Both the position numbers and the translations under genes were made by a program. This document shows positions 1-64,000 of a stretch of 64,000 nt of DNA, piece by piece (within the stretch, counting starts at the first letter, position 1; each line of letters opens with the position of its first letter). This DNA is from Thioalbus denitrificans. Lineage in GTDB: Bacteria; Pseudomonadota; Gammaproteobacteria; DSM-26407. The stretch covers positions 1-64,000 of the forward strand of contig NZ_QPJY01000012.1 of NCBI RefSeq assembly GCF_003337735.1, written 5' to 3'. The notes beneath the pieces are model-generated. The model had not been told where the DNA came from. It searched no databases and was given only the letters and a program-made list of their open reading frames with translations.

Positions 1-95
1 CCGTGTTCCGTGTTCCGTGTTCCGTGTTCCGTGTTCCGTGTTCCGTGTTCCGTGTTCCGTGTTCCGTGTTCCGTGTTCCGTGTTCCGTGTTCCGT
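1..95. repeat. Tandem heptamer array (CCGTGTT)n
   Basis: About 13.5 uninterrupted, apparently perfect copies of the 7-bp unit CCGTGTT run from the first base of the window, so the left edge of the array is not seen. It lies downstream of the argE stop codon. The unit resembles the GTGTTCA heptamer array at 51374-51411. No open frame here has any protein-like character. Function unknown; it could be a slippage-prone simple repeat. Confidence 0.95.
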
Positions 96-141
96 CAAGA
101 GCGTCCCCGATAATCAAGAGCCCGCGCAACCCCTTCGCCCT

Positions 142-189
142 TCACGCACTCACGCACTCACGCATTCACGCATTCACGCATTCACCCAT
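142..189. repeat. Degenerate 8-mer repeat, TCACGCAC/TCACGCAT
   Basis: Five consecutive 8-bp units (two TCACGCAC, three TCACGCAT) followed by decayed units (TCACCCAT, CACCC) run up to the stop codon of argE. The sequence is low complexity with a clear 8-bp period, unlike the coding DNA beside it. It is a second, unrelated short-period family within 50 bp of the heptamer array. Confidence 0.85.
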
Positions 190-1346
190 CACCCTTCACA
201 GCAGAACCGCCCGATCAGCTGCTCCAGCAGGTCCACGGTGGGGCGGACACGGTCCAGCGCCAGGTATTCGTCCGGCTGGTGGGCCTGGTCGATGTCGCCC
301 GGGCCGAGGATCAGGGTCTCCATTCCCAGCGCCTGCAGGTAGGGCCCCTCGGTGCAGAAGGCCACCGCCTCGGCGCCGTGGCCGGTGAGCCGTTCGGCGA
401 CCTGCACCAGCGCCGAGGCGGCCGGGGTCTCCATGGCGGGCGTGCCCTTGAACAGGGGGAATATCTCCAGCTCCAGGCGCGAGCCCTCCAGCCGCCGCTC
501 CAGCCGCCGGACGAGCTCGCCGCGCAGCTCGTCGAGCGCCATGCCCGGCAGAGGCCGCAGGTCGATATGCAGCTCGCAGCGCCCGCAGATGCGGTTGGGA
601 TTGTCGCCGCCGTGGATGTGACCCAGGTTGAGGGTGGGCACCTCCACCTGGAACAGGGGATTACGGTGGGCCGCCTGGAGCTCCGCGCGCCAGGCCAGGA
701 TCTCGCCCAGCACCCCGTGCATTCCCTCCAGGGCGTTGACGCCGAGGGACGGGTCGCTGGAGTGGCCGGAACGGCCGGTAAGCCGGATGGCCTCCATCAT
801 GATGCCCTTGTGCATGCGCACGGGCCGCAGCCCCGTCGGCTCGCCGATGACCGCGTAGCGGCCCCGGGGACGGCCGGCGGCCACCAGGGCCTCGGCCCCC
901 TCCATGCTGCTCTCCTCGTCGGCGGTGGCGAGGATGATGAGGGGCGAGCGCAGCTGCCTCGCCTCGAACCGCCGCGCCGCCTCGATGGCCAGCGGGAAGA
1001 AACCCTTCATGTCGGCGGTCCCCAGCCCGTAGAGCCGGTCGTCGGCCTCGGTGAGGACGAAGGGGTCGGAACGCCAGCGGTCGGCGTCGAAGGGCACGGT
1101 GTCGGTGTGGCCGGCCAGCACCAGCCCCCCCGGACCCGCGCCCAGGGTGGCGATGAGGTTGGCCTTCTCCGGGCGCTCCGGCAGCGGCATCACCTCCACC
1201 GCGAAGCCGAGCGTCTCCAGCCAGCCGGCAAGGATGTCGATGACCGCGCGGTTGCTCTGGTCGAACTCGGGGCTGACGCTGCTCACCGAGGGGGTGGCCA
1301 CCAGGCGCTGCAGCATTTCGATGAGACCGGGGACGGGCGTGTTCAT
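189..1346 (-). CDS. argE: Acetylornithine deacetylase (M20 family)
   Basis: Predicted 385-residue zinc-dependent hydrolase that removes acetate from N-acetylornithine in arginine synthesis, cytosolic. Visible M20 signatures are AGHTDTVPFD (first metal ligand and catalytic Asp), GTADMKG (bridging Asp) and TADEES (catalytic Glu pair), followed by a dimerisation domain and a C-terminal ligand region around FCTEGPY. I chose the ATG giving MNTPVPGLIEML, which matches how ArgE proteins usually begin; an in-frame GTG 48 bases upstream would add an unlikely Arg/Cys-rich leader. It diverges from the GNAT/C39 gene, with about 150 bp between them. Other M20 deacylases such as DapE are possible, but the length and N-terminus favour ArgE. 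Confidence 0.88.
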   Translation of the reverse strand: MNTPVPGLIEMLQRLVATPSVSSVSPEFDQSNRAVIDILAGWLETLGFAVEVMPLPERPEKANLIATLGAGPGGLVLAGHTDTVPFDADRWRSDPFVLTEADDRLYGLGTADMKGFFPLAIEAARRFEARQLRSPLIILATADEESSMEGAEALVAAGRPRGRYAVIGEPTGLRPVRMHKGIMMEAIRLTGRSGHSSDPSLGVNALEGMHGVLGEILAWRAELQAAHRNPLFQVEVPTLNLGHIHGGDNPNRICGRCELHIDLRPLPGMALDELRGELVRRLERRLEGSRLELEIFPLFKGTPAMETPAASALVQVAERLTGHGAEAVAFCTEGPYLQALGMETLILGPGDIDQAHQPDEYLALDRVRPTVDLLEQLIGRFCCEG

Positions 1347-1493
1347 GGAGCAAGGATGGACCGGGTTCCGGCAACTGCGCAAGCGCTCCGTCACGGTGAT
1401 GGTGGGCCCCGTTCCCGCGTGCTAAATTACTGGGGCCCGTGGCGGTGTGCCGCGTGGCGCAAGGGTGCTTACCCTCTCCCTCACGGTCATCCC

Positions 1494-2618
1494 ATGATCA
1501 GACCTGCCGATCTGTCGGACATCGATGCGCTGGTGGCCATCGAGAACCGCTGCTTCGAGACCGATCGCCTCTCCCGGCGCAGCTTCCGCTACATGCTCAC
1601 CAAGGCCAACAGCAGCCTGCTGGTGGAGGAATCGGAGGGCGCCATCCGCGGCTATGCCCTGGTGCTCTACAACGCCGGCACCTCGCTGGCCCGGCTCTAC
1701 TCCATCGCCGTGGATCCGGGCCACCGCGGCCTGAAGCTGGGCGGCAAGCTGCTGCAGGCCGCGGAGGCCGCGGCGCTGGAGGCGGGCTGCGCCTACATGC
1801 GCCTGGAGGTACGCCAGGACAACGAGGCCGCCCAGCGCCTCTACCGGGAGCTCGGCTACCAGAAGTTCGGCACCTGGCTCGACTACTACGAGGACCACGA
1901 GGAGGCGGCCCGCTACGAGAAGCTGCTGGCCCCCCACCTCAATCCCGACCTGGTCATCGTCCCCTACTACCAGCAGACCCTGGACTTCACCTGCGGTCCG
2001 GCCACCCTGATGATGGCCATGAAGGCGCTCGACCCGGACACGGAGATGAGCCGGCGCCAGGAGATCCGCATCTGGCGGGAGGCCACCACGGTGTTCATGA
2101 CCGCCGGCCACGGGGGCTGCGGCCCCTACGGCCTGGCGCTGGCCGCCCACCACCGCGGCCTGGACGTGGAGATCCACGTGGTGGACGACGAGGAGGCCAT
2201 GTTCATCAGCTCGGTGCGCAGCGAGGAGAAAAAGGAGGTCATCCGGCTGGTGCAGGAGGACTTCCTCGACCAGATCCGGCAGCTCTCCCTGCCCCTGCAC
2301 CATGACCGGCTGGGCGTGGCGGACCTGCGTGCGGCCTTCGAGTCGGGCGCCATCCCGGTGGTGCTGATCAGCTCCTACCGCATCTACCGGGAGAAGTTCC
2401 CCCACTGGGTGGTGGTAACGGGCTTCGACGAACGCTATATCTATGTGCATGACCCCTTCGTGGACGACGAGGCCGGCAAGACGCAGACCGACTGCGTGAG
2501 CATGCCCATCCCCCAGAAGGACTTCGAACGCATGGCCCGCTACGGCAAGTCCGGGCAGCGCGCCGTGCTCATCCTCCGCAAGCGCAGGTCGCGCCGCCGC
2601 GGGCAGCGCGCCGGCTGA
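1494..2618 (+). CDS. GNAT acetyltransferase fused to a C39-like peptidase
   Basis: A 374-residue, two-domain cytosolic protein. Residues 1 to about 145 form a GNAT fold: the acetyl-CoA loop is seen in VDPGHRGLKLGGKLL and the typical end is AAQRLYRELGY. Residues about 150-365 form a papain-like C39 domain, with Cys167 in DFTCGPATLM as nucleophile and a His in FPHWVVVTGF, followed by the Asp of HDPF. There is no double-glycine leader or membrane segment, so this is not a bacteriocin exporter. The RimK-like ligase starts only 20 bp downstream. This pair is a recurring gene neighbourhood in proteobacteria. I infer that the two genes make and trim or acetylate a small peptide or peptide tag; the substrate is unknown. 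Confidence 0.8.
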   Translation: MIRPADLSDIDALVAIENRCFETDRLSRRSFRYMLTKANSSLLVEESEGAIRGYALVLYNAGTSLARLYSIAVDPGHRGLKLGGKLLQAAEAAALEAGCAYMRLEVRQDNEAAQRLYRELGYQKFGTWLDYYEDHEEAARYEKLLAPHLNPDLVIVPYYQQTLDFTCGPATLMMAMKALDPDTEMSRRQEIRIWREATTVFMTAGHGGCGPYGLALAAHHRGLDVEIHVVDDEEAMFISSVRSEEKKEVIRLVQEDFLDQIRQLSLPLHHDRLGVADLRAAFESGAIPVVLISSYRIYREKFPHWVVVTGFDERYIYVHDPFVDDEAGKTQTDCVSMPIPQKDFERMARYGKSGQRAVLILRKRRSRRRGQRAG

Positions 2619-2638
2619 AACGACCGTTCACGGGAGCC

Positions 2639-4132
2639 ATGGCCACTCAAGTCATCGTCGTCGAAAATCCAGCGGACGGGAAAGCCCTCGAGGCGGGCTA
2701 CCCGGTCATCACCGTCAGCGACTATCTCACCCGCCCGGAATATATCCGCCAGAAGGACCTGCGGGTTATCAACCTGTGCCGCAGCTACCGCTACCTGAGC
2801 ACGGGCTACTACTGCTCGCTCCTGGGCGAGGCGCGCCACCACCGGGTGGTCCCCGCGGTGAAGACCATGCTGGATCTCAGCAGCAAGGCCATGTACGGGC
2901 TCGACGTGGAGGATCTGGACGAGCTGGTGCACGAGACCATGGGCGGGAAGCGCCGGCGCAGCAGGGAGGTGGAGGGACTGACCGGCTTCACCCTGGAGAT
3001 CTATTTCGGCCACACCATCTACGCACCGCTGGAGGAGCTGGCCCGGCAGATCTTCGAGACCTTCCCCGCCCCCCTGCTGCGGGTGGAGTTCGAGAAGGAG
3101 GGCACCTGGCGCATTGCCTCCATCAAGCCCCTGTTCCTGCACAAGCTCACCGCCGGGCAGACCGCCAGCTTCATCGAGGCGCTGGACACCTACTCCAAGA
3201 AGCGCTGGCGCACCCCGCGCTCGCGCACCGTCTTCCGCTACGACCTGGCGATTCTCCACGATCCCGCCGATCCCCTGCCCCCCTCCGATCCGAAGGCGCT
3301 GAAGAAATTCATCCGCATCGGCAAGGACCTCGGGGTGGACATCGAGCTCATCGGGAAGAAGGACTACGCCCGGCTGGCGGAGTACGACGGACTGTTCATC
3401 CGCTCCACCACCAGCATCGACGACTACACCTACCGCTTCGCCAAGAAGGCCCAGAGCGAGGGCATGGTGGTCATCGACGACCCCGAGTCGATCCTGCGCT
3501 GCACGAACAAGGTCTACCTGGCGGAGCTGCTGAAGGCCAACCGCGTGGCCACGCCCAGGACCCGCATCATCCGCAAGCGCGACCTGCCGGAGCTGGAGGC
3601 GGAGTTCGGCTTTCCCCTGGTGCTCAAGATCCCGGACGGCTCCTTCTCCCGCGGCGTGGTGAAGGCGGAGAGCGCCGAGCAGCTGCAGCGCCATGCCGCG
3701 GAGCTGTTGCGGGAGTCGGAGCTGATCCTGGCCCAGGAGTACATGTACACGGAATTCGACTGGCGCATCGGGGTTCTCAACCGCGAGCCCCTCTACGCCT
3801 CCCAGTACTTCATGTCCAAGAAGCACTGGCAGATCTACAAGCACGAGGGCGGCGGGCGCTTCGCCAGCGGGGCCTACAAGACCTGGCCCCTGGAGGAAGT
3901 GCCGGCGAAGGTGATATCGGTGGCGCTCAAGGCGGCCAACCTCATCGGCGACGGCCTCTACGGCGTGGACCTCAAGATGTACCGGGGCAACGCCTACGTC
4001 ATCGAGGTGAACGACAATCCGAGCCTGGAATCGGGGGTGGAGGATGGCGTGCTGAAGGATGCCCTCTACCGGCGCATCATCGAGGAGTTCGTGCGCCGCA
4101 TGGAGCTGCGGCGGAGCAACCGGCGCGGCTGA
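2639..4132 (+). CDS. RimK-like ATP-grasp ligase with N-terminal RLAN-type domain
   Basis: A 497-residue putative amide-bond-forming ligase. The N-terminal ~200 residues match the region that precedes the catalytic domain in RimK-family proteins of this type (NLCRSYRYLSTGYYCSLLGE near the start). From about residue 275 an ATP-grasp core follows: VVIDDPESILRCTNKVYLAELL, the nucleotide-binding stretch FPLVLKIPDGSFSRGV, and the Mg-binding end VIEVNDNPSLESG. Such enzymes ligate amino acids, often glutamate, to a carboxylate using ATP. It is almost certainly co-transcribed with the upstream GNAT/C39 gene. It is not ribosomal-protein RimK itself, which is about 300 residues and lacks this N-terminal region. 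Confidence 0.85.
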   Translation: MATQVIVVENPADGKALEAGYPVITVSDYLTRPEYIRQKDLRVINLCRSYRYLSTGYYCSLLGEARHHRVVPAVKTMLDLSSKAMYGLDVEDLDELVHETMGGKRRRSREVEGLTGFTLEIYFGHTIYAPLEELARQIFETFPAPLLRVEFEKEGTWRIASIKPLFLHKLTAGQTASFIEALDTYSKKRWRTPRSRTVFRYDLAILHDPADPLPPSDPKALKKFIRIGKDLGVDIELIGKKDYARLAEYDGLFIRSTTSIDDYTYRFAKKAQSEGMVVIDDPESILRCTNKVYLAELLKANRVATPRTRIIRKRDLPELEAEFGFPLVLKIPDGSFSRGVVKAESAEQLQRHAAELLRESELILAQEYMYTEFDWRIGVLNREPLYASQYFMSKKHWQIYKHEGGGRFASGAYKTWPLEEVPAKVISVALKAANLIGDGLYGVDLKMYRGNAYVIEVNDNPSLESGVEDGVLKDALYRRIIEEFVRRMELRRSNRRG

Positions 4133-4183
4133 GCCGGGGAAGGCGGGGCGCCCCCGGCCCGGAAGCCGGGTGCGCGCAGCCGG

Positions 4184-4369
4184 TCATGAATGGTAGAGGC
4201 AACGGCAGAGATAGCCGAAGACAACGACCACGATCGAAGCGGCGATGGCCACCGGGTTGCCCTCGGTGCCCAGGCCCACCACCAGGGGCAGGCCGACGGG
4301 AAACAGCACCAGCCAGGGCTGGCGACCCACCCGTCTCAGGTCTCGCTGCAGGTGCTGTGACACACCCAT
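4184..4369 (-). CDS. Small predicted membrane protein, 61 aa
   Basis: A short ORF with a strong ribosome-binding site (GGAGGAG ending 3 bases before ATG). The first ~17 residues are polar and basic, followed by two hydrophobic stretches (PWLVLFPVGLPLVVGL and AIAASIVVVVFGYLC) that could form a membrane hairpin. No family recognised. It converges on the ATP-grasp gene. Support is the RBS and the hydrophobic pattern only, so it may not be real. Confidence 0.45.
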   Translation of the reverse strand: MGVSQHLQRDLRRVGRQPWLVLFPVGLPLVVGLGTEGNPVAIAASIVVVVFGYLCRCLYHS

Positions 4370-4600
4370 GGGACTCCTCCATCCGCATGTTCTCGGCTCC
4401 CGCCGGCGTCTGGCGCGTCGGCTTTATGATTTGTTCTGGGAGCGAATTCATTGTTGTCATGGGTGCGTGCGGCAGACAGCGTCAGCGGCCCGACCCGGTG
4501 GCGAATCCATAATTCTCACCACTCGAGTCGGGAAATTAGCAGAACTCCACCCCGGGAGACAACCGGCAGCTGTCGTGCAGCGCAACAAGCAGGCGCCGGT

Positions 4601-5295
4601 TCAGACGGCGAGATAGCGTCCCACCAGCGTGTCATCCAGCTGCCCGATGGCGCCGGACGCCACGCTGCGCCCCTTCTCCACCAGGTTGAAGCGATGGGCG
4701 GTGCGGCGGGCGAAGGGGAGCTTCTGCTCCACCAGCAGCACGGTGAGCCCCTCCTCGCGGTTGAGGCGCCGGATGACCGCGCCGATCTGGTGCACGATGT
4801 TGGGCTGGATGCCCTCGTTGGGCTCGTCGAGGATGAGCAGGCGCGGCTCCAGCACCAGCGCCCGACCGATGGCGAGCTGCTGCTGCTGGCCGCCGGAGAG
4901 ATCCCCGCCGCGCCGGTTCAGCATCTCGCCGAGCACCGGGAACAGCTCGAACACCCGCCCGGGGATACGGCGCGCGCGGGGACCGCGGATGCCGAGACCC
5001 ACCCGCAGGTTCTCCTCCACGGTGAGCTGGGGGAAGATCTCGCGGCCCTGGGGCACGTAGCCGATGCCGAGGCGGGCGCGCAGCTCCGCCGGCCGTCCCG
5101 CCAGTTCCCGGCCGTCGAACCGGATGGAGCCGCTGCGCACCGGCAGCAGCCCCATGACGGCTTTCAGCAGGGTGGTCTTGCCCACGCCGTTGCGCCCCAT
5201 CAGGCAGGTGCACTCGCCCTCCGGCACCTCCAGGTCCAAGTCCCAGAGGATGTGGCTCTCGCCGTAGAACTGGTTGACGCCCTCGAGCCGCAGCA

Positions 5296-5296
<1 letters not shown>
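4601..5296 (-). CDS. urtE: Urea ABC transporter ATP-binding subunit UrtE
   Basis: A 231-residue ABC ATPase of the branched-chain-amino-acid/urea type, the second ATPase of the urea importer. Walker A GRNGVGKTT near residue 35, signature LSGGQQQQLAIGRAL and Walker B LLILDEP are all intact, and the phrase EPNEGIQPNIV is characteristic of UrtE. The start ATG shares one base with the urtD stop (TGATG), showing translational coupling. It is the last gene of urtABCDE. I see no clear intrinsic terminator in the ~230 bp downstream. Confidence 0.95.
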
Positions 5297-6131
<835 letters not shown>

Positions 6132-6135
<4 letters not shown>

Positions 6136-7229
6136 GCCCGCGCCTCCCGGACCCGGCGCACCAGCCCCGCCACGCCGCGGGGCAGGAACAGGGTCACCAG
6201 CACGAACAGGGCGCCGAGGGCGAACAGCCACACCTCCGGAATCGCGCCGGTCAGCCAGGTCTTGGCGTAGTTCACCAGCAGCGCGCCCACCACCGCACCG
6301 TAGAGGGTGCCGCGGCCGCCCACCGCCACCCAGATGACCAGCTCGATGGAGTTGAGCGGCGAGAACTCGCCGGGGTTGATGATGCCCACCTGGGGCACGT
6401 ACAGCGCCCCGGCGATGCCCGCCAGCACCGCCGAGACGGTGAACAGCCAGAGCTTGTAGTTCTCCACCCGGTAGCCGAGGAAGCGGGCGCGGGCCTCGGC
6501 GTCGCGCACCGCCACCGTGACCCGCCCCAGGCGCGAACCGACGATGGCGCGGCAGAGCACGTACCCGCCCGCCAGCGCCAGGGCCGAGGCGAGGAACAGG
6601 GCCACCCGCGTGGTGTCCGCCTGCAGGCTGAAGCCGAGCAGGTCCTTGAAGTCGGTCAGCCCGTTGTTGCCGCCGAAGCCCATCTCGTTGCGGAAGAAGG
6701 CGAGCATCAGGGCGTAGGTGAGCGCCTGGGTGATGATGGAGAGGTAGACCCCGGAGACCCTCGAGCGGAAGGCGAGCCAGCCGAACACGAAGGCCAGCAG
6801 CCCCGGCACCAGTCCCACCATGATCAGGGCGAACCAGAACTGGTCGAAGCCGAACCAGTACCAGGGCAGCTCCTGCCAGTTGAGGAACACCATGAAGTCG
6901 GGCAGCTCCGGGTTGCCGTAGACGCCCCGCTCGCCGATCTGGCGCATCAGGTACATGCCCATGGCGTAGCCGCCGAGGGCGAAGAAGGCGCCGTGGCCGA
7001 GGCTGAGGATGCCGGCGAAGCCCCACACCAGGTCGAGCGCCAGGGCCAGCAGGGCGAAGGTGAAGTACTTGCCCAGCAGGGTGACGGTGAAGGTCGATAC
7101 GTGCAGCGCCGAGGAGGCCGGCACCGCCAGGTTGAGCACCGCCACGGCGGCGGCGACCACGGCCAGCACCGCCAACAGCACCTGGCCGCCGGTGTCGCCC
7201 CGCAGGGCACTGGGAAAGAGGCGCACCAT
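6132..7229 (-). CDS. urtC: Urea ABC transporter permease UrtC
   Basis: A 365-residue polytopic inner-membrane permease of the LivM type, roughly ten hydrophobic segments. Characteristic stretches are LDLVWGFAGILSLGHGAFFALGG and, near the C-terminus, the permease loop AVGGRGTLYGAVVGALLVNY. It starts three bases after the urtB stop and overlaps urtD by four bases. It forms the translocation channel with UrtB. Confidence 0.95.
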
Positions 7230-7232
7230 GGC

Positions 7233-9002
7233 TCAGGCCTCCGCTGCCCGCCCCTTCTGCGGAAAGAGTCCGCGGGGGCGCTTCTGGATGAACAGGATGA
7301 TGAACACCAGCACCAGGATCTTGGCCAGCACCGCCCCGGACACCGGCTCCAGGAACTTGTTGGCCACCCCCAGGGTGAGACTGCCCACCAGGGTGCCGAG
7401 CAGGTTGCCCACCCCGCCGAAGACCACCACCATGAAGGAGTCGATGATGTAGGCCTGGCCGAGATTGGGGCCCACGTTGGTGAGCTGGCTCAGCGCCACG
7501 CCGGCCACCCCGGCGATGCCCGATCCGAGACCGAAGGTGAGCGCGTCCACCCGGTCGGTGCGCACGCCCATGGCCTTCGCCATGGCCCGGTTCTGGGTCA
7601 CCGCCCGCACCTTGAGCCCGAGACTGGTGCGCTTCAGCACCAGGATGAGGGCCACGAACACCATCAGGCTGAAGACGATGATGGCCATGCGGTTGTAGGT
7701 CAGCGACAGGGCGCTGTTGATCTCCAGCGAGCCGCTCATCCAGCCCGGCGTGGCCACCGAGCGGTTCAGCGGCGAGAAGACGGTGCGCACCAGCTGTTGC
7801 AGGACGAGGCTCAGGCCGAAGGTGGCCAGCAGCGTCTCCAGCGGCCGGCCGTAGAGGAAGCGGATGACGCCCCGCTCGATGGCCACCCCCGCCAGCCCCG
7901 CCACCAGGAAGGCCGCCGGCACCGCCACCAGCAGCGACCAGTCGATGGCCTCCGGCATCAGCAGCTGCACCACGTAGGTGGTGTAGGCGCCGAGCATCAT
8001 CATCTCGCCGTGGGCCATGTTGATGACCCCCATCACGCCGAAGGTGATGGCCAGGCCGATGGCCGAGAGCAGCAGCACCGAGCCGAGGCTGATGCCGAAG
8101 TAGGCGGTCTCGGCCAGGCTGAACAACTCCAGCCGCGCGTCGATGCCGGCGAGCACCTTGCGCGCCGCCGTGCGCACGCTCTCGTCGGGCTCGGCGAAGC
8201 CACCGTCGTCCCGCACCGCGGTGAGCGCCGCCAGGTGGTTGCGCACCGCCGGCTCCAGGTTTCCTTCCAGCACCCCGAGGGCGCTGAGGCGGGTCTCCCG
8301 CTCGCCGCCATTCAGGGCGCCCAGTGCCAGCGCCACCTCCATGGCCGCGCGCACCTCGGCGGCCGTCTCCAGCGCCGCCGCCTCCCGCAACAGGGCCAGG
8401 GAGGACTCATCCAGTCCGTCGAGCATCTGCCGCACGGCGGCCAGGCGCACCTCTTTCTCCGGGTCGTGGAGACTGAGGCGGGCGATGGCGTCCCGCAGCT
8501 GGCCGCGCAGGCTGTTGTTGATGGTGACCCGGCGCAGATCGCCCTTGCCGACGCTGCCGAGTGCGCTGCCGTCGATGGCATCGGTCACCGGCTGCCCGTC
8601 GCCCCCGGCCGCAGCCGGGATCACCAGCCGGTCATCGGACTTGCGCCGGTAGAGCTCGCCCGCCAGGAACGCCTCGAGCAGAATCCGGGCACGGGGATGA
8701 CCGCTCGCGGCGATCTCCTCCACCCGCGCCGCCTTCTCCCGGAAACCGGCGCCGGCCAACTCCGAGACCAGCATGGCGAAGGTGCGCTCCGGCACCGGCC
8801 CATCCTCCGCCGGGGTCCCCGGCGCAACCATTGCGCCGGGATCGGCGGCCGCCGCCGCGGACAGGCCCGGCGCCGGGGGCCCGGCTTCCGCCACGGCGGC
8901 AGCGGTGGCCTCCGCCAGTCCCGGCGCGGGACTCCCCAGGCACGCCAGCACCAGCAGCAGGATGCAGGCGGGCCGTAAGCGCGTTGCGTTGTTTCCACCC
9001 AT
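7233..9002 (-). CDS. urtB: Urea ABC transporter permease UrtB with long periplasmic N-terminal region
   Basis: A 589-residue LivH-type permease. Residues 1 to about 30 look like a signal sequence (ACILLLVLACLGSPAPGLAEA). Residues about 30-290 are a helical, Ala/Leu/Glu-rich domain, probably periplasmic, and the permease proper begins near residue 295 (LLLSAIGLAITFGVMGVINMAHGE). An N-terminal extension is usual for UrtB and separates it from LivH. The ATG giving MGGNNATRL is chosen because it sits directly before the signal peptide; no strong Shine-Dalgarno is seen. Only 130 bp separate it from urtA, and that gap holds a hairpin. Confidence 0.93.
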   Translation of the reverse strand: MGGNNATRLRPACILLLVLACLGSPAPGLAEATAAAVAEAGPPAPGLSAAAAADPGAMVAPGTPAEDGPVPERTFAMLVSELAGAGFREKAARVEEIAASGHPRARILLEAFLAGELYRRKSDDRLVIPAAAGGDGQPVTDAIDGSALGSVGKGDLRRVTINNSLRGQLRDAIARLSLHDPEKEVRLAAVRQMLDGLDESSLALLREAAALETAAEVRAAMEVALALGALNGGERETRLSALGVLEGNLEPAVRNHLAALTAVRDDGGFAEPDESVRTAARKVLAGIDARLELFSLAETAYFGISLGSVLLLSAIGLAITFGVMGVINMAHGEMMMLGAYTTYVVQLLMPEAIDWSLLVAVPAAFLVAGLAGVAIERGVIRFLYGRPLETLLATFGLSLVLQQLVRTVFSPLNRSVATPGWMSGSLEINSALSLTYNRMAIIVFSLMVFVALILVLKRTSLGLKVRAVTQNRAMAKAMGVRTDRVDALTFGLGSGIAGVAGVALSQLTNVGPNLGQAYIIDSFMVVVFGGVGNLLGTLVGSLTLGVANKFLEPVSGAVLAKILVLVFIILFIQKRPRGLFPQKGRAAEA

Positions 9003-9098
9003 GGACGTTGTGTGCCGTGTGCTATCGATGACTTCAGCGGGAATCACCGCCGGAAAGGGATCCTCCGGCCACCGCTCAACCAGCGCCGGAACAGGGAA

Positions 9099-9120
9099 CG
9101 GACGCCCTCCCTGGCGTCCG
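9099..9120 (-). promoter_or_regulatory. Intercistronic hairpin between urtA and urtB
   Basis: A perfect 8-bp stem (CGGACGCC / GGCGTCCG) around a 6-nt loop lies just after the urtA stop codon. There is no U-run after it on the minus strand, so it does not look like a full terminator. Placed after a binding-protein gene, it more plausibly protects the urtA message from 3' decay and lets UrtA be made in excess over the membrane subunits. Inference from position and shape only. Confidence 0.5.
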
Positions 9121-9132
9121 CAGGGCGCCGGA

Positions 9133-10434
9133 TCAGTAGTTCTGGCCCGAGCACTCCTTGGTGACGGTGTTGTAGTTGCCGCAGGAGACGGGCGGCGTCC
9201 AGTCGGCGATGATGTCCTTGCTGCCGGGCAGGAAGTCGGACCAGGCGTCGCCGGGAACCTCGGCGTCGGTCTCCCAGACCACCGCGAACTGGCCGTCATC
9301 CTGGATCTCGCCGATGAGCACCGGCTTGGTGACGTGGTGGTTCTTCAGCATCACCGCCTTGCCGCCGGTGAGGTTGGGCGTCTCCAGGCCGATGATGGCC
9401 TCGGCCACCTTGTCGGTATCGGTGCTGCCGGCCTTCTCCACCGCCTTCACCCACAGGTTGAAGCCGATGTAGTGGGCCTCCATGGGGTCGTTGGTGACGC
9501 GCTTGTCGCTCTTGATGAAGGTGTGCCACTGCTTGATGAAGGCGTCGTTCTCAGGCGTATCGACGCTCATGAAGTAGTTCCAGGCGGCGAGGTGGCCCAC
9601 CAGCGGCCGGGTGTCGATGCCCGAGAGCTCCTCCTCGCCCACGGAGAAGGCCACCACCGGGATCTCCTCGGCGGAGATGCCCTGGTTGCCGAGCTCCTTG
9701 TAGAAGGGGACGTTGGCGTCGCCGTTGATGGTGGAGACCACGGCGGTCTTCTTGCCGGCGGAGCCGAACTTCTTGATGTCGGAGACGATGCTCTGCCAGT
9801 CGGAGTGGCCGAAGGGGGTGTAGTTGATCATGATGTCCGCATCGGCAACACCCTTCGCCTTCAGGTAGGCCTCGAGAATCTTGTTGGTGGTGCGCGGGTA
9901 GACGTAGTCGGTGCCGGCCAGCACCCAGCGCTCCACACCCACGTCGTTCATCAGGTAGTCCACCGCGGGAATGGCCTGCTGGTTCGGCGCCGCGCCGGTG
10001 TAGAAGACGTTCCTGGAGGACTCCTCGCCCTCGTACTGCACCGGGTAGAAGAGCAGTCCGTTGAGCTCCTCCACCACCGGCAGCACGGACTTGCGCGATA
10101 CCGAGGTCCAGCAGCCGAAGATGGCGGCCACCTTGTCCTGCTGGATCAGCTCGCGGGTCTTCTCGGCGAACAGCGGCCAGTCGGAGGCGGGGTCCACCAC
10201 CACCGGCTCGAGCTGCTTGCCCAGCAGTCCGCCCTTCTTGTTCTGCTCATCGATGAGCATCAGCATGGTGTCCTTCAGGGTGGTCTCGCTGATGGCCATG
10301 GTGCCGGAGAGCGAGTGGAGAATGCCCACCTTGATGGTGTCGGCGGCCTGGGCCATCTGCAGGCCCAGGCCCAGGACCGCGGCCGAACAGGCCAGTGCGG
10401 TGCGCTTGAGCAGCGTGCGGTTGTTTCTCTTCAT
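9133..10434 (-). CDS. urtA: Urea ABC transporter substrate-binding protein UrtA
   Basis: A 433-residue periplasmic binding protein. A signal peptide of about 30 residues (MKRNNRTLLKRT, then an Ala/Leu core, ending MAQA-ADTIK) is followed by a type I periplasmic-binding fold. UrtA hallmarks are KVGILHSLSGTMAISE, AIFGCWTSVSRKSV and YPVQYEGEE, which are not shared by amino-acid binders. It is the first gene of urtABCDE and is preceded by a sigma-54 element and NtrC-type palindromes, so expression should rise under nitrogen limitation. Confidence 0.95.
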   Translation of the reverse strand: MKRNNRTLLKRTALACSAAVLGLGLQMAQAADTIKVGILHSLSGTMAISETTLKDTMLMLIDEQNKKGGLLGKQLEPVVVDPASDWPLFAEKTRELIQQDKVAAIFGCWTSVSRKSVLPVVEELNGLLFYPVQYEGEESSRNVFYTGAAPNQQAIPAVDYLMNDVGVERWVLAGTDYVYPRTTNKILEAYLKAKGVADADIMINYTPFGHSDWQSIVSDIKKFGSAGKKTAVVSTINGDANVPFYKELGNQGISAEEIPVVAFSVGEEELSGIDTRPLVGHLAAWNYFMSVDTPENDAFIKQWHTFIKSDKRVTNDPMEAHYIGFNLWVKAVEKAGSTDTDKVAEAIIGLETPNLTGGKAVMLKNHHVTKPVLIGEIQDDGQFAVVWETDAEVPGDAWSDFLPGSKDIIADWTPPVSCGNYNTVTKECSGQNY

Positions 10435-10499
10435 GTAACCCCCATACCGGTGTGTGGTCGTTGGTGAAGCAGCCGGGTCGTGCCCGTCGCAAACGGGAT

Positions 10500-10515
10500 T
10501 GCATGCACCATGCCA
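10500..10515 (-). promoter_or_regulatory. Sigma-54 (-24/-12) promoter of urtABCDE
   Basis: On the minus strand the bases read TGGCATGGTGCATGCA. This matches the sigma-54 consensus TGGCAC-N5-TTGC with the invariant GG and GC ten bases apart; there is one mismatch in the -24 half (T for C) and one in the -12 half (A for T). The start site would be near 10489, giving a leader of about 55 nt. NtrC-type sites lie about 100-160 bp upstream, the usual enhancer distance. Confidence 0.75.
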
Positions 10516-10589
10516 ATCGGCAGGCGGGCGGCCGCAACCCGCGCGGATGCGCCGGAACCGGGCCCCGCCCGTGCCGCAACGGCACCCGC

Positions 10590-10606
10590 TGCACCGCCGC
10601 CGTGCA
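10590..10606 (-). promoter_or_regulatory. NtrC-type operator 1 upstream of urtA
   Basis: TGCACC-GCCGC-CGTGCA matches the NtrC consensus TGCACC-N5-GGTGCA with a single mismatch. It overlaps operator 2 by four bases, giving a tandem pair as in strong NtrC enhancers. Confidence 0.65.
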
Positions 10607-10619
10607 TCCGCGCGGTGCA
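10603..10619 (-). promoter_or_regulatory. NtrC-type operator 2 upstream of urtA
   Basis: TGCATC-CGCGC-GGTGCA differs from the NtrC consensus at one position. Its centre lies about 120 bp before the predicted transcription start. Confidence 0.65.
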
Positions 10620-10643
10620 CGCATCGGGCTGGTGCGCGCGCAC

Positions 10644-10660
10644 CGCACCCCCACGGTGCG
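10644..10660 (-). promoter_or_regulatory. NtrC-type operator 3 upstream of urtA
   Basis: CGCACC-CCCAC-GGTGCG holds a perfect GCACC-N5-GGTGC core, about four helical turns from operator 2. Three sites in 70 bp would allow assembly of the NtrC oligomer that activates sigma-54 polymerase. Confidence 0.6.
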
Positions 10661-10691
10661 GCCCTGCTCCGCCCGCACCAGTACCGCGCAT

Positions 10692-10718
10692 AAAAAAACC
10701 GCGCCTTCGCGGGCGCGG
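10692..10718 (-). terminator. Intrinsic terminator of the urease operon
   Basis: On the minus strand a 7-bp G+C stem (CCGCGCC / GGCGCGG, 6-nt loop) is followed by seven T residues. It lies about 20 bp after the ureG stop codon and insulates urtA from urease transcription. Confidence 0.88.
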
Positions 10719-10740
10719 CTGCGGGCGACGGGATGGCGGC

Positions 10741-11361
10741 TCAGGCCGCCTGTTCCAGCAGACCCTGGCGGACGATGAACTCCACCACCGCCTCCAGCCC
10801 CGTGCCGGTCTTGAGGTTGGTGAAGACGAAGGGTCGCTCGCCGCGCATGCGCCGCGCGTCCCGGTCCATCACCTCCAGGGAGGCGCCGACGTAGGGGGCG
10901 AGATCGATCTTGTTGATCACCAGCAGGTCCGAGCGGGTGATGCCGGGCCCGCCCTTGCGCGGAATCTTGTCGCCGGCGGAGACGTCGATCACATAGATCG
11001 TCAGGTCCGAGAGCTCGGGGCTGAAGGTGGCGCTCAGGTTGTCGCCGCCGCTCTCCACCAGCACCAGGTCGAGCTGCGGGAAGCGCCGCCCCAGTTCGGC
11101 CACCGCGGCCAGGTTCATGGAGGCGTCCTCGCGGATGGCGGTGTGGGGACAGCCGCCGGTCTCCACGCCGATGATGCGCTCGGACTCCAGGGCCTCGTGA
11201 CGAATGAGGAACTCCGCGTCCTCGCGCGTATAGATGTCGTTGGTCACCACCGCGATCTCGAACCGCTCGCGCAGGACCCGGCACAGGGCCGCCAGCAGCG
11301 CCGTCTTGCCGGAACCCACCGGGCCGCCCACGCCAACCCGCAATGTCTGCCTGTTTTCCAC
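10741..11361 (-). CDS. ureG: Urease accessory GTPase UreG
   Basis: A 206-residue SIMIBI-class GTPase that delivers nickel to the UreD-UreF-urease complex. P-loop GGPVGSGKT, the nickel-binding [12 protein letters not shown] motif, ESGGDNL and the base-recognition NKIDLA are all present. I chose the GTG that gives [13 protein letters not shown] because a GGAGG lies 7 bases before it and the length then equals the family norm; longer in-frame starts would overlap ureF. Last gene of ureDABCEFG, followed by a terminator. Confidence 0.95.
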
Positions 11362-11398
11362 CGTGTCGTCCTCCACTTCGATCGCGCCGCCGCTCCGA

Positions 11399-12106
11399 TC
11401 AGGAGCGGAACAGCCGCGTGTACTGGGTCTCGTGCAGGGCACCGGCCAGGGCGAGACCCGGAGCGCCCATTCCCATCACCGCCTCATCCAGCTCCAGCCC
11501 CCGCTCCACCGCGGCCGGCATCCGCCGCTGGAGCGCCGAGAGCAGGCGCTGGGCCGCCGTCTGTCCGAGCGGTATCAGCTTGGTGGCCGCCGCCACCTGG
11601 TTCTCCGTCCACGCCCACAGCAGCCCCAGCGCGCCGCTGCGCACCGGGATGCCCCAGCTCACCGCTGCCAGGGCGAACAGGGTGGCGAAGCCGGCATCAC
11701 CGCGTCCGGCCCAGGCCCGGGCCCGCTCCTCGCCCAGGTCGGCGAGCAGTCGCGCCAGGGCGGCGCCCAGGTGGCGATCCTCGGCCTGCAGCTCGGCGCT
11801 CTCGCGCACCGCCCCCAGCCAGGCGTTCCAGTATTCCACCTCCGGCTCGGCCGCTTCGCGCCAGGCCCGGTGCAGCCGGGCGAAGACCGGAACGTCGGCG
11901 CGGGCGAGGCTGTGCTCCAGCAGCCCGCCGATCCACTCGCCCGCGCTGCGCTCGTCCGTCACCCAGCCCGCCTCGACGGCCCATTCCAGCCCCTGGGAGT
12001 AGGCGAAGGCGCCCACCGGCAGCGCGGGACTGGTGAGTTGCAGCAGGCGCAGCAGGGCGGCTTCGCCGGCCACGTCCGCCGGTTCTGGCTCAGACCAGGC
12101 GCACAT
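11399..12106 (-). CDS. ureF: Urease accessory protein UreF
   Basis: About 235 residues, all-helical UreF family member that binds UreD and gates UreG during nickel insertion. Conserved phrases are [21 protein letters not shown] near the N-terminus and YTRLFRS at the very C-terminus. The chosen ATG lies within the end of ureE (17-base overlap); no clear Shine-Dalgarno is seen, so the exact start is uncertain. Confidence 0.92.
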
Positions 12107-12560
12107 GCACGTAGTCGTGATTGTGCGCATGCCCGTGGCCGCCGCCGTAGGCGCCCCCCTCGGGCTCGAACGGTGCGATCTCGTTCACCACTTCCAGCCC
12201 CAGCTCGCGCAGCATGTCGTCGAGCACGTGGTCGGTTGCGTAGCGCACCCAGGCGGTCTCGATCTGCAGCGCCACGTGGCGGTTGCCGAGGTGATAGCAG
12301 GCCCGGGCCAGCAGCAGCGGATCCCGGCTGCGGGCGGTGGAGACGCGCTCCGGGGCCGCGCAGACGCGGATGACCCGCCCGCTCTCGTCGCGCAACAGGT
12401 CGCCGTCGCAGAGCTGCGTGCCCCGCGGCAGCATCAGCCCCACGTTCTCGCCGTTGTCCAGCTGCACCGGCATGCGGCTCTTCACCCGCAGCTCGTAGGG
12501 CAGCGTGAGGGTCACTTCGGGCTGTTCCGGCGTCCCGAGCCGTTCCGTCACTCGCAGCAT
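12090..12560 (-). CDS. ureE: Urease accessory nickel chaperone UreE
   Basis: A 156-residue nickel-binding chaperone. The N-terminal beta-rich domain is followed by the metal domain with the conserved YHLGNRH motif, and the C-terminus is His-rich (GGGHGHAHNHDY), typical of UreE proteins that store several nickel ions. GGGAGGA lies a few bases before the ATG. It sits 28 bp after ureC. Confidence 0.94.
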   Translation of the reverse strand: MLRVTERLGTPEQPEVTLTLPYELRVKSRMPVQLDNGENVGLMLPRGTQLCDGDLLRDESGRVIRVCAAPERVSTARSRDPLLLARACYHLGNRHVALQIETAWVRYATDHVLDDMLRELGLEVVNEIAPFEPEGGAYGGGHGHAHNHDYVHVRLV

Positions 12561-12588
12561 CTGGATATCCTCCCGGGGCCGACCCCGG

Positions 12589-14292
<1,704 letters not shown>

Positions 14293-14299
14293 GGCCGCC

Positions 14300-14614
14300 T
14301 CATCCCTCCAGCTCGCCCATCACCCGGGCGTTGAACCCGTACACCCGCCTCCGGCCGGCATAGGCCACCAGCTCCACCTCCCGCTCCTGCCCCGGCTCGA
14401 AGCGCACGGCGGTGCCGGCGGGAATGTTGAGCCGGAAGCCGCGGGCGGCTTCGCGGTCGAAGGCCAGCGCCGGGTTGGTCTCGTGGAAGTGGTAGTGGGA
14501 TCCCACCTGGATGGGCCGGTCCCCGGTATTGGCCACGGTCACCCGCAGCGTGGGGCGCCCGGCGTTGATCTCGATCCCGCCCTCGGCGGCCACGATTTCG
14601 CCTGGAATCATCAT
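14300..14614 (-). CDS. ureB: Urease beta subunit
   Basis: A 104-residue structural subunit; the conserved [15 protein letters not shown] stretch and the opening PGEI are diagnostic. Separate ureA, ureB and ureC genes are the common bacterial layout, unlike the fused forms of Helicobacter. Confidence 0.96.
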
Positions 14615-14622
14615 CCGTCTCC

Positions 14623-14925
<303 letters not shown>

Positions 14926-14976
14926 CACTCCTCCTCTTCATGTTCCCGGCCCCGCCCGGAGGCGCGGGTCCCCGCT

Positions 14977-15825
14977 TCAGGTGTTCCAGATCCGCGGCGC
15001 GCACGCCGGCCGCCCCAGCAGCGCCGGGCGCAGCACCCGCCAGGCGGCCTCGAAACAGCGCCGGGCGCGCGCGGTGGAACCGCCCAGGTAGCGGCACACC
15101 AGCACCTCTTCCAGCTGGGTGACAGTGAACAGGTCGCCGGGCGCGTCCGCGCCCACCGCCTCCCGCACGCTCCGATCCAGTCCCGCAACGTTGCCGACGG
15201 CGGCGAGGCTGCCGATCACCGGCGCGCCGCGCAGCCCCCAGGCCGCCGACTGGAACGGGGTTCCCGCCTCCAGGTCGAGCCGCTCCAGGTAGAGGGGACG
15301 GCCGTTGCGCCACAGCTCGAGGCGCTGGCGCAGCCGGCCGCGGGCGAACGCCTCGCCCGCCGCCGGGCGCCCCAGGCAGGTGATCTCCCAGCCCAGGAAG
15401 CGGGCGTCCCCGGCCAGGTCCACCCGGGTCCCGCTCTCCACCCGGGCACCGTCGTAGACGATGTTCTCCTGCGGCAGCCACTCCAGCGCCGCCCCCGCCT
15501 CCAGCTCCAGCCGTACCGCCTGGCTCGCGGTCGGCCCGCCGCTGCGGTAGAACTTGCCGGCGGCCGGCGCGGTCAGCAGCACCCCGGAGCGCGCGGCGGC
15601 CCGCACCTGCAGCCGCAGGCGGTCGCCCCCCACCACCCCGCCCGGCGGGTGCAGCAGGTAGACGTGGCAGACGCCCGGCTCGGGGTGGAAGGTGCGCTGC
15701 ACCAGCAGCGGGCCGCGGTGGCGCCGCTCGGCCAGCACGCTGCGCTCCCCCCGGCGCTCGAAACCAAGGGTCAGCGTTCCCAGCCAGCCGGACTCCGCCT
15801 CCGCCACCCTGGCCACGGCCGTCAT
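14977..15825 (-). CDS. ureD: Urease accessory protein UreD
   Basis: A 282-residue scaffold that binds apo-urease and recruits UreF and UreG. Recognised from TFHPEPGVCHVYLLHPPGG, GGDRLRL, APAAGKFYRS and WLPQENIVYDGA. It is the first gene of the urease operon and lies about 50 nt after the predicted sigma-54 start site. A CGGAG lies nine bases before the ATG. Confidence 0.93.
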   Translation of the reverse strand: MTAVARVAEAESGWLGTLTLGFERRGERSVLAERRHRGPLLVQRTFHPEPGVCHVYLLHPPGGVVGGDRLRLQVRAAARSGVLLTAPAAGKFYRSGGPTASQAVRLELEAGAALEWLPQENIVYDGARVESGTRVDLAGDARFLGWEITCLGRPAAGEAFARGRLRQRLELWRNGRPLYLERLDLEAGTPFQSAAWGLRGAPVIGSLAAVGNVAGLDRSVREAVGADAPGDLFTVTQLEEVLVCRYLGGSTARARRCFEAAWRVLRPALLGRPACAPRIWNT

Positions 15826-15887
15826 GGGTCACTGCTCCGCCACCGCATCCGTCACCGTCCTCCGCCATGCCTCCGTCCCGGGAACAG

Positions 15888-15903
15888 AGCAAGGCCCATG
15901 CCA
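15888..15903 (-). promoter_or_regulatory. Sigma-54 (-24/-12) promoter of the urease operon
   Basis: The minus strand reads TGGCATGGGCCTTGCT. Compared with TGGCAC-N5-TTGC only one base of the -24 half differs, and GG and GC are ten bases apart. Transcription would start near 15877, leaving a leader of about 52 nt before ureD. The first eight bases, TGGCATGG, are identical to those of the urtA promoter. Confidence 0.8.
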
Positions 15904-15998
15904 GCCGGGAAAAACCGGCGCGGGCATGGATGGATGGCGCCTGGGGCGGGCGCGCGTGCACCAGCACGGGGAACAGGACGGTGCAGGGACGCCATGAC

Positions 15999-16013
15999 GC
16001 ACCATGATGGTGC
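15999..16013 (-). promoter_or_regulatory. NtrC-type operator upstream of ureD
   Basis: GCACC-ATGAT-GGTGC is a perfect core match to the NtrC palindrome and lies about 130 bp before the predicted start site. Two further half-sites, TGCACC at 15957-15962 and GGTGCA at 15980-15985, lie between it and the promoter. Confidence 0.7.
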
Positions 16014-16065
16014 GCGGCGGGCGGATTGATCGACCGCGGCGGGGGATCGGCCAGGCGGGTCATCT

Positions 16066-16073
16066 GCTATGCT
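16066..16073 (+). promoter_or_regulatory. Possible extended -10 promoter of ilvD
   Basis: TGCTATGCT spans 16065-16073 on the plus strand, an extended -10 pattern about 50 bp before the ilvD start. No convincing -35 hexamer is found, so this is tentative. Confidence 0.3.
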
Positions 16074-16122
16074 AGGGCACTGCTCCGCAGAGCCGTCGAG
16101 TCGAACCGCACGAGGAAACACC

Positions 16123-17967
16123 ATGCCCAACTACCGCTCCTGGACCACCACCCGCGGCCGCACCATGGCCGGCGCCCGGGCGCTCTGGCGCGCCACCGGA
16201 ATGAAGGACGACGACTTCAACAAGCCCATCATCGCCGTGGTCAACTCCTTCACCCAGTTCGTCCCCGGGCACGTGCACCTGAAGGACCTGGGACAGCTGG
16301 TGGCGCGCGAGATCGAGGCTGCCGGCGGCGTGGCCAAGGAGTTCAATACCATCGCCGTGGACGACGGCATCGCCATGGGCCACGGCGGCATGCTCTACTC
16401 CCTGCCCTCGCGGGAGATCATCGCCGACAGCGTGGAGTACATGGCCAACGCCCACTGCGCCGACGCCCTGGTGTGCATCTCCAACTGCGACAAGATCACC
16501 CCGGGCATGCTGAACGCGGCGCTGCGCCTCAACATCCCCGCCATCTTCGTCTCCGGCGGCCCCATGGAGGCGGGCAAGGTGAAGTGGCACGGCGAGGAGC
16601 TCCATGTGGATCTCATCGACGCCATGATCGTGGCCGGCGACGACAAGGTGAGCGACGGCGAGGTGCAGGAGATGGAACGCTCCGCCTGCCCCACCTGCGG
16701 CTCCTGTTCGGGCATGTTCACCGCCAACTCCATGAACTGCCTCACCGAGGCGCTGGGGCTGAGCCTCCCCGGCAACGGCACGGTGGTGGCCACCCACAAG
16801 GATCGCGAGCGGCTGTTCCGCGAGGCCGGGCGCATGATCGTGGCGCTGGCGAAGCGCTACTACGAGCAGGACGACGACTCGGTGCTGCCGCGCTCCATCG
16901 CCACCTTCGCGGCGTTCGAGAACGCCATGTCGCTGGACATCGCCATGGGCGGCTCCACCAACACGGTGCTGCACCTGCTGGCCGCCGCCCAGGAGGCGGA
17001 GGTCGACTTCACCATGGCCGACATCGACCGCCTGTCGCGCAAGGTGCCCAACCTGTGCAAGGTGGCCCCCGCCACCCAGAAGTACCACATCGAGGACGTG
17101 CACCGGGCCGGCGGCATCATGGCCATCCTCGGCGAGATGGACCGTGCCGGGCTGCTCAACCGCGAGGCGAGGACGGTGCACTCCGCCAACCTGGCCGAAG
17201 CCATCGCCCTGTGGGACGTGCGCCTCACCACCGACGCCAAGCGCCACGACTTCTACAGGGCCGCCCCGGGCGGCGTGCCCAGCCAAGTCGCCTTCAGCCA
17301 GGATCGCCGCTTCCCGGCGCTGGACCTGGACCGCGAGAACGGCTGCATCCGTGACCGGGAGCACGCCTACAGCCAGGACGGCGGGCTGGCGGTGCTCTAC
17401 GGCAACCTCGCCGAGGAGGGCTGCATCGTGAAGACCGCCGGCGTGGACGAGAGCATTCTCCAGTTCGCCGGTCCCGCCCGGGTGTTCGAAAGCCAGGAGG
17501 CGGCGGTGGAGGCGATCCTCGGCAACCGGATCGTGGCCGGGGACGTGGTGGTGATCCGCTACGAGGGGCCGCGCGGCGGGCCGGGCATGCAGGAGATGCT
17601 CTACCCCACCTCCTACCTCAAGTCCAAGGGGCTGGGCAAGGCCTGCGCCCTCATCACCGACGGGCGCTTCTCCGGCGGCACCTCCGGGCTGTCCATCGGC
17701 CACGCCTCCCCCGAGGCGGCCGAGGGCGGCGCCATCGGCCTGGTGGAGGAAGGCGACACCATCGAGATCGACATCCCCAACCGCTCCATCCGCCTGGCGG
17801 TGGACGAGGCGGTGCTCGCGGAGCGCCGCGCGGCCATGGAGGCCAAGGGCGCCGGCGCCTGGAAGCCGGACCGCGAGCGCAAGGTTTCCGCGGCGCTGAA
17901 GGCCTACGCCGCCATGACCACCTCCGCCGCCCGCGGCGGCGTGCGCGACGTCAGCCAGCTCGGCTGA
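16123..17967 (+). CDS. ilvD: Dihydroxy-acid dehydratase
   Basis: A 614-residue Fe-S enzyme that dehydrates 2,3-dihydroxy-isovalerate and -methylvalerate to the 2-keto acids in valine and isoleucine synthesis. Cluster-binding cysteines appear in [11 protein letters not shown] and [16 protein letters not shown]; the C-terminal [15 protein letters not shown] is diagnostic. Start is the ATG giving MPNYRSWTT, preceded by GAGGAAA. It diverges from the urease operon. Together with cimA (45.9-47.5 kb) it indicates isoleucine synthesis from citramalate. Confidence 0.96.
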
Positions 17968-18469
17968 CCCGCGCCGGGCATCCGCCACGCAGGACGCTAA
18001 GACATTTTACTGGACAGGATTTACAGGATTTACAGGATTTACAGATTAAAGCTCCCGGTCCAGTGTCGGTCTCCGGGAAGGGACGGGGCATGGGCAGGAC
18101 GCGCTTACCGGAATGGGTGCAATCCAAATCCTGTTCATCCTGTGAATCCTGTCTATTCGAAAGTGTCAGCATACTTCCTCCGCATCCGATGGCTTCCTGC
18201 TGGCGTCCCGGGCCGGAATCCCCTCCGGCCGCGGTGGCCCATATCCACCCGTCCGACTCCCCGACGGGGGATTTCCACCGCCTCACTCCCTCCTGAAAGA
18301 ATTACAACGCCCGCGATTTCAATGACTTGACATGATGGCCCGGATGTTGCCCCGGTCAGGGCGTGAATCCGGTCCGTCCCCCGGCAACCCGCCGGCAGGG
18401 GCTCCGGGCGCTCCCATCGCGGCGCCGATTCCCCGGAACCGGGCCGCGCGCAACCGCGGAGGACATGTC
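17968..18469. other. 502-bp gene-free stretch containing an inverted repeat pair
   Basis: No protein-like frame is seen. The left half carries the acaggattt repeats described separately; the right half (18170-18469) is ordinary GC-rich DNA ending in the GGAGGA ribosome-binding site of the YfdX-like gene. A TTGACA at 18327-18332 has no acceptable -10 partner. Confidence 0.6.
18012..18157. repeat. Inverted pair of 9-mer repeats, family acaggattt
   Basis: Left arm 18012-18047 holds three perfect tandem ACAGGATTT units and a partial fourth. Right arm 18124-18157 holds the reverse-complement family (aatcctgttcatcctgtgaatcctgtct), more diverged. About 75 bp of unrelated GC-rich sequence separates them. 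The same family recurs at 37171-37200. The A+T content is strikingly unlike that of the surrounding DNA. Confidence 0.85.
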
Positions 18470-19183
18470 ATGAAGCATTCAGCTCCCAACACACCCCGGC
18501 GCCATCCGGGCGCCATGCTCCTGGCCATGCTGCTGATCCTGCCCGGAGCCCAGGGCATCGCCGCCACAACCCCCGCCCCGGCCCGATCCCATGCCTGGAG
18601 CGACGCGACCCTGGCCGATCTCGCCTACAGCGCCGGTCACGCCCTGGTGCGCGAGCTGCGCGGCGCCCGCGCCGACCTGGATGCCAACCGCCCGGACGCA
18701 GCCCGGCGCGAACTGGGCTACGGTACGCGGATCATCCATGCGATGGACCTGCTGTTCCCCTACGACCGGGCCCTCGGGCAGATCGCCATGGGCGAGTTGG
18801 CGAATGCGCGCACGGACCTGAAGGCCGGCCGCAGCCAACGCTTCGAGCAGGACCTGCTCCCCCTATACGCCAGCCTGGAGACCATGGAAGAGTATGCCCC
18901 CGAGGAGGCCATGGCCCTGCGCGGCAGTGTGGACAAGGCCCGCCAGGCGGTCACCTCCGGCAAGCCGGGTGAGGCCCTGCAGGCGCTGGACCAGTCCGCC
19001 GAGCGCATCTCCGTGAGCAGCACCTACCTGCCGGTGGACTATGTGCGGGGACAGCTCGACAGTGCCATCCACGCCCTGGAGAAGCCGTTCCACGACCCGG
19101 CCATCGCCCGTCACGCCATCGACAACGCCCTGGTGGTGGTCGAGAACGACTGGCTGCTGGATACCCCCCGCCAGTTGGAATGA
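18470..19183 (+). CDS. Exported helical protein, YfdX-like
   Basis: A 237-residue protein with a basic N-terminus and a hydrophobic signal segment (GAMLLAMLLILPGAQGIAA), probably periplasmic. The remainder is alpha-helical, Ala/Leu/Arg-rich, with repeats of the pattern seen in YfdX-family proteins (ALVRELRGARADLDANRPDAAR, YLPVDYVRGQLDSAIHALE). YfdX proteins are small periplasmic proteins of poorly defined, stress-related role. The ATG chosen follows GGAGGA. The family assignment is from memory of pattern and moderate. Confidence 0.55.
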   Translation: MKHSAPNTPRRHPGAMLLAMLLILPGAQGIAATTPAPARSHAWSDATLADLAYSAGHALVRELRGARADLDANRPDAARRELGYGTRIIHAMDLLFPYDRALGQIAMGELANARTDLKAGRSQRFEQDLLPLYASLETMEEYAPEEAMALRGSVDKARQAVTSGKPGEALQALDQSAERISVSSTYLPVDYVRGQLDSAIHALEKPFHDPAIARHAIDNALVVVENDWLLDTPRQLE

Positions 19184-19256
19184 GTCCGCCGTCCCGGGCC
19201 GTCCGCCCCCCGGCCCGGGACCGGTCCGGTTGGAACCGCCGCGGATCCGGGCCGCT

Positions 19257-20069
19257 TCAGGGGGTCGACGGGGCCGGCGCCGCGAAAGCGTCGTAGGCGA
19301 CGTCGAGTTCGAGGCCGAAGTGGGTGACGAGTGCCTCCAGGTAGGCGGGTCCCGGTTCCAGGGTCTCGCGCCGGAGGGTCCCGCCCTGGCGGATGGCGAG
19401 TTCGAAATCGCTCAGGGTCACCCTTCCGGAGGGCATGGCCAGGGCGCAGATCCTGCGCTGGCGGAACGGCGACCCCGGCCAGCGGGAGGTGAAGAAGTTG
19501 GCCATGTCGATATCCGCCGGCAGGGTCAGCTCGGCGCTGAAGGCGTAGAGATCCTGCCACCCCTCCCCGCTCTCCTGCTGCAGCACCAGGCCCAGCGACG
19601 GATCGCGGCGCAGGCGATAGCGCTCGCCGTACTGGGCATCCACCCGCCCCGGCTCCAGCGGGATGGGGGCCCGCAGCCCCGGGCCGCCGAAGCCGACATC
19701 CGCCAGCCAGGTGCGTCCGCCCAGCTCCAGCAGCAGCACCTGGTGGGTACGCGGTCCCGGCCCGGGGCGCCCGTACAGCACCCGCGCCAGGCATGGCCGG
19801 GGGGCATGCCCCAGCGCCCCGAGCGCCAGGGACAGCAGGCCGTTCAGCTCAAAGCAGTAGCCGCCGCGGCGGCGCCCGATGAGCTTCTCCGCCAGCGCCG
19901 CGGGGGCGAGGGAAATGTCACGGCCGAGATGGATGTCCAGGTTCTCGAACGGGATGGCGAAGACCTGGGCGGTGTGCAGCCGGTGCAGGCTCTCCGCGCC
20001 GGTGTCGAACGGTCCCCCGGCGCCGATGCGCTCCAGGTAGGCGTCGAGAGGAAAGCCGGGGCCGGCCAC
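19257..20069 (-). CDS. Arylamine N-acetyltransferase
   Basis: A 270-residue NAT-family enzyme that transfers acetyl from acetyl-CoA to arylamines or hydrazines by a ping-pong mechanism. The catalytic triad is intact: Cys in RRGGYCFELNG, His in RTHQVLLLELG and Asp in LADVGFGGPGL. Length matches bacterial NATs. It starts four bases after the stop of the ketopantoate-reductase-like gene, so the two are one transcription unit; the real substrate here is unknown. Confidence 0.92.
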   Translation of the reverse strand: MAGPGFPLDAYLERIGAGGPFDTGAESLHRLHTAQVFAIPFENLDIHLGRDISLAPAALAEKLIGRRRGGYCFELNGLLSLALGALGHAPRPCLARVLYGRPGPGPRTHQVLLLELGGRTWLADVGFGGPGLRAPIPLEPGRVDAQYGERYRLRRDPSLGLVLQQESGEGWQDLYAFSAELTLPADIDMANFFTSRWPGSPFRQRRICALAMPSGRVTLSDFELAIRQGGTLRRETLEPGPAYLEALVTHFGLELDVAYDAFAAPAPSTP

Positions 20070-20072
20070 GGT

Positions 20073-21005
20073 TCAGGGCTCCCCCGCGACGCCGCCGCCC
20101 AGGCTCTCGCGGAAGCGGATGAGCCGCGCCAGGGTGGCGTTCACCGGGGTCGGGATCCCCAGCGCCGCGCCCCGTGAGGCCACCGCGCCGTTGAGGAAGT
20201 CGATCTCCGTGGGGCGGCCGCGCTGCAGATCCTGCAGCATGGAGGGGTGGTGATCGGCGGTGGCCGGGAGCTGCACCGTGCGCAGATGCTCCAGGTAGGC
20301 CTCCGCGCCGGGCCAGGGCAGCGTCACCCCATCCGCCGCGCAGACCGCGCAGGCCTCCGCGACGATCCCCTCGATGACGGCCCAGGCCTGGGGATGGGCG
20401 AGGGCGCCGTAGGCGACGCCCATCAGCGCGCCGAGTGGATTGAGGGCGCAGTTGTAGAGGGTCTTGGCCCACAGGGCGGCGCGGATGGAGGGCGTCGACC
20501 CGGCCTTGAGTCCGGCGGCGCGCAACAGCGCCACCAGCCCCTCCACGGCCGGGTCCGCCCCCTCCGGGAAACGGCCCAGGCGGATGGGGCCCGCCTCCAC
20601 GCTGACATGCACCCGGGCGTCGCCGCGCCATTCGAAGCCGGTGATGATGGTGCCGCCGATGACCCGGTCGGTGAACCCGGCCAGGATCTCCTCGTTGCCG
20701 AGGCCGTTCTGCAGGCTCACCACCTCGCGCCCCACCAGCACCGGCGCGAAGCGCTCGGCCAGCCCCCGGGTGTCGGTGGACTTGCAGGCGACGATGACAT
20801 AGTCCCAGTCCTCCTGCTCCGGCACCGTCTCCGCGGCGCTGAAGCGGAAGCGCGCCTCGCCCCAGACCCCGCTCATGGAAAAGCCGTCCGCGGCGATGGT
20901 CCGGGCATGGCGCGCCCGGCACACCGCGTGCACCGTCGCCACCCGGGAGAGCATGCCGGCCACCGACAGCCCCACCGCACCGGCCCCCAGGATCAGGATG
21001 CGCAT
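20073..21005 (-). CDS. Ketopantoate reductase family protein (PanE/ApbA)
   Basis: A 310-residue NADPH-dependent reductase. Rossmann motif GAGAVGLSVAG sits at the N-terminus; the ACKSTDT and QNGLGNEE motifs and the C-terminal helical domain with WAKTLYNCALNPLGAL follow the PanE pattern. PanE makes pantoate for coenzyme A, but many paralogues act on other 2-keto acids, so no symbol is given. Start ATG is preceded by GGAGGTGAGAGAGG. Confidence 0.85.
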   Translation of the reverse strand: MRILILGAGAVGLSVAGMLSRVATVHAVCRARHARTIAADGFSMSGVWGEARFRFSAAETVPEQEDWDYVIVACKSTDTRGLAERFAPVLVGREVVSLQNGLGNEEILAGFTDRVIGGTIITGFEWRGDARVHVSVEAGPIRLGRFPEGADPAVEGLVALLRAAGLKAGSTPSIRAALWAKTLYNCALNPLGALMGVAYGALAHPQAWAVIEGIVAEACAVCAADGVTLPWPGAEAYLEHLRTVQLPATADHHPSMLQDLQRGRPTEIDFLNGAVASRGAALGIPTPVNATLARLIRFRESLGGGVAGEP

Positions 21006-21178
21006 GCCTCTCTCACCTCCGCCACCGTACCCGAGCATCATACCGCCACCGGATGGCGGACGGACACGTTGCGGTGCAGCCGGCCCATGCGCATCATGGA
21101 CGGTAACGCAGCCCGCGGGAGCCCCGAGACCATGGACCCTTTCCTCAATGACACCGATCTGCCGGGAGGCGGGCGCCC

Positions 21179-22363
21179 GTGACCACCGATGCCGGCGAAC
21201 GGATCCGGACCCTGCTGCCCGGGCTCATCGCGCTGCGCCATGAACTGCACGCCCACCCGGAGACCGCCTTCGAGGAGTACCGTACCGCCGCCCGGGTGGC
21301 CGAGGAGCTCGAACGCTGCGGCCTGGAGGTGCACACCGGACTGGCCGGCACCGGTGTGGTGGGCACCCTGCGCGGCGGCGCAGGCGGCCGTGCCATCGGC
21401 CTGCGCGCGGACATGGATGCCCTGGATCTCGAGGAGGCGGGCGGCCTGCCCTACACTTCCACCCGCCCCGGCAAGATGCACGCCTGCGGTCACGACGGCC
21501 ACACCACCATGCTGCTGGGAGCGGCCCGCTGCCTGGCCGCAAGCCCCGAATTCGACGGTGTGGTGCACTTCATCTTCCAGCCGGCGGAGGAGAACGTGGC
21601 CGGCGGCCGGCGCATGGTGGAAGAGGGGCTGTTCGAGCGCTTCCCGGTGGAGGCCGTGTTCGGCATGCACAACATGCCCGGCCTGGAGTTGGGCAGGATG
21701 GGCGTGCGCAGCGGACCGGTGATGGCCTCGGCGGATTTCTTCGAGCTGACCCTGACCGGGCTGGGCGGCCACGGCGCCTACCCCCACAAGGCCCGGGATC
21801 CCATCCTCGCCGCGGCGCACATCATCACCGCCTGGCAGGGCATCGTCAGCCGCCAGGTGGACCCCATCGAGTCGGCGGTCATCAGCGTCACCCGCATCCA
21901 CGGCGGCCACACCACCAACGTCATCCCCGAGCGGGTCACCCTCGCCGGGACCACCCGGGCGTTCAAGACCGAGATCCAGGATCTCATCGAGCAGTCCATG
22001 CGCCAGCTGGCCGAGGGCATCGCCGCGGCCCACGGCCTGGGCGCGCGCCTCGGCTACGAACGCCGCTACCCCTCCACCGTCAACAGCGAACGGGAGGCGA
22101 ACCTGGCCCTGGAGGCGATGCTGGCGACGGTGGGTCCCGACAACGTCCGCACGGACCTGCCGCCCACCATGGGCGCCGAGGACTTCGGCTGGATGCTCCG
22201 GGCGCGTCCGGGCGCCTACGTGGTCATCGGCAACGGCACCGACGGACGGGCGCTGCACAACCCCGGCTACGACTTCAACGACGCGGCCATTCCCACGGGC
22301 GTCGCCTACTGGGTGAACCTGGTCCGCCACCTGCTGCCCGCGGGCGGGAAACCGGAAGGCTGA
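21179..22363 (+). CDS. M20D family amidohydrolase (hippurate hydrolase-like)
   Basis: A 394-residue cytosolic metallohydrolase that cleaves acyl groups from N-acyl amino acids or similar amides. Metal ligands are in HACGHDGHTTMLLG, PAEEN and GMHN, followed by a dimerisation domain; GAEDFGWML closes the second metal site. The start is a GTG overlapping the stop of a 31-codon frame at 21087-21182; GGGAGG precedes it by nine bases. A terminator follows. Confidence 0.88.
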   Translation: MTTDAGERIRTLLPGLIALRHELHAHPETAFEEYRTAARVAEELERCGLEVHTGLAGTGVVGTLRGGAGGRAIGLRADMDALDLEEAGGLPYTSTRPGKMHACGHDGHTTMLLGAARCLAASPEFDGVVHFIFQPAEENVAGGRRMVEEGLFERFPVEAVFGMHNMPGLELGRMGVRSGPVMASADFFELTLTGLGGHGAYPHKARDPILAAAHIITAWQGIVSRQVDPIESAVISVTRIHGGHTTNVIPERVTLAGTTRAFKTEIQDLIEQSMRQLAEGIAAAHGLGARLGYERRYPSTVNSEREANLALEAMLATVGPDNVRTDLPPTMGAEDFGWMLRARPGAYVVIGNGTDGRALHNPGYDFNDAAIPTGVAYWVNLVRHLLPAGGKPEG

Positions 22364-22389
22364 TTGCCGCGACCGTGGTCGGTCGGGTC

Positions 22390-22431
22390 AAAAAAAAAAC
22401 GGGCCCGCACCTTCCGGTGCGGGCCCGTTTT
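22390..22431. terminator. Bidirectional terminator between the amidohydrolase and sulfur-globule genes
   Basis: A 13-bp perfect stem (ACGGGCCCGCACC / GGTGCGGGCCCGT, TTCC loop) has ten A on the left and four T on the right. It can end transcription of the amidohydrolase from the left and of the globule-protein gene from the right. Confidence 0.92.
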
Positions 22432-22446
22432 CAGACCGGTTACAGC

Positions 22447-22824
22447 TTACTGCTGTGCCGGAGCGGCCGGAGCGGCCGGAGCCACCGGGGCGCCATAGCC
22501 GTAGGGAGCGCCATACGGGGCACCATAGGGGGCACCGTAGCCGCCGTAAGGAGCGCCGTAGCCGCCGTAGGGGGCGCCGTAGCCGTAGGGCGCGCCATAG
22601 CCGTAGGGGCCGTAGCCGCCATAGGGATAGCCGTAGCCACGGCCATAGCCGGAACCGGAACCGGAGCCGCGCATGGAGAAGTCCATGTCGCCCCAGCCGT
22701 CACCCATGCCGTTCCAGGGTCCGCCGCCATAACCGGGGCCCCACCAGGCCTGGGCCGAAGACAGCGGAGCGGCCACGGCACCAAGGGCGGCGGCAATGAG
22801 GGCAGTCCTGATAATCTTTTTCAT
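22447..22824 (-). CDS. Sulfur globule protein (Gly/Tyr-rich, secreted)
   Basis: A 125-residue protein with a clear signal peptide ([17 protein letters not shown], cleavage after AQA near residue 26). The mature part begins WWGPGYGGG, contains [22 protein letters not shown], and then carries repeats of [15 protein letters not shown], ending in a Pro/Ala tail. This composition matches the envelope proteins (Sgp) that coat periplasmic sulfur globules in purple sulfur bacteria and related sulfur oxidisers. Transcribed divergently from a second globule-type gene, with a terminator right after it. Confidence 0.85.
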
Positions 22825-23367
22825 TATTTCATCTCCTCGAACATTGGATTTATCTGGCCCATCGGGCCGGTTGCTCCCGGATCCTGCTGAGGCCGAATGA
22901 ACGCGGGAGCACGTTCATCGTCTGCCGGCGTACCGGACAGTTCGGAAAAGCGGACAATAAGAGAAAGGACAGGGCTCGGGGCGGGAGTGCGATTGCAGTT
23001 CACTGCCCCGTGGTTCGGGCCTGTGCGCCTGTACAGCTCTGCGTCGGGTCCTTGCCGCCCTTGCTGGAAGCGGTGGTGAAAAATACCGCCCTTCGTTCGT
23101 CTGCCGACGGCGGCATCATCGGGAGCTCGTTCTTGTGCCCTCAGTTAAACACAGCCACCGGGCGTCCTACAAGCGCCTGCATACGCTCCGTTTTAACCTG
23201 TGATTCGGTGCGATGGGGGCTTGCAACATAATATTAGCATGTACTAATCTTTTGTCCAGAAGAAGATGGTTTGCATGTCGAATCAGGACCTGCGCTATCT
23301 TTTCTGGGTGGCCGTCCCGATCGCCGCATCGGAACGGCCAGGTGGGAATAACAAGAGGGAGACTGCC
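22825..23367. other. 543-bp divergent promoter region of the two globule-type genes
   Basis: No gene is supported. The stretch is less GC-rich near 23220-23265 (cttgcaacataatattagcatg), where a promoter for the rightward gene is plausible, but I cannot assign exact -35/-10 boxes. AAGAGGGA precedes the rightward start codon. Confidence 0.4.
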
Positions 23368-23916
23368 ATGTTGAACAACAAGTCGGTTCAATCCACCATC
23401 CTGGCGACGGCCGTCGCCATGGCCCTCGGCGCCGGTGTCGCATTCGCCGAGGAGGCCGCCAAATCCGAGCAGGCCCCCGCGGCCGCCGCCGCGCCGCAGG
23501 CCGTGGCTCCGGCCTATCCCGTCCGGCCCGGCATGAGCCGCGCGGATCGCCGCGAACGGATGGAAGCCATGCGCGAAGCCCGTGACCGGGATCGCGACGC
23601 CCGGCGCTACTGGGACAATCCCTGGAGCGAAACCCGCCGCCAGGCCATGGAGCAGCGCCAGGAGGCCATGCGCGAGCAGGCCGAGAAGGAGCGTGAAGCC
23701 CTGACGGCCTGGGACGATGCTCTGATCGGCGCCGATCCCTATCTGTACGGCTACGGGGCGTCGGTCTACGGCTACCCCTACTACGGCGGCCCGTGGGGCG
23801 GCTACCCCTACTATGGCGGCCCGTGGGGCGGCTATCCCTACTATGGCGGTCCCTGGGGCGGTGGCCCCTGGGGTGGTCCGTGGGGTGGTCCGTGGGGCGG
23901 CGGCCCCTGGTGGTAA
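23368..23916 (+). CDS. Secreted Trp/Gly/Tyr-repeat protein, sulfur-globule type
   Basis: A 182-residue protein in three parts: signal peptide (about 1-27, ending AFA), an Ala-rich linker and a highly charged helical middle (Arg/Glu/Met-rich, residues about 55-115), then a tail of repeated YPYYGGPWGG units ending in PWGGGPWW. The tail resembles globule coat proteins, but the charged helix is not part of the small Sgp proteins. Its place opposite an Sgp gene supports a role at the globule surface. The ATG follows AAGAGGGA. Confidence 0.65.
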   Translation: MLNNKSVQSTILATAVAMALGAGVAFAEEAAKSEQAPAAAAAPQAVAPAYPVRPGMSRADRRERMEAMREARDRDRDARRYWDNPWSETRRQAMEQRQEAMREQAEKEREALTAWDDALIGADPYLYGYGASVYGYPYYGGPWGGYPYYGGPWGGYPYYGGPWGGGPWGGPWGGPWGGGPWW

Positions 23917-23962
23917 GCCGGGAGACGCGGCCTGACCGGGCCTGAACCCGGTCGACCCGCCC

Positions 23963-23999
23963 GGGCCCGCACGGCTTGCGCCGTGCGGGCCCGTTGCGT
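23963..23999. terminator. Strong hairpin terminator between convergent genes
   Basis: A 13-bp perfect G+C stem (GGGCCCGCACGGC / GCCGTGCGGGCCC) with TTGC loop is followed by GTTGCGTTTC on the plus strand. The T-run is broken, so efficiency is uncertain. It serves the globule-type gene and may also block read-through from the opposite strand. Confidence 0.75.
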
Positions 24000-24059
24000 T
24001 TCAGGATGCCTGGGGCCTGCCCTTGGCCCACAAATCGCCCTTCAGAACCGCGGGCCGGC

Positions 24060-25187
24060 CTAGGCGGCAGCCCGGTCCAGGCGCCGCAGGAACAGGCGGG
24101 TGTGCAGCACCCGGCCCAGGTGCCAGAGCAGCGCGAGCAGCCCCAGGCGCCAGCCCAGCCCGCTGCCCGCCGCCCACAGGGCTCCCGCCGCCAGCAGCAG
24201 CCCTAGCCGCGGCAACGCGCCACGGGCGAGCCGCTCCCGCAGCACGGCCTGGCGCGCCACGGCCGCCCCACCCCACCAGACCGGCAGCAACTGGGTGCTC
24301 GCCCCCAGGACGAGGGGGAAAAGGAACCAGAGCAGGAACAGGCCCACGGCACGGTCCGTGCCCCAGCCGCCAATCCCGTGCAGGAGACCGGCCGCCAGCG
24401 CGGCGGTGAAGCCCAGCAGTGCCGCCGCGAGCAGCCGCGCCGGCGCGGCGCGGAACCAGGGCGGCCGGCCGGGTCCGAGCAGCCCCCACAGGAAGCGCCC
24501 CAGCGGCACGCTCCACAACGCCCCGCCCAGGACGGCCAGGGGCGGAAACCAGCCCGCGCCGAACGCCGCCAGCAGCGTCCCGCCGAGGGCGAGGCGAAGA
24601 TCCCGGCGCAGGGCGACGGCCGCCGAGGGATCGGCATACCCGCCCGCCGTCGGCAGCAGCACCCGCAGGGTGCCCACGGCGGTCAGGCCGACGAATCCGA
24701 GCAGGTTGAGGTGCAGGTGGAGCCGCTTCAGCGCCAGCCAGTGATCGGGAAACAGGGCGGTGGCGAGTATGGCCAGCAGCGCCAGCCCCAGGCAGGCGAG
24801 CGCCGCCAGGTACCAGGACAGGCACGGGTGGGGCGCACCGAGACCGGCCCGGGCCCGACGCCGCATCCAGCCGGCCAGGGCCGCAGCCGCCGCCAGCGCC
24901 GGCAGGGCCGCGGGATGGAAAGCCGGGGGCGCCAGGAGCAGGGCCAGGAACACCCACGCCCCGCCGGCGAGGGCGAGCAGCGGAATCCAGGCCAGCGCGC
25001 GCCCGGGGGCGGCGCCACGGGTGAGCACCGGGGTGAAATAGGCCATCGCGGCCAGGATCAGGGGCAGGATGCCGACCGCCAGCACCAGGTGCTCGGCGGC
25101 GGCCGGCGGCCAGTCCAGCCACGCCAGGAGGGCCAGCCCGCCGGCGAAGGCCGCCACCGCCGCCGGGGCCAGTGCGCCGAGCGGCAT
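24060..25187 (-). CDS. Polytopic membrane protein of unknown function with His-rich helix
   Basis: A 375-residue protein made almost entirely of hydrophobic helices, about eleven. One helix carries KRLHLHLNLLGFVGLTAVG followed by TLRVLLPT; closely spaced histidines inside a membrane helix suggest metal or heme coordination, as in NnrS-like or heme-copper-oxidase-like proteins. I cannot assign the family with confidence. It starts five bases before the stop side of the glutamine amidotransferase gene, so the two are probably co-transcribed. Confidence 0.6.
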   Translation of the reverse strand: MPLGALAPAAVAAFAGGLALLAWLDWPPAAAEHLVLAVGILPLILAAMAYFTPVLTRGAAPGRALAWIPLLALAGGAWVFLALLLAPPAFHPAALPALAAAAALAGWMRRRARAGLGAPHPCLSWYLAALACLGLALLAILATALFPDHWLALKRLHLHLNLLGFVGLTAVGTLRVLLPTAGGYADPSAAVALRRDLRLALGGTLLAAFGAGWFPPLAVLGGALWSVPLGRFLWGLLGPGRPPWFRAAPARLLAAALLGFTAALAAGLLHGIGGWGTDRAVGLFLLWFLFPLVLGASTQLLPVWWGGAAVARQAVLRERLARGALPRLGLLLAAGALWAAGSGLGWRLGLLALLWHLGRVLHTRLFLRRLDRAAA

Positions 25188-25192
25188 CGGAG

Positions 25193-25924
25193 TCAGGCGC
25201 GCCGGGAGCGGGCCGCCCGGGCGTCGACGACCCCTTCGAGCCAGCGCCCGTAGATGGCGTCGGAGACCCGGTGCAGGGCGGCGAGCCGCTGCGCCAGTCC
25301 GCGGGTCATCAGCGCCGCGGACTCGATGCAGGGATGCGCATCCTCCAGGTCGCCGCCGTAGCGCCGCACCCAGCCGTTCACCATGGGGGCGGTCATCTCC
25401 AGGTGAAACTGCAGCGCCAGGTGGGGACCGAGCGCGAAGGCCTGGTTGTCGGTGCAGTCGCTCGCCAGCAGCCGTTCGGCCCCTTCCGGAACGCTGAAGG
25501 TCCAGGCGTGCCAGTGGTAGGCGGTGAACCGCTCCGGCGCCCCGGCCAGCCAGTCCCGCGCACCCGCGCCCGGCACCTGCCGCACCTCGTGCCAGCCGAT
25601 CTCCATGGCCGGCGCACGGGTGACCTCGCCGCCGAGGGCGACGCTCATCAACTGACCGCCCAGGCAGACCCCGAGCACCGGCACCGCCTCCGCCACCGCC
25701 CGGCGGATGAGGGCGATCTCCTCGGCGATCCAGGCGTGGGGGTCATGCACGCTCCCGGCCCCGCCCATGAACACCAGCCCCGAGACGCCATCCAGGTCCG
25801 TGGGCACGGTCTGGCCCTCATCGATGCAGACCACCTCGAAGGGAATGCCCCGGGCGCGCAGAAAATCCCCCAGGTAGCCGGGCGGCTCGCAGGCGATGTG
25901 GCGAAAGATGCGGACGGGTTTCAT
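25193..25924 (-). CDS. Class I glutamine amidotransferase-like protein
   Basis: A 243-residue stand-alone GATase1 domain. The nucleophile elbow GVCLGGQL and the His/Glu pair in LQFHLEMT are present, so it should be able to hydrolyse glutamine or gamma-glutamyl amides. Proteins of this kind are annotated as GMP-synthase-like, but no synthetase partner is nearby. Possible roles include gamma-glutamyl peptide or polyamine breakdown; this is not decided by the sequence. Confidence 0.85.
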   Translation of the reverse strand: MKPVRIFRHIACEPPGYLGDFLRARGIPFEVVCIDEGQTVPTDLDGVSGLVFMGGAGSVHDPHAWIAEEIALIRRAVAEAVPVLGVCLGGQLMSVALGGEVTRAPAMEIGWHEVRQVPGAGARDWLAGAPERFTAYHWHAWTFSVPEGAERLLASDCTDNQAFALGPHLALQFHLEMTAPMVNGWVRRYGGDLEDAHPCIESAALMTRGLAQRLAALHRVSDAIYGRWLEGVVDARAARSRRA

Positions 25925-26181
25925 GACTCGGCGTCCCGATGGGTTGTCTCAAGAGCAGGAATGCCTGTGCCACCCGCGGCGGCGACCGATCCCGGAACGG
26001 CCGCGCCTCGCGCGGGGAGGTGGCCAAGCGCTGCGCGACCCGCATCTTACCCCGTGCCCGGGTCCGACTTACAGCCCGTTCCCCGTCCTGGCCAGGGAAC
26101 TTGCCGGTCGAACCGGGCTCACAAGCAGAGACAGCACCGGCGCACCGCCGGCACCGATACCGCCGATGCGAGGATACCCCC

Positions 26182-26673
26182 ATGCGCAAACCGCTCCCCA
26201 CGACACTCTGGCTGCTGCTCGGAATGTTCCTGCTCGGCGCCGGCGGCACAGCAGCCGCTGCGGGGCTGCGGGACTTCGACGGCAACCCGGCCCGGATCGG
26301 GGATTTCACCGGTCAGGAGCGGTGGCTGGTGGTGATGCTATGGGCCTCGGACTGCCCCGTCTGCAATGCCGAGGTGCACCAGTACAACGACTTCCACACC
26401 TTTCACTCGGACAGCGACGCCCGTGTGCTCGGCATCTCCCTGGACGGCGCGGCGAGGCAGGACGCGGCGCGGGACTTCATCCGCCGCCACGAGGTGATCT
26501 TCCCGAACCTCATCGGCGAGCCCGCCGACGTGGCGGGCCTGTACCGGCAACTGGCGGGCCGGCCGTTCGCCGGGACCCCCACCTTCCTCATCTACAACCC
26601 CGCCGGGGAGTTGGTGGCCCAGCAGGTGGGCGCGGTGCCGGTGAACCTCATCGAGGAGTTCATCGGCCGCTGA
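26182..26673 (+). CDS. Exported TlpA/ResA-like thioredoxin-fold protein
   Basis: A 163-residue protein with an N-terminal signal or anchor (LPTTLWLLLGMFLLGAGG) and a peroxiredoxin/TlpA fold. The active-site motif is CPVC in WASDCPVCNAEV and the cis-Pro loop is GTPTFLIYN. Probably a periplasmic disulfide reductase or redox carrier. The preceding 257 bp carry no gene. Confidence 0.82.
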   Translation: MRKPLPTTLWLLLGMFLLGAGGTAAAAGLRDFDGNPARIGDFTGQERWLVVMLWASDCPVCNAEVHQYNDFHTFHSDSDARVLGISLDGAARQDAARDFIRRHEVIFPNLIGEPADVAGLYRQLAGRPFAGTPTFLIYNPAGELVAQQVGAVPVNLIEEFIGR

Positions 26674-26749
26674 GGCGCGGCGCGGCCAAGGCTGGACGTC
26701 CGCCGCCAACGGCCGCAGAATCCGGCGGATGCCGACAACGGGTGCCGCC

Positions 26750-28294
26750 ATGGACAGTTACGACGCCGTCCCCTACGAAAGTACACCCCTCACCGACACC
26801 CACCCCGGGCACCTGGCGGTCATCGGCCGGCTGTTCGGGCTGGAGACCGCTGACCCCGACCGCTGCCGGGTGCTGGAGCTGGGCTGCGCCTCGGGCGGCA
26901 ACCTGGTTCCGCTGGCCTGGAACCTGCCGGAGAGCACCTTCCTCGGCCTCGAGCTCTCCGCCCGCCAGGCCGCCGAGGGGGCGGACTCGGTCCGCGCCCT
27001 CGGGTTGGGCAACATCGAGATCCGTCAGGGCGACATCCTGACCTTCGACGCCGGAGCGGATCGCTTCGACTACATCATCGCCCACGGGGTCTACTCGTGG
27101 GTGCCGGAGCCGGTGCGCGAGCGGCTGCTGGCACTGTGCGGGGAGCTCCTGGCGCCCAATGGGGTGGCCTACATCAGCTACAACACCCTCCCCGGCTGGC
27201 GCATGAAGGGGATGCTGCGGGACATGCTGCTGCATCATGTGCGGGGGGTGGACGATCCCGCCCTGCGGCTGCAGGGCGCCCATGACCTGCTGGCATTCCT
27301 GGACACGGCGACGACCGGCCTGGAGGCCCTGAGCGCGCGCTTCATGCGCGAGGAGATCGCCCGCCTGCGCACGGCCCACCCGAGCTACCTCTACCACGAG
27401 TACCTCGAAACCTTCAACGAGCCGCAGCTGTTCTCCACCTTCATCGCACGGGCCGCGCGGCACGGGTTGCAGTACCTGGCCGACGCGGAGCTGCATACCC
27501 TCTTCCCCACCACCCTCGGCGAGCGGGCCGCGGAGCTGCTGGAGGGTCTCGGGGAGCTGGAGGAGCAGGAGCAGTACATGGACTTCATCCGCAGCCGCAG
27601 CTTCCGCAAGAGCCTGCTGTGCCGCGCGGACGCCTCCCTCGTCCGCGAGCTGGGCCTGGAGCAGCTGGATGGATTCGCCTTCCACGCCGACCTCGCGCCG
27701 CCGCGCAAGATCGACCTGCGCCGGGCCAAGGAGCAGTCGTTCACCACCCCCGGCGGCGAGCGCTTCGGCGCCTCCCACCCCCTGACCAAGGCGGCGCTGG
27801 CCCACCTCGGCGCGGTGCACCCGGACAGCGTGGCGTTGCCGGCGCTGCTGTCCGCCGCCCGGACCCTGGTGGCCCGCGACGGTGACGCGCGCCTCGCCGC
27901 CCAGGCCGAGCACCTGGCCGGCGAGTTGTTCAGCCTCCTCGCCCACGGCGCGGTGCGGGCCGAACCGCGGGCGCGCCGGTTCCCGCGCACGGTCCCCGCC
28001 CGCCCCGCGGCAACGGCCCTGGCCCGGCTCCAGGCCGCCGGCGGCGCACACCTCGCCACCGTCCGCCACGCCACCGTGGGGCTCGACGGGTTCGCCCGCC
28101 GGCTGGTGCACCATCTCGATGGAACGCGGGACCGTGACGCGCTGGTGGACGCGCTGCTGGCCGATATCCACGCCGGCGCGCTGCCCAATCCCGAGGCCGG
28201 GACATCCCGCCCGGAACGGCTGCGCGAACGGGTGGCGGCCAATTGCGACCGGCTGCTGGCGCTGTTCGCCCGCCAGGGTGTGCTGGCCGGTTGA
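26750..28294 (+). CDS. SAM-dependent methyltransferase with regulatory domain
   Basis: A 514-residue cytosolic protein. Residues about 1-200 hold the class I methyltransferase fold (motif I VLELGCASGGNL; motif IV FDYIIAHGVYSWV). A central predicted methyltransferase regulatory region follows (from SYLYHEYLETFNEP), then a C-terminal winged-helix-like part. Families with this architecture start with an SYDAVPYES-type sequence, which fixes the start at 26750 rather than the ATG 21 bases earlier. The substrate is unknown. Confidence 0.82.
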   Translation: MDSYDAVPYESTPLTDTHPGHLAVIGRLFGLETADPDRCRVLELGCASGGNLVPLAWNLPESTFLGLELSARQAAEGADSVRALGLGNIEIRQGDILTFDAGADRFDYIIAHGVYSWVPEPVRERLLALCGELLAPNGVAYISYNTLPGWRMKGMLRDMLLHHVRGVDDPALRLQGAHDLLAFLDTATTGLEALSARFMREEIARLRTAHPSYLYHEYLETFNEPQLFSTFIARAARHGLQYLADAELHTLFPTTLGERAAELLEGLGELEEQEQYMDFIRSRSFRKSLLCRADASLVRELGLEQLDGFAFHADLAPPRKIDLRRAKEQSFTTPGGERFGASHPLTKAALAHLGAVHPDSVALPALLSAARTLVARDGDARLAAQAEHLAGELFSLLAHGAVRAEPRARRFPRTVPARPAATALARLQAAGGAHLATVRHATVGLDGFARRLVHHLDGTRDRDALVDALLADIHAGALPNPEAGTSRPERLRERVAANCDRLLALFARQGVLAG

Positions 28295-28376
28295 GCCGGG
28301 CGGCGGGTTCCGGGGCGATGGCCCCCGTACGCCCTCCTCCGCCCGCCGGCGCCTTGCAACAGCCGCCCGAAACCCT

Positions 28377-28886
28377 ATGATGATGTCCATGGATACGGAC
28401 ACCGTGACTGCCGGGCGGACCGTCTCCCCCGCCCTGCTCCTGCTGGTGGTGATGCTGCCGGCGCTGCTCGGTCTCGGCGGCTGCGGCAGCGTGCCCAGGC
28501 GCGCGGATCACGGCCCCACCGGCTCGCCGGTGGCCGATATCGCCGCCAGCCAGGTGGGCACTCCCTACCGCTACGGCGGCTCGAACCCCGCCCGCGGCTT
28601 CGACTGCAGCGGACTGGTGAGCTTCAGCTACCGCCAGGCCGGTCTGCGGGTCCCCCGCACCGCCGACAGCCAGTACCTGGCCGCCCGGCCGGTCGCGCCC
28701 GGACGAATCCGTCCCGGCGACCTCGTCTTCTTCGCCCTGCCCCGCCAGAAGGCACTCCACGTGGGCATCTACACCGGGCGCGGCGAATTCGTGCACGCGC
28801 CTTCCTCCGGCAAGCGGGTCTCCTACGCCAGCCTGGACGACAGCTACTGGCACCGCCACTTCATCGGCGCGGGCCGCTTTCCCTGA
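28377..28886 (+). CDS. NlpC/P60 (C40) cell-wall hydrolase, lipoprotein
   Basis: About 169 residues. A hydrophobic leader ends in a lipobox (LGLGGC), so the protein is probably lipid-anchored. The C40 peptidase domain has Cys in FDCSGLVSFSY, His in ALHVGIYTG and a third polar residue in FVHAPSSGK. Such enzymes cut peptidoglycan stem peptides. Several ATGs lie in a row (28377, 28380, 28383, 28389), so the exact start is undecided. Confidence 0.85.
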   Translation: MMMSMDTDTVTAGRTVSPALLLLVVMLPALLGLGGCGSVPRRADHGPTGSPVADIAASQVGTPYRYGGSNPARGFDCSGLVSFSYRQAGLRVPRTADSQYLAARPVAPGRIRPGDLVFFALPRQKALHVGIYTGRGEFVHAPSSGKRVSYASLDDSYWHRHFIGAGRFP

Positions 28887-28909
28887 GCCCCGCGCAACCT
28901 GCCGGAGGC

Positions 28910-28943
28910 GGCCTGAACCCTGCCCGGCGACGGGATTCAGGCC
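28910..28943. terminator. Hairpin after the NlpC/P60 gene
   Basis: GGCCTGAA and TTCAGGCC pair across an 18-nt interval that can add a further CCC/GGG helix. There is no T-run on either side, so termination is unproven; it may only stabilise the 3' end of the message. Confidence 0.35.
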
Positions 28944-29044
28944 CCGCCGGCCGCCGTCGAGATCCAGCCGCGCCCGCGGCTCCGCCTGTGGTAAACTGCG
29001 CCGCCGCGAATCCGGGCGGCGCCCGTAGCGACGGACCCCTCGCC

Positions 29045-29659
29045 TTGAACATCATCTACCTGCTCGATCTCTTCGGCACCGCCGTGTTCGCCGTGACCGG
29101 CGCGCTGGTGGCCGGCCGCAAACAGATGGACCTCTTCGGTGTCGTGGTGCTGGCGCTGGTCACCGCCATCGGCGGCGGCACCCTGCGCGACCTGGTGCTC
29201 GGCGCCGACCCCGTGTTCTGGATCGGCGATTCGCTCTACATCACCGTGGCCACCGCCGCCTCCATTCTGACCTTCGCCCTGGCGCGCATCCGCCGTCGCC
29301 CGCGGGGCCTGCTGCGCACGGCGGACGCCTTCGGTCTGGCCGTGTTCACCATCATCGGCGCCCAGAAGGCGCTGAGCCTCGGCGTGGGCCCCGGGGTCGC
29401 GGTGATGATGGGCATCATGACCGGGGTGGTGGGCGGCATGATCCGCGACGTGCTCTCCGGCGAGATCCCCCTCATCCTGCGCCGCGAGATCTACGCCACC
29501 GCATCCCTGTGCGGCGCCGCGGTCTACGTGCTGCTCCACCCGTTTCTGCCGGACCATCCCGCCGCCATCCTGGTGGCCATGATCGTCACCCTGGGGCTGC
29601 GCCTCTCGGCCATCCGCTGGAACCTGGCGCTCCCGGTATTCTCCCACCAGGATCACTGA
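29045..29659 (+). CDS. TRIC-type cation channel family protein (UPF0126)
   Basis: A 204-residue membrane protein with six to seven helices arranged as two similar halves; each half carries the family glycine motif (GGGTLRDLVLG and GGMIRDVLSGEIP). Bacterial members are trimeric ion channels. The TTG giving LNIIYLLDLFGTAVFAVTG is preferred because it yields the family length; an upstream GTG would add 19 unusual residues. Confidence 0.85.
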   Translation: MNIIYLLDLFGTAVFAVTGALVAGRKQMDLFGVVVLALVTAIGGGTLRDLVLGADPVFWIGDSLYITVATAASILTFALARIRRRPRGLLRTADAFGLAVFTIIGAQKALSLGVGPGVAVMMGIMTGVVGGMIRDVLSGEIPLILRREIYATASLCGAAVYVLLHPFLPDHPAAILVAMIVTLGLRLSAIRWNLALPVFSHQDH

Positions 29660-29695
29660 GCGCCCGGCGCCATCTCCACCCGGGACGGCTCCTGT

Positions 29696-29723
29696 TTGAC
29701 CCTGCCTCCGGGCGGGTTATCCT
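29696..29723 (+). promoter_or_regulatory. Possible sigma-70 promoter
   Basis: TTGACC (29696-29701) and TATCCT (29718-29723) are 16 bases apart and lie 90 bp before the GTG of the next gene. Both boxes are one base from consensus (TTGACA) or two (TATAAT). Confidence 0.45.
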
Positions 29724-29813
29724 TGCCTTACAACAATGTGCCGGGACAGGGAACGCCTCCGGCGGATGGACTGTCGCAGTGGACGCGAACGCAATGGCGG
29801 ACAGGAGTATCCC

Positions 29814-30611
29814 GTGAGCGAGCCAAACCCCACCCAGCAGTTCGCAAGGAAGTACCAGGGTATCGAGGGCTTCTACCTGATCACCGGCAACGGCGAGCTC
29901 GGCTTCATCCGGCCGGCCGACCTGAAGCCGGTGGAAGAGGCCTTCCCCCAGTTGGGCGACGCGGACTTTCTGCACGAACACCCCCGCTTCCAGGACGATG
30001 TGGATCGTTTCCGCGGCGAACTGGTCCGCTTCATCGAAACCTACCGGGCGCGGCCCGACCTGCCCATCGAGCTCGGCTACGTGGATCCGGCGGGCAACCC
30101 CGAGCGCAGCTGGCGTTCCGCCAGCCTGGTCATCTACAACTACGTGCGGGAAATCTACCGCCACGACGACAAGGCCCGATACGACGCCGGCAAGCTCGAT
30201 CACTTCGGCATCGGCGAGCACGATGACACCTGGAACGCCGTCCGGGGCATCCACCGGGGCCTGGAGGATCTCTTCGCCCACCACTCCGAGGAGGGCTTCC
30301 ACCGCTTCTTCCCCGTCCTCTACTACCACCGGGGTGACGGCCCCGCCGACCGTCAGTCCGGTGACGAACTGGGCCTGGCGACAACCACCGCCTACCACGA
30401 CGATCAGCTGCCCCGCCGTGAAGAGGGGCTGCGGGTACTGAACCTGTTCTGGAACCATATCGACGACGAAACCCGGCCCGGCCGCTGGACCTTCCCCTTC
30501 GCCAACGCCGACACTGAAGCCCAGGTCTTCCGCACCCTGCGCGACAACCTCTACCGGCGGGGAGTCATCAACCCGGACCTCCGGGTGGAGAAGCGCTTCG
30601 ATTTCAGCTGA
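29814..30611 (+). CDS. Conserved-looking hypothetical protein, 265 aa
   Basis: No family recognised. The protein is soluble, acidic and rich in Asp, His, Tyr and Arg, without signal peptide or membrane segment. Tyr/Phe/Trp-rich stretches such as RFFPVLYYHRGDG and NLFWNHIDDE suggest a compact fold. The start is a GTG five bases after AGGAG; an upstream ATG would add an unlikely Arg-rich leader. It has its own likely promoter and a 90-bp gap to the convergent hspQ, so it is probably transcribed alone. Confidence 0.75.
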   Translation: MSEPNPTQQFARKYQGIEGFYLITGNGELGFIRPADLKPVEEAFPQLGDADFLHEHPRFQDDVDRFRGELVRFIETYRARPDLPIELGYVDPAGNPERSWRSASLVIYNYVREIYRHDDKARYDAGKLDHFGIGEHDDTWNAVRGIHRGLEDLFAHHSEEGFHRFFPVLYYHRGDGPADRQSGDELGLATTTAYHDDQLPRREEGLRVLNLFWNHIDDETRPGRWTFPFANADTEAQVFRTLRDNLYRRGVINPDLRVEKRFDFS

Positions 30612-30703
30612 CCCGGGGCTCGGGAACCGCCCATCGGGCGCGAGGGCGGGAGCACCCGCAAGGAGGGTGGGGCCCTGGCGGCCGCAGGGGGGGATGTTTC
30701 ACA

Positions 30704-31021
30704 TCAGTTCAGCGCCTCGCGGCGGGTGTAGACGCCGCCGCGGAACTCCTTGAAGTAGGCGGCGACCCCCGGATGGTCCACCGGTTCGCCGCTGTCGTCG
30801 GGCTCCAGGTTCCCTTCGGCCACGTAGCTCTCGGCGTCCGCCTCATCCACCAGCACCCGGTACCAGGGCTGATCCTTGCGCGGCCGGGTACGCACCATCT
30901 CGTCCAGCCACGGGCCCTCCCCCAGGAATTCGGGATCCACGTCCACGACGACGCCACGGTAGTCGAACAGGCGGTGATGCACCACCTGCCCCACGCAGTA
31001 TTTCGCTCGGTTGTCGCGCAT
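30704..31021 (-). CDS. hspQ: Heat shock protein HspQ
   Basis: A 105-residue HspQ/YccV-family protein. The core KYCVGQVVHHRLFDYRGVVVDVDPEF and WYRVLVDEA matches the family, whose members adjust Lon protease specificity and DnaA levels after heat shock. AGGAGG lies seven bases before the ATG. The C-terminus here is a little extended. Confidence 0.92.
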   Translation of the reverse strand: MRDNRAKYCVGQVVHHRLFDYRGVVVDVDPEFLGEGPWLDEMVRTRPRKDQPWYRVLVDEADAESYVAEGNLEPDDSGEPVDHPGVAAYFKEFRGGVYTRREALN

Positions 31022-31215
31022 CCCGGAACCTCCTGCCCAATCCATTCGCCAGGGCACCGCGGGCTGTCCACTTAAACTTAGCACGTGCCGGCCAGGGTGC
31101 ACCGGGGACCGCCGTGAGCGGACGCAAATGGATGATTTTCCCAATGGTTGTGATATCTTTGCGCGTCCATAACCAGAAGGTAATAAAGCATCCTGCCGAT
31201 GCGAGGAGACCCTCC

Positions 31216-31764
31216 GTGCTGTTCGACATCCCGCCCGCCGAGGTGGCCAAGGCGAAGATCCCCCACGAGATCTTCCTGACCAACCTGATCGGCAATCACA
31301 TCCTCATGTTCGTAGCCGCCCTCGGCACCTACAGCGTGATGCCCTTGGCAATGCTGTTCGTGCCGACGGTCTCCGTAGGCTCCCTCGTCTACACCCTCTG
31401 GCGCGCCCGCCGCTCGTTGCGGCGCGATCCCTGGTTCGTGGCCTGCCACTGGCAGATCGCCGCCCGCCGCAGCCGCATCTTCATCGTCATGCTCGGCCTG
31501 CTGGGCATGGTCAGCCTCCTCGGCTGGCTGGGCCACACCTACCTCGGCATGATGCGGGAGGCCATCTTCGCCCTCATCGGCGGCCTGGGCATCCTGCCCG
31601 TCATGGTGACCATGCTGGTGCTCATCATCATGGAATCCGAGACCCTGCACCGGGCCAGCCAGAGCCGCCTGCCCCCCTGGGTGGTGAACCGCTACCCCAA
31701 CCCGGAGGCGAAGCAGGTGGAGGAGCTCGACCGCGACGCCGCCACCGCCCACGGAGACAGCTGA
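31216..31764 (+). CDS. Predicted four-helix membrane protein of unknown function
   Basis: About 182 residues. The N-terminal ~25 residues (VLFDIPPAEVAKAKIPHEI) are soluble, then four hydrophobic helices in two pairs separated by a basic loop (RARRSLRRDPWF), and a polar C-terminal tail. No family recognised. The start GTG follows GAGGAGA; an upstream ATG at 31129 is possible. Confidence 0.65.
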   Translation: MLFDIPPAEVAKAKIPHEIFLTNLIGNHILMFVAALGTYSVMPLAMLFVPTVSVGSLVYTLWRARRSLRRDPWFVACHWQIAARRSRIFIVMLGLLGMVSLLGWLGHTYLGMMREAIFALIGGLGILPVMVTMLVLIIMESETLHRASQSRLPPWVVNRYPNPEAKQVEELDRDAATAHGDS

Positions 31765-31837
31765 TCCCCGGCCGGTCGGCCACCGCGCCGGGAAGCGGTC
31801 GGACGGGCGCCCTGGTGGCTGCGCCGCCGCGCCGTTC

Positions 31838-31846
31838 TGCTATAGT
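31838..31846 (+). promoter_or_regulatory. Extended -10 promoter of the GNAT/nitrilase gene
   Basis: TGCTATAGT gives an extended -10 element 48 bp before the start codon; no good -35 box is visible, as is common for extended -10 promoters. Confidence 0.45.
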
Positions 31847-31893
31847 CTGAGCGCGTACGACGCCCCGAATCCCTCCCCGCAGCGGACTTCACC

Positions 31894-33483
31894 ATGGCCA
31901 AGGACACCAGCAAGAAGAGCAGGCAGCGCCCCCGCCCGGCGAAGAAACGCCAGAAGAAGAGCCCCGAGCACAAGCTCATCCTGCGCAACACCCGCCCCGA
32001 GGACTACGAGGACATCCGCGAGATCATGGATCTCGTCTATCCGGGCGCCCTGGGCGGGGCCTGGAGCCGGGAGCAGTTCACCTCCCAGATCACCCGGTTT
32101 CCCGAGGGCCAGATCTGCATCGAGGACAACGGCAAGGTGGTGGCCGCGGCCATCAGCCTGGTCGTGGACTACAAGCGCTACGGCGACAGCCACACCTACC
32201 GCGAGATCACCGGCAACGGCTATCTCACCACCCACGACCCCAACGGCGACACGCTCTACGGCGTGGACATCTTCGTCCACCCGGACTACCGCGACCTGCG
32301 CCTGGGGCGGCGTCTCTACGACGCCCGCAAGGAGCTGTGCGAGCGGCTCAACCTGCGCCGCATCGTGGCCGGCGGACGCATCCCCGGGTACCGCAAGCAC
32401 GCCGAGCGCCTGAGCCCGGCGGAGTACATCGAGCAGGTGAAGCGCCACGAGATCCGCGATCCCATCCTCAGCTTCCAGCTGGCCAACGACTTCCACGTGC
32501 GCAAGCTCATCACCGGCTACGAGCCCACCGACAAGGAGTCCCACGCCTACGCCACCCTGCTGGAGTGGATCAACATCTACTACGAGGAGAAGGCGCCGCT
32601 CATCGGCGCGGTCAAAAGCGAGGTGCGGGTGGGCGCCGTGCAGTGGCAGATGCGCCCGGCGGAGTCCCTCGAGGAGCTGCTGAAGCAGGTGGAATTCTTC
32701 GTCGACGCGGTGGCCGGCTACCAGTCCGACTTCGTGCTCTTCCCGGAGTTCTTCAACGCCCCGCTGATGGCCCAGTTCAACCAGGAGAACCCCGCCCAGG
32801 CGATCCGCGATCTCGCCGCCTACAGCGAGCGGGTGCGCGAGGAGATGGTGCGCCTGGCGCTCGCCTACAACATCAACATCATCGCCGGCAGCATGCCCGA
32901 GTACCGGGACCAGCAGCTCTACAACGTCTCCTGCCTGTGTCGCCGCGACGGCACCTGGGACGCCCAGTACAAGCTGCACATCACCCCCGACGAGCGCGCC
33001 TACTGGGGCCTCACGGGCGGCGACTCGCTGCGGGTGTTCGAAACCGACGTTGGCCGGGTGGGCATCCTCATCTGTTACGACGTGGAGTTTCCCGAGCTGC
33101 CGCGCATCCTCACCGACCAGGGCATGACCATCCTCTTCGTGCCCTACTGGACCGACACCAAGAACGCCTACGAACGGGTGCGCCGCTGCGCCCAGGCACG
33201 CGCCATCGAGAACGAGTGCTACGTGGTCATCTCCGGCAGCGTGGGCAACCTGCCCAACGTGGAGAACATGGACATCCAGTACTCCCAGGCGGCCATCTTC
33301 ACCCCCTCCGACTACGCCTTCCCCCACGACGCCATCGCCGCCGAGGCCACCCCGAACACGGAGATGACCCTCATCGCCGATCTCAACCTGGAGAAGCTCA
33401 AGGAGCTGCGCGAGCAGGGCAGCGTGCGCAACCTGCGTGACCGGCGCACGGATCTCTACGCGGTGACCTGGCGCAAGAAATAG
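31894..33483 (+). CDS. GNAT acetyltransferase fused to nitrilase-type amidohydrolase
   Basis: A 529-residue fusion with a Lys/Arg-rich N-terminal tail (about 25 residues), a GNAT domain (about 30-230; DIFVHPDYRDLRLGRRLYD) and a carbon-nitrogen hydrolase domain (about 245-525). The nitrilase triad is present: Glu in LFPEFFNAP, Lys in QYKLHITPDE and Cys in ILICYDVEFPE. Such fusions are found as a distinct family in many proteobacteria; the substrate is unknown. It is transcribed alone, with a stem-loop of repeat type just downstream. Confidence 0.9.
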   Translation: MAKDTSKKSRQRPRPAKKRQKKSPEHKLILRNTRPEDYEDIREIMDLVYPGALGGAWSREQFTSQITRFPEGQICIEDNGKVVAAAISLVVDYKRYGDSHTYREITGNGYLTTHDPNGDTLYGVDIFVHPDYRDLRLGRRLYDARKELCERLNLRRIVAGGRIPGYRKHAERLSPAEYIEQVKRHEIRDPILSFQLANDFHVRKLITGYEPTDKESHAYATLLEWINIYYEEKAPLIGAVKSEVRVGAVQWQMRPAESLEELLKQVEFFVDAVAGYQSDFVLFPEFFNAPLMAQFNQENPAQAIRDLAAYSERVREEMVRLALAYNINIIAGSMPEYRDQQLYNVSCLCRRDGTWDAQYKLHITPDERAYWGLTGGDSLRVFETDVGRVGILICYDVEFPELPRILTDQGMTILFVPYWTDTKNAYERVRRCAQARAIENECYVVISGSVGNLPNVENMDIQYSQAAIFTPSDYAFPHDAIAAEATPNTEMTLIADLNLEKLKELREQGSVRNLRDRRTDLYAVTWRKK

Positions 33484-33485
33484 TT

Positions 33486-33520
33486 GCCGGTTGCCAGTCA
33501 CCTGGCGACTGGCGACCGGC
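33486..33520. repeat. Imperfect inverted repeat, family (ttgccag)
   Basis: Two 17-bp arms (33486-33502 and 33504-33520) pair at 15 of 17 positions almost without a loop. Each arm is built from the 7-bp unit ttgccgg/ttgccag. It sits between the stop of the nitrilase fusion and the DASS transporter. Confidence 0.7.
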
Positions 33521-33544
33521 CGCTGACTGCACCACACTTTTCCC

Positions 33545-35017
33545 ATGGGCATGAGAAGCTTTCTCCGTGCCGGCGGGGTGCGCCGGATCGGGCTGCTGCT
33601 GGGGCCGGTGCTGGGGCTTATCGCGTGGCTGTGGCTGCCGGTGGGCGAGGCGGGCCTGACGCCGGGCGGCCGCGCCACCGCCGCCATCGCCGCCTGGATG
33701 GCCTGCTGGTGGCTCACCCAGGCCGTGCCGCTGGCGGTCACCGCCCTGCTGCCGGTGGTGCTGTTCCCGCTCACCGGCGCCGCCAGCCTGGCGGAGGCCA
33801 CCGCCCCCTACAGCCGCAGCCTCATCTTCCTGTTCCTGGGCGGCTTCATCCTCGGCCTCGGCCTGCAGCGCTGGGGCGTGCACCGGCGCCTGGCCCTGCT
33901 CACCCTGCTGGCGGCGGGCACCGGCCCGCGGCGGCTGGTGGCCGGCTTCATGCTGGCCTCCGCCGGACTCAGTCTCTGGATCTCCAATACCGCCACCGTG
34001 ATCATGCTTCTGCCCATCGGCACCAGCGTGCTGGAGATGCTCCGCGAGCGGGACCCGGATGCCCCGGAACGGCTCCACCGCCGGCTCTCCGCGGCGCTGC
34101 TGCTGGGCATCGCCTACGCCGCCTCCATCGGCGGCACCGGCACCCTGGTGGGCACGCCGCCGAACCTGGTCCTGGCCGCCTTCGCCCGCGAGCACTACGG
34201 CTACGACACCACCGTGCTGGAGTGGCTCGGCATCGGCCTGCCGCTGGTGGCGCTGTTCCTCCCCCTCACCTGGCTGTTCCTCACCCGGGTGGCCTTCCCC
34301 CTTCCCGCCCGGCCCCTGCCGGGCGGGCGGGAGCTGCTGACCCGGGAGCTGCGCGATCTCGGCCCCCTGGCGCGGGGCGAACGCATCGTGCTCGCCGTCT
34401 TCACCCTCACCGCCGCCGGCTGGATCCTGCGCCCGCAGCTGGTGGCGCTCACCGGCCTGGAGGGGCTGAGCGACCCGGTGATCGCCATGATCGGCGCCCT
34501 GGCCCTGTTCGTGATTCCGGTGGAACCGGCACGGGGGGTCTTCGCCATGGACTGGACCACCGCCCGGCAGGTGCCCTGGGACATCCTCATCCTCTTCGGC
34601 GGCGGGCTCAGCCTGGCCGCGGCCATCGGCGCCAACGGGGTGGACCGCTTCATCGCCCAGGGTTTCGTGGCCCTCCAGGACATCCCCCTCTGGCTCTTCC
34701 TGCTGGCGCTCACCGGCACGGTGGTCCTGCTCACCGAGATCACCAGCAACACCGCGGTGGCCACCACCCTGATGCCCATCCTGGCGGCCACGGCACTGGC
34801 CACCGGCCTGCCGGCGGGACCGCTGCTCACCGCCGCCACGCTGGCCGCCAGCTGCGCCTTCATGCTCCCGGTGGCCACCCCGCCCAACGCCATCGTCTTC
34901 GGCTCGGGCCGCGTCACCGTGGGCCAGATGGCCGGCGCCGGCATCGGCCTCAACCTCATCGCCACGCTCCTGGTCACGATGCTGGTATATTTGGGCGGAC
35001 ATCTGCCGCTGCCCTGA
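33545..35017 (+). CDS. DASS/SLC13-family anion:sodium symporter
   Basis: A 490-residue inner-membrane transporter with about 11-12 helices. Both Ser-Asn-Thr motifs that bind substrate and sodium are visible (LWISNTATVIMLLP and TEITSNTAVATTLMP), each followed by a Pro-Pro-Asn loop (VGTPPNLV, VATPPNAIVFG). Family members carry dicarboxylates or sulfate; the choice cannot be made here. It is followed 38 bp later by serB. Confidence 0.88.
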   Translation: MGMRSFLRAGGVRRIGLLLGPVLGLIAWLWLPVGEAGLTPGGRATAAIAAWMACWWLTQAVPLAVTALLPVVLFPLTGAASLAEATAPYSRSLIFLFLGGFILGLGLQRWGVHRRLALLTLLAAGTGPRRLVAGFMLASAGLSLWISNTATVIMLLPIGTSVLEMLRERDPDAPERLHRRLSAALLLGIAYAASIGGTGTLVGTPPNLVLAAFAREHYGYDTTVLEWLGIGLPLVALFLPLTWLFLTRVAFPLPARPLPGGRELLTRELRDLGPLARGERIVLAVFTLTAAGWILRPQLVALTGLEGLSDPVIAMIGALALFVIPVEPARGVFAMDWTTARQVPWDILILFGGGLSLAAAIGANGVDRFIAQGFVALQDIPLWLFLLALTGTVVLLTEITSNTAVATTLMPILAATALATGLPAGPLLTAATLAASCAFMLPVATPPNAIVFGSGRVTVGQMAGAGIGLNLIATLLVTMLVYLGGHLPLP

Positions 35018-35055
35018 CCCGGTTCACCCCGCAACGCCCAGGTTCCAGAGAAGCC

Positions 35056-36273
35056 ATGAGTGAAATCGTCCTGATCCAGATCTCCGGCAACGACAAGCCC
35101 GGGCTCACCTCCTCGCTGATGGGCATCCTCGCCGAGTACGACGTGAACATCCTGGACATGGGCCAGGCGGTCATCCACGACACCCTGTCGCTGGGCATCC
35201 TGGTGGAGATACCGGACACGGCGGAGAACTCGCCCATCCTCAAGGACATCCTGTTCCACGTCCACGCCCACGGCATGCACCTGCGCTTCGTACCGGTGGG
35301 CGGCGACGCCTACGAGAGCTGGGTCCGGGAGCAGGGCAAGGCGCGCTACATCATCACCGTGATCGGCCGCGCCATCACCGCCGCCCAGCTCCAGCCCATC
35401 GCCGCGGCCATCACCGCCAACGGCCTGAACATCGACGACATCGAGCGCCTCTCCGGCCGCCGCTCCCTGCAGCGGAAGGACACCGGCCCCGGCCGGGCCT
35501 GCATCGAGCTGTCCGTGCGCGGCCAGCCGCCGGATGCGGATGCGCTGAAGGGGGAGTTCATGACCATCGCCCAGGAGGTGGGCGTGGACATCGCCTTCCA
35601 GGAGGACACGCCCTACCGGCGCAACCGCCGCCTGGTGGTGTTCGACATGGACTCCACCCTGATCCAGCAGGAGGTGATCGACGAGCTCGGCCGCGAGGCG
35701 GGCGTCATGGACCAGGTGGCCGCCATCACCGCGGCGGCCATGCGCGGGGAGATCGACTTCCGCGAGAGCCTGCGCCGGCGCCTGGCGCTGCTGCGCGGGC
35801 TCGACGTGGCGGTGCTCGAGCGGGTGGCCGGACGGCTGCAGCTCACCGAGGGGGCCGAGCGGCTGATCCGCAACCTGCGCCACCTCGGCTACCGGACCGC
35901 CATCATCTCCGGCGGCTTCACCTACTTCGGCCACTGCCTGCAGCGCCGTCTCGGCATCGACCATGTCCACGCCAACGAGCTGGAGATCGCCGACGGCCGG
36001 CTGACCGGCAACGTGGTGGGCGCCATCGTCGACGGGGAGCGCAAGGCCGAGCTGCTGCGGGAGATCGCCGCGGCGGAGGAGATCGACCTGGAGCAGGTCA
36101 TCGCCGTGGGCGACGGCGCCAACGACCTGCCCATGCTGCGCAGCGCCGGCCTCGGCGTGGCCTTCCACGCCAAGCCCCTGGTCCGCGCCAGCGCCCGCCA
36201 CGCCATCTCCACCCTCGGCCTCGACGCCCTGCTCTACCTCATCGGCATGCGCGACCGCGACCTGCGGGCATAG
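35056..36273 (+). CDS. serB: Phosphoserine phosphatase with N-terminal ACT-like domains
   Basis: A 405-residue HAD phosphatase catalysing the last step of serine synthesis. The first ~180 residues form two ACT-like regulatory domains (IQISGNDKPGLTSSLMGIL), usual for the longer SerB type. HAD motifs follow: FDMDSTLI, the ISGG serine motif, a Lys in GERKAELL, and GDGANDLPML. Start ATG gives MSEIVLIQ. Confidence 0.95.
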   Translation: MSEIVLIQISGNDKPGLTSSLMGILAEYDVNILDMGQAVIHDTLSLGILVEIPDTAENSPILKDILFHVHAHGMHLRFVPVGGDAYESWVREQGKARYIITVIGRAITAAQLQPIAAAITANGLNIDDIERLSGRRSLQRKDTGPGRACIELSVRGQPPDADALKGEFMTIAQEVGVDIAFQEDTPYRRNRRLVVFDMDSTLIQQEVIDELGREAGVMDQVAAITAAAMRGEIDFRESLRRRLALLRGLDVAVLERVAGRLQLTEGAERLIRNLRHLGYRTAIISGGFTYFGHCLQRRLGIDHVHANELEIADGRLTGNVVGAIVDGERKAELLREIAAAEEIDLEQVIAVGDGANDLPMLRSAGLGVAFHAKPLVRASARHAISTLGLDALLYLIGMRDRDLRA

Positions 36274-36320
36274 CGGATCGGGAAAATCAAATCGCGGAAT
36301 ATAACGACAAGACCATTTTT

Positions 36321-36530
36321 TATCCGCAGATTACGCAGATTACGCAGATGGTTTAAAAAACTGTAGCAACCGGAGCGCCTGGCTGGGGTGTCGGTTATTT
36401 CCCGTAGAGATGTGGTTCGTGTGAAAGATCGGGGATTCGGCTTGGCGCAGCTCAATTAAAATATCTGCGTAATCTGCGTAATCTGCGTAATCTGCGTAAT
36501 CTGCGTAATCTGCGTAATCTGCGGATAATA
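36321..36530. repeat. Inverted pair of 9-mer arrays, family atctgcgta
   Basis: Left arm 36321-36351 begins TATCCGCAGATTACGCAG and holds three units; right arm 36463-36530 holds seven tandem TCTGCG-containing 9-mers and ends GCGGATAATA. The arms are reverse complements around about 110 bp of ordinary DNA. It lies between the convergent serB and acpH genes and could act as a very large RNA hairpin on both strands. Confidence 0.92.
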
Positions 36531-36542
36531 CACAAAGCCTCT

Positions 36543-37142
36543 TCACCCCCGGGCCTCCACCTGCCATGCCCGGACCTGTGCCTGCAGCTCCGGGAAGAAG
36601 GCCTCGAAATCCGCCTCCAGGGCACCATAGTGTCGCGCCACTTCCGCCTCCGCCCCCACCAGCAGCTCCGGGCGACGCAGGCGCCGGGACATGCGCGTGA
36701 AGGTGACGCCGAGGCCGTCGCGGTCGCCGTAGCAGCCGAGCCAGTTCTCGCCGATGAGCCGGGGCAGGTGGCGGGAGAGCCGTTCCGGCAGCAGCGCCCG
36801 GTTCTCCTCCAGCAGCCGGTAGAAAGCGGCGATGAACGCCTCCCGCGCCTCCCCCACATGCTGGTCCCAGCGGCGCGTGAGGACGTGGTCGTAGCCCACG
36901 TCCACGATCACCCCCGCCAGCCGCCGGTGGCGCGGGTGGATGCGGGCGCAGCTGGCGCGATGGCGCGGATGGGCGTCGGTCCAGGCGTCGATGCGCCGGT
37001 GCAGGGCGATGCCGGCGAGCACCGCCGCGGGGTAGCGCCCGCGCAGTCCCGCCAGGGTGCCGGTGACGAAGTCGCCGAGGAAATTCCCGAGCTGCGCCTC
37101 CGGGTCCGGCCCGGCCAGCACCACGTGGGCGAGATAGTTCAT
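36543..37142 (-). CDS. acpH: Acyl carrier protein phosphodiesterase
   Basis: A 199-residue AcpH-family protein that removes the phosphopantetheine arm from holo-ACP. MNYLAHVVLAG, GNFLGDFVTG, GIALHRRIDAWTD and VDVGYDHVLTRRW carry the metal-binding His/Asp residues of this HD-like fold. Its 3' end is followed within a dozen bases by the 9-mer repeat array. Confidence 0.9.
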   Translation of the reverse strand: MNYLAHVVLAGPDPEAQLGNFLGDFVTGTLAGLRGRYPAAVLAGIALHRRIDAWTDAHPRHRASCARIHPRHRRLAGVIVDVGYDHVLTRRWDQHVGEAREAFIAAFYRLLEENRALLPERLSRHLPRLIGENWLGCYGDRDGLGVTFTRMSRRLRRPELLVGAEAEVARHYGALEADFEAFFPELQAQVRAWQVEARG

Positions 37143-37170
37143 GGACCTGGTTTGTTCAGAATTATTAATA

Positions 37171-37430
37171 GACAGGATTTACAGGATTGACGGGATTCAA
37201 AGACAAAGACTCTTTAGCCGCAGATTACACAGATTACGCAGATTGTTGATGCAGGGAGCCGACCGATGTACCGGTGAATGGCTCGTTTCCACCAGAGTGG
37301 ATCCACATCACGGCTCCAGCACCGTTGCTGCAACCGGCGCTTGGGCTGCATTCAGCAGAGGCTGGATTCCAAATCCGCGTAATCGGCGCAATCTGCGGAT
37401 AAAAGGTATTTGTTCTTCAATCCTGCCATT
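37171..37430. repeat. Nested inverted repeats of two families
   Basis: From left: gacaggatttacaggattga (37171-37190, same family as 18012), then the cgcagattac family (37219-37245), about 125 bp of unrelated sequence, the reverse complement of the cgcagattac family (37371-37404, ending GCGGATAAAA), and finally TCAATCCTGCC (37417 onward), the reverse complement of the acaggatt family. The order A-B-spacer-B'-A' is a nested palindrome filling the gap between acpH and the hydrolase/TlpA gene. Confidence 0.82.
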
Positions 37431-38695
37431 CACTCCGCGAGCAGCGACTCGATCTGCGCCACCACCTCGGGGTCGTCCCATTCCAGGGCGCCGAAGAAGG
37501 CGAAGCGGATGTGACCGGCACGGTCCACCACGAAGCTGGTGGGGAAGCCGTGCACCTCCCAGTCCTTCAGCGCCACGCCGTCGGGGTCGATCAGCATCGG
37601 AAAGGTCACCTCGAAGGGCGCCGCGAAGGTACGCACCGTCTCGGCCGTCTCCCCCACGTCCACCGCCAGGACCTGGAAGCCGCGGTCGCGCAGCCTGGCG
37701 TAGAGGCGCTGCAGGGAGGGGATCTCCTTGACGCACGGGGGACACCAGGTGGCCCAGAAATTCACCAGCACCACCTGTCCGCCGAGGGCGTCGAGCGCAT
37801 GCTCCCCATCCTCCAGGTCCTTCAGCACCAGGGGCGGCGTGGCCCCCTCCCCCGCGTAGGGCTTGAGCAGGCGGCTGCGCGGCGCATCGGCCTGGGCCAG
37901 GGCGCCGCGCTCCGGCAGGGGAGCCGCCACGCGCGGCCTGGCGTAGCTCTCCAGCATCCACAATGCCTGGCTCACCTGGCCCGGCAGGCGCCGGGTCATG
38001 GCCTCCTCCACCGGGGTGAAGTCAGGCCGCTGGTTGTAGCCGTCGGAGACCTCCTCGAGCATCTGGGTCGTCACGTTGCTGCCGCCCCGCTCCAGCAGCT
38101 CGGTCAGGCGCTCCAGATGCCAGCTGGAGGCCGACAGGGTGGGCTGGAAGATATAGATGGGCAGGTTGGTGGCGGAGGCGATGGGCAGGTAACGGGCCTC
38201 GGCTCCCCCCTGGGGCGTCTCGGCGTAGAGGTTGGGGTGGAGCAGCACCGCCCCCAGCAGACCCGCCTCGCCGGGGTGGTCCAGCTGCCAGGCCCGGGCA
38301 GCCCCGAGGGCAAGGGGCGCGGTGCGCCCGGAGGCCATCAGGACCACCCGCCGGCCGTCCGCGGCCGCCGCCTCGATCAGTGCCTGGCCCAGACTGTCCG
38401 GGACCTCCTTCAGGCTGCCGCGCCCGGGCGAGAGCAGCAGCGCGAGGTGGATATCGGGCATCCAGACCTCGAACCCCATGCCCGCCAGCGCTTCGGCGGT
38501 GGGTCGCTGGCGGGGAGCGATGCCATGGTCCGAGGGCAACCACAGGATGCGCGTGTCGCCCGTGGCCGGATAGGTCTCGACCGCAATCTTCTCGCCGCCC
38601 GGCAGGGGCACCTCGAGGTTCCCGGCCCGGGCCGTGAAGGCCGTCAGGAGGGCCAGCAAAAACAATATCGGGCGCAGCACCGCCATTCTCATCAC
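37430..38695 (-). CDS. Exported protein: hydrolase-like domain fused to TlpA thioredoxin
   Basis: A 421-residue protein with signal peptide (about 1-24, ending ARA). Residues about 25-260 resemble an alpha/beta-hydrolase or esterase-like fold (GFEVWMPDIH, VVLMASGRTAPLALG, GAVLLHPNLY). Residues about 290-420 form a TlpA-type thioredoxin with WATWCPPCVKEIP and the cis-Pro loop GFPTSFVVD. Both parts should be periplasmic. The stop codon lies at the edge of the nested repeat. The start among Met1, Met2 and Met4 is undecided. Confidence 0.8.
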   Translation of the reverse strand: MMRMAVLRPILFLLALLTAFTARAGNLEVPLPGGEKIAVETYPATGDTRILWLPSDHGIAPRQRPTAEALAGMGFEVWMPDIHLALLLSPGRGSLKEVPDSLGQALIEAAAADGRRVVLMASGRTAPLALGAARAWQLDHPGEAGLLGAVLLHPNLYAETPQGGAEARYLPIASATNLPIYIFQPTLSASSWHLERLTELLERGGSNVTTQMLEEVSDGYNQRPDFTPVEEAMTRRLPGQVSQALWMLESYARPRVAAPLPERGALAQADAPRSRLLKPYAGEGATPPLVLKDLEDGEHALDALGGQVVLVNFWATWCPPCVKEIPSLQRLYARLRDRGFQVLAVDVGETAETVRTFAAPFEVTFPMLIDPDGVALKDWEVHGFPTSFVVDRAGHIRFAFFGALEWDDPEVVAQIESLLAE

Positions 38696-38752
38696 CCAGC
38701 CTCACACTCGGAATCCATGCCTGCAGCCACGCCGGTGTACCCGCACCGGCCC

Positions 38753-39094
38753 TCAGTCGATTTCCCGCCCCTGGCCGTCCAGCAGGACGGTATTCTGGGG
38801 TTCGCCGTCGGTGTCGATGCGCACCGTGTGCACTTCCGGCAGGCGGGAGACGATATACCCCGCCATGCCCTGCACCATGGCCGCGTTGCCGGCCTCCACT
38901 GCCAGCAGCAGCCGCTCGGCCGCGATCCGGGCCCGCATCACCCGCCCGGGCTTCTCCAGGAATTCCGGGCCCACCTGCCAGCCGGCGTCCATGTCCCGGT
39001 CCATCTTGTCGAAGAATTCGCTCCCTGCAGCCAGCGTCTCGGCGCTCACCTCCACCGGGTGGTGCCGCTGCTCGATCACAACATCCAGCATCAT
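38753..39094 (-). CDS. Hypothetical protein, 113 aa
   Basis: A small soluble protein with no recognised family. The sequence (PEFLEKPGRVMRARIAAERL, NAAMVQGMAGYIVSRLPEV, DGEPQNTVLLDG) looks helical then beta. GGAGA directly precedes two adjacent ATGs, so the start may be 39094 or 39091. It lies upstream of the hydrolase/TlpA gene on the same strand, with a 57-bp gap. Confidence 0.65.
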   Translation of the reverse strand: MMLDVVIEQRHHPVEVSAETLAAGSEFFDKMDRDMDAGWQVGPEFLEKPGRVMRARIAAERLLLAVEAGNAAMVQGMAGYIVSRLPEVHTVRIDTDGEPQNTVLLDGQGREID

Positions 39095-39290
39095 TCTCCA
39101 GTTCTCCGCGTCAGCATTCGGGTGCGGGCATTGTAACAGAGACCCAGGGTGCTGAATTCCCGAACTTTTCCAGGGCCTTGCGCACTGAACCCGGGACGCC
39201 CCTGATGGTCTATCCTGTTGACCTGCCGAAGGATCTCCTACCGCCCGCGAGCGGTACACAGTGCGGCCGACATGGCCACGGGGAGTTACC

Positions 39291-39692
39291 ATGAGTGACA
39301 AGATCGTCCTTACCGACGCGGAATGGCGCGAGCGCCTGACTCACGAGCAGTATCGCGTCTGCCGCGAGAAGGGAACCGAACGGGCCTTTTCCGGTGAGTA
39401 CTTCGACACCAAGACCCCGGGCACCTACCACTGCGCCTGCTGCGGCCAGCCCCTGTTCAGCTCCGGGGACAAGTTCGACTCGGGCACCGGCTGGCCCAGC
39501 TTCACCGCCCCGGTGGCGGAGCAGAACGTCCGCTTCGAGGAGGACCGCAGCCTGTTCATGCGCCGGGTGGAGGTGCTCTGCGCCCGCTGCGATGCCCACC
39601 TCGGCCACGTGTTCGACGACGGACCCGCCCCCACGGGCAGGCGTTTCTGCATGAACTCCGTGTCCCTGAAGCTGGAGCCGGAGGAGAGCTAG
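39291..39692 (+). CDS. msrB: Peptide-methionine (R)-S-oxide reductase MsrB
   Basis: A 133-residue repair enzyme reducing methionine-R-sulfoxide in proteins. The catalytic Cys lies in [10 protein letters not shown], the structural zinc is held by CACC and CARC, and GTGWPSF plus [10 protein letters not shown] are diagnostic. No signal peptide, so cytosolic. Confidence 0.96.
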
Positions 39693-39809
39693 CCATTCGG
39701 CAGGCCCCCTCGCGGCACATCGGGATGTGACGCGCGGCACCGCCCACTCCCGGGACCCCGCGGCGGGGGTTCGGGTACAATCCCGGCATCACCCGCCCTG
39801 GAGCCCCGC

Positions 39810-41015
39810 ATGCCCCCTGAGTCCGCCCCGCAGGAACCCCTCGCCACCCTCACGGTGGAGGGTTCCGAGATCACCCTGCTCGGCACCGCCCATGTCTCCC
39901 GCGCCAGCGCCGAGCAGGTCCGCATGCTGCTCTCCGGCGACGACTTCGACGCGGTGGCGGTGGAGCTCTGCCCCAGCCGCCACCACGCCCTGGTGAACCC
40001 GGACGCCCTGTCGCGGATGGACCTGTTGCGTGTGGTGCGCGAAGGCAAGGCGGCCATGGTGACCGCCAGCCTGGCGCTGGGCGCCTACCAGCAGCGCCTG
40101 GCCGAGCAGTTCGGCATCGAGCCGGGGGCGGAGATGCGCGCGGCGGTGGATTGCGCCCGTGAGGCCCACCTGCCGGTCCTGCTCATCGATCGCGAGGTGG
40201 GCACCACCCTGCGTCGGGTCTACCGCAACGTCCCCTGGTGGCGGCGCCTCAACCTGCTCTCGGGCCTGCTGGCCAGCGTGCTCTCGAAGGAGGAGGTGAG
40301 CGAGGCGGAGGTGGAACGGCTCAAGGAGGGCGACGTGCTGGAGACCACCTTCTCCCAGTTCGCCGACCGGGAGCAGGAGCTCTACGAGCCGCTGGTGGAT
40401 GAGCGCGATCGCTACATGGCCGCGCGCCTGCGTGCCGAGATCCGCGCCTCCGCCCACCCGCGCATCCTGGCGGTGGTGGGGGCCGGTCACCTGAAAGGCA
40501 TCGCCCGCTACCTGGCCGAGGATCGCGGGGACCCGGATGCCCTCATCCGCGAGCTGGATCACTTGCCGCCGCCCAGCCGCTGGCCGCGGCTGCTGCCCTG
40601 GATCATCGTGGCGCTGGTGGTGGTTGGCTTCGCCATCGGCTTCGCCCGCAGCCCCGACCTGGGCTGGACCCTGGTGGCCGACTGGGTGCTCATCAACGGC
40701 GGGCTGTCCGCCCTTGGCGCCCTGCTCGCCGCGGGCCATCCGGTCACGGTGATTGCCGCCTTCCTGGCCGCCCCGCTCACCTCGCTGAATCCCACCGTTG
40801 GCGCCGGAATGGTGACCGCGGCGGTGGAGGGCTGGCTGCGCCGGCCGCGGGTGGGTGACTTCTCCCGCCTGCGCCACGACACCACCCGCCTCTCCGGCTG
40901 GTGGCGCAACCGGGTGGCGCGCACCCTGCTGGTGTTCCTGTTCAGCACGCTGGGCTCGGCGGCCGGCACCTACCTGGCCGGTTTCCGCATCTTCGGCCGC
41001 CTCGCCGGCGGCTGA
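39810..41015 (+). CDS. TraB family protein with C-terminal membrane domain
   Basis: A 401-residue protein. The N-terminal ~250 residues are a TraB/GumN-type putative metallopeptidase domain with ITLLGTAHVS, VAVELCPSRH and the GAGHLKGI motif. Four to five membrane helices fill residues about 260-400. TraB itself shuts down pheromone production in enterococci; the role in proteobacteria is unknown. Confidence 0.85.
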   Translation: MPPESAPQEPLATLTVEGSEITLLGTAHVSRASAEQVRMLLSGDDFDAVAVELCPSRHHALVNPDALSRMDLLRVVREGKAAMVTASLALGAYQQRLAEQFGIEPGAEMRAAVDCAREAHLPVLLIDREVGTTLRRVYRNVPWWRRLNLLSGLLASVLSKEEVSEAEVERLKEGDVLETTFSQFADREQELYEPLVDERDRYMAARLRAEIRASAHPRILAVVGAGHLKGIARYLAEDRGDPDALIRELDHLPPPSRWPRLLPWIIVALVVVGFAIGFARSPDLGWTLVADWVLINGGLSALGALLAAGHPVTVIAAFLAAPLTSLNPTVGAGMVTAAVEGWLRRPRVGDFSRLRHDTTRLSGWWRNRVARTLLVFLFSTLGSAAGTYLAGFRIFGRLAGG

Positions 41016-41100
41016 CGCCGGGACCGGATCCGCCACCCTGGCCCCGGGCTGCGCGCGACCCCGACACCCGAACGACAAGAACCGTGATGGAGGAGCCGAC

Positions 41101-41889
41101 ATGGACCTGAAGCCGCTGCGGGAAGCCCTGGACCACTTCGTGCGTCCGGCCACCTACCCCCTCGCCATCCGCATGCTCGCCCCGGGCGAAGCGTTCCCCG
41201 GGCGCTGCAAGCGCCCCCGGCGGGATCTCCAAGAGGCGTTCGCCATCTGCCAGGGCTTCACCATGGCGCGACGCTACGGCTGGAGCCTCGGCTTCACCCG
41301 CGAGGACATCTCCTGCCCCCTGGCCAAGGTGGTGTGGGGCTTCGAGCCGATGCTCGACTACTACCTGAACGGCATGACCTGCGCCGGCATGTACACCGAG
41401 ACGCCCGCGGCCGGCGCGGTCTCCGAGGCGGCGGTGGACAAGTGGGAGTACGGCCGGTGGGAGGGGGTGGTGATGGCCCCCCTGCACCGCGCCGACTTCG
41501 AACCCCACGTGGTGCTCGTCTACGGCAACTCCGCCCAGGTGATGCGGCTGGTGACCGCCCGGCTGTGGCAGAGCGGCGGCCGGGTGGAATCCTCCTTCTC
41601 CGGGCGCATCGACTGCGCCGACGCGGTCATCACCACCATGCAGCGCGACGACTGCCAGGTCATCCTGCCCTGCTACGGTGATCGCATCTTCGCCCAGACC
41701 GAGGACGGGGAGATGGGCTTCACCCTGCCGGCCGGCCGCATCGGGGCCATCATCGCCGGGCTGGAGGGGACCCACCAGGGCGGCGTACGCTACCCGGTAC
41801 CCAGCTTCCTGCGCTACACCGGCGAGTTCCCCGAACACTACCGGGAGTTGGACCGCCAGTGGGCCGCCGATGCCGGGGAAGAGCCATAG
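41101..41889 (+). CDS. DUF169 family protein
   Basis: A 262-residue soluble protein. YPLAIRMLAPGE, CKRPRRDLQEAFAICQG, the conserved Cys in DISCPLAKVVWGF and the C-terminal EDGEMGFTLPAGR match the DUF169 family. Its function is unknown; conserved cysteines may bind a metal or cluster. The ATG follows GGAG and an 85-bp gap after the TraB gene. Confidence 0.82.
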   Translation: MDLKPLREALDHFVRPATYPLAIRMLAPGEAFPGRCKRPRRDLQEAFAICQGFTMARRYGWSLGFTREDISCPLAKVVWGFEPMLDYYLNGMTCAGMYTETPAAGAVSEAAVDKWEYGRWEGVVMAPLHRADFEPHVVLVYGNSAQVMRLVTARLWQSGGRVESSFSGRIDCADAVITTMQRDDCQVILPCYGDRIFAQTEDGEMGFTLPAGRIGAIIAGLEGTHQGGVRYPVPSFLRYTGEFPEHYRELDRQWAADAGEEP

Positions 41890-42033
41890 GAACCCGCCGG
41901 GAACGGGGTTCCGGCACCGAGCGCACCGCCTCGCACCCGGAGGCACGGGCCGTGGTCCGCCGGAGGCTGTCCCCGGGCGCGACGCGGCACACCGACTGGC
42001 CACGCCGCCGGACACCCGCTAACCTGAGGCGCC

Positions 42034-42399
42034 ATGATAGGCAAGATTCTCTTCACCGCAGCGATCATCGGCGCCCTGCTCCTGTTCGCGCGCACCCGCA
42101 CCGCGAGCCGGCCGCCGCGCCGCGCCCCGGCACCGCCGCCCCGGGCCAGCGCGACGGCGCGCCTGGCCGCCTACGGCACCCTGGCCGTGGTGCTGATCAC
42201 CGGGGCGGTCTTCTACTACCTGGACTGGCGCGAGGATCACCGCGTCATCAGCATCCGCGTCATCAACGCCACCAGCGGCGAGGCGGTCACCTACCAGGCC
42301 TACAAGTCCGCCATCGAGGGACGCAGCTTCGAGACCCTCGACGGCCGCCAGGTGACCCTCTCCGACGCCGAGCGGGTGGAGATGGTCGAACTGCCCTGA
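42034..42399 (+). CDS. Small membrane-anchored hypothetical protein
   Basis: A 121-residue protein with two hydrophobic helices (ILFTAAIIGALLLFA and LAAYGTLAVVLITGAVFYYL) separated by a Pro/Arg-rich loop, then a soluble C-terminal part of about 55 residues. No family recognised. It ends eight bases before the next gene, so the two are probably one operon. Confidence 0.65.
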   Translation: MIGKILFTAAIIGALLLFARTRTASRPPRRAPAPPPRASATARLAAYGTLAVVLITGAVFYYLDWREDHRVISIRVINATSGEAVTYQAYKSAIEGRSFETLDGRQVTLSDAERVEMVELP

Positions 42400-42406
42400 C
42401 CATGCC

Positions 42407-43456
42407 ATGTCCCTCCTGCTCTTCGGCCTGCCCGTGCCCGACCACCCGGCGGGGAACGCCGCCGTGACCCCCCTGGAGATCGCCGCCTCGGGCGCCGCCT
42501 GCCTGGCCGGCCTCGTGGATGGAGAGGGCCGCTTCCGCTACCGCTTCGACGCCGACAGCGGCGCGGAGGCCTCCGGCTACAACATCCTGCGCCATTGCGG
42601 CACGGTCTGGGCCATGCTCGACGTGCACCGCCACAGCGGGAGTCCCGGAACCCTCCCCGAAACCGCGGTGCGGGCCATGGCATGGCTGCTCGACAACCAC
42701 CTGCGCTTCTTCCGCGCCGTGGACAACCCGGTGCTGGTGGAGGAGAACAGCATCAAGCTCGGCGCCAATGCCCTCGGCGTGCTCGCCCTGGTGGCCCTGC
42801 ACCGGGCCACCGGCACCGCGCTGGCGCTGGACCTGGCCCGCGGCCTGGCCGGGTACATGGTCGGCGAACAGCGCCACGACGGCGATTTCGTGCACAAGCG
42901 CTTCTTCCGCTCGGGCCGGGTCTCCGATTTCCGTTCCGAGTACTACACCGGGGAGGCCCTGCTGGCCCTGTGCGAGCTCGGCGCGGCGACCGGCGAGGCC
43001 CGCTGGCGCGAGGCCGCCGCCGCCGTGGCCGACCGGCTCGGCCCGCTGGACTACGGCGTGGAGCAGCACTCCCACTGGATGCTCTACGCCCTCGATCGCC
43101 TCCACGAGGCCACCGGCGCGGAGCGCTACCACCGGCATGCCGAGCGCATCGCCCGCCATATCGTCGCGCACCCGGACTACCGGGCGTGGCGGCGCAGCAC
43201 CCCCATCGCCTGCCGCAGCGAGGGGCTGCTGGCCTTCCTGCGGCTGCTGGAGCGGCGCGCCGCGGTGGAGGACCTGGCCCTGCGCCAGGCCTGCCTCAAT
43301 ACCGTGCGCGAGAACCTCGCCCTGCAGGCCGGGTTCCGCACCCCGGCGGGCTGCTTCGTGCGCGGCGGCGGGGACAGCCGCGGACGGGAAGTGCGCATCG
43401 ATTACATCCAGCACAACATCTCCGCCTTCCTGCACTACCACCTGGGCGGCTACTGA
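42407..43456 (+). CDS. Predicted alpha/alpha-toroid (six-hairpin glycosidase-like) protein
   Basis: A 349-residue soluble protein built of repeated helix pairs with conserved aromatic and acidic turns (GYNILRHCGTVWAML, FRSEYYTGEALLALCELG, GVEQHSHWMLYALDRL, RIDYIQHNISAFLHY). This pattern fits an (alpha/alpha)6 barrel as in family-88/105-type or epimerase-like enzymes. No signal peptide. Substrate unknown; family assignment is by pattern only. Confidence 0.55.
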   Translation: MSLLLFGLPVPDHPAGNAAVTPLEIAASGAACLAGLVDGEGRFRYRFDADSGAEASGYNILRHCGTVWAMLDVHRHSGSPGTLPETAVRAMAWLLDNHLRFFRAVDNPVLVEENSIKLGANALGVLALVALHRATGTALALDLARGLAGYMVGEQRHDGDFVHKRFFRSGRVSDFRSEYYTGEALLALCELGAATGEARWREAAAAVADRLGPLDYGVEQHSHWMLYALDRLHEATGAERYHRHAERIARHIVAHPDYRAWRRSTPIACRSEGLLAFLRLLERRAAVEDLALRQACLNTVRENLALQAGFRTPAGCFVRGGGDSRGREVRIDYIQHNISAFLHYHLGGY

Positions 43457-43683
43457 CAGCACCGGCCGACGCCCCCGTCGCACATGCCGGCCGCGGCATC
43501 CGCCGGGTTCGTGCGCCCTGGGCGACGGGGCCAAGGGGGCCATGTTGCTCTGCACCGTGCACCCGGTGCCGGTTTCGGGTATGAAGAGCAGTTTAAGCGT
43601 TTGTGAATATTCCCCGGCCGTGCCGAATACGCCCGGCGGGGGGAGCCGGAGGCACAGGCGCCCGGATCAGACACGGAGAGTGC

Positions 43684-44646
43684 ATGTCCAGCAAGCATCC
43701 CATCATCGCGGTGACCGGCTCCTCGGGCGCCGGCACCACCACCGTCCGCGCGGTGTTCGAGGACATCTTCAAGCGCGAGGCGGTCAACGCCGTGTGCGTG
43801 GACGGCGAGAGCTTCCGCCGCTATGACCGCGACACCATGCGCGCGGCGTTCCGGGCATCGGTGGGCGAGGGACGGCCCATCAGCCACTTCGGGCCCGAGG
43901 CGAACCTGCTGGACCGGCTCGAGGGGCTGTTCCGCGAGTACTCGCGCACCGGCACCGGCCTCATCCGCCGCTATGCGGGCACCGCCGCGCAGGCCGAGGC
44001 GCTGGACGTGCCGGAGGGCAGCTTCACCCGCTGGGCGGAAATCTGCGACGGCACCGATCTGCTCTTCTACGAGGGGCTGCACGGGGGCTGCATCGAGGCC
44101 ACCTGGTCCCACCGCCACATGAGCCCCTCCCACAACCCGTTCGTCATCCGCGAACGCCACCGGCTGGAGACCCGCTACGACACCGGCATCGACGTGGCCC
44201 AGTGGGTGGACCTGCTCATCGGCGTCGTGCCGAGCATCAACCTGGAGTGGATCCAGAAGATCCACCGCGACACCACCCTCAAGGGCGCCTCGGCGGAGGC
44301 GGTAGTGGGCACCATCATGCGCCGGCTGCCCGACTACATCCGCTACATCACGCCCCAGTTCTCGCTCACCGACATCAACTTCCAGCGCGTGCCGCTGGTG
44401 GACACCTCCAATCCCTTCATCGCCCGCGACGTGCCCTCGCTGGCCGAGAGCATCCTGGTGATCCGCTTCCGCGAGCCCAAGCGGTTCGACTTCCCCGAGT
44501 TGCTGCAGCGGATTCCCAATGCCTTCATGTCCCGCCCCAACACCCTGGTGGTGCCGGGCGGCGAAATGGAGCACGCCCTGCGGGTCATCTGCACCCCGCT
44601 GGTCCACGAACTGGTGGAGCGCATGCGCCACAGCCGGGAGCTGTGA
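43684..44646 (+). CDS. prk: Phosphoribulokinase
   Basis: A 320-residue class I (proteobacterial) phosphoribulokinase making ribulose 1,5-bisphosphate for RuBisCO. P-loop GSSGAGTTT is at residues 12-20; DGESFRRYDRD, SHFGPEANLLDRLE, FYEGLHGG and WSHRHMSPSHNPFVI are family hallmarks. It shows that the host has a Calvin cycle; no RuBisCO gene is in the window. It faces the rnfD-like gene, with hairpins between them. Confidence 0.95.
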   Translation: MSSKHPIIAVTGSSGAGTTTVRAVFEDIFKREAVNAVCVDGESFRRYDRDTMRAAFRASVGEGRPISHFGPEANLLDRLEGLFREYSRTGTGLIRRYAGTAAQAEALDVPEGSFTRWAEICDGTDLLFYEGLHGGCIEATWSHRHMSPSHNPFVIRERHRLETRYDTGIDVAQWVDLLIGVVPSINLEWIQKIHRDTTLKGASAEAVVGTIMRRLPDYIRYITPQFSLTDINFQRVPLVDTSNPFIARDVPSLAESILVIRFREPKRFDFPELLQRIPNAFMSRPNTLVVPGGEMEHALRVICTPLVHELVERMRHSREL

Positions 44647-44650
44647 GGGG

Positions 44651-44667
44651 CCCCTGCGGGGCAGGGG
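44651..44667 (+). terminator. Short hairpin after phosphoribulokinase
   Basis: CCCCTGC-GGG-GCAGGGG forms a perfect 7-bp stem starting five bases after the prk stop codon. There is no T-run, so this is a weak terminator candidate. Confidence 0.45.
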
Positions 44668-44670
44668 TAC

Positions 44671-44745
44671 GGATGAAAGGGTTACGGATAAAGATCGACA
44701 GTTCTCCTCGATCTGTGACCCCGTAACCCCGTGACCCTTTCATCC
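44671..44745. repeat. Long inverted repeat between convergent prk and rnfD-like genes
   Basis: Arms 44671-44687 and 44729-44745 (ggatgaaagggttacgg and its complement) match at 16 of 17 positions, and inner parts can extend the stem. The right arm is made of 7-mer units (ccgtaac, cccgtga) and includes the last codons of the rnfD-like gene. It may terminate both genes and belongs to the same short-period repeat class as other loci in the window. Confidence 0.75.
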
Positions 44746-45765
44746 CTCCCGGTGGCCGTAGACCCGGGGGCGGACGAAGTGGTCGATGGTGGGGGCGGCG
44801 ATGTTCATCAGCAGCACGCCGAAGGCCATCCCGTCGGCATAGCTGCCATAGGTGCGGATGATCCATACCAGCACCCCGACGCCGGCGCCGAACACCAGCC
44901 GGCCGCGGCCAGATGCCGCGCCGCTCACGGGATCGGTGGCGATGAAAAAGGCTCCGAGCAGGGCCGAGAAGGTGAAGACGTGGAACCCCGGGCCGGCGAA
45001 CCGATCCGGTTCCAGCCCGTGGAACAGGCCCGCCATCAGGGCCAGCGCACCCAGCAGGCCCACCGGCACATGCCAGGTGATGACCCGGGTGGCGAGCAGC
45101 GCCAGCCCCCCCAGCAGCAGCATGATGTTCACCATTCCCCAGCCTGGCCCGCCGTAGCTGCCGAACACGGGCTGGGTCATGATCTCCGCGACCGTGCCGC
45201 CCGCACTGAGGCTGTTCTGCAGGTGATCCAGGGGGGTTGCCATGGTGATGGCGTCGATGGCCAGGCCCGCGGGCAATTGGCCGGCGAAGGCGAACTGCAG
45301 CTGATCGGAGAAGCCGAGGTGGATATCCCGCAGGACCATCGGCGGAAGCCAGGTGGTCATTTCCGGCGGGAAGGCGATCAGCAGGACCACGTAGCCCACC
45401 ATGGCCGGATTGAAGACGTTGTTGCCCAACCCGCCGTAGAGGTGCTTGGCCATGATGATGGCGAAGGCCGCCCCCACCGCGGGCAGCCACCAGGGCACCA
45501 GCGGGGGCAGACAGACAGCGAGCAACAGCGCCGTGACCAGCGCGCTGCCGTCACGCAGAAACACGACCACCGGCCGCCCGCGCAGCCGCAGCATCAGCGC
45601 CTCCGCCGCCAGCGCCACCACCACCGCCACGGCGATGTTGATCACCACACCCCAGCCGAAGCTCCAGGCCTGGACGACGATGGCGGGAACCAGTGCCGCC
45701 ACCACCAGCAGCATGTCGCGGGTAATGCTGCCGGTGGTGTGGACATAAGGCGGACTGCTGGGCAT
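44740..45765 (-). CDS. RnfD-like membrane subunit (orphan)
   Basis: A 341-residue protein of the NqrB/RnfD family with about nine to ten membrane helices. The flavin-attachment region is seen in AITMATPLDHLQ, where the Thr would carry covalent FMN, and GGLGNNVFNPAMVGY and ATDPVSGAA are conserved. RnfD is normally one of six subunits of an ion-pumping ferredoxin:NAD oxidoreductase, but no other rnf gene is nearby. The ATG giving MPSSPPYVHTTGS is chosen by homology of the N-terminus. Confidence 0.85.
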   Translation of the reverse strand: MPSSPPYVHTTGSITRDMLLVVAALVPAIVVQAWSFGWGVVINIAVAVVVALAAEALMLRLRGRPVVVFLRDGSALVTALLLAVCLPPLVPWWLPAVGAAFAIIMAKHLYGGLGNNVFNPAMVGYVVLLIAFPPEMTTWLPPMVLRDIHLGFSDQLQFAFAGQLPAGLAIDAITMATPLDHLQNSLSAGGTVAEIMTQPVFGSYGGPGWGMVNIMLLLGGLALLATRVITWHVPVGLLGALALMAGLFHGLEPDRFAGPGFHVFTFSALLGAFFIATDPVSGAASGRGRLVFGAGVGVLVWIIRTYGSYADGMAFGVLLMNIAAPTIDHFVRPRVYGHREG

Positions 45766-45891
45766 GGATGCGCGGCTCCCTGGGCGGATAATCACTAGTA
45801 TGCCCAGTCCGCACCTTCGGCGCGAATACCGCGACGTCAACCCACAGATTCCGCAGGGATTTCCCCTCCGGCCTGACGCCCGGCCCCGCCG

Positions 45892-47484
45892 TTACCCGGC
45901 CTCGGAGACCGGCGCTGGACGATTCGCCCCGGTGCGGGTCAGGAGTGCGAACTCCATGCTGTCGGAGAGCGCCCGCCAGCTCGCCTCGATGATGTTGGGG
46001 CTGGCGCCCACCGTGGTCCAGCCGCGCTCCCCGTCGTGGAAATCGATGAGCACGCGGGTGGTGGCCGCGGTGCCCTTGTCGCTGTCCAGGATGCGCACCT
46101 TGTAGTCGGTGAGCCGGACCGTGGCCAGCTCCGGATAGACGTCGCACAGCGCCTTGCTCAGGGCATGGGCCAGGGCGTCCACCGGACCGTTGCCCTCGGC
46201 GGCGGTGAGCTTGAGCGCCCCCTCGATGCGCACCTTCACCGTGGCCTCGGAGAGCAGCCCGCGGCCGTGGCGCTGCTCGGTGAGCACCATGAAGTCGACC
46301 AGCTCGAAGGGCGGGGTGTAGTCGCGGCTCACCCGGTAGAGCATCAGGTCCACCGATGCCTCGGCCGCCTCGAAGGTGAAGCCCTCGTGCTCCAGTCGCT
46401 TGATCTGGTGCAGCACCCGCTGGGCGTCCTCGCGGTTGATCTCCAGCCCCCGGGAGCGGGCCTGGTAGACCAGGTTGCCGCGGCCGGAGAGCTCCGAGAC
46501 CACCGCACGGGTTTCGTTGCCCACCCGCTCCGGGTCGATGTGCTGGTAGGTGTCCACCGCCTTGAGCACCGCGGCCACGTGGATTCCACCCTTGTGGGCG
46601 AAGGCGCTGGCGCCCACGTAGGGCGCGTGGCTGTCGTGCTTGAGGTTGGCCAGCTCGGCGGCGAAGCGCGACAGGGTGGTGAGTCCGCGCAGCTGCTCGG
46701 CGCTCACCACCTGCAGCCCCATCTTCAGCTGCAGGTTGGGGATGATGGTGGTGAGGTTGGCGTTGCCGACCCGCTCGCCGTAGCCGTTCAGGGTGCCCTG
46801 CACCTGGGTGCAGCCGGCGCGCACCGCCGCCAGGGTGTTGGCCACCGCGCAGCCGCTGTCGTTGTGGACGTGGATGCCCAGCGGGACGCGGGTGCGGGCG
46901 CGCACCTCGGCCACGACCGACTCCACCTCCCAGGGCAGCGCGCCGCCGTTGGTCTCGCACAGCACCAGCGCGTCGGCCCCCGCCTCCTCGGCCGCCAGCA
47001 GCACCGCCAGGGCATAGGCGGGATTGGCCTTGTAGCCGTCGAAGAAGTGCTCGGCGTCCAGGAACACCTCCCTCCCCCGGGCCTTCATGTAGGCGACGCT
47101 GTCGCGCACCATGGCGAGGTTCTCCTCGCGGGTGGTGTCGAGCACGGCGTCCACGTGGTAGTCCCAGCTCTTGGCCACCAGCGTCACCACCGGGGTCTCG
47201 GCATCCAGCAGGGCCTGCAGGTTGGCATCGTCCTCGCAGCGGCCGTGCTTGCGCCGGGTGCTGCCGAAGGCGGCCACCTTCGCCTGCCTCAGCCCCAGGC
47301 TGCGGACCCGCGTGAAGAACTCGGCATCCTTGGGATTCGAGCCCGGCCACCCGCCCTCGATGTAGTGAACGCCGAACTCGTCGAGCCTCCGGGCCAGGGT
47401 GAGCTTGTCGTCGCACGAGAGCGAGATCTCCTCGCCCTGGGTGCCGTCGCGAAGGGTGGTGTCATAGATGAAGATGCGGGACAT
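45892..47484 (-). CDS. cimA: (R)-citramalate synthase
   Basis: A 530-residue LeuA-like enzyme that condenses acetyl-CoA with pyruvate to citramalate, the first step of threonine-independent isoleucine synthesis. The TIM barrel shows YDTTLRDGTQGEEIS and HVHNDSGCAVANTLAA; the C-terminal LeuA dimer/regulatory domain starts near residue 390. The opening phrase and length separate CimA from isopropylmalate and homocitrate synthases. AAGG precedes the ATG giving MSRIFIYD; an upstream ATG lacks a ribosome-binding site. Confidence 0.9.
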   Translation of the reverse strand: MSRIFIYDTTLRDGTQGEEISLSCDDKLTLARRLDEFGVHYIEGGWPGSNPKDAEFFTRVRSLGLRQAKVAAFGSTRRKHGRCEDDANLQALLDAETPVVTLVAKSWDYHVDAVLDTTREENLAMVRDSVAYMKARGREVFLDAEHFFDGYKANPAYALAVLLAAEEAGADALVLCETNGGALPWEVESVVAEVRARTRVPLGIHVHNDSGCAVANTLAAVRAGCTQVQGTLNGYGERVGNANLTTIIPNLQLKMGLQVVSAEQLRGLTTLSRFAAELANLKHDSHAPYVGASAFAHKGGIHVAAVLKAVDTYQHIDPERVGNETRAVVSELSGRGNLVYQARSRGLEINREDAQRVLHQIKRLEHEGFTFEAAEASVDLMLYRVSRDYTPPFELVDFMVLTEQRHGRGLLSEATVKVRIEGALKLTAAEGNGPVDALAHALSKALCDVYPELATVRLTDYKVRILDSDKGTAATTRVLIDFHDGERGWTTVGASPNIIEASWRALSDSMEFALLTRTGANRPAPVSEAG

Positions 47485-47636
47485 GATCGCCTTGCTGATG
47501 GTATCCATAAGAAAGATTTATATTCTGACAGCGAACCCCACCCCGTTGCCAGCACTTGTCCGCCCCCCCTGCCCGTGAGCGTCCCGAGCGGATAAACTTG
47601 TGCCCCGATTCTTCCAGCCCGGCACGGGATGCGAAC

Positions 47637-48200
47637 ATGAAAGCCACTGAACTCAGGAAAGGCATGGTCATCCAGATGGACGGCCGCAACGTGGTGGTCA
47701 AGGACGTCCAGGTCCAGACCGCCTCCTCCCGCAGCGGCAACACCCTCTACAAGGTGCGCGGCCGCGACGTGGTCTCGAAGCAGAAGTTCGAGGCCAGCTT
47801 CAAGGGCGACGAGTGGGTGCAGACGGTGGACTTCGAGCGCCGCCCGGTGCAGTACCTCTACCGGGACGCCGACGGCTGCACCTTCATGGATCGGGAGAGC
47901 TACGAGCAGTACACCTTCGACAGCGAGGCGCTGGAGGAGGAGCTGCTCTACCTCGGCGAGAACCTGGAGGGCATCTACGCCCTGGTGGCGGACGGCATGC
48001 CGCTCGGCATCGAGCTGCCGGCCACGGTCGTGCTGGAGATCACCGAAACGGCCCCGGCGATGAAGGCCGCCTCCGCCTCCGCCCGCAGCAAGCCCGCCAC
48101 TCTCAACACCGGGCTGGTGGTCCAGGTGCCGGAGTACCTCGCCCAGGGAGAGGCCATCAAGGTCAACACCCTGACCGGCGAGTTCATGTCCCGCGCCTGA
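47637..48200 (+). CDS. efpL: Elongation factor P-like protein EfpL (YeiP)
   Basis: A 187-residue EF-P paralogue that relieves ribosome stalling. The three-domain fold is clear; in the tip loop the sequence TASSRSGNTLYKVRGRD has Arg where EF-P has the modified Lys, as in the YeiP/EfpL branch, and VVLEITET lies in the OB domain. It diverges from cimA across about 150 bp. Confidence 0.9.
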   Translation: MKATELRKGMVIQMDGRNVVVKDVQVQTASSRSGNTLYKVRGRDVVSKQKFEASFKGDEWVQTVDFERRPVQYLYRDADGCTFMDRESYEQYTFDSEALEEELLYLGENLEGIYALVADGMPLGIELPATVVLEITETAPAMKAASASARSKPATLNTGLVVQVPEYLAQGEAIKVNTLTGEFMSRA

Positions 48201-48547
48201 GCCCGGCGCCCGCGTCGTCCAATCCTGTTCGTTGCCCCGGCCTGCCGCCGTGACCACGGCGCCGGGATGGAGTTGAAGCGGGATTCGAAAGGGGAGGAAG
48301 GTAGCCGGCCGGGGTAGGCAATCCGGGCGGGAGTGGCAGGCTGCTCAAACCTGTTGGACCCGGACCGCCCGCCTGGCGAACCCGCGCGCGCTCGGGTGCA
48401 CCACCGCACGCGCGCGTTGCGTGGTCCGCCAACCCCGGCCGGCTGTCCTGATTCTACCCCTGCCGGGGAGGTGAAAATATCGGGCTGCGGCGAAGCGTGA
48501 ACCCGGTCACACTTTTTAACCGGGCTGAAGCACCGGAACGCCGCTCC
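48201..48547. other. 347-bp gene-free stretch between efpL and the DsrC-like gene
   Basis: No gene is seen. It holds GC-rich dyads around 48386-48420 (CGCGCGC repeats flanking GGGTGCACCACCGCAC) and, near 48510-48530, CCCGGT and ACCGGG separated by a T-rich loop, which could be a weak terminator for the leftward DsrC-like gene. Confidence 0.45.
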
Positions 48548-48910
48548 CTACTTCACCGTACCGCCGGCGGGACTCACGCTGCCGGACGGGGCATCCAGTC
48601 CGGCGACGCGGCAGCCCTGGGCGATGGGGCCGCCGGGGAACAGGGTATAGAGGTACTTCATCCCCCCCTCGGCGTGGAACCGCTCGTCCAGCGCGTCGTG
48701 GACCTCCCGGGCGTTGATGCTCTCGTGCCTGGCGAAGTAGGCCTGCAGGGCGCGCACCGCATCCCAGTGGGTTTCGGTGAGGGTCAGTCCCTCGCGGGCC
48801 GCCTCCTCCATCGCCGTCTCCCGGGTCCAGAACTCCGGGGCGTGGGGGAAATCCGGGTCGCGGTCGAACTCCAGCCCCGGATGCAGCACTTCGTTCATGG
48901 TATCCGGCAT
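48548..48910 (-). CDS. DsrC/TusE-family sulfur relay protein lacking the C-terminal cysteine
   Basis: A 120-residue protein. The end of the fold, KYLYTLFPGGPIAQGC followed by RVAGLDAPSGSV, aligns with DsrC. Cys100 corresponds to the DsrC cysteine 11 residues before the end-motif cysteine, but the usual C-terminal Cys is Ser111, and nine further residues follow. It therefore cannot form the intramolecular disulfide or trisulfide of true DsrC, and TusE has the opposite pattern. A regulatory or binding role is more likely than sulfur transfer. GGGAGGA precedes the ATG by eight bases. Confidence 0.82.
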   Translation of the reverse strand: MPDTMNEVLHPGLEFDRDPDFPHAPEFWTRETAMEEAAREGLTLTETHWDAVRALQAYFARHESINAREVHDALDERFHAEGGMKYLYTLFPGGPIAQGCRVAGLDAPSGSVSPAGGTVK

Positions 48911-49013
48911 GTCCTCGATCCTCCCTGTTCTGGTCGGTTTCGTTGAGACGCATACATACGAACACTATAGAACACCGGCAAGACCGCGGTCGTGGCTAGC
49001 CGCCCGGCCGCTC

Positions 49014-49406
49014 TCAGAACTGCCGGGTCCGCAGCATCACCAGGGTGCAGCCGTGGATGAAGGGAATCTCCAGCGACTGCAGCCGCGCCTCCAGCTCGGC
49101 GGACTCGGTGCCGGGATTGAAGATCACCCGTCCCGGCCTGAGCGCCACGATGTCATCGATGAGCGGCCGGCTGCGCTCGGGACCGACATAGAGGGTGAGG
49201 GTGTCCACCGGCCCCTCCACCGCCTCCAGGGAGGGGGCCGCATGCAGCCCCTCGATGTCGGTGAACCGGGGATGCACGGGCACCACCCGGTAGCCGTGCT
49301 CCTTGAGCAGGCGCACCGCCTGGTTGGAATAGCGCGCCGGCTTCGGGCTGGCGCCCAGCACGACGACGGTATGATCATGATGGAGTGCGTGGCCGGTGTC
49401 GAACAT
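49014..49406 (-). CDS. CoA-binding domain protein (YccU-like)
   Basis: A 130-residue Rossmann-like CoA-binding protein. VVVLGASPKPARYSNQAVRLL, GYRVVPVHP, LYVGPERS and VIFNPGTES match the small CoA-binding family. Function unknown. It lies 100 bp upstream of the DsrC-like gene on the same strand. Confidence 0.88.
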   Translation of the reverse strand: MFDTGHALHHDHTVVVLGASPKPARYSNQAVRLLKEHGYRVVPVHPRFTDIEGLHAAPSLEAVEGPVDTLTLYVGPERSRPLIDDIVALRPGRVIFNPGTESAELEARLQSLEIPFIHGCTLVMLRTRQF

Positions 49407-49478
49407 GTCAATGTCTGCCTCTGCAGAGGGGCCCTCGAGCCCCTGAACCCGGGAACTGACCCGGCAGGGTAAACGGAA

Positions 49479-50387
49479 TCAGCGGCCCCGCACCAGCCCC
49501 GTGCCCGCGTAGAAATCGACGATGTAGCTCCAGGCCTCCTCGGCCGTCTCCACGAACCGGAACAGGTCGAGATCCCCGGCGTCGACGGTCCCCTCCTCCA
49601 CCATCGCCTCGAAGTCGATGATGCGGTCCCAGTAGGCCTTGCCGAACAGCAGCACCGGTACGGGCTTCACCTTCCGGGTCTGGATCAGGGTGAGGGTCTC
49701 GAACAGCTCGTCCAGGGTGCCGAATCCGCCCGGGAAGGCCACCAGCGCCTTGGCGCGCAGCAGGAAGTGCAGCTTGCGCATGGCGAAGTAGTGGAACTGG
49801 AAGCTCAGCTCCGGGGTGATGTAGGGATTGGGATTCTGCTCGTGGGGCAGGACGATGTTCAGACCGATGCTCCGGCCGTTGGCATCGAAGGCGCCGCGGT
49901 TGGCCGCCTCCATGATGCCCGGCCCGCCGCCGGTGATCACCACCAGCTCGCAGCGGCCGGGGCACTGGCCGTCGGAGGTGATCATGTGGCCGAGCTTGCG
50001 CGCCTCGTCGTAGTAGGCGCTCTTGGCCAGGATGCTGCGGGCCACGCGCACCGCCCGCTCCGCCGCCGGGTCGCCGGGAGCGGCGCGCAGGCGCGCCTCG
50101 GCCGCCTCCAGGTCGCGGCAGGCGCGCTCCTCCTCGGGGATGCGGGCGCTGCCGAAGATGACGATGGTGGACTTGATGCCGTAGTCCTGCTGCATCAGCT
50201 CCGGCTTCAGCAGCTCCAGCTGCATGCGCACCGGCCGCAGCTCCTCGCGCAGGAGGAACTCGTGGTCGGCGAAGGCCAGCCGGTAGGAGGGTGACCGGGT
50301 CTGCGGCGTCTCCACCGGGTGGGAGGCGATGCGATCGTCCTCCTCGGCGGTGGGGAACGCCGGGTTCGGATGCTTCAGATCGGTCAT
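49479..50387 (-). CDS. LOG family Rossmann protein (TIGR00730-like)
   Basis: A 302-residue protein with the LOG signatures GGGPGIMEAANRGAF and FPGGFGTLDELFE, the latter carrying the nucleotide-processing residues. Family members release cytokinin bases from nucleotides or act as nucleotide phosphoribohydrolases. The N-terminal ~80 residues and the helical insertion before the core are typical of the longer bacterial branch. Confidence 0.88.
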   Translation of the reverse strand: MTDLKHPNPAFPTAEEDDRIASHPVETPQTRSPSYRLAFADHEFLLREELRPVRMQLELLKPELMQQDYGIKSTIVIFGSARIPEEERACRDLEAAEARLRAAPGDPAAERAVRVARSILAKSAYYDEARKLGHMITSDGQCPGRCELVVITGGGPGIMEAANRGAFDANGRSIGLNIVLPHEQNPNPYITPELSFQFHYFAMRKLHFLLRAKALVAFPGGFGTLDELFETLTLIQTRKVKPVPVLLFGKAYWDRIIDFEAMVEEGTVDAGDLDLFRFVETAEEAWSYIVDFYAGTGLVRGR

Positions 50388-50583
50388 GGGGGAATCTCTC
50401 CTCTGGTTCTCGGCGGCCATTGAACGGGCGGACAGGATGGGGTGCGCGGCTCGATTCTACCAGCCGCGCCCGGCCCGCAGGCCGTGCTTTTCGTTGTTCT
50501 GATACCTTTAGATGGCCTGCCGGCAACGGAGGTTCATTCATTGGCCGTTCCGGACAATCCGCGCGGGATTGCCGGAGCCGCCC

Positions 50584-51330
50584 TCAACCCGCGGCCACGT
50601 CCCAGGCCAGTTTCAGTCCGGTCACGAACAGCAGCGCGTAGCAGACCTGGTAGAACAGCCGCACCGGTATGCGCGAATGGAGCCACACGCCCAGCGCGAT
50701 GCCCAGGGCGCCGAGCGGCAGCAGCACCAGCGAGGTGAGCAGGTTGCCGGCGTGGAACTGGCCGAGCCAGGCGTAGGGGATGAGCTTGACGTAGTTGACC
50801 ACGATGAAGAAGACCACCGAGGTGCCCACGTAGACGGTCTTGTCCAGCCGGCGGGAGAGCAGGTAGACGTTCACCGGTGGCCCGCCGGCGTGGGCCACGA
50901 AGCTGGTGAAGCCCGCCAGCGCGCCCCAGAAGCCGCCGGAGACGGCGTCGGGGCCGCGTCCGCCGCTGAGCCGGGGGCGGAACCAGAAGTCGAGGGTGAA
51001 GAGGATGGCGATAAGCGCCACCATGAGCCTGATGAAGCGTTCGTCGATGAAGCGGAAGGTGAAGGCGGCGAGCGCGATGCCCGCGACCGCCGCGGGCAGC
51101 AAAACCTTCAGGTGCCCCCCGTCCCAGCGCCCGCGGTAGTGCCAGACGCTGAGAATATCCATGAAGCAGAGGATGGGGAGCATCACCGCCGCGGCCTGCA
51201 CCGGCGGGATCACCAGCGCCAGGATGGGCACCGCCATCACCCCCAGCCCGCCCCCCAGCCCCCCTTTAGAGGTGCCGGTGATGAGCACCGCGACGACCGC
51301 GGCGGCATAGAACCAGGGATCGGTGATCAA
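50584..51330 (-). CDS. TauE/SafE (TSUP) family membrane exporter
   Basis: A 248-residue protein with eight hydrophobic helices and the two family motifs GTSKGGLGGGLGVM and FTSFVAHAGGPPVNVYLL. Members export or import sulfite, sulfoacetate or other organosulfur anions. In a sulfur oxidiser a sulfite or thiosulfate role is attractive but not shown. Its upstream side ends in the repeat cluster at 51346. Confidence 0.88.
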   Translation of the reverse strand: MITDPWFYAAAVVAVLITGTSKGGLGGGLGVMAVPILALVIPPVQAAAVMLPILCFMDILSVWHYRGRWDGGHLKVLLPAAVAGIALAAFTFRFIDERFIRLMVALIAILFTLDFWFRPRLSGGRGPDAVSGGFWGALAGFTSFVAHAGGPPVNVYLLSRRLDKTVYVGTSVVFFIVVNYVKLIPYAWLGQFHAGNLLTSLVLLPLGALGIALGVWLHSRIPVRLFYQVCYALLFVTGLKLAWDVAAG

Positions 51331-51345
51331 GGGTCGTTGATTTTC

Positions 51346-51515
51346 CGGTCAACCACGAAGGACACGAAGAACCGTGTTCAGTGTTCAGTGTTCAGTGTTC
51401 AGTGTTCAGTGCATGATCTCCCGGTCTCCGTGGCGCAGGGTAGCTGCCGGCGGTCGCTGATCCGTGAAATCTCTTCGTGGTGGTTGCTTCGTGTCCTTCG
51501 TGCCTTCGTGGTGAA
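51346..51515. repeat. Inverted acgaagg repeats enclosing a GTGTTCA heptamer array
   Basis: Left arm 51346-51373 (ccggtcaaccacgaaggacacgaagaacc) and right arm 51472-51515 (tcttcgtggtggttgcttcg and on to ccttcgtggtgaa) are reverse complements of one family. Inside the left side lie five perfect GTGTTCA units (51374-51408). About 60 bp of unique DNA remain in the centre. The cluster fills the space between the TSUP and first CitE-like genes. Confidence 0.85.
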
Positions 51516-51565
51516 TCCGGAAAGGCGGCCGCACACCCTGGCCGCCCTTCCGGTCCGTCGCGCCC

Positions 51566-52558
51566 TCAGGCGAAGAAGCGCCGCTCGGCCTCGGCCGGCA
51601 TCGGGATGCCGGTGACCCGGGCCTTGCGCAGCAGATCCCAGAAGTAGCGGTAGGTGGCGCGGTCGTGGAGCTCGCCCTTGTACTGGATCGGGCCCCAGGA
51701 GACATCCTGGGCCGCCATCAGGATGTTGGCCGCGTCCTCCACCTCGCCGTAGTCGGGCTTCATGGCGTCCACGATGGGCTGGATCTGCGCCGGGTAGATG
51801 CTCCACATGCGCATGAAGCCGAACTCGTTGCGGGCGCGGGAGGCGTCCTGGTAGGTGGTGTAGGGGTTCTTGAGGTCCAGGGTCACGTTGTGGGCGGGCA
51901 CCACGCCGTTGGCGAGCGCCGCGGCCACCACCTCGGCCTTGGCCCGCCGCAGCAGCTCGTGGTCGAACTGACCGGGGCTGCGCATGGCGGCGGCGGGAAT
52001 GGCGCCATGGTGGCCGGAGACGAAGTCCATGAGGCCGAAATCGAGCACCTGCACCCAGGGGGTGGCGGCGATGGCCTGCACGTCGCGCAGCGCGCCGTGG
52101 GTCTCGATCAGCGCGTGCAGCGGGATTTCGCGCTTGATGCCGTTGCGGGCGGCCACCGCCTGGATGTACTCCACCATCTCGCGCAGGTGGTTGACGTCGG
52201 TGGTCTTGGGGATGGTGATGTAGGCGGTCACCTCGCCGAGCCCCTCCACCAGGATGTCCACGTCCTGCTTCCAGGCCGGGTGGCTGTAGTCGTGGATGCG
52301 CACGCCGGCCATCCTGAACTTGTTCCCGGCGCTGTTCTGCACCTGCACGATCATCTCGGCATGCTCGCGCTCCTTGCCCGCCGGGGCGCCGTCCTCGCAG
52401 TCGCAGGTGATGTCGAAGATGGGTCCGAGCTTCTCCTGCAGGGCCAGCGCCTTCTGGATCAGCTTCTCACTGCCGGCGAAGTGCTCGCAGGCGGCGATGA
52501 TGGGAAAGGGCTTCTCGCCGCCGAACAGGGCCTCACTGGGGTGTACCGCTTCGGTCAT
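51566..52558 (-). CDS. CitE/HpcH-type CoA-ester lyase 1
   Basis: A 330-residue HpcH/HpaI aldolase family protein. Predicted metal ligands Glu152 (HALIETHGAL) and Asp178 (DFGLMDFVSGHHG) and the CoA-contacting Arg87 are in place, so it should be an active lyase/aldolase on malyl-, beta-methylmalyl- or citramalyl-CoA. It diverges from a second lyase in the same cluster. The ATG giving MTEAVHPSEAL follows GGAGGAG by nine bases; its leader contains a 12-bp stem-loop. The precise substrate cannot be read from the sequence. Confidence 0.82.
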   Translation of the reverse strand: MTEAVHPSEALFGGEKPFPIIAACEHFAGSEKLIQKALALQEKLGPIFDITCDCEDGAPAGKEREHAEMIVQVQNSAGNKFRMAGVRIHDYSHPAWKQDVDILVEGLGEVTAYITIPKTTDVNHLREMVEYIQAVAARNGIKREIPLHALIETHGALRDVQAIAATPWVQVLDFGLMDFVSGHHGAIPAAAMRSPGQFDHELLRRAKAEVVAAALANGVVPAHNVTLDLKNPYTTYQDASRARNEFGFMRMWSIYPAQIQPIVDAMKPDYGEVEDAANILMAAQDVSWGPIQYKGELHDRATYRYFWDLLRKARVTGIPMPAEAERRFFA

Positions 52559-52983
52559 GATACGTGTCTCCTCCGCTCCGGGGGTTGCTCCCGGAATATC
52601 GATCCGAGCCGGCGCCACCGTCCCCTCGCGGGCGGTGGCGCCGGTGCCGGCAGGCTGAACGGTTTGATGCATAGCACAAAAAACCGGCTCAATGGAAGTC
52701 CCGCCGCGACTTTCCCGTGCCCCCGGGCGGGCCATCGCCTGCTCCGGGCCACACATATAACCAGTTGTTAATATTTCAATTAACCGACCGCCCAGCGCTT
52801 ACGCTTGCATCCGGGAGGGCGTTGGTCAATGATAACCGCTCCGCTGTTGCGATGCAGCATTTTCTTGACTACCATCCTCAGCTATCGAGGCAGGCAGGTG
52901 GGCGGCCTCCCCCGCGAACAACAACGACAGGGGCGGAGGAACAGCGTACCGCCTACACTGATGCGACACAGGGGAAGAATACG
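52559..52983. other. 425-bp divergent control region of the CoA-ester cluster
   Basis: No gene is supported. It contains the leader hairpin (52609-52644), an A+T-rich stretch at 52752-52785 with the small palindrome TAAC-CAGTT-GTTA, and a GGGGAAG ribosome-binding site for the rightward gene. Divergent promoters and a regulator site are expected here, but I cannot place them. Confidence 0.45.
52609..52644 (-). promoter_or_regulatory. 12-bp perfect stem-loop in the leader of CitE-like lyase 1
   Basis: CCGGCGCCACCG (52609-52620) and CGGTGGCGCCGG (52633-52644) pair perfectly around a 12-nt loop, about 50 nt before the start codon on the minus strand. There is no T-run. It could be an RNA switch-like hairpin, an attenuation element or a protein-binding palindrome. 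Confidence 0.6.
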
Positions 52984-54105
52984 ATGTACCAGACGGCGTA
53001 CCTCACCGACGTGACCGACGAGGCCGTTCTGGGCGATTTCTGGCCGGGCATACAGCTCTACTACCCGCCGGTGAAGTACTCCCCGGCGGCAGGCGTCTAC
53101 GAGGACCTCGAGACGGCCTCGCAGCGCATGAAGAAGCATGCCCACGCCACCAACGCCCACACGCTGCTGTTCGACCTGGAGGACGGCTGCCGGCAGAAGG
53201 CGCTGAGCCGCGAGCTGCTGCGCCAGGAGCTGCCGCAGTTCCCGCGCTCGGACGTGCAGATCGCCGTGCGCATCAACCCGTTCCGCACCGACGAGTACGA
53301 GAAGGACCTGGCCATGGTCCGCGATCTCGCCGATCACGTCGACGTGATCGTGCTGGCCAAGGCGGGCGAGGCCTACGGGGCCGCCGAGATCCGCGATCTC
53401 TCGGCCTGGCTCGAGGGCGTGAACAGCCGCATCACCATCCAACCCATCATCGAGCACCCCAAGTCGCTCAAGCTGGCCCCGGAGCTGATGCAGTACAGCA
53501 CGGTGAAACACGTGGTGTTCGGCATCCACGACTTCTCCAAGGCCATGGCCATCCACATCACCCCGGAGGGCTGGACCCAGGAGCTGAAGACCTACCTGGA
53601 CCTGCTGCTGTTCGAGGCGCGCATCCAGGGCAAGGGGGTAATCGGGGGCGTGGAGGTGCTCATCAACGAGACTCCCATGCCGGAGGATTTCGTGGAGATT
53701 CACGACGTGCGCCGCTGGCTCGACCTCCACGGCGAGACCGAGTCCCACGTGGTCTACCGCCACGCCTGCCACGAGGCGGCCATGGGGCTCACCGGCAAGC
53801 AGGTGATCCACCCCAACCACATCCACCTGTGCAAGGTGGCCTTCACCCCCGCGCCCAGCCAGGTCCAGCGCAACATCTCCATCCTGCGCGCGGCGGTGGA
53901 AGCCGACGCCCTGCTCGGCGGCGCCATTCGCTTCGAGGGCGAGATGCTCGACCCGCCCATGTTCGGCAAGGCCCTGCAGGGGCTGCTGCGGGCCCGGGCC
54001 CTGCGCGCGCTCAGCCAGGAGGACACCCAGTTCGCCCTGGACATCCTGAAGCAGCTGCCGATGCAGGTCATCCGGGAAAACTGGCCATACGGGACACTGC
54101 TCTGA
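52984..54105 (+). CDS. CitE/HpcH-type CoA-ester lyase 2
   Basis: A 373-residue HpcH/HpaI aldolase family protein with a complete site: the FDLEDG motif (63-68), Arg96 in VRINPF, Glu157 in PIIEHPKS and Asp183 in FGIHDFSKAM. The C-terminal ~80 residues are longer than in minimal CitE, as in malyl-CoA lyases. First gene of an apparent operon; its stop overlaps the acyl-CoA synthetase start (TGATG). Probable reaction: reversible Claisen cleavage of a malyl-CoA-type ester to glyoxylate plus acetyl- or propionyl-CoA. Confidence 0.8.
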   Translation: MYQTAYLTDVTDEAVLGDFWPGIQLYYPPVKYSPAAGVYEDLETASQRMKKHAHATNAHTLLFDLEDGCRQKALSRELLRQELPQFPRSDVQIAVRINPFRTDEYEKDLAMVRDLADHVDVIVLAKAGEAYGAAEIRDLSAWLEGVNSRITIQPIIEHPKSLKLAPELMQYSTVKHVVFGIHDFSKAMAIHITPEGWTQELKTYLDLLLFEARIQGKGVIGGVEVLINETPMPEDFVEIHDVRRWLDLHGETESHVVYRHACHEAAMGLTGKQVIHPNHIHLCKVAFTPAPSQVQRNISILRAAVEADALLGGAIRFEGEMLDPPMFGKALQGLLRARALRALSQEDTQFALDILKQLPMQVIRENWPYGTLL

Positions 54106-55739
54106 TGACGACCATGAACAGACCGCAATTCGAAGAGTGGACCTGGGAGGTCCCCGAGTACTTCAACATCGGCGTGGCCTGCAGCGACCGCCACCTGGGC
54201 ACGCCGACGGAGTCCGCCACGGCGATGATCGTGGAGGACGACCAGCTCGGCACCGGCACCTGCACCTTCCGGGAGCTCGCCGCCGCCACCTCGCGCTTCG
54301 CCCAGCTGCTGCGCAATCTCGGCGTGGAGACCGGCGAGCGGGTGCTGATCCGGCTGCCCAACTCGCTGGCCTACCCCACCGCCTTCCTCGGCGCCATGAA
54401 GCGCGGCGCCATCGCCGTGCCCACCTCCACCCTGCTGGTGGCCGAGGAGGTGCAGTACCTGGCGGAGGATTCCGGCGCCGCGGTGCTGGTGACCCACAAG
54501 ACCATGTGGCCCTCGCTGCGGGATAAGCTGGAGGACGCCGGCAGCCTGCGCCACGTGATCCTGTCCGGCCCGGGCGAGATGCCCGTCAGCGACCGCCTGG
54601 CGCTCCATGACCTGGACGCCGGACTGGCCGCCATCGACCGCTGGGAGCCGCCCCACGCCTCCCGCGCCGATGATCCCGCCTACCTGGTCTACACCTCCGG
54701 CACCACCGGCCACCCGAAGGGGGTGCTGCACGCCCACCGCGCCCTCATCGGCCGCCTGCCCGCCAGCCGCTACTGGTTCGACTTCCGGGACGGCGACCGC
54801 ATCATGCACTCGGGCAAGTTCAACTGGACCTACGTGCTCGGCTCGGGCCTGATGGACCCCCTCTACCACGGCATGACCGTCATCGTGCACGAGGGGAAGA
54901 ACGACGCCCATACCTGGCCGCGGCTGATCAGGAAGCACGGCTGCACCATCTTCATCGGCGTGCCCACCATCTACCGCCAGATCATCCAGAAGACCGACTA
55001 CTCGAAGGCCGACGTGCCGACGCTGCGCCACTGCATGAGCGCCGGCGAGCACCTCTCCGACGAGATGCTGCTGGCCTGGCGCGAGCGCTTCGGGATGGAT
55101 GTCTACGAGGCCATCGGCATGTCGGAGATCTCCTACTACATCTCCCAGAACAAGGGCATGCCCATCCGCCCCGGCGCGGCGGGCTTTCCGCAGCCGGGCC
55201 ACGACGTGCGCCTGCTGGACGCGGAGTTCAACGAGGTGCCCCAGGGCGAGGAGGGCATGATCGCCATCCGCGAGACCGACCCGGGGCTGTTCATCGAGTA
55301 CTGGAACCTGCCCGGGGAGACCGCCAAGGTGCGCCGCAACGGCTGGTTCCTGACCGGCGACTACGCGCGCCTGGACGAGGACGGCTACATCTGGTTCCTG
55401 GGCCGCCGCGACGACATCATCAACACCTTCGGCTTCCGCGTCTCGCCCCACGAGGTGGAGCGGGTGATGAAGACCCACCCCCAGGTGGCCGACTGCGTGG
55501 CCATCGGCCAGGACATCGGGCGTGACAAGACCCTGGTGGCGGCCTGCGTGATCCTCGCCCCCGGGGCGAAGGTGGACGCCGAGGCGCTGCTGGCCTTCGG
55601 CGAGCAGCACCTGGCAGGCTACAAGCGCCCCAAGCTGGTGCACATCCTCGAGGACTACCCGCGCACCAAGAACGGCAAGGTGATCCGCGGCAAGCTCAAG
55701 CAGATGCTCGAGGCGCGGACGGCGGAGAGCGCAAGATGA
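54105..55739 (+). CDS. AMP-forming acyl-CoA synthetase
   Basis: A 544-residue ANL-superfamily ligase. The P-loop YTSGTTGHPKG is at about 196-206, the Glu-containing A5 motif in YEAIGMSEISYY, and the hinge region in GRRDDIINTFGFRVSPHEVE; the catalytic Lys is in RTKNGKVIRG. It resembles the branch with acetate-, benzoate- and short-chain-acid ligases. In this operon it probably activates acetate, propionate or a C4-C5 dicarboxylate. Both ends overlap neighbours (TGATG and ATGA). Confidence 0.86.
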   Translation: MTTMNRPQFEEWTWEVPEYFNIGVACSDRHLGTPTESATAMIVEDDQLGTGTCTFRELAAATSRFAQLLRNLGVETGERVLIRLPNSLAYPTAFLGAMKRGAIAVPTSTLLVAEEVQYLAEDSGAAVLVTHKTMWPSLRDKLEDAGSLRHVILSGPGEMPVSDRLALHDLDAGLAAIDRWEPPHASRADDPAYLVYTSGTTGHPKGVLHAHRALIGRLPASRYWFDFRDGDRIMHSGKFNWTYVLGSGLMDPLYHGMTVIVHEGKNDAHTWPRLIRKHGCTIFIGVPTIYRQIIQKTDYSKADVPTLRHCMSAGEHLSDEMLLAWRERFGMDVYEAIGMSEISYYISQNKGMPIRPGAAGFPQPGHDVRLLDAEFNEVPQGEEGMIAIRETDPGLFIEYWNLPGETAKVRRNGWFLTGDYARLDEDGYIWFLGRRDDIINTFGFRVSPHEVERVMKTHPQVADCVAIGQDIGRDKTLVAACVILAPGAKVDAEALLAFGEQHLAGYKRPKLVHILEDYPRTKNGKVIRGKLKQMLEARTAESAR

Positions 55740-56671
55740 GCCCCCTGAACCCCAACTTCCCGAAAGTCCGCCCGCGCCGGACCATGCTCTACGTCTCCGG
55801 CGACAACCCGCGGCACCTGGAGAAGTCCCGCGAGCTGCCCGCCGACGCCCTGGTGTTCGACCTGCACGAGTCGACCGCCATGGAGCACAAGGCCCGTGCC
55901 CGCGACAACGTGGTGGCGGCCGTGGCGGCCGGCAACTTCATCGGCCAGGAGCTGGTGGTGCGCCCCAACCCGCTCAACAGCGAGCGGCTGGCCGAGGATC
56001 TCGACGCCATCGCCGCACTGCCCATCGACGCGGTGCTGTTCTCCGGCATCAACACCCGCGCCGACATGCTCAAGGCGGTGGCCATGCTCGACGCCGCCGG
56101 CGGCGAGCGGCTGCCGGTGATGATCATGGTGGAGTCGCCGCTGGCGGTGATGCACCTGGAGGAGATACTGACCGCCACCCGGCGCCTGTCCTGCGTGGTG
56201 GTGAGCACGGCCAACCTGTGCAACGGCCTGCGCATCAACGTCACGCCCGATCGCACCGGCCTGCTCACCATCCTCTCGCTGGTGGTGCTCGCGGCCCGGG
56301 CCCACAACGTCGGGGTCATCGACGGGGCGCACGTGGAGGTCAACGACGCCAAGGGCTGCGAGTTCGCCTGCCGCCAGGCGCGCGATCTGGGCTTCGACGG
56401 CAAGGCCGTCATCCACCCCGTGCAGCTGCCCTACACCAACGACACCTTCACCCCCAAGCCGAAGGAGGTGGAGAAGAAGCGCGCCATCATCACGGCCATG
56501 CAGGACGCCGAGGCCGAGGGGCGCCCCTATGCCGTGCTCGACGGCCGGCTGCTGCAGCCGGTGGAGCTCGAAGCCGCCCAGCGCTGCATCGCCATGTTCG
56601 AGGCCATCGAGGAGCGGGAGCAGGCCTTCAACCTCTGCCCGGGCATCTACTGCTCCACCCAGCAGGGCTGA
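55736..56671 (+). CDS. CitE-like protein 3 with altered metal site
   Basis: A 311-residue CitE/HpcH family protein. Arg76 (VVRPNPL), Glu133 (IMVESPLAV) and the late VIHPVQL motif are conserved, but the position of the second metal ligand is Asn160 (STANLCNGL) where lyases have Asp, and the FDLED motif reads FDLHES. It may use a different chemistry, act as a thioesterase or be a non-catalytic partner. It overlaps the synthetase gene by four bases. Confidence 0.78.
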   Translation: MSPLNPNFPKVRPRRTMLYVSGDNPRHLEKSRELPADALVFDLHESTAMEHKARARDNVVAAVAAGNFIGQELVVRPNPLNSERLAEDLDAIAALPIDAVLFSGINTRADMLKAVAMLDAAGGERLPVMIMVESPLAVMHLEEILTATRRLSCVVVSTANLCNGLRINVTPDRTGLLTILSLVVLAARAHNVGVIDGAHVEVNDAKGCEFACRQARDLGFDGKAVIHPVQLPYTNDTFTPKPKEVEKKRAIITAMQDAEAEGRPYAVLDGRLLQPVELEAAQRCIAMFEAIEEREQAFNLCPGIYCSTQQG

Positions 56672-56788
56672 GCCGGATCGCGCGCCACGGGGAAGGCCCC
56701 GCCCCGACGGGCTGCGCGGCCGCCCCCGATGGCTGATACACCCGCCGGCGCCGTCACGCCGGCCGGGGCCGAGAGACGAGGGAACCAC

Positions 56789-57856
56789 ATGTCGAAACAG
56801 TTCCAGGGCAATTTCTTCGAGGACTTCCGGCTCGGCCAGACGCTGAGGCACGGCACGCCGCGCACGATCACCGACGGGGACGCGGCGCTCTACATCGCGC
56901 TCACCGGCAGCCGCTTCCTGCTCCACTGCGCGACCCCGGCCGCCCACGCCATGGGCCTGCGCGAGAAGAACGTGGACGACCTGCTGGCCTTCCACGTGGC
57001 CTTCGGCAAGACCGTGCCCGAGGTCTCCCTCAACGCCGTGGCCAACCTCGGCTATGCCGACGTGCGCTTCCTGCGCCCGGTCTACGTGGGCGACACCCTC
57101 AGCGCCGAGAGCACCGTCATCGGCCTGAAGGAGAACTCCAGCGGCAGGAACGGCAACGTCTACGTGCGCTCCACCGCCTGCAACCAGTACGGCGAGGAGG
57201 TGCTCTCCTGGATCCGCTGGGTGATGGTGCACAAGAGGGATCCGGCCAGCCCGGCACCGGAGACGGTGCTGCCGGAGCTGCCCGATCACGTGAGCGTGGA
57301 TCGCCTGCCGATCCCCGCGGGGCTGGACGCCGCCGACTTCGACACCACCCTCACCGCCTCCCCCCACCTGTGGGAGGACTACGGCGTGGGCGAGCGCATC
57401 GACCACATCAACGGCATGACCGTGGACGAGTCGGACCACACGCTGGCCACCAAGCTCTACCAGAACAACGCCCGGGTCCACTTCGAGGCGCACATGATGA
57501 GCGGCTCGCGCTTCGGCCGGCGGCTCATGTACGGCGGCCACGTCATCTCCGTGTGCCGGGCGCTCTCCTACAACGGCCTGGCCAACGCCATCGGCATCGC
57601 CGCCATCAACGGCGGCGCCCACTGCAACCCGAGCTTCGCCGGCGACACCTTCTACGCCTGGAGCGAAATCGCCGACAAGTGGGAGCTCCCGGGGCGCGCC
57701 GACCTGGGCGCCCTGCGCGTGCGCACCTACGGGGTCAAGAACATGGACACCCGCGAGCTCGGCTCGCCGAAGGTTGAGGTCGAGGGGAAGAGCCGCTACC
57801 ACGAAAGCGTGGTGCTGGACCTGGACTACACTGTGCTGATGCCGCGCCGCGGCTGA
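56789..57856 (+). CDS. mch: Mesaconyl-CoA hydratase (beta-methylmalyl-CoA dehydratase)
   Basis: A 355-residue double-hotdog MaoC-type hydratase, the same length as known Mch proteins. The long conserved runs GNFFEDFRLGQTLRHGTPRT, DDLLAFHVAFGKTVPEVSLN and SWIRWVMVHKRDPA agree with Mch/Mcd of the 3-hydroxypropionate bicycle and the ethylmalonyl-CoA pathway. It interconverts (2R,3S)-beta-methylmalyl-CoA and mesaconyl-CoA. The ATG giving MSKQFQGNFF follows GAGGGA; the gene lies 117 bp after CitE-like 3. Confidence 0.88.
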   Translation: MSKQFQGNFFEDFRLGQTLRHGTPRTITDGDAALYIALTGSRFLLHCATPAAHAMGLREKNVDDLLAFHVAFGKTVPEVSLNAVANLGYADVRFLRPVYVGDTLSAESTVIGLKENSSGRNGNVYVRSTACNQYGEEVLSWIRWVMVHKRDPASPAPETVLPELPDHVSVDRLPIPAGLDAADFDTTLTASPHLWEDYGVGERIDHINGMTVDESDHTLATKLYQNNARVHFEAHMMSGSRFGRRLMYGGHVISVCRALSYNGLANAIGIAAINGGAHCNPSFAGDTFYAWSEIADKWELPGRADLGALRVRTYGVKNMDTRELGSPKVEVEGKSRYHESVVLDLDYTVLMPRRG

Positions 57857-58085
57857 ATCTCCGGGCGCCGGTCCCGGGGCGCATCCGGCGCCCGCCCCGG
57901 CCGCAACGACCGCGGGCGGGGAGCGTCACAACACGGTCGCCGTGATGCGCTAAGCTGTGTGACGGTTTCAAGGGCCTTCCACGGGCCGGGAAACACCCGA
58001 CCGCGGCACCCGCTCCCGAATACCGGACAACACCGTCGCCTGGCACTCTTCCCGGCGGAACCGAACGATTTTCCAGCGAGGTCCT

Positions 58086-60181
58086 ATGCTGCACAGCCTG
58101 TATATCGCCGGGGCGGAGCCCGGCAGTGGCAAGTCCATCGTGGTCCTGGGGATGATGGAGAACCTCACCGCCACGGTGGAACGGGTCGGATTCTTCCGCC
58201 CCATCATCCCCCGCGACGGCGTGCACGATCCCCTCCTCCACCTGGTCAGCGGCCGCTACGAGCTGCCCGCGGGCGCGGAGGCGCTCTATGGCTGCACCGA
58301 GGATGTCGCCCGCCACTACCTGACCCACGGCGACTACGACGGCCTGCTGAAGCTCATCCTGCACAAGTACAAGGCGCTGGAGGAGTGCTGCGACCTGGTG
58401 GTCTGCGCCGGCACCGACTACTCCCGCGTCACCTCGGCCCTGGAGCTGGATTTCAACGCCGACCTGGCCAACAACTTCGGCTGCCTGCTGATGCCGGTCA
58501 TCAAGGGCTTCGAGCGCAACGGCGAGGAGATAGCCGATGCCGTGCAGGTGCTGGAGGAGACCCTGGAGGACCGCGGCTGCGAACTGCTCGCCACCGTGGT
58601 CAACCGCGTGGACCCCGGCCGCATCGAAACGGTCTGCGGGCACCTGAAGCAGACCCTGAAGAGCGGAATTCCCTGCTTCCTGCTGCCCGAGCACCCCTCG
58701 CTGGAGAAGCCCACCGTGGGCGAAATCGCCCGCACCCTCGACGCCCGGGTGCTCACCGGCGACGCCGACGCCCTGAACCACGAGGTGCTCGCCTACAAGG
58801 TGGCGGCGATGGAAGTGCCCGACTTCCTCGACTACGTGGAGGAGGGCAGCCTCATCATCACCCCCGGCGACCGCTCCGACATCATCCTCGGCTCCATCAC
58901 CGCCGACGTCTCCAGCAACTACCCGAAGATCGCCGGGCTGCTGCTGAGCGGCGGGCAGGTGCCGGCCCCCCAGGTGCAGCGGCTGCTGGGGGGGCTCAAC
59001 CACAACGCCATCGCCCTGCTCAGCGTCACCACCGACACCTTCACCACGGCGCTCAACGTCTCCGCCGTGGAGGGCACCATCCTCCCCGGCGACAACCGCA
59101 AGATCGCCGCCGCGCTCGGCATCTTCGAGAAGAACGTGGATCTCGGCGTGCTGCAGCAGCGCATCTCCGCCGACCACACCCGGCGCATCACGCCGCTGGT
59201 GTTCGAGTACGAGCTTATCCAGCGCGCCCGCTCGAGACGCATGCACATCGTCCTGCCCGAGGGCACCGACGAGCGCGTCCTGCGGGCGGCGGAGATCCTG
59301 CAGCTGCGCGGGGTCTGCGAGCTCACCCTGCTGGGCGACCCGGGGAAGATCGGCCAGCGCGTCGCCACCCTCGGCCTGAAGCTCGAGGGGGTGAACATCG
59401 TCGATCCCCAGACCTCCGACCGCCGCCCCGCCTACGCCCAGGCCTACTACGAGCTGCGCCGGCACAAGGGCATCTCCAAGGAGCTGGCCTTCGACACCCT
59501 GGCCGACGTGAGCTACTTCGGCACCCTGATGGTGGCCCACGGCGACGCCGACGGCATGGTCTCCGGCGCGGCCCATACCACCCAGCACACCATCCGCCCG
59601 GCCTTCGAGGTGATCCGCACCGTGCCCGGCACCTCGCTGGTCTCCAGCGTCTTCTTCATGTGCCTGGAGGACCGGGTGCTGGTCTACGGCGACTGCGCGG
59701 TGAATCCCAACCCCAACGCCGAGCAGCTCGCCGACATCGCCGTCAGCTCCGCCAACACCGCGGCCATGTTCGGCATCGAGCCGCGGGTGGCGATGCTCTC
59801 CTACTCCACCGGCGAGTCGGGCAAGGGCGCCGACGTGGAGAAGGTGCGCGAGGCGGTCGCCATCGCCCACAGCCGCCGCCCCGACCTGATGCTGGAGGGG
59901 CCCATCCAGTACGACGCCGCCGTCGACGCCGGCGTGGCCCGCTCCAAGCTGCCCGACAGCCGGGTGGCCGGCCACGCCACGGTGTTCGTCTTCCCCGATC
60001 TGAACACCGGCAACAACACCTACAAGGCGGTGCAGCGCTCCGCCGGGGCGGTGGCCATCGGGCCGGTCCTGCAGGGGCTGAACAAGCCGGTGAACGATCT
60101 CAGCCGCGGCTGCACCGTGACCGACATCGTCAACACCGTGGCCATCACCTGCATCCAGGCCCAGGCCAGCGGAGGCGAACG

Positions 60182-60185
<4 letters not shown>
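58086..60185 (+). CDS. pta: Phosphate acetyltransferase, long form
   Basis: A 699-residue Pta: an N-terminal P-loop domain (AGAEPGSGKSIVVLG), a DRTGG-type middle domain (about 220-340) and the catalytic phosphotransacetylase domain (from RARSRRMHIVLPEGTDERVL). It interconverts acetyl-CoA and acetyl phosphate. The long type is usual in gammaproteobacteria. GAGG precedes the ATG; its stop overlaps ackA (ATGA). 229 bp separate it from mch, so a separate promoter is possible. Confidence 0.94.
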
Positions 60186-61375
<1,190 letters not shown>

Positions 61376-61524
61376 CTCCATCGCCCCATCCCTTCCTCCC
61401 GGCCGTCCTGCCTGCCACGGCCTCCCCGAAGTGCGGGTCGTGGCGGTGGCCTGTCGGTCACCCGTGCCGGTACAGGGTCGGCTACTATGGTGGAGAACTC
61501 ACCCGCAACACCGAGGAGATGCCG

Positions 61525-62151
61525 ATGAGCGATGCGTTGAACTACCTGGTCAAGGCCCGGCCCGAGGCCATGGGCGCCTACTTCAAGTTCCTCAAGGGGG
61601 CCGGCGACCACCTGGACGTGAGGACCCGCGACCTCATCTCGGTCATCACCAAGGTGGCGGTGCAGACCGAGGGGGGCTTCCGGCAGTACCTCACCCGGGC
61701 GCTGCGCAACGGCGCCAGCCCCGACGAGGTGATCGACGCCCTGCTCATGGCCTTCCCCGTGCTGGGGCTGGCCAGGATCGTCTGGGCCGCCGATATCCTG
61801 CTGGAGATGGATATCCCCGAGTTCCGCCCCGAGAACCTGGGGGTGGAGCCCTCCTGGCACGACATCGCGCCCATGGCGGCGGTGACGGACGGCGAGGTCA
61901 CCTTCCACGAGGCCGACGGGCGCCACCTGTTCGTCTGGCGCGACGGCGAGGAGCTGCGGGTCTACGACAGCCGCTGCCCGCACCAGGTCACGGACATCCC
62001 CCACCTGGCCCTGGAAGGCCGCCGCCTCACCTGCCCCAGGCACCACTGGGCCTTCGACATCGAAACCGGCGAGTGCGTGGCCGTCGGCAACCGGCCCCTG
62101 CGCAGGTTCAAGCACCAGGTGGTTGAGGGGCGGCTGCACGGCTGGTGGTGA
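61525..62151 (+). CDS. CMD/AhpD-like domain fused to Rieske ferredoxin domain
   Basis: A 208-residue fusion. Residues about 15-95 form a carboxymuconolactone-decarboxylase (AhpD-like) helical domain (LDVRTRDLISVITKVAVQT) without the CxxC of AhpD. Residues about 115-205 form a Rieske [2Fe-2S] domain with CPH and CPRHH ligands in DSRCPHQVTDIP and LTCPRHHWAFD. It may pass electrons to a partner oxygenase or act as a stand-alone redox protein; none is adjacent. The GAGGAG favours the second ATG. Confidence 0.82.
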   Translation: MSDALNYLVKARPEAMGAYFKFLKGAGDHLDVRTRDLISVITKVAVQTEGGFRQYLTRALRNGASPDEVIDALLMAFPVLGLARIVWAADILLEMDIPEFRPENLGVEPSWHDIAPMAAVTDGEVTFHEADGRHLFVWRDGEELRVYDSRCPHQVTDIPHLALEGRRLTCPRHHWAFDIETGECVAVGNRPLRRFKHQVVEGRLHGWW

Positions 62152-62227
62152 CCCGAGGCAACCGGGCGGCGGGAGCGGAAAGATGCTTTAATAACTTATA
62201 AAACCGCTAAGGAATAAGAGGACGAAG

Positions 62228-63334
62228 ATGGATGCTTTCTCCTCCGGCACCTCGTCCACACTGCTGGTGGTGGATGACGTCCCCCAGAACCTGAGCATCA
62301 TGGGAGATCTGCTGCAGAACGCGGGCTACCGTGTGCGGGTAGCGAACTCGGGCCGCAGCGCGCTGCGGTATGCCGCCCTGGAGCCCGTTCCCGATCTCAT
62401 CCTGCTGGACGTCATGATGCCGGAGATGGATGGCTACGCGGTCCTGGAGCAGCTGCGCCGGGAGCCGCTCACCCGGGACATCCCGATCATCTTTCTCACC
62501 GCCCTGAACGATGCCCGCGACGAGGAGCACGGCCTCGGGCTCGGGGCGGCCGACTACATCACCAAGCCCATCCAGCCGACCGTGGTGCTGGCCCGGGTCC
62601 GCACCCAGCTGCAGGCCAAGCTGGCGCGGGACTGGCTGCACGACCAGAACGCCGCCCTCGAAGCCGAGGTGGCACGGCGCATGGCCGAGAACGAGCTGAT
62701 CCAGACGGTCGGCATCCGGGCCCTGGCCCACCTGGCCGAGATCCGCGACACGGAGACCGGCAACCACATCCTGCGCACCCAGGGCTACGTCCAGGCCCTC
62801 GCCACGCGGCTGCGGACCCATCCCCGCTTCGCCGCCGCCCTCACCGACCACGCCATCAGGCTGCTGGCCCGTTCCGCCCCGCTCCACGACATCGGCAAGG
62901 TGGGCATCCCCGACGCCATCCTGCTGAAACCCGGCCCCCTCACCCCGGATGAGTGGACCGTCATGAAAACCCACGCCGAGCTCGGGGCCCGGGCCATCGA
63001 ACATGCCGAGCGGGACATCGACCAGCCGGTGGAATTCCTCTCCCTGGCCAAGGAGATCGCCCACTGGCACCACGAGCGCTGGGACGGCACCGGCTACCCG
63101 GATGGCCTGGCCGGCGACGCCATACCCCTCTCCGCCCGGCTCATGGCCCTGGCCGATGTCTTCGACGCCCTCATCTCGCCCCGGGTCTACAAACCGCCGA
63201 TACCCTTCGCCGAGGCCCGCGGGATCATCGTGGACGGACGCGGCCTGCACTTCGACCCGGACGTGGTGGACGCATTTCTCGCCATCTACGACGAGTTCGT
63301 CGCCATCGCCGCCCGCTACAGCGACAACGGCTGA
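62228..63334 (+). CDS. Response regulator with HD-GYP phosphodiesterase domain
   Basis: A 368-residue two-domain protein. The receiver domain (about 12-130) has DD near the start, the phosphoacceptor Asp in ILLDVMMPEMDG and the Lys in YITKPIQP. A helical linker leads to an HD-GYP domain with HDIGKVGIPD and HHERWDGTGYPDGLAGD. The catalytic residues are intact, so it should hydrolyse cyclic di-GMP when its receiver is phosphorylated. The sensor encoded next door is a plausible partner. Confidence 0.93.
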   Translation: MDAFSSGTSSTLLVVDDVPQNLSIMGDLLQNAGYRVRVANSGRSALRYAALEPVPDLILLDVMMPEMDGYAVLEQLRREPLTRDIPIIFLTALNDARDEEHGLGLGAADYITKPIQPTVVLARVRTQLQAKLARDWLHDQNAALEAEVARRMAENELIQTVGIRALAHLAEIRDTETGNHILRTQGYVQALATRLRTHPRFAAALTDHAIRLLARSAPLHDIGKVGIPDAILLKPGPLTPDEWTVMKTHAELGARAIEHAERDIDQPVEFLSLAKEIAHWHHERWDGTGYPDGLAGDAIPLSARLMALADVFDALISPRVYKPPIPFAEARGIIVDGRGLHFDPDVVDAFLAIYDEFVAIAARYSDNG

Positions 63335-63357
63335 ACCCGGGTGATCGTCGCCCGCGG

Positions 63358-63385
63358 AGTCAACTGCCCATAGTCAACTGCCCAT
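63358..63385 (+). repeat. Two tandem 14-bp repeats, agtcaactgcccat
   Basis: AGTCAACTGCCCAT occurs twice head to tail, and the last bases of the second copy supply the first two letters of the next gene's ATG. It belongs with the other short-unit intergenic repeats in this window and leaves no clear Shine-Dalgarno for that gene. Confidence 0.8.
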
Positions 63386-64000
63386 GAAGAACCAGCCCCC
63401 GATCCCGCCACCCGACCCGCCGTCGCCGCACACCCCGTTCCGCATCCTGACGGTCGTCCTGCTCTACGCCATCTTCGCCGCCCTGTGGATTCTGCTCTCC
63501 GACAAGGCGCTGGAGTGGGCCTTAGGCGCTCCGGGCCCGGTCACCCTCGTCAGCACCCTCAAGGGCTGGCTGTTCGTTCTCGTCACCTCGCTGCTGCTGT
63601 ACGGACTGATGCGGCGCCTCCTGGGACCCGCCGCGGCGGCTGACCGGCAGCGGGAGAGCCTGCGGCCCCAGCGCCTGCCCCTGGCACTGATATTCGCCTC
63701 CATCGCCTTCCTGACGGCGGGCAGCATCACCCTCTCGTTCAATCAACAGAAACATGCCGAGCTGGCCCGGCTGCAGGCGATCGCCGACCTCAAGACGCGC
63801 CAGATCGGGGACTGGCTGCAGGAACGGTTCGCCGATGCGAACATCCTGCACGGCAGCCGGATCTATTCCGATCTCTACCAGCGCTGGCGCACGGATGACG
63901 ACACCAGCAGCCGCGACCTGCTGCTGAGCCGGCTCACGAGCTACAGCAGGCTGAACGGCTTCGGAGATGTCCTGCTGCTGGACCCGCAGGCCGAGCCGCT
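63384..64000 (+). CDS. Membrane-bound sensor protein, 5' part only
   Basis: The first ~205 residues of a larger protein that runs off the window. A Pro-rich N-terminus is followed by helices ILTVVLLYAIFAALWILL, a second one around GWLFVLVTSLLLYGLM and a third around LPLALIFASIAFLTAGS, then the start of a periplasmic sensing domain (ELARLQAIADLKTRQIGDWL). This pattern begins many PAS/GGDEF/EAL or histidine-kinase sensors. Output domain unknown. The start ATG lies inside a 14-bp repeat. Confidence 0.72.
   Translation, partial: MKNQPPIPPPDPPSPHTPFRILTVVLLYAIFAALWILLSDKALEWALGAPGPVTLVSTLKGWLFVLVTSLLLYGLMRRLLGPAAAADRQRESLRPQRLPLALIFASIAFLTAGSITLSFNQQKHAELARLQAIADLKTRQIGDWLQERFADANILHGSRIYSDLYQRWRTDDDTSSRDLLLSRLTSYSRLNGFGDVLLLDPQAEP

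Follow-up and report, generated by a model that had tools for sequence, protein, structure and literature searches.

The short-unit repeats on both sides of acpH, in a 64,000-nt stretch of the Thioalbus denitrificans genome (contig NZ_QPJY01000012.1, positions 1 to 64,000; hereafter the window), are members of one dispersed family of paired, inward-facing arrays. They are best explained as a high-copy, non-autonomous palindromic family of the REPIN or MITE kind, whose arms and spacers were reshaped by template switching and whose unit number was altered by slippage. We assign this reading a probability of about 0.5. It draws on the number and design of the elements, their position at gene ends, copies bounded by unrelated flanks, and a comparison with a sister species.

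Two elements frame acpH

The original prediction that three copies of a 9-mer face seven was borne out: in element 1, three units (36325-36349, + strand, without the leading TTATC) face seven (36463-36523, - strand) across 113 bp. The outermost 30 nt of this element (TTATCCGCAGATTACGCAGATTACGCAGAT) have a perfect mirror at 36499-36528. With element 2 on its other side, acpH is framed by repeats as had been proposed (Table 1). Element 2 has three A units on each side within a B layer. The nested order foreseen for this locus is correct as a plan, but the B layer is intact only on the left, and its outermost right arm is worn to one unit. A small correction concerns the families: the A arms inside element 2 belong to the family seen in element 1, and the two loci therefore represent a single family, to which element 2 adds one outer layer.

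Single-strand folding at the loci of elements 1 and 2 was well beyond that of shuffled sequences (z = -6.6 and -8.1, respectively). Because of this folding, and because the genome holds 349 matches to the family 16-mer against 1 for the control, the window loci are not a product of chance.

Table 1. Genes and repeat features of the window, and sites of a separate MITE-like family
Feature	Position	Strand	Remark
serB	35056-36273		gene bordering element 1
Gap between serB and acpH (convergent genes)	36274-36542		nearly all taken up by element 1
Element 1, left A arm (TTATC and three 9-mers)	36320-36349	+
Element 1, spacer	36350-36462		single copy in own and sister genome
Element 1, right A arm (seven units, GGATAA end)	36463-36528	-
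acpH (PF04336)	36543-37142	-	element 1 on one side, element 2 on the other
Gap on the 5' side of acpH and the 3' side of redoxin-domain gene	37143-37429		holds element 2
Element 2, outer B arm (GACAGGATT TACAGGATT GACGGGATT)	37171-37197	+	array GACAGGATTTACAGGATTGACGGGATT
Element 2, B-to-A linker, A-rich	37198-37213		within continuous stem
Element 2, inner A arm (three units)	37214-37244	+
Element 2, spacer (127 bp)	37245-37371		single copy in own and sister genome
Element 2, right A arm (three units)	37372-37403	-	diverged
Element 2, outer B' remnant	37418-37430	-	one degenerate unit, CAATCCTGCCATT
Redoxin-domain gene	at 37430		borders element 2
Third window element (B arms)	18013-18153		shared plan; three units per side, 85-bp loop
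Fourth window element (C arms)	51350-51513		CACGAAGGACACGAAG / CTTCGTGTCCTTCGTG
Family with ends TAGTGTACTGTTTCACTCTTGGAGG / CCTCCAAGAGTGAAACAGTACACTA	L053, 2921-3144		absent in L080
Family with ends TAGTGTACTGTTTCACTCTTGGAGG / CCTCCAAGAGTGAAACAGTACACTA	L064, 275-600		absent in L107
Family with ends TAGTGTACTGTTTCACTCTTGGAGG / CCTCCAAGAGTGAAACAGTACACTA	L050, 12544-12811		absent in L187

Size and arm design of the family

A genome-wide search for the 9-mers, as the original prediction had recommended, revealed a dispersed family. With up to two mismatches allowed, the 16-mer CGCAGATTACGCAGAT had 178 forward and 171 reverse matches in the 4.14-Mb genome, compared with 1 and 0 for the reversed control. 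Our own-genome sample of 1.26 Mb, which holds 280 of the 349 matches (~80%), contained 66 inward-facing pairs (forward arm first, reverse arm second), or an estimated ~80 per genome. The sampled stretches were mostly picked around elements, so that densities are upper estimates, while counts of orientation and position are less affected. Across all sampled DNA there were 85 inward pairs with inner distances of mostly 100-150; the spacers were likewise mostly 100-150 bp long, typically 110-150 bp. Another 30 arms in the own sample were unpaired, several of them with a visible degenerate partner close by.

The consensus of 131 arms reads TTATC-CGCAGATT-ACGCAGATT-ACGCAGATT, with sharp conservation from TTATC through the third GATT and weaker conservation in the A-rich outer stretch. 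The A arm occurs alone or within longer composite arms that have a C (TTCACCACGAAGGCACGAAGGACACGAAG) or B (AATAGACAGGATTTACAGGATT) layer outside it on both sides; one or two short-period arrays (A, C+A or B+A) thus form an uninterrupted stem of 30 to ~75 bp. The outer layers of left and right arms usually correspond: C/C in 23 pairs, B/B in 7, none on either side in 28, and mixed in 8. At the level of single positions, left and right arms agreed at 26.6 of 31, compared with 24.7 for shuffled partners, and none of 2000 shuffles reached so high a value. Such covariation can arise from subfamily descent or from the copying of one arm onto the other.

A difference in copy number between the arms, proposed as a hallmark of these loci, applies to 20 of the 66 pairs, including the 3/7 pair of element 1, which is the extreme of the sample. 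The other 46 pairs have equal arms (3/3 in 32, 2/2 in 14).

Further families follow a like plan, namely A2 (TTAACCGCAGATTNACGTTGATT), D (TCTCGCCAAGACGCCAAGA) and one resembling GGATAAGGG. For all families together, inverted repeats with a score of at least 12 occupied 30% of the sampled gaps of at least 120 bp, against 0.6% after shuffling, in a gap sample that is partly enriched in elements and whose unselected part was 18% occupied. Facing arrays with units of 7 or 8 nt (GGATAAGGGTTAATGG, GATGGGT) are arranged in a similar way at L048 10741-10927 and at L049 10334-10550, 12313-12409 and 12840-12994. At L050 13022-13096 lies a bare, nearly loopless hairpin of the A2 type (CCGCAGATTAACGT-GAATT-AACGTCAATCTGCGG); in the sister species this site is occupied by a full-length element.

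Position relative to genes

The elements are intergenic inward pairs, as had been anticipated: none of the 66 pairs in the own sample overlapped a coding sequence predicted by our own codon-based gene calls. Among gaps of at least 150 bp, they occupied 19 of 70 convergent, 41 of 254 co-directional and 5 of 105 divergent ones, so that 5 of the 65 placed elements fall in divergent gaps. They lie mostly downstream of stop codons, at a median distance of ~40 bp, as against ~80 bp to the start. This bias is compatible with protection of mRNA ends, one of the functions suggested earlier. Directly after the stem, however, the 131-arm consensus continues with GGATAAAA where a U-tract would be expected, and no canonical terminator was found at the stem.

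Comparison with the sister species

The sister species is represented by a fragmented metagenome bin (G001; coverage 3.3), in which acpH lies on contig JAQVKR010000216.1. Coding flanks are ~95% identical between the two species. In 91 syntenic gaps, a sample that favoured elements, sites with a pair in our genome had a pair in the sister in 21 cases (20 when our gap measured at least 120 bp), a single arm in 4 and nothing in 3, whereas no site without an element in our genome had a pair in the sister. For three sister contigs chosen by synteny alone, the counts were 7/9 against 0/9 (p = 0.002).

The content of the shared sites is far less stable. Spacers were homologous in the same orientation at 7 sites, homologous and inverted at 3 (L080 13139, L080 18178 and L089 9569; misassembly across the inverted arms is possible), and at ~10 no more alike than shuffled sequences or only weakly similar. 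A fourth inversion, also open to misassembly, is found at L054/L097 13760 (0.93 similarity when inverted, 0.60 when direct). Inverted spacers thus make up 4 of the 11 homologous ones, in a comparison of two genomes of which one is a low-coverage bin and where short-read assembly can flip spacers. The existence of ~11 sites with homologous spacers implies that many elements are older than the species split. An aligned ortholog (L097/L054) differs by one 9-mer unit, in keeping with the expectation that copy number changes between relatives in 9-bp steps.

About half of the shared sites differ between the species in arm subtype and spacer, and at these replaced sites the arms of the sister are often of another, more worn subtype. 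Both acpH-flanking sites of the window have different content in the sister. Import of the whole region from a divergent lineage was considered and rejected, as coding flanks show the same degree of similarity at replaced sites and at sites with homologous spacers (95.2 vs 95.9%, p = 0.17).

Two other differences were seen between the species. In the sister, a small DUF1289 gene (PF06945; L072) sits beside acpH, between the orthologs of serB and acpH, and this gene is not present at the window locus. Moreover, sites of a separate MITE-like family are occupied in one species and empty in the other (Table 1).

Spacers and element boundaries

The spacers are mostly unrelated between elements, which largely confirms what had been proposed: all 15 queried spacers, including those of elements 1 and 2, occur only once in the two genomes combined. 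Six of them were searched for donors in phage or plasmid collections, with no match. The spacers were also considered as structured RNA, a candidate we rejected given that they fold like control intergenic DNA (z = -0.71 vs -0.75); no Rfam match was obtained at E values up to 1.

Some elements do have related spacers (L059/L066, L093/L103, and pairs within L082, L089 and L057). In these copies the similarity starts at TTCACCACG or AATAGACAGG and stops at CGTGGTGAA or CCTGTCTATT, and the flanks are unrelated. A unit bounded in this way must have been copied or moved. Identity between related copies is 0.82-1.00 in the arms and 0.68-0.92 in the spacers, and hence the arms evolve at a lower rate. 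Many related copies are separated by 1-5 kb (L089 8699/9571, L082 9319/12559, L080 13141/18180, L057 595/2712), and several are inverted, which suggests local spread.

Candidate sources of mobility

Our genome contains seven Y1_Tnp (RAYT-like) genes (L113-L119). No A, B, C or D arms were found at any of them, in flanks that extended up to 350 bp outward from the middle open frame, and an origin from a RAYT/REP system was rejected on this ground. Several of these genes adjoin repeats of their own, such as GTAGGATGGGCAAAGCGCAGCGTGCCCATC, GGCTGGAAGCCGCTCCTAC and GTCGGTGACAAATGC. A search of the Y1_Tnp family yielded no transposase with the element ends. Target-site duplications were not detected either, the best signal having a z of 2.7 against permuted pairs among many offsets and lengths. 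The sole long A-arm pair, at L047 10965-12319, was evaluated as an autonomous copy and dismissed, as other elements lie within it, together with a reading frame of 277 aa that is no obvious transposase.

Origin and persistence of the elements

A mobile hairpin shaped by slippage was among the origins first proposed, and it gains support from the bounded copies with unrelated flanks and from the 9-bp unit steps. The element would consist of an arm, a spacer of ~120 nt and the inverted arm, and some enzyme other than the resident RAYTs would move it, or would have moved it in the past. Template switching at inverted repeats has been described to homogenise arms and to invert spacers (PMC8604942). 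If it acted between the inverted arms during replication, it would keep the arms alike and flip the spacer, while slippage would fix the unit number and could have produced the three and seven units of element 1. Persistence at gene ends may reflect that a long hairpin is harmless there, or mildly useful at the mRNA 3' end or as a bidirectional barrier. Simple copy-and-paste would not yield spacers that are single copy across both genomes, as each of the 15 queried ones is. A further point against a mobile element is that the two species share element sites far beyond the expectation for independent insertion. Fixed gene-end sites might keep a hairpin while arms and spacer are repeatedly swapped for an unrelated element of untraceable donor, but we consider this doubtful. 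To our knowledge, such element-for-element replacement at fixed chromosomal sites has not been described for REPs or MITEs.

The main rival to a mobile palindromic family is that the elements are functional 3'-end hairpins, in which selection maintains a stem that blocks transcription from both directions or protects mRNA 3' ends, with no constraint on the loop. A 3'-end role would explain the retention of sites between the species. The strong bias towards convergent and downstream positions and the strong folding fit this idea as well. It is less easily reconciled with the missing U-tract and terminator, the five elements in divergent gaps and spacers no more structured than other intergenic DNA, and it leaves unexplained why one arm sequence recurs at ~80 sites and in another phylum. 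We regard it as possible, though on the unlikely side. Separate colonisation of the two species at shared hot spots, with gene ends as the only safe or preferred targets, would account for the differing arm subtypes and spacers at about half of the shared sites, and element-like inverted repeats (score of at least 12) do fill 57% of those convergent gaps that measure 120 bp or more. Such colonisation nevertheless predicts gaps in which the sister has a pair while our genome has no element at all, and none of this kind was found, and it conflicts with the elements that predate the split; we think it quite unlikely.

The arms might instead be crossover sites of a recombination cassette, through which an entire spacer is traded for that of another element or for imported DNA. 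Such a cassette would produce conserved arms that enclose unrelated spacers between unchanged coding flanks, as well as the inversions between arms. Yet none of the 15 queried spacers has a donor in either genome, the six searched lack a phage or plasmid match, and at several sites the arms changed subtype too, which makes a cassette improbable. Least credible of all are binding arrays in which the tandem 9-mers serve as candidate sites for a nucleoid or partition protein. Their fixed inverted tandem arrangement and fairly fixed distance would suit a protein, but the unrelated units A, B, C and D all follow one plan, unit number varies, and one element is a nearly loopless bare hairpin.

Among these explanations we retain the mobile palindromic family. 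At orthologous sites, the arms, the spacer, its orientation and the unit number can each be scored on their own, so that slippage, template switching, insertion and replacement become open to separate tests. This makes the family a clean natural test system for the long-standing question of how small palindromic repeats of bacteria originate, proliferate and come to be rewritten.

Occurrence beyond this species

Of 398 genomes sampled from the phylum, 2 contained the exact A 17-mer and 10 the C 16-mer. Outside the phylum, two plasmids of Gemmatirosa kalamazoonensis (Gemmatimonadota) carry A arms, for the most part in compact inward hairpins whose loops are short, and a C-like arm occurs on plasmids of Anabaena and Nostoc azollae. 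Exact A arms were also found on two IMG/VR contigs (L183 796 and L184 11980 on one contig, L185 4700 on the other), as one short-loop pair and otherwise as single arms. The class is therefore either old or able to move between phyla, and loops of ~120 bp may be particular to this lineage. Text searches with the arm sequences gave no relevant paper in a literature to which most subscription papers do not belong, and concept searches of the same literature returned only REP, REPIN and template-switch papers. The near identity of 30-nt arms in a second phylum suggests that the repeat class is widespread, and it apparently has no name so far.

Comparison with known systems

REPINs are inverted REP doublets that form hairpins and have a less conserved spacer (Bertels and Rainey 2011, PMC3116915). 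The pairing itself, which the original prediction had taken as a mark against REP-type elements, therefore does not separate the two; the real differences are that the arm consists of tandem units, that it has no GTAG/CGTC tag and that no link to RAYT genes was seen. Our elements resemble REPINs in their inverted pairs of short repeats, variable spacer, high copy number, extragenic position and stem formation. However, their arm is a 9-nt tandem array that is not itself palindromic, their spacers are mostly single copy, some arms are composites with a second array outside, and no RAYT gene is linked to them. REPs of the GTAG and CGTC superfamilies lie downstream of genes or between convergent or unidirectional genes, often as opposed pairs, in several phyla (PMC3733652). 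Placement at gene ends, opposed pairs and a spread over several phyla are shared with our family, whereas the tag is absent here and the unit is not a palindrome of 20-40 bp. We do not classify the family as REP or REPIN because tag and RAYT link were both looked for and neither was found.

Like MITEs, the elements are non-coding, 100-400 bp long, have terminal inverted repeats and form units bounded by unrelated flanks. They differ in that no parent transposon was found in the search of Y1_Tnp genes and most copies do not share an interior, and since our search revealed no target-site duplications, we do not regard them as classical MITEs. The heptameric TAACTGA intergenic repeats of Beggiatoaceae, short tandem repeats of the STRR type (PMC4679880), are similarly many-copy intergenic arrays of short units; our arrays differ in being facing inverted pairs with a spacer. 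The closest parallel in process comes from template-switched inverted repeats (PMC8604942), which likewise have homogenised arms and inverted spacers, the latter possibly assembly errors in our case. That work, however, concerns a mutational process in coding sequences of yeast, where the spacers are just a few bases long, whereas here the same signature would be carried by a repeat family.

Follow-up and report, generated by a model that had tools for sequence, protein, structure and literature searches.

Gene content of the locus

The window analysed here is the stretch of 64,000 nucleotides at positions 1-64,000 of contig NZ_QPJY01000012.1 of Thioalbus denitrificans (genome of 4.14 Mb, G000 in our set). 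It contains three CitE/HpcH-type genes (A, B and C), an AMP-forming ligase gene (Lig) and a mesaconyl-CoA hydratase gene (Mch), with pta and ackA adjoining on the 3' side. Profile matches confirmed all of these identities, as originally predicted:

51566..52558, minus strand: A, CitE-like lyase, candidate beta-methylmalyl-CoA (and malyl-CoA) lyase, partner of Mch (PF03328)
52559..52983, no strand: divergent A/B intergenic region (from gene coordinates)
52984..54105, plus strand: B, CitE-like lyase, candidate (S)-citramalyl-CoA-forming/cleaving enzyme (PF03328)
54105..55739, plus strand: Lig, AMP-forming acyl-CoA ligase, candidate mesaconate-CoA ligase (PF00501 and PF13193)
55736..56671, plus strand: C, degenerate CitE paralogue (PF03328)
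56789..57856, plus strand: Mch, mesaconyl-C1-CoA hydratase / beta-methylmalyl-CoA dehydratase (PF19315, 4e3e, 8hgn)
58086..60185, plus strand: pta, phosphate acetyltransferase, acetate-activation neighbour (PF01515)
60182..61375, plus strand: ackA, acetate kinase, acetate-activation neighbour (PF00871)

The single operon with overlaps of 1-4 bases that had been proposed holds only in part. B and Lig overlap by 1 base and Lig and C by 4, the only overlaps in the module, but A is transcribed from the minus strand away from B, 425 bp separating the two by the gene coordinates, and Mch starts 117 bp after C with the ATG at 56789 (57 bp with the upstream ATG at 56729). The starts of A (52558) and B (52984), both within longer ORFs, are likely the right ones and agree with codon-usage gene calling, and the region between them presumably carries promoters for both genes. 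In the whole genome only A, B and C match PF03328 above its cut-off; a fourth match is weak and falls below it.

Protein A matched 3qqw with 525 bits, a structure called putative citrate lyase and listed for Ralstonia eutropha JMP134 (PMC3832036). Its catalytic residues, located by alignment to malyl-CoA lyase 4l9y, are E55, D56, R87, E152, D178 and D299, intact in 63 of 65 aligned sequences, with gaps in the other two. Those of B (E66, D67, R96, E157, D183 and D323) are kept in 84 of 84; its best PDB profile match was human CLYBL (5vxc, 53 bits), followed by malyl-CoA lyase 5ugr (51 bits), and its predicted structure was poor (pLDDT 56). With all six malyl-CoA lyase catalytic residues present, A and B look like active lyases, and the expectation of two active proteins and an altered third was borne out, C not keeping all six positions. 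At the lid Asp position of C we found Glu in 60 of 67 sequences, Gln in seven (the window protein and six relatives) and Asp in none; the metal Asp is replaced by Asn in 8 of 67, the window protein included, and 61 of 67 have lost the Glu of the Glu-Asp pair. The lid would thus be thioesterase-like in most relatives, with further degeneration apparent in the window lineage. We considered placing C in the malyl-CoA thioesterase group of CitE proteins, to which the lid Glu points, and rejected this because the window protein has Gln there and the Glu of the pair is mostly missing. The predicted model of C (pLDDT 76) has malyl-CoA lyases as nearest folds, at a TM of about 0.6.

Mch matched PF19315 above the cut-off and, by phmmer, 4e3e (461 bits) and 8hgn (397 bits), the latter under the name beta-methylmalyl-CoA dehydratase. 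For Lig, every one of the best 25 NCBIfam models listed was under its own cut-off.

Conservation of the module and its partner genes

We compared 83 loci, 40 genomes with the module, 14 control genomes and a sample of 369 genomes of the class. For B, 211 relatives turned up in named genomes. In the class sample it was present in five genomes, including the window genome and another of the same genus, and all five genes were together in each of them, with two other genes intervening in one. In all 83 loci Lig comes after B on the same strand. The grouping of A, B, Lig, C and Mch exceeds chance and is a conserved module, found even in Methylophilaceae genomes of just 1.5-1.7 Mb. Outside it, A adjoins an Mch homologue on plasmids of Cupriavidus oxalaticus and Sphingobium.

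A marker of a route from propionyl-CoA to succinate (PrpB or a mutase) was found in 38 of the 40 module genomes, a count that covers marker genes only. PrpB was above the cut-off in 34; of those lacking it, G000, G369 and G372 have a mutase match of more than 800 bits, G371 has a contig-edge mutase fragment beside prpE, G403 has only an IcmF-like frame, and G370 gave no match to PrpB, mutase or class I fumarase. In 13 of the 34, the distance between Mch and PrpB is 1.0-1.3 kb, which leaves space for A between them, and the order C-Mch-A-prpB-prpC was read directly in loci L119 and L120. Class I fumarases add water to mesaconate, giving (S)-citramalate (PMC4682846). Such an enzyme is encoded in 39 of 40 module genomes, G000 included, and in 5 of 14 controls, although its presence alone says little because the enzyme is common in bacteria; it is near B-Lig in 26 of the 83 loci, 0.8-1.0 kb from PrpB in ten genomes and 3.9 kb from mcm in G000. 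We found acs on the opposite strand upstream of B-Lig in 9 of 83 loci (identity checked by NCBIfam in two of the nine), within about 0.7 kb in eight of them, and this adjacency is restricted to 2 of the 12 B clusters.

In the window genome, contig C15 carries the series oadA-oadB-fumA-(transporter)-prpE-mcm-pccB-pccA-meaB-epimerase, where the transporter is of the AEC type. Malate synthase G is on contig C2; with oadAB it provides genes for malate formation and pyruvate regeneration. Malate synthase was found in only 6 of the 40 module genomes. Propionate catabolism by the methylcitrate cycle was rejected for the window genome, where PrpB is absent.

Other pathways of acetyl-CoA assimilation

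No isocitrate lyase was found in the 40 module genomes, all matches being partial, PrpB-like and below 68 bits, and the glyoxylate cycle was rejected for them; by a strict rule the enzyme is present in 117 of the 369 class genomes. This absence is confounded by phylogeny. A looser rule would count G386 and G392 as positive; against the PrpB model their matches score about 254 bits, and we read them as PrpB paralogues. The ethylmalonyl-CoA pathway was likewise discarded, crotonyl-CoA carboxylase/reductase being above the cut-off in 0 of 40 (1 of 14 controls), and so was the methylaspartate cycle. Methylaspartate ammonia-lyase gave no strong match, only four of the 40 genomes being barely above the cut-off (about 27 bits); these are unconvincing because the frames, 432-507 aa, are of enolase length, and we read them as enolases. 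Mch is present in 40 of 40 module genomes, in one as a contig-edge fragment, while the known sources of mesaconyl-CoA are missing, the CoA_transf_3 proteins among them in 25 of the 40, which we count in favour of the citramalate cycle.

A putative citramalate cycle

The five genes resemble the central part of a route of acetate assimilation that was proposed long ago and whose genes had never been pinned down. This citramalate cycle was reportedly proposed by Ivanovsky, Krasilnikova and Berg in 1997 for Rhodospirillum rubrum. We consider it somewhat probable that the module represents what is characteristic of this cycle and serves to assimilate acetyl-CoA without isocitrate lyase. B would join acetyl-CoA and pyruvate to citramalyl-CoA, to be hydrolysed to (S)-citramalate by B itself, an intact C or another thioesterase; a class I fumarase acting as mesaconase would give mesaconate, which Lig would convert at the cost of ATP to mesaconyl-C1-CoA; Mch would hydrate this to beta-methylmalyl-CoA and A would split it into propionyl-CoA and glyoxylate. 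Propionyl-CoA would go to succinate by the methylcitrate cycle in most hosts and by carboxylase and mutase in the window lineage, while the methylcitrate cycle, malic enzyme or oxaloacetate decarboxylase would restore pyruvate. Glyoxylate and acetyl-CoA would give malate by malate synthase in the window genome and, in hosts lacking that enzyme, by A plus a thioesterase. We infer the substrates of Lig, B and A, the activity of C and the direction of flux, and, by analogy with characterised enzymes (PMC4682846), the mesaconase activity of the fumarase.

The Mch and A steps are backed by homology and linkage: Mch in every module genome, intact residues in A, and the A-Mch pairs outside the module. 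The neighbours (acs or pta-ackA, prpBCD, sdh, fumA and malic enzyme) suggest the order of the citramalate cycle, and in the window genome the C15 cluster, the malate synthase G of contig C2 and the module together cover most of the cycle as drawn in a 2021 review (PMC8307300). Condensation to citramalyl-CoA is unfavourable and cleavage favoured (PMC3832036); in our argument, an ATP-spending ligase fits the citramalate direction because such a condensation needs hydrolysis to drive it and ATP to cover the cost. The link between glyoxylate and propionyl-CoA in the original prediction is supported, as are its suggestion of acetate assimilation and its guess at a partial or different pathway. Against the cycle, neither acetate nor propionate supports growth of Arcobacter butzleri, whose cluster is similar (PMC2147049), the B-Lig pair might just as well comprise a ligase for citramalate (or malate) and the matching lyase, and the candidate thioesterase C lacks the metal Asp and the lid acid in the window lineage.

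The same enzymes might run in reverse and salvage glyoxylate or propionate through a free-acid form of the second half of the 3-hydroxypropionate bi-cycle. A would then join glyoxylate and propionyl-CoA to beta-methylmalyl-CoA, Mch would form mesaconyl-CoA and C mesaconate, fumarase would give citramalate and Lig citramalyl-CoA, and B would release acetyl-CoA and pyruvate. This direction was preferred for A. butzleri by its authors, who describe a ligase-CitE fusion (PMC2147049), and it agrees both with the favoured cleavage of citramalyl-CoA (PMC3832036) and with the constant pairing of B and Lig in the 83 loci, expected if Lig makes the substrate of B. Nevertheless, ATP would be spent on a downhill conversion, the route would compete with the methylcitrate cycle of the same gene runs, and the acs and pta-ackA neighbours would be left unexplained; we judge it rather unlikely. 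Salvage of glyoxylate from glycolate, once suggested for this locus, is disfavoured because the window genome already has a conventional glycolate oxidase and malate synthase G cluster (GlcDEF-GlcB), because the module occurs in Methylophilaceae, reported to be without the Calvin cycle (PMC6794327) except for one MAG with most of its genes (PMC9802188), and because the partners seen elsewhere serve acetate activation and propionyl-CoA disposal. The glycolate cluster and the occurrence in Methylophilaceae also count against the reverse direction.

It is less probable still that the module degrades an external C5 dicarboxylate (mesaconate, citramalate or methylmalate), activated by Lig and split by the lyases into propionyl-CoA and glyoxylate or acetyl-CoA and pyruvate. 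The plasmid A-Mch pairs would fit, being surrounded by CoA-transferase, acyl-CoA dehydrogenase and tricarboxylate-transporter genes in C. oxalaticus and by racemase and beta-oxidation genes in Sphingobium, and so would the AEC-type transporter gene between fumA and prpE in G000 and the EamA-like membrane protein (8 loci) and RND-like pump (11 loci), both named by eye, that recur by the module in Kangiellaceae. Yet inspection by eye of the 70 ORF clusters most widespread in the loci revealed no dicarboxylate transporter, and the module is present in the small Methylophilaceae genomes. Finally, Lig and B could be a malate-CoA ligase and a malyl-CoA lyase producing acetyl-CoA and glyoxylate from malate, with A and Mch then using glyoxylate and propionyl-CoA. 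Malyl-CoA lyases are promiscuous (PMC3832036), and fumarase and malic enzyme are near B-Lig in Methylophilaceae, but mesaconyl-CoA would have no outlet and the methylcitrate linkage would be unaccounted for; we rate this as very improbable.

Comparison with known systems

The citramalate cycle that we favour shares with the published scheme the intermediates and end products that we predict, the use of pyruvate as a co-substrate, the mesaconase step, Mch, beta-methylmalyl-CoA cleavage, the conversion of propionyl-CoA to succinyl-CoA and, in the window genome, oxaloacetate decarboxylase and malate synthase. It differs in that an ATP-dependent ligase replaces the CoA-transferase, a CitE-type enzyme replaces citramalate synthase and, in most hosts, the methylcitrate cycle replaces carboxylase and mutase; the organisms are also others. 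Membership in the 3-hydroxypropionate bi-cycle itself is not supported. Its C5 half, described in partial forms in Kentron and Thiosymbion, also has Mch and CitE-type lyases and joins glyoxylate/propionyl-CoA with pyruvate/acetyl-CoA (PMC6593406), whereas we propose free acids and a ligase, and type III CoA-transferases (CoA_transf_3, the Mct family) are missing in 25 of 40 module genomes, the window genome having a single partial match of 155 bits. The tail from mesaconyl-CoA through beta-methylmalyl-CoA to propionyl-CoA and glyoxylate is common to the pathways headed by methylaspartate ammonia-lyase or crotonyl-CoA carboxylase/reductase, unlike these head enzymes, which were not found in the 40 module genomes.

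The 2007 genome paper of A. butzleri sketched citramalate-cycle chemistry for one cluster, ab1917-ab1921, where by description CitE, ligase, hydratase, CitE and class I fumarase are grouped, with methylcitrate genes also in the genome; there the ligase is fused to a CitE domain, the authors favour the opposite direction, and their account of the cluster does not link it with methylotrophs or autotrophs (PMC2147049). In Methylotenera and relatives a 'methylcitric acid cycle' cluster has been annotated, with prpCBD, cyl1, maoC, cyl2, gntR, mdh, sdhABCD, cyl3, prpE and fum, whose role and metabolite are stated there to be unknown (PMC4109929, PMC3728764); it matches the layout of our locus L051 with A, Mch, C, B and Lig. 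We give an even chance to the view that the module, spread among obligate methylotrophs, iron oxidisers, sulfur autotrophs and Kangiellaceae, yields the propionyl-CoA for the methylcitrate cycle of Methylotenera; on the same reading the role of that cluster would be acetyl-CoA assimilation and not use of external propionate. For lake methylotrophs, the module may account for a pathway that is well expressed but had no known purpose.

The 2021 review lists steps of the cycle that have no function numbers and describes the distribution of the cycle as unclear (PMC8307300). If our reading is right, the gene set would supply genes and a distribution for the citramalate cycle that are directly testable, a way of acetate uptake for autotrophs and methylotrophs without the glyoxylate shunt, corrections to annotations such as prpE, citrate lyase and MaoC, and a further natural route of acetyl-CoA assimilation for engineering. 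Numerous bacteria growing on one-carbon compounds, iron or sulfur have retained the five genes as neighbours.

Organization of the module

The module comprises five genes, coding for three CitE-like proteins (A, B and C), an AMP-forming acyl-CoA ligase (Lig) and a mesaconyl-C1-CoA hydratase/beta-methylmalyl-CoA dehydratase (Mch):

51566-52558, minus strand: A, CitE-like, 330 aa
52984-54105, plus strand: B, CitE-like, 373 aa
54105-55739, plus strand: Lig, AMP-forming ligase, 544 aa
55736-56671, plus strand: C, CitE-like, 311 aa
56789-57856, plus strand: Mch, 355 aa

B, Lig, C and Mch form a four-gene run from which A diverges. The operon with 1-4 base overlaps of the original prediction holds for B/Lig (one base) and Lig/C (four), but neither for Mch, which starts 117 bp beyond C, nor for the divergent A. 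The adjoining pta and ackA, which it had also described, follow downstream in that order; with these corrections its observation was sound, and its interpretation was right in part. A genome-wide profile search found only A, B and C over the cut-off of PF03328, the CitE/HpcH family model. The window also has a phosphoribulokinase gene (43684-44646), consistent with an organism that runs the Calvin cycle. A urease gene run (about 4601-15825, minus strand) and, beside it, a look-alike of an ABC-type urea/amide transporter were recognized by eye among the predicted proteins.

Distribution and two-part structure

Five of the 369 genomes of the class contain B, all of them with the whole module. 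Among 211 relatives of B in named genomes 80 loci were kept, and three more bring the set to 83, L010 (a duplicate of L015) and L014 (downstream of the window) being left out of the counts. The hosts include Kangiellaceae, Methylophilaceae, Gallionellaceae, Thiobacillus, Sulfuricella, Sedimenticola, Methylophaga and others. Lig follows B in all 83 loci, and within reach of this pair we found C in 67, Mch in 66 and A in 65. These counts are not independent: clustered at 85% identity, the B proteins of the 83 loci form no more than 12 groups, and A, C and Mch were each seen in 10 of these. Mch was present in all 40 genomes searched, also where absent near B, and in G386 only as a contig-edge fragment; these were 36 from the 80 loci, chosen to span taxa, plus the window genome (G000), G061, G160 and G246. 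No relatives of B were found among viral contigs, and on plasmids its matches were limited to distant CitE proteins, below 60% identity.

The module divides into two halves, B-Lig(-fumA) and C-Mch-A. In the Methylophilaceae locus L051, prpC-prpB-A-Mch-C is divergent from GntR-malic enzyme-sdhCDAB-B-Lig-class I fumarase (sdhC and sdhD assigned from position and size), and in Methylobacillus (L112 and L113) prpD-prpC-prpB-A-Mch-C is followed by mqo, acs, GntR, malic enzyme, sdh, B, Lig and fumA, all in about 24 kb. Two betaproteobacterial genomes (L119 and L120) carry C-Mch-A-prpB-prpC in a single run. Over the 83 loci, many of them cut by contig ends, the neighbours were GntR (30), fumA (26), malic enzyme (20), sdhA (17), prpB (13) and acs (9). 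All nine acs genes lie on the opposite strand upstream of B-Lig, eight within about 0.7 kb, and Mch is 1.0-1.3 kb from PrpB, of the methylcitrate cycle, in 13 of the 34 genomes with PrpB.

Plasmids of Cupriavidus oxalaticus and Sphingobium carry an A homologue paired with an Mch homologue at 51-52% identity but have no B, Lig or C alongside; this pairing links A with the beta-methylmalyl-CoA step. The pairing is not invariable, since A homologues occur without Mch on plasmids of Cupriavidus pinatubonensis, Azoarcus and Variovorax (the last judged from annotation, which names no MaoC-type gene there). On the Cupriavidus pinatubonensis plasmid (L123, 9001-9996) the A homologue comes after a pyruvate carboxylase gene instead of Mch.

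Catalytic residues of A, B and C

The catalytic set of malyl-CoA lyase is a Glu-Asp pair, an Arg, two metal ligands (Glu and Asp) and a lid Asp, the last swapped, for Glu, solely in the Rhodobacter malyl-CoA thioesterase group (PMC3832036). Aligned to the malyl-CoA lyase structure 4l9y, A (E55, D56, R87, E152, D178, D299) and B (E66, D67, R96, E157, D183, D323) keep all six residues and C (H44, E45, R76, E133, N160, Q274) does not. The alignment bears out the predicted two active-looking lyases with an altered third. All six are found in 63 of 65 relatives of A, the other two having gaps, and in 84/84 of B. Among 67 relatives of C the lid residue is Glu in 60, Gln in seven and Asp in none; the metal Asp is present in 59, and the Glu of the Glu-Asp pair is mostly lost. 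(One translation with stops was dropped from each of the A and C sets, originally 66 and 68.) The seven with lid Gln (the window, L011, L015-L018 and L079) all have Asn at the metal Asp as well. Given the lid Glu, C is thioesterase-like at this position in most hosts. In the window lineage its degeneration goes further, and the protein may have lost activity or act as a structural partner; an activity as malyl-CoA or citramalyl-CoA thioesterase is kept only as a lead. The model of C (pLDDT 76) has malyl-CoA lyases as nearest folds (TM about 0.6), and the AlphaFold model of B (pLDDT 56) was too poor to use. Eight loci (L029, L032, L038, L042, L043, L073, L082, where it adjoins A, and L092) have a hotdog-fold thioesterase gene near the module, whose product might perform the hydrolysis instead.

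Alternative routes and remaining steps

Many of the 40 module genomes are MAGs, so absences among them are soft. In profile searches isocitrate lyase was found in none of the 40, against a class background, derived from 186 listed rows, of 117/369 genomes under a strict rule (at least four pieces, or a best E no higher than 1e-25), 125 under a looser rule (E below 1e-17 with at least two pieces, which G386 and G392 would also pass) and 92 when E must not exceed 1e-40. Crotonyl-CoA carboxylase/reductase was over the cut-off in 0/40. The methylaspartate ammonia-lyase model was barely over it in four (about 27 bits), and these were rejected for this score and their enolase-length frames. As for Mct, the bi-cycle CoA-transferase that the original prediction proposed to search for, 25 of the 40 have no member of its family, type III. 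Malate synthase is present in six and PrpB in 34. Of the six without PrpB, G000, G369 and G372 have a full methylmalonyl-CoA mutase, G371 a mutase fragment beside prpE, G403 only an IcmF-like frame and G370 neither PrpB nor mutase. Sedimenticola (L109, 6216-7082, 257 bits) and a Chromatiales MAG (L118, 2870-3745) each encode, beside prpE, a PrpB-like protein that scores under the PrpB cut-off; as a guess, this PEP mutase superfamily member might act as an oxaloacetate decarboxylase for pyruvate regeneration.

Class I fumarase is found in 39/40 module genomes versus 5/14 controls, and since controls also have it, presence alone is weak evidence. Its location is stronger evidence: it neighbours B-Lig in 26 loci, lies 0.8-1.0 kb from PrpB in 10 genomes and is near mcm in G000.

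In G000, contig C15 (L108) carries the oxaloacetate decarboxylase genes oadA-oadB along with class I fumarase, an AEC-type transporter, a CoA ligase for propionate or acetate (scored best by the propionate model, though under cut-off), methylmalonyl-CoA mutase with its epimerase, carboxylase subunits and meaB. A single run on C2 (170000-187000, L122) holds glycolate oxidase GlcDEF, tartronate semialdehyde reductase-like and aldehyde dehydrogenase-like genes and malate synthase G; GlcE and GlcF are over the cut-off, GlcD and the reductase-like gene just under. Together with the module these genes cover most steps of the citramalate cycle as drawn in PMC8307300, with predicted candidates for citramalate formation, mesaconase, mesaconate activation, hydratase, lyase, carboxylase, epimerase, mutase, fumarase, oxaloacetate decarboxylase and malate synthase. 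An IcmF-like second mutase frame (C2:745885-747435, 1129 aa, 430 bits) is distant from the mcm cluster.

A CimA-type citramalate synthase (45892-47508, minus strand; TIGR00977, 708 bits, over cut-off) is encoded 4 kb from A and probably serves isoleucine biosynthesis. It was set aside as citramalate source because EC 2.3.1.182 yields the R form whereas class I fumarases take the S form (PMC8307300 and PMC4682846).

Direction and role

Salvage of glyoxylate from glycolate, which the original prediction raised as a possibility, or from phosphoglycolate was rejected as a general role, given the separate glycolate oxidase-malate synthase G run of G000, through which photorespiratory glyoxylate has its own outlet, and PMC6794327. 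In the citramalate cycle flux would run from acetyl-CoA and pyruvate to propionyl-CoA and glyoxylate. This direction seems more likely than the reverse because acetate activation adjoins B-Lig and the enzymes after propionyl-CoA adjoin Mch-A, because the reverse puts two competing propionyl-CoA sinks in the same gene runs, and because an ATP-spending ligase best fits an unfavourable condensation first pulled by hydrolysis. Against it count the unfavourable equilibrium of citramalyl-CoA condensation (PMC3832036), the constant B-Lig pairing, the ambiguous state of C and the inability of Arcobacter butzleri to use acetate for growth (PMC2147049).

Relation to earlier work

A like cluster in one genome, with the same chemistry sketched, appears in PMC2147049 (2007), and the module genes of Methylophilaceae are listed as methylcitric acid cycle, with role given as unknown, in PMC4109929 and PMC3728764. 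The partial bi-cycle of PMC6593406 uses Mct and Meh, a solution unlike that of the module. In the open-licence PMC papers searched we found neither biochemical proof for this gene set nor work connecting module breadth, residues, A-Mch pairs and C15 completion. The present analysis adds how widely the module occurs and that it has two parts, that its hosts lack the other routes, which residues A, B and C retain, the A-Mch pairs and the apparent completion of the cycle in G000 by the C15 cluster. We regard the module as a variant form of a pathway type so far only proposed.

Methylophilaceae are described as lacking the glyoxylate shunt, ethylmalonyl-CoA pathway and Calvin cycle (PMC6794327); one Methylophilaceae MAG is reported to have nearly all Calvin-cycle genes (PMC9802188). 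PMC6794327 also gives the methylcitric acid pathway as missing from all Ca. Methylopumilus strains, in contrast to two MAGs labelled Candidatus Methylopumilus (L059 and L060), which carry a prpB-module cluster.
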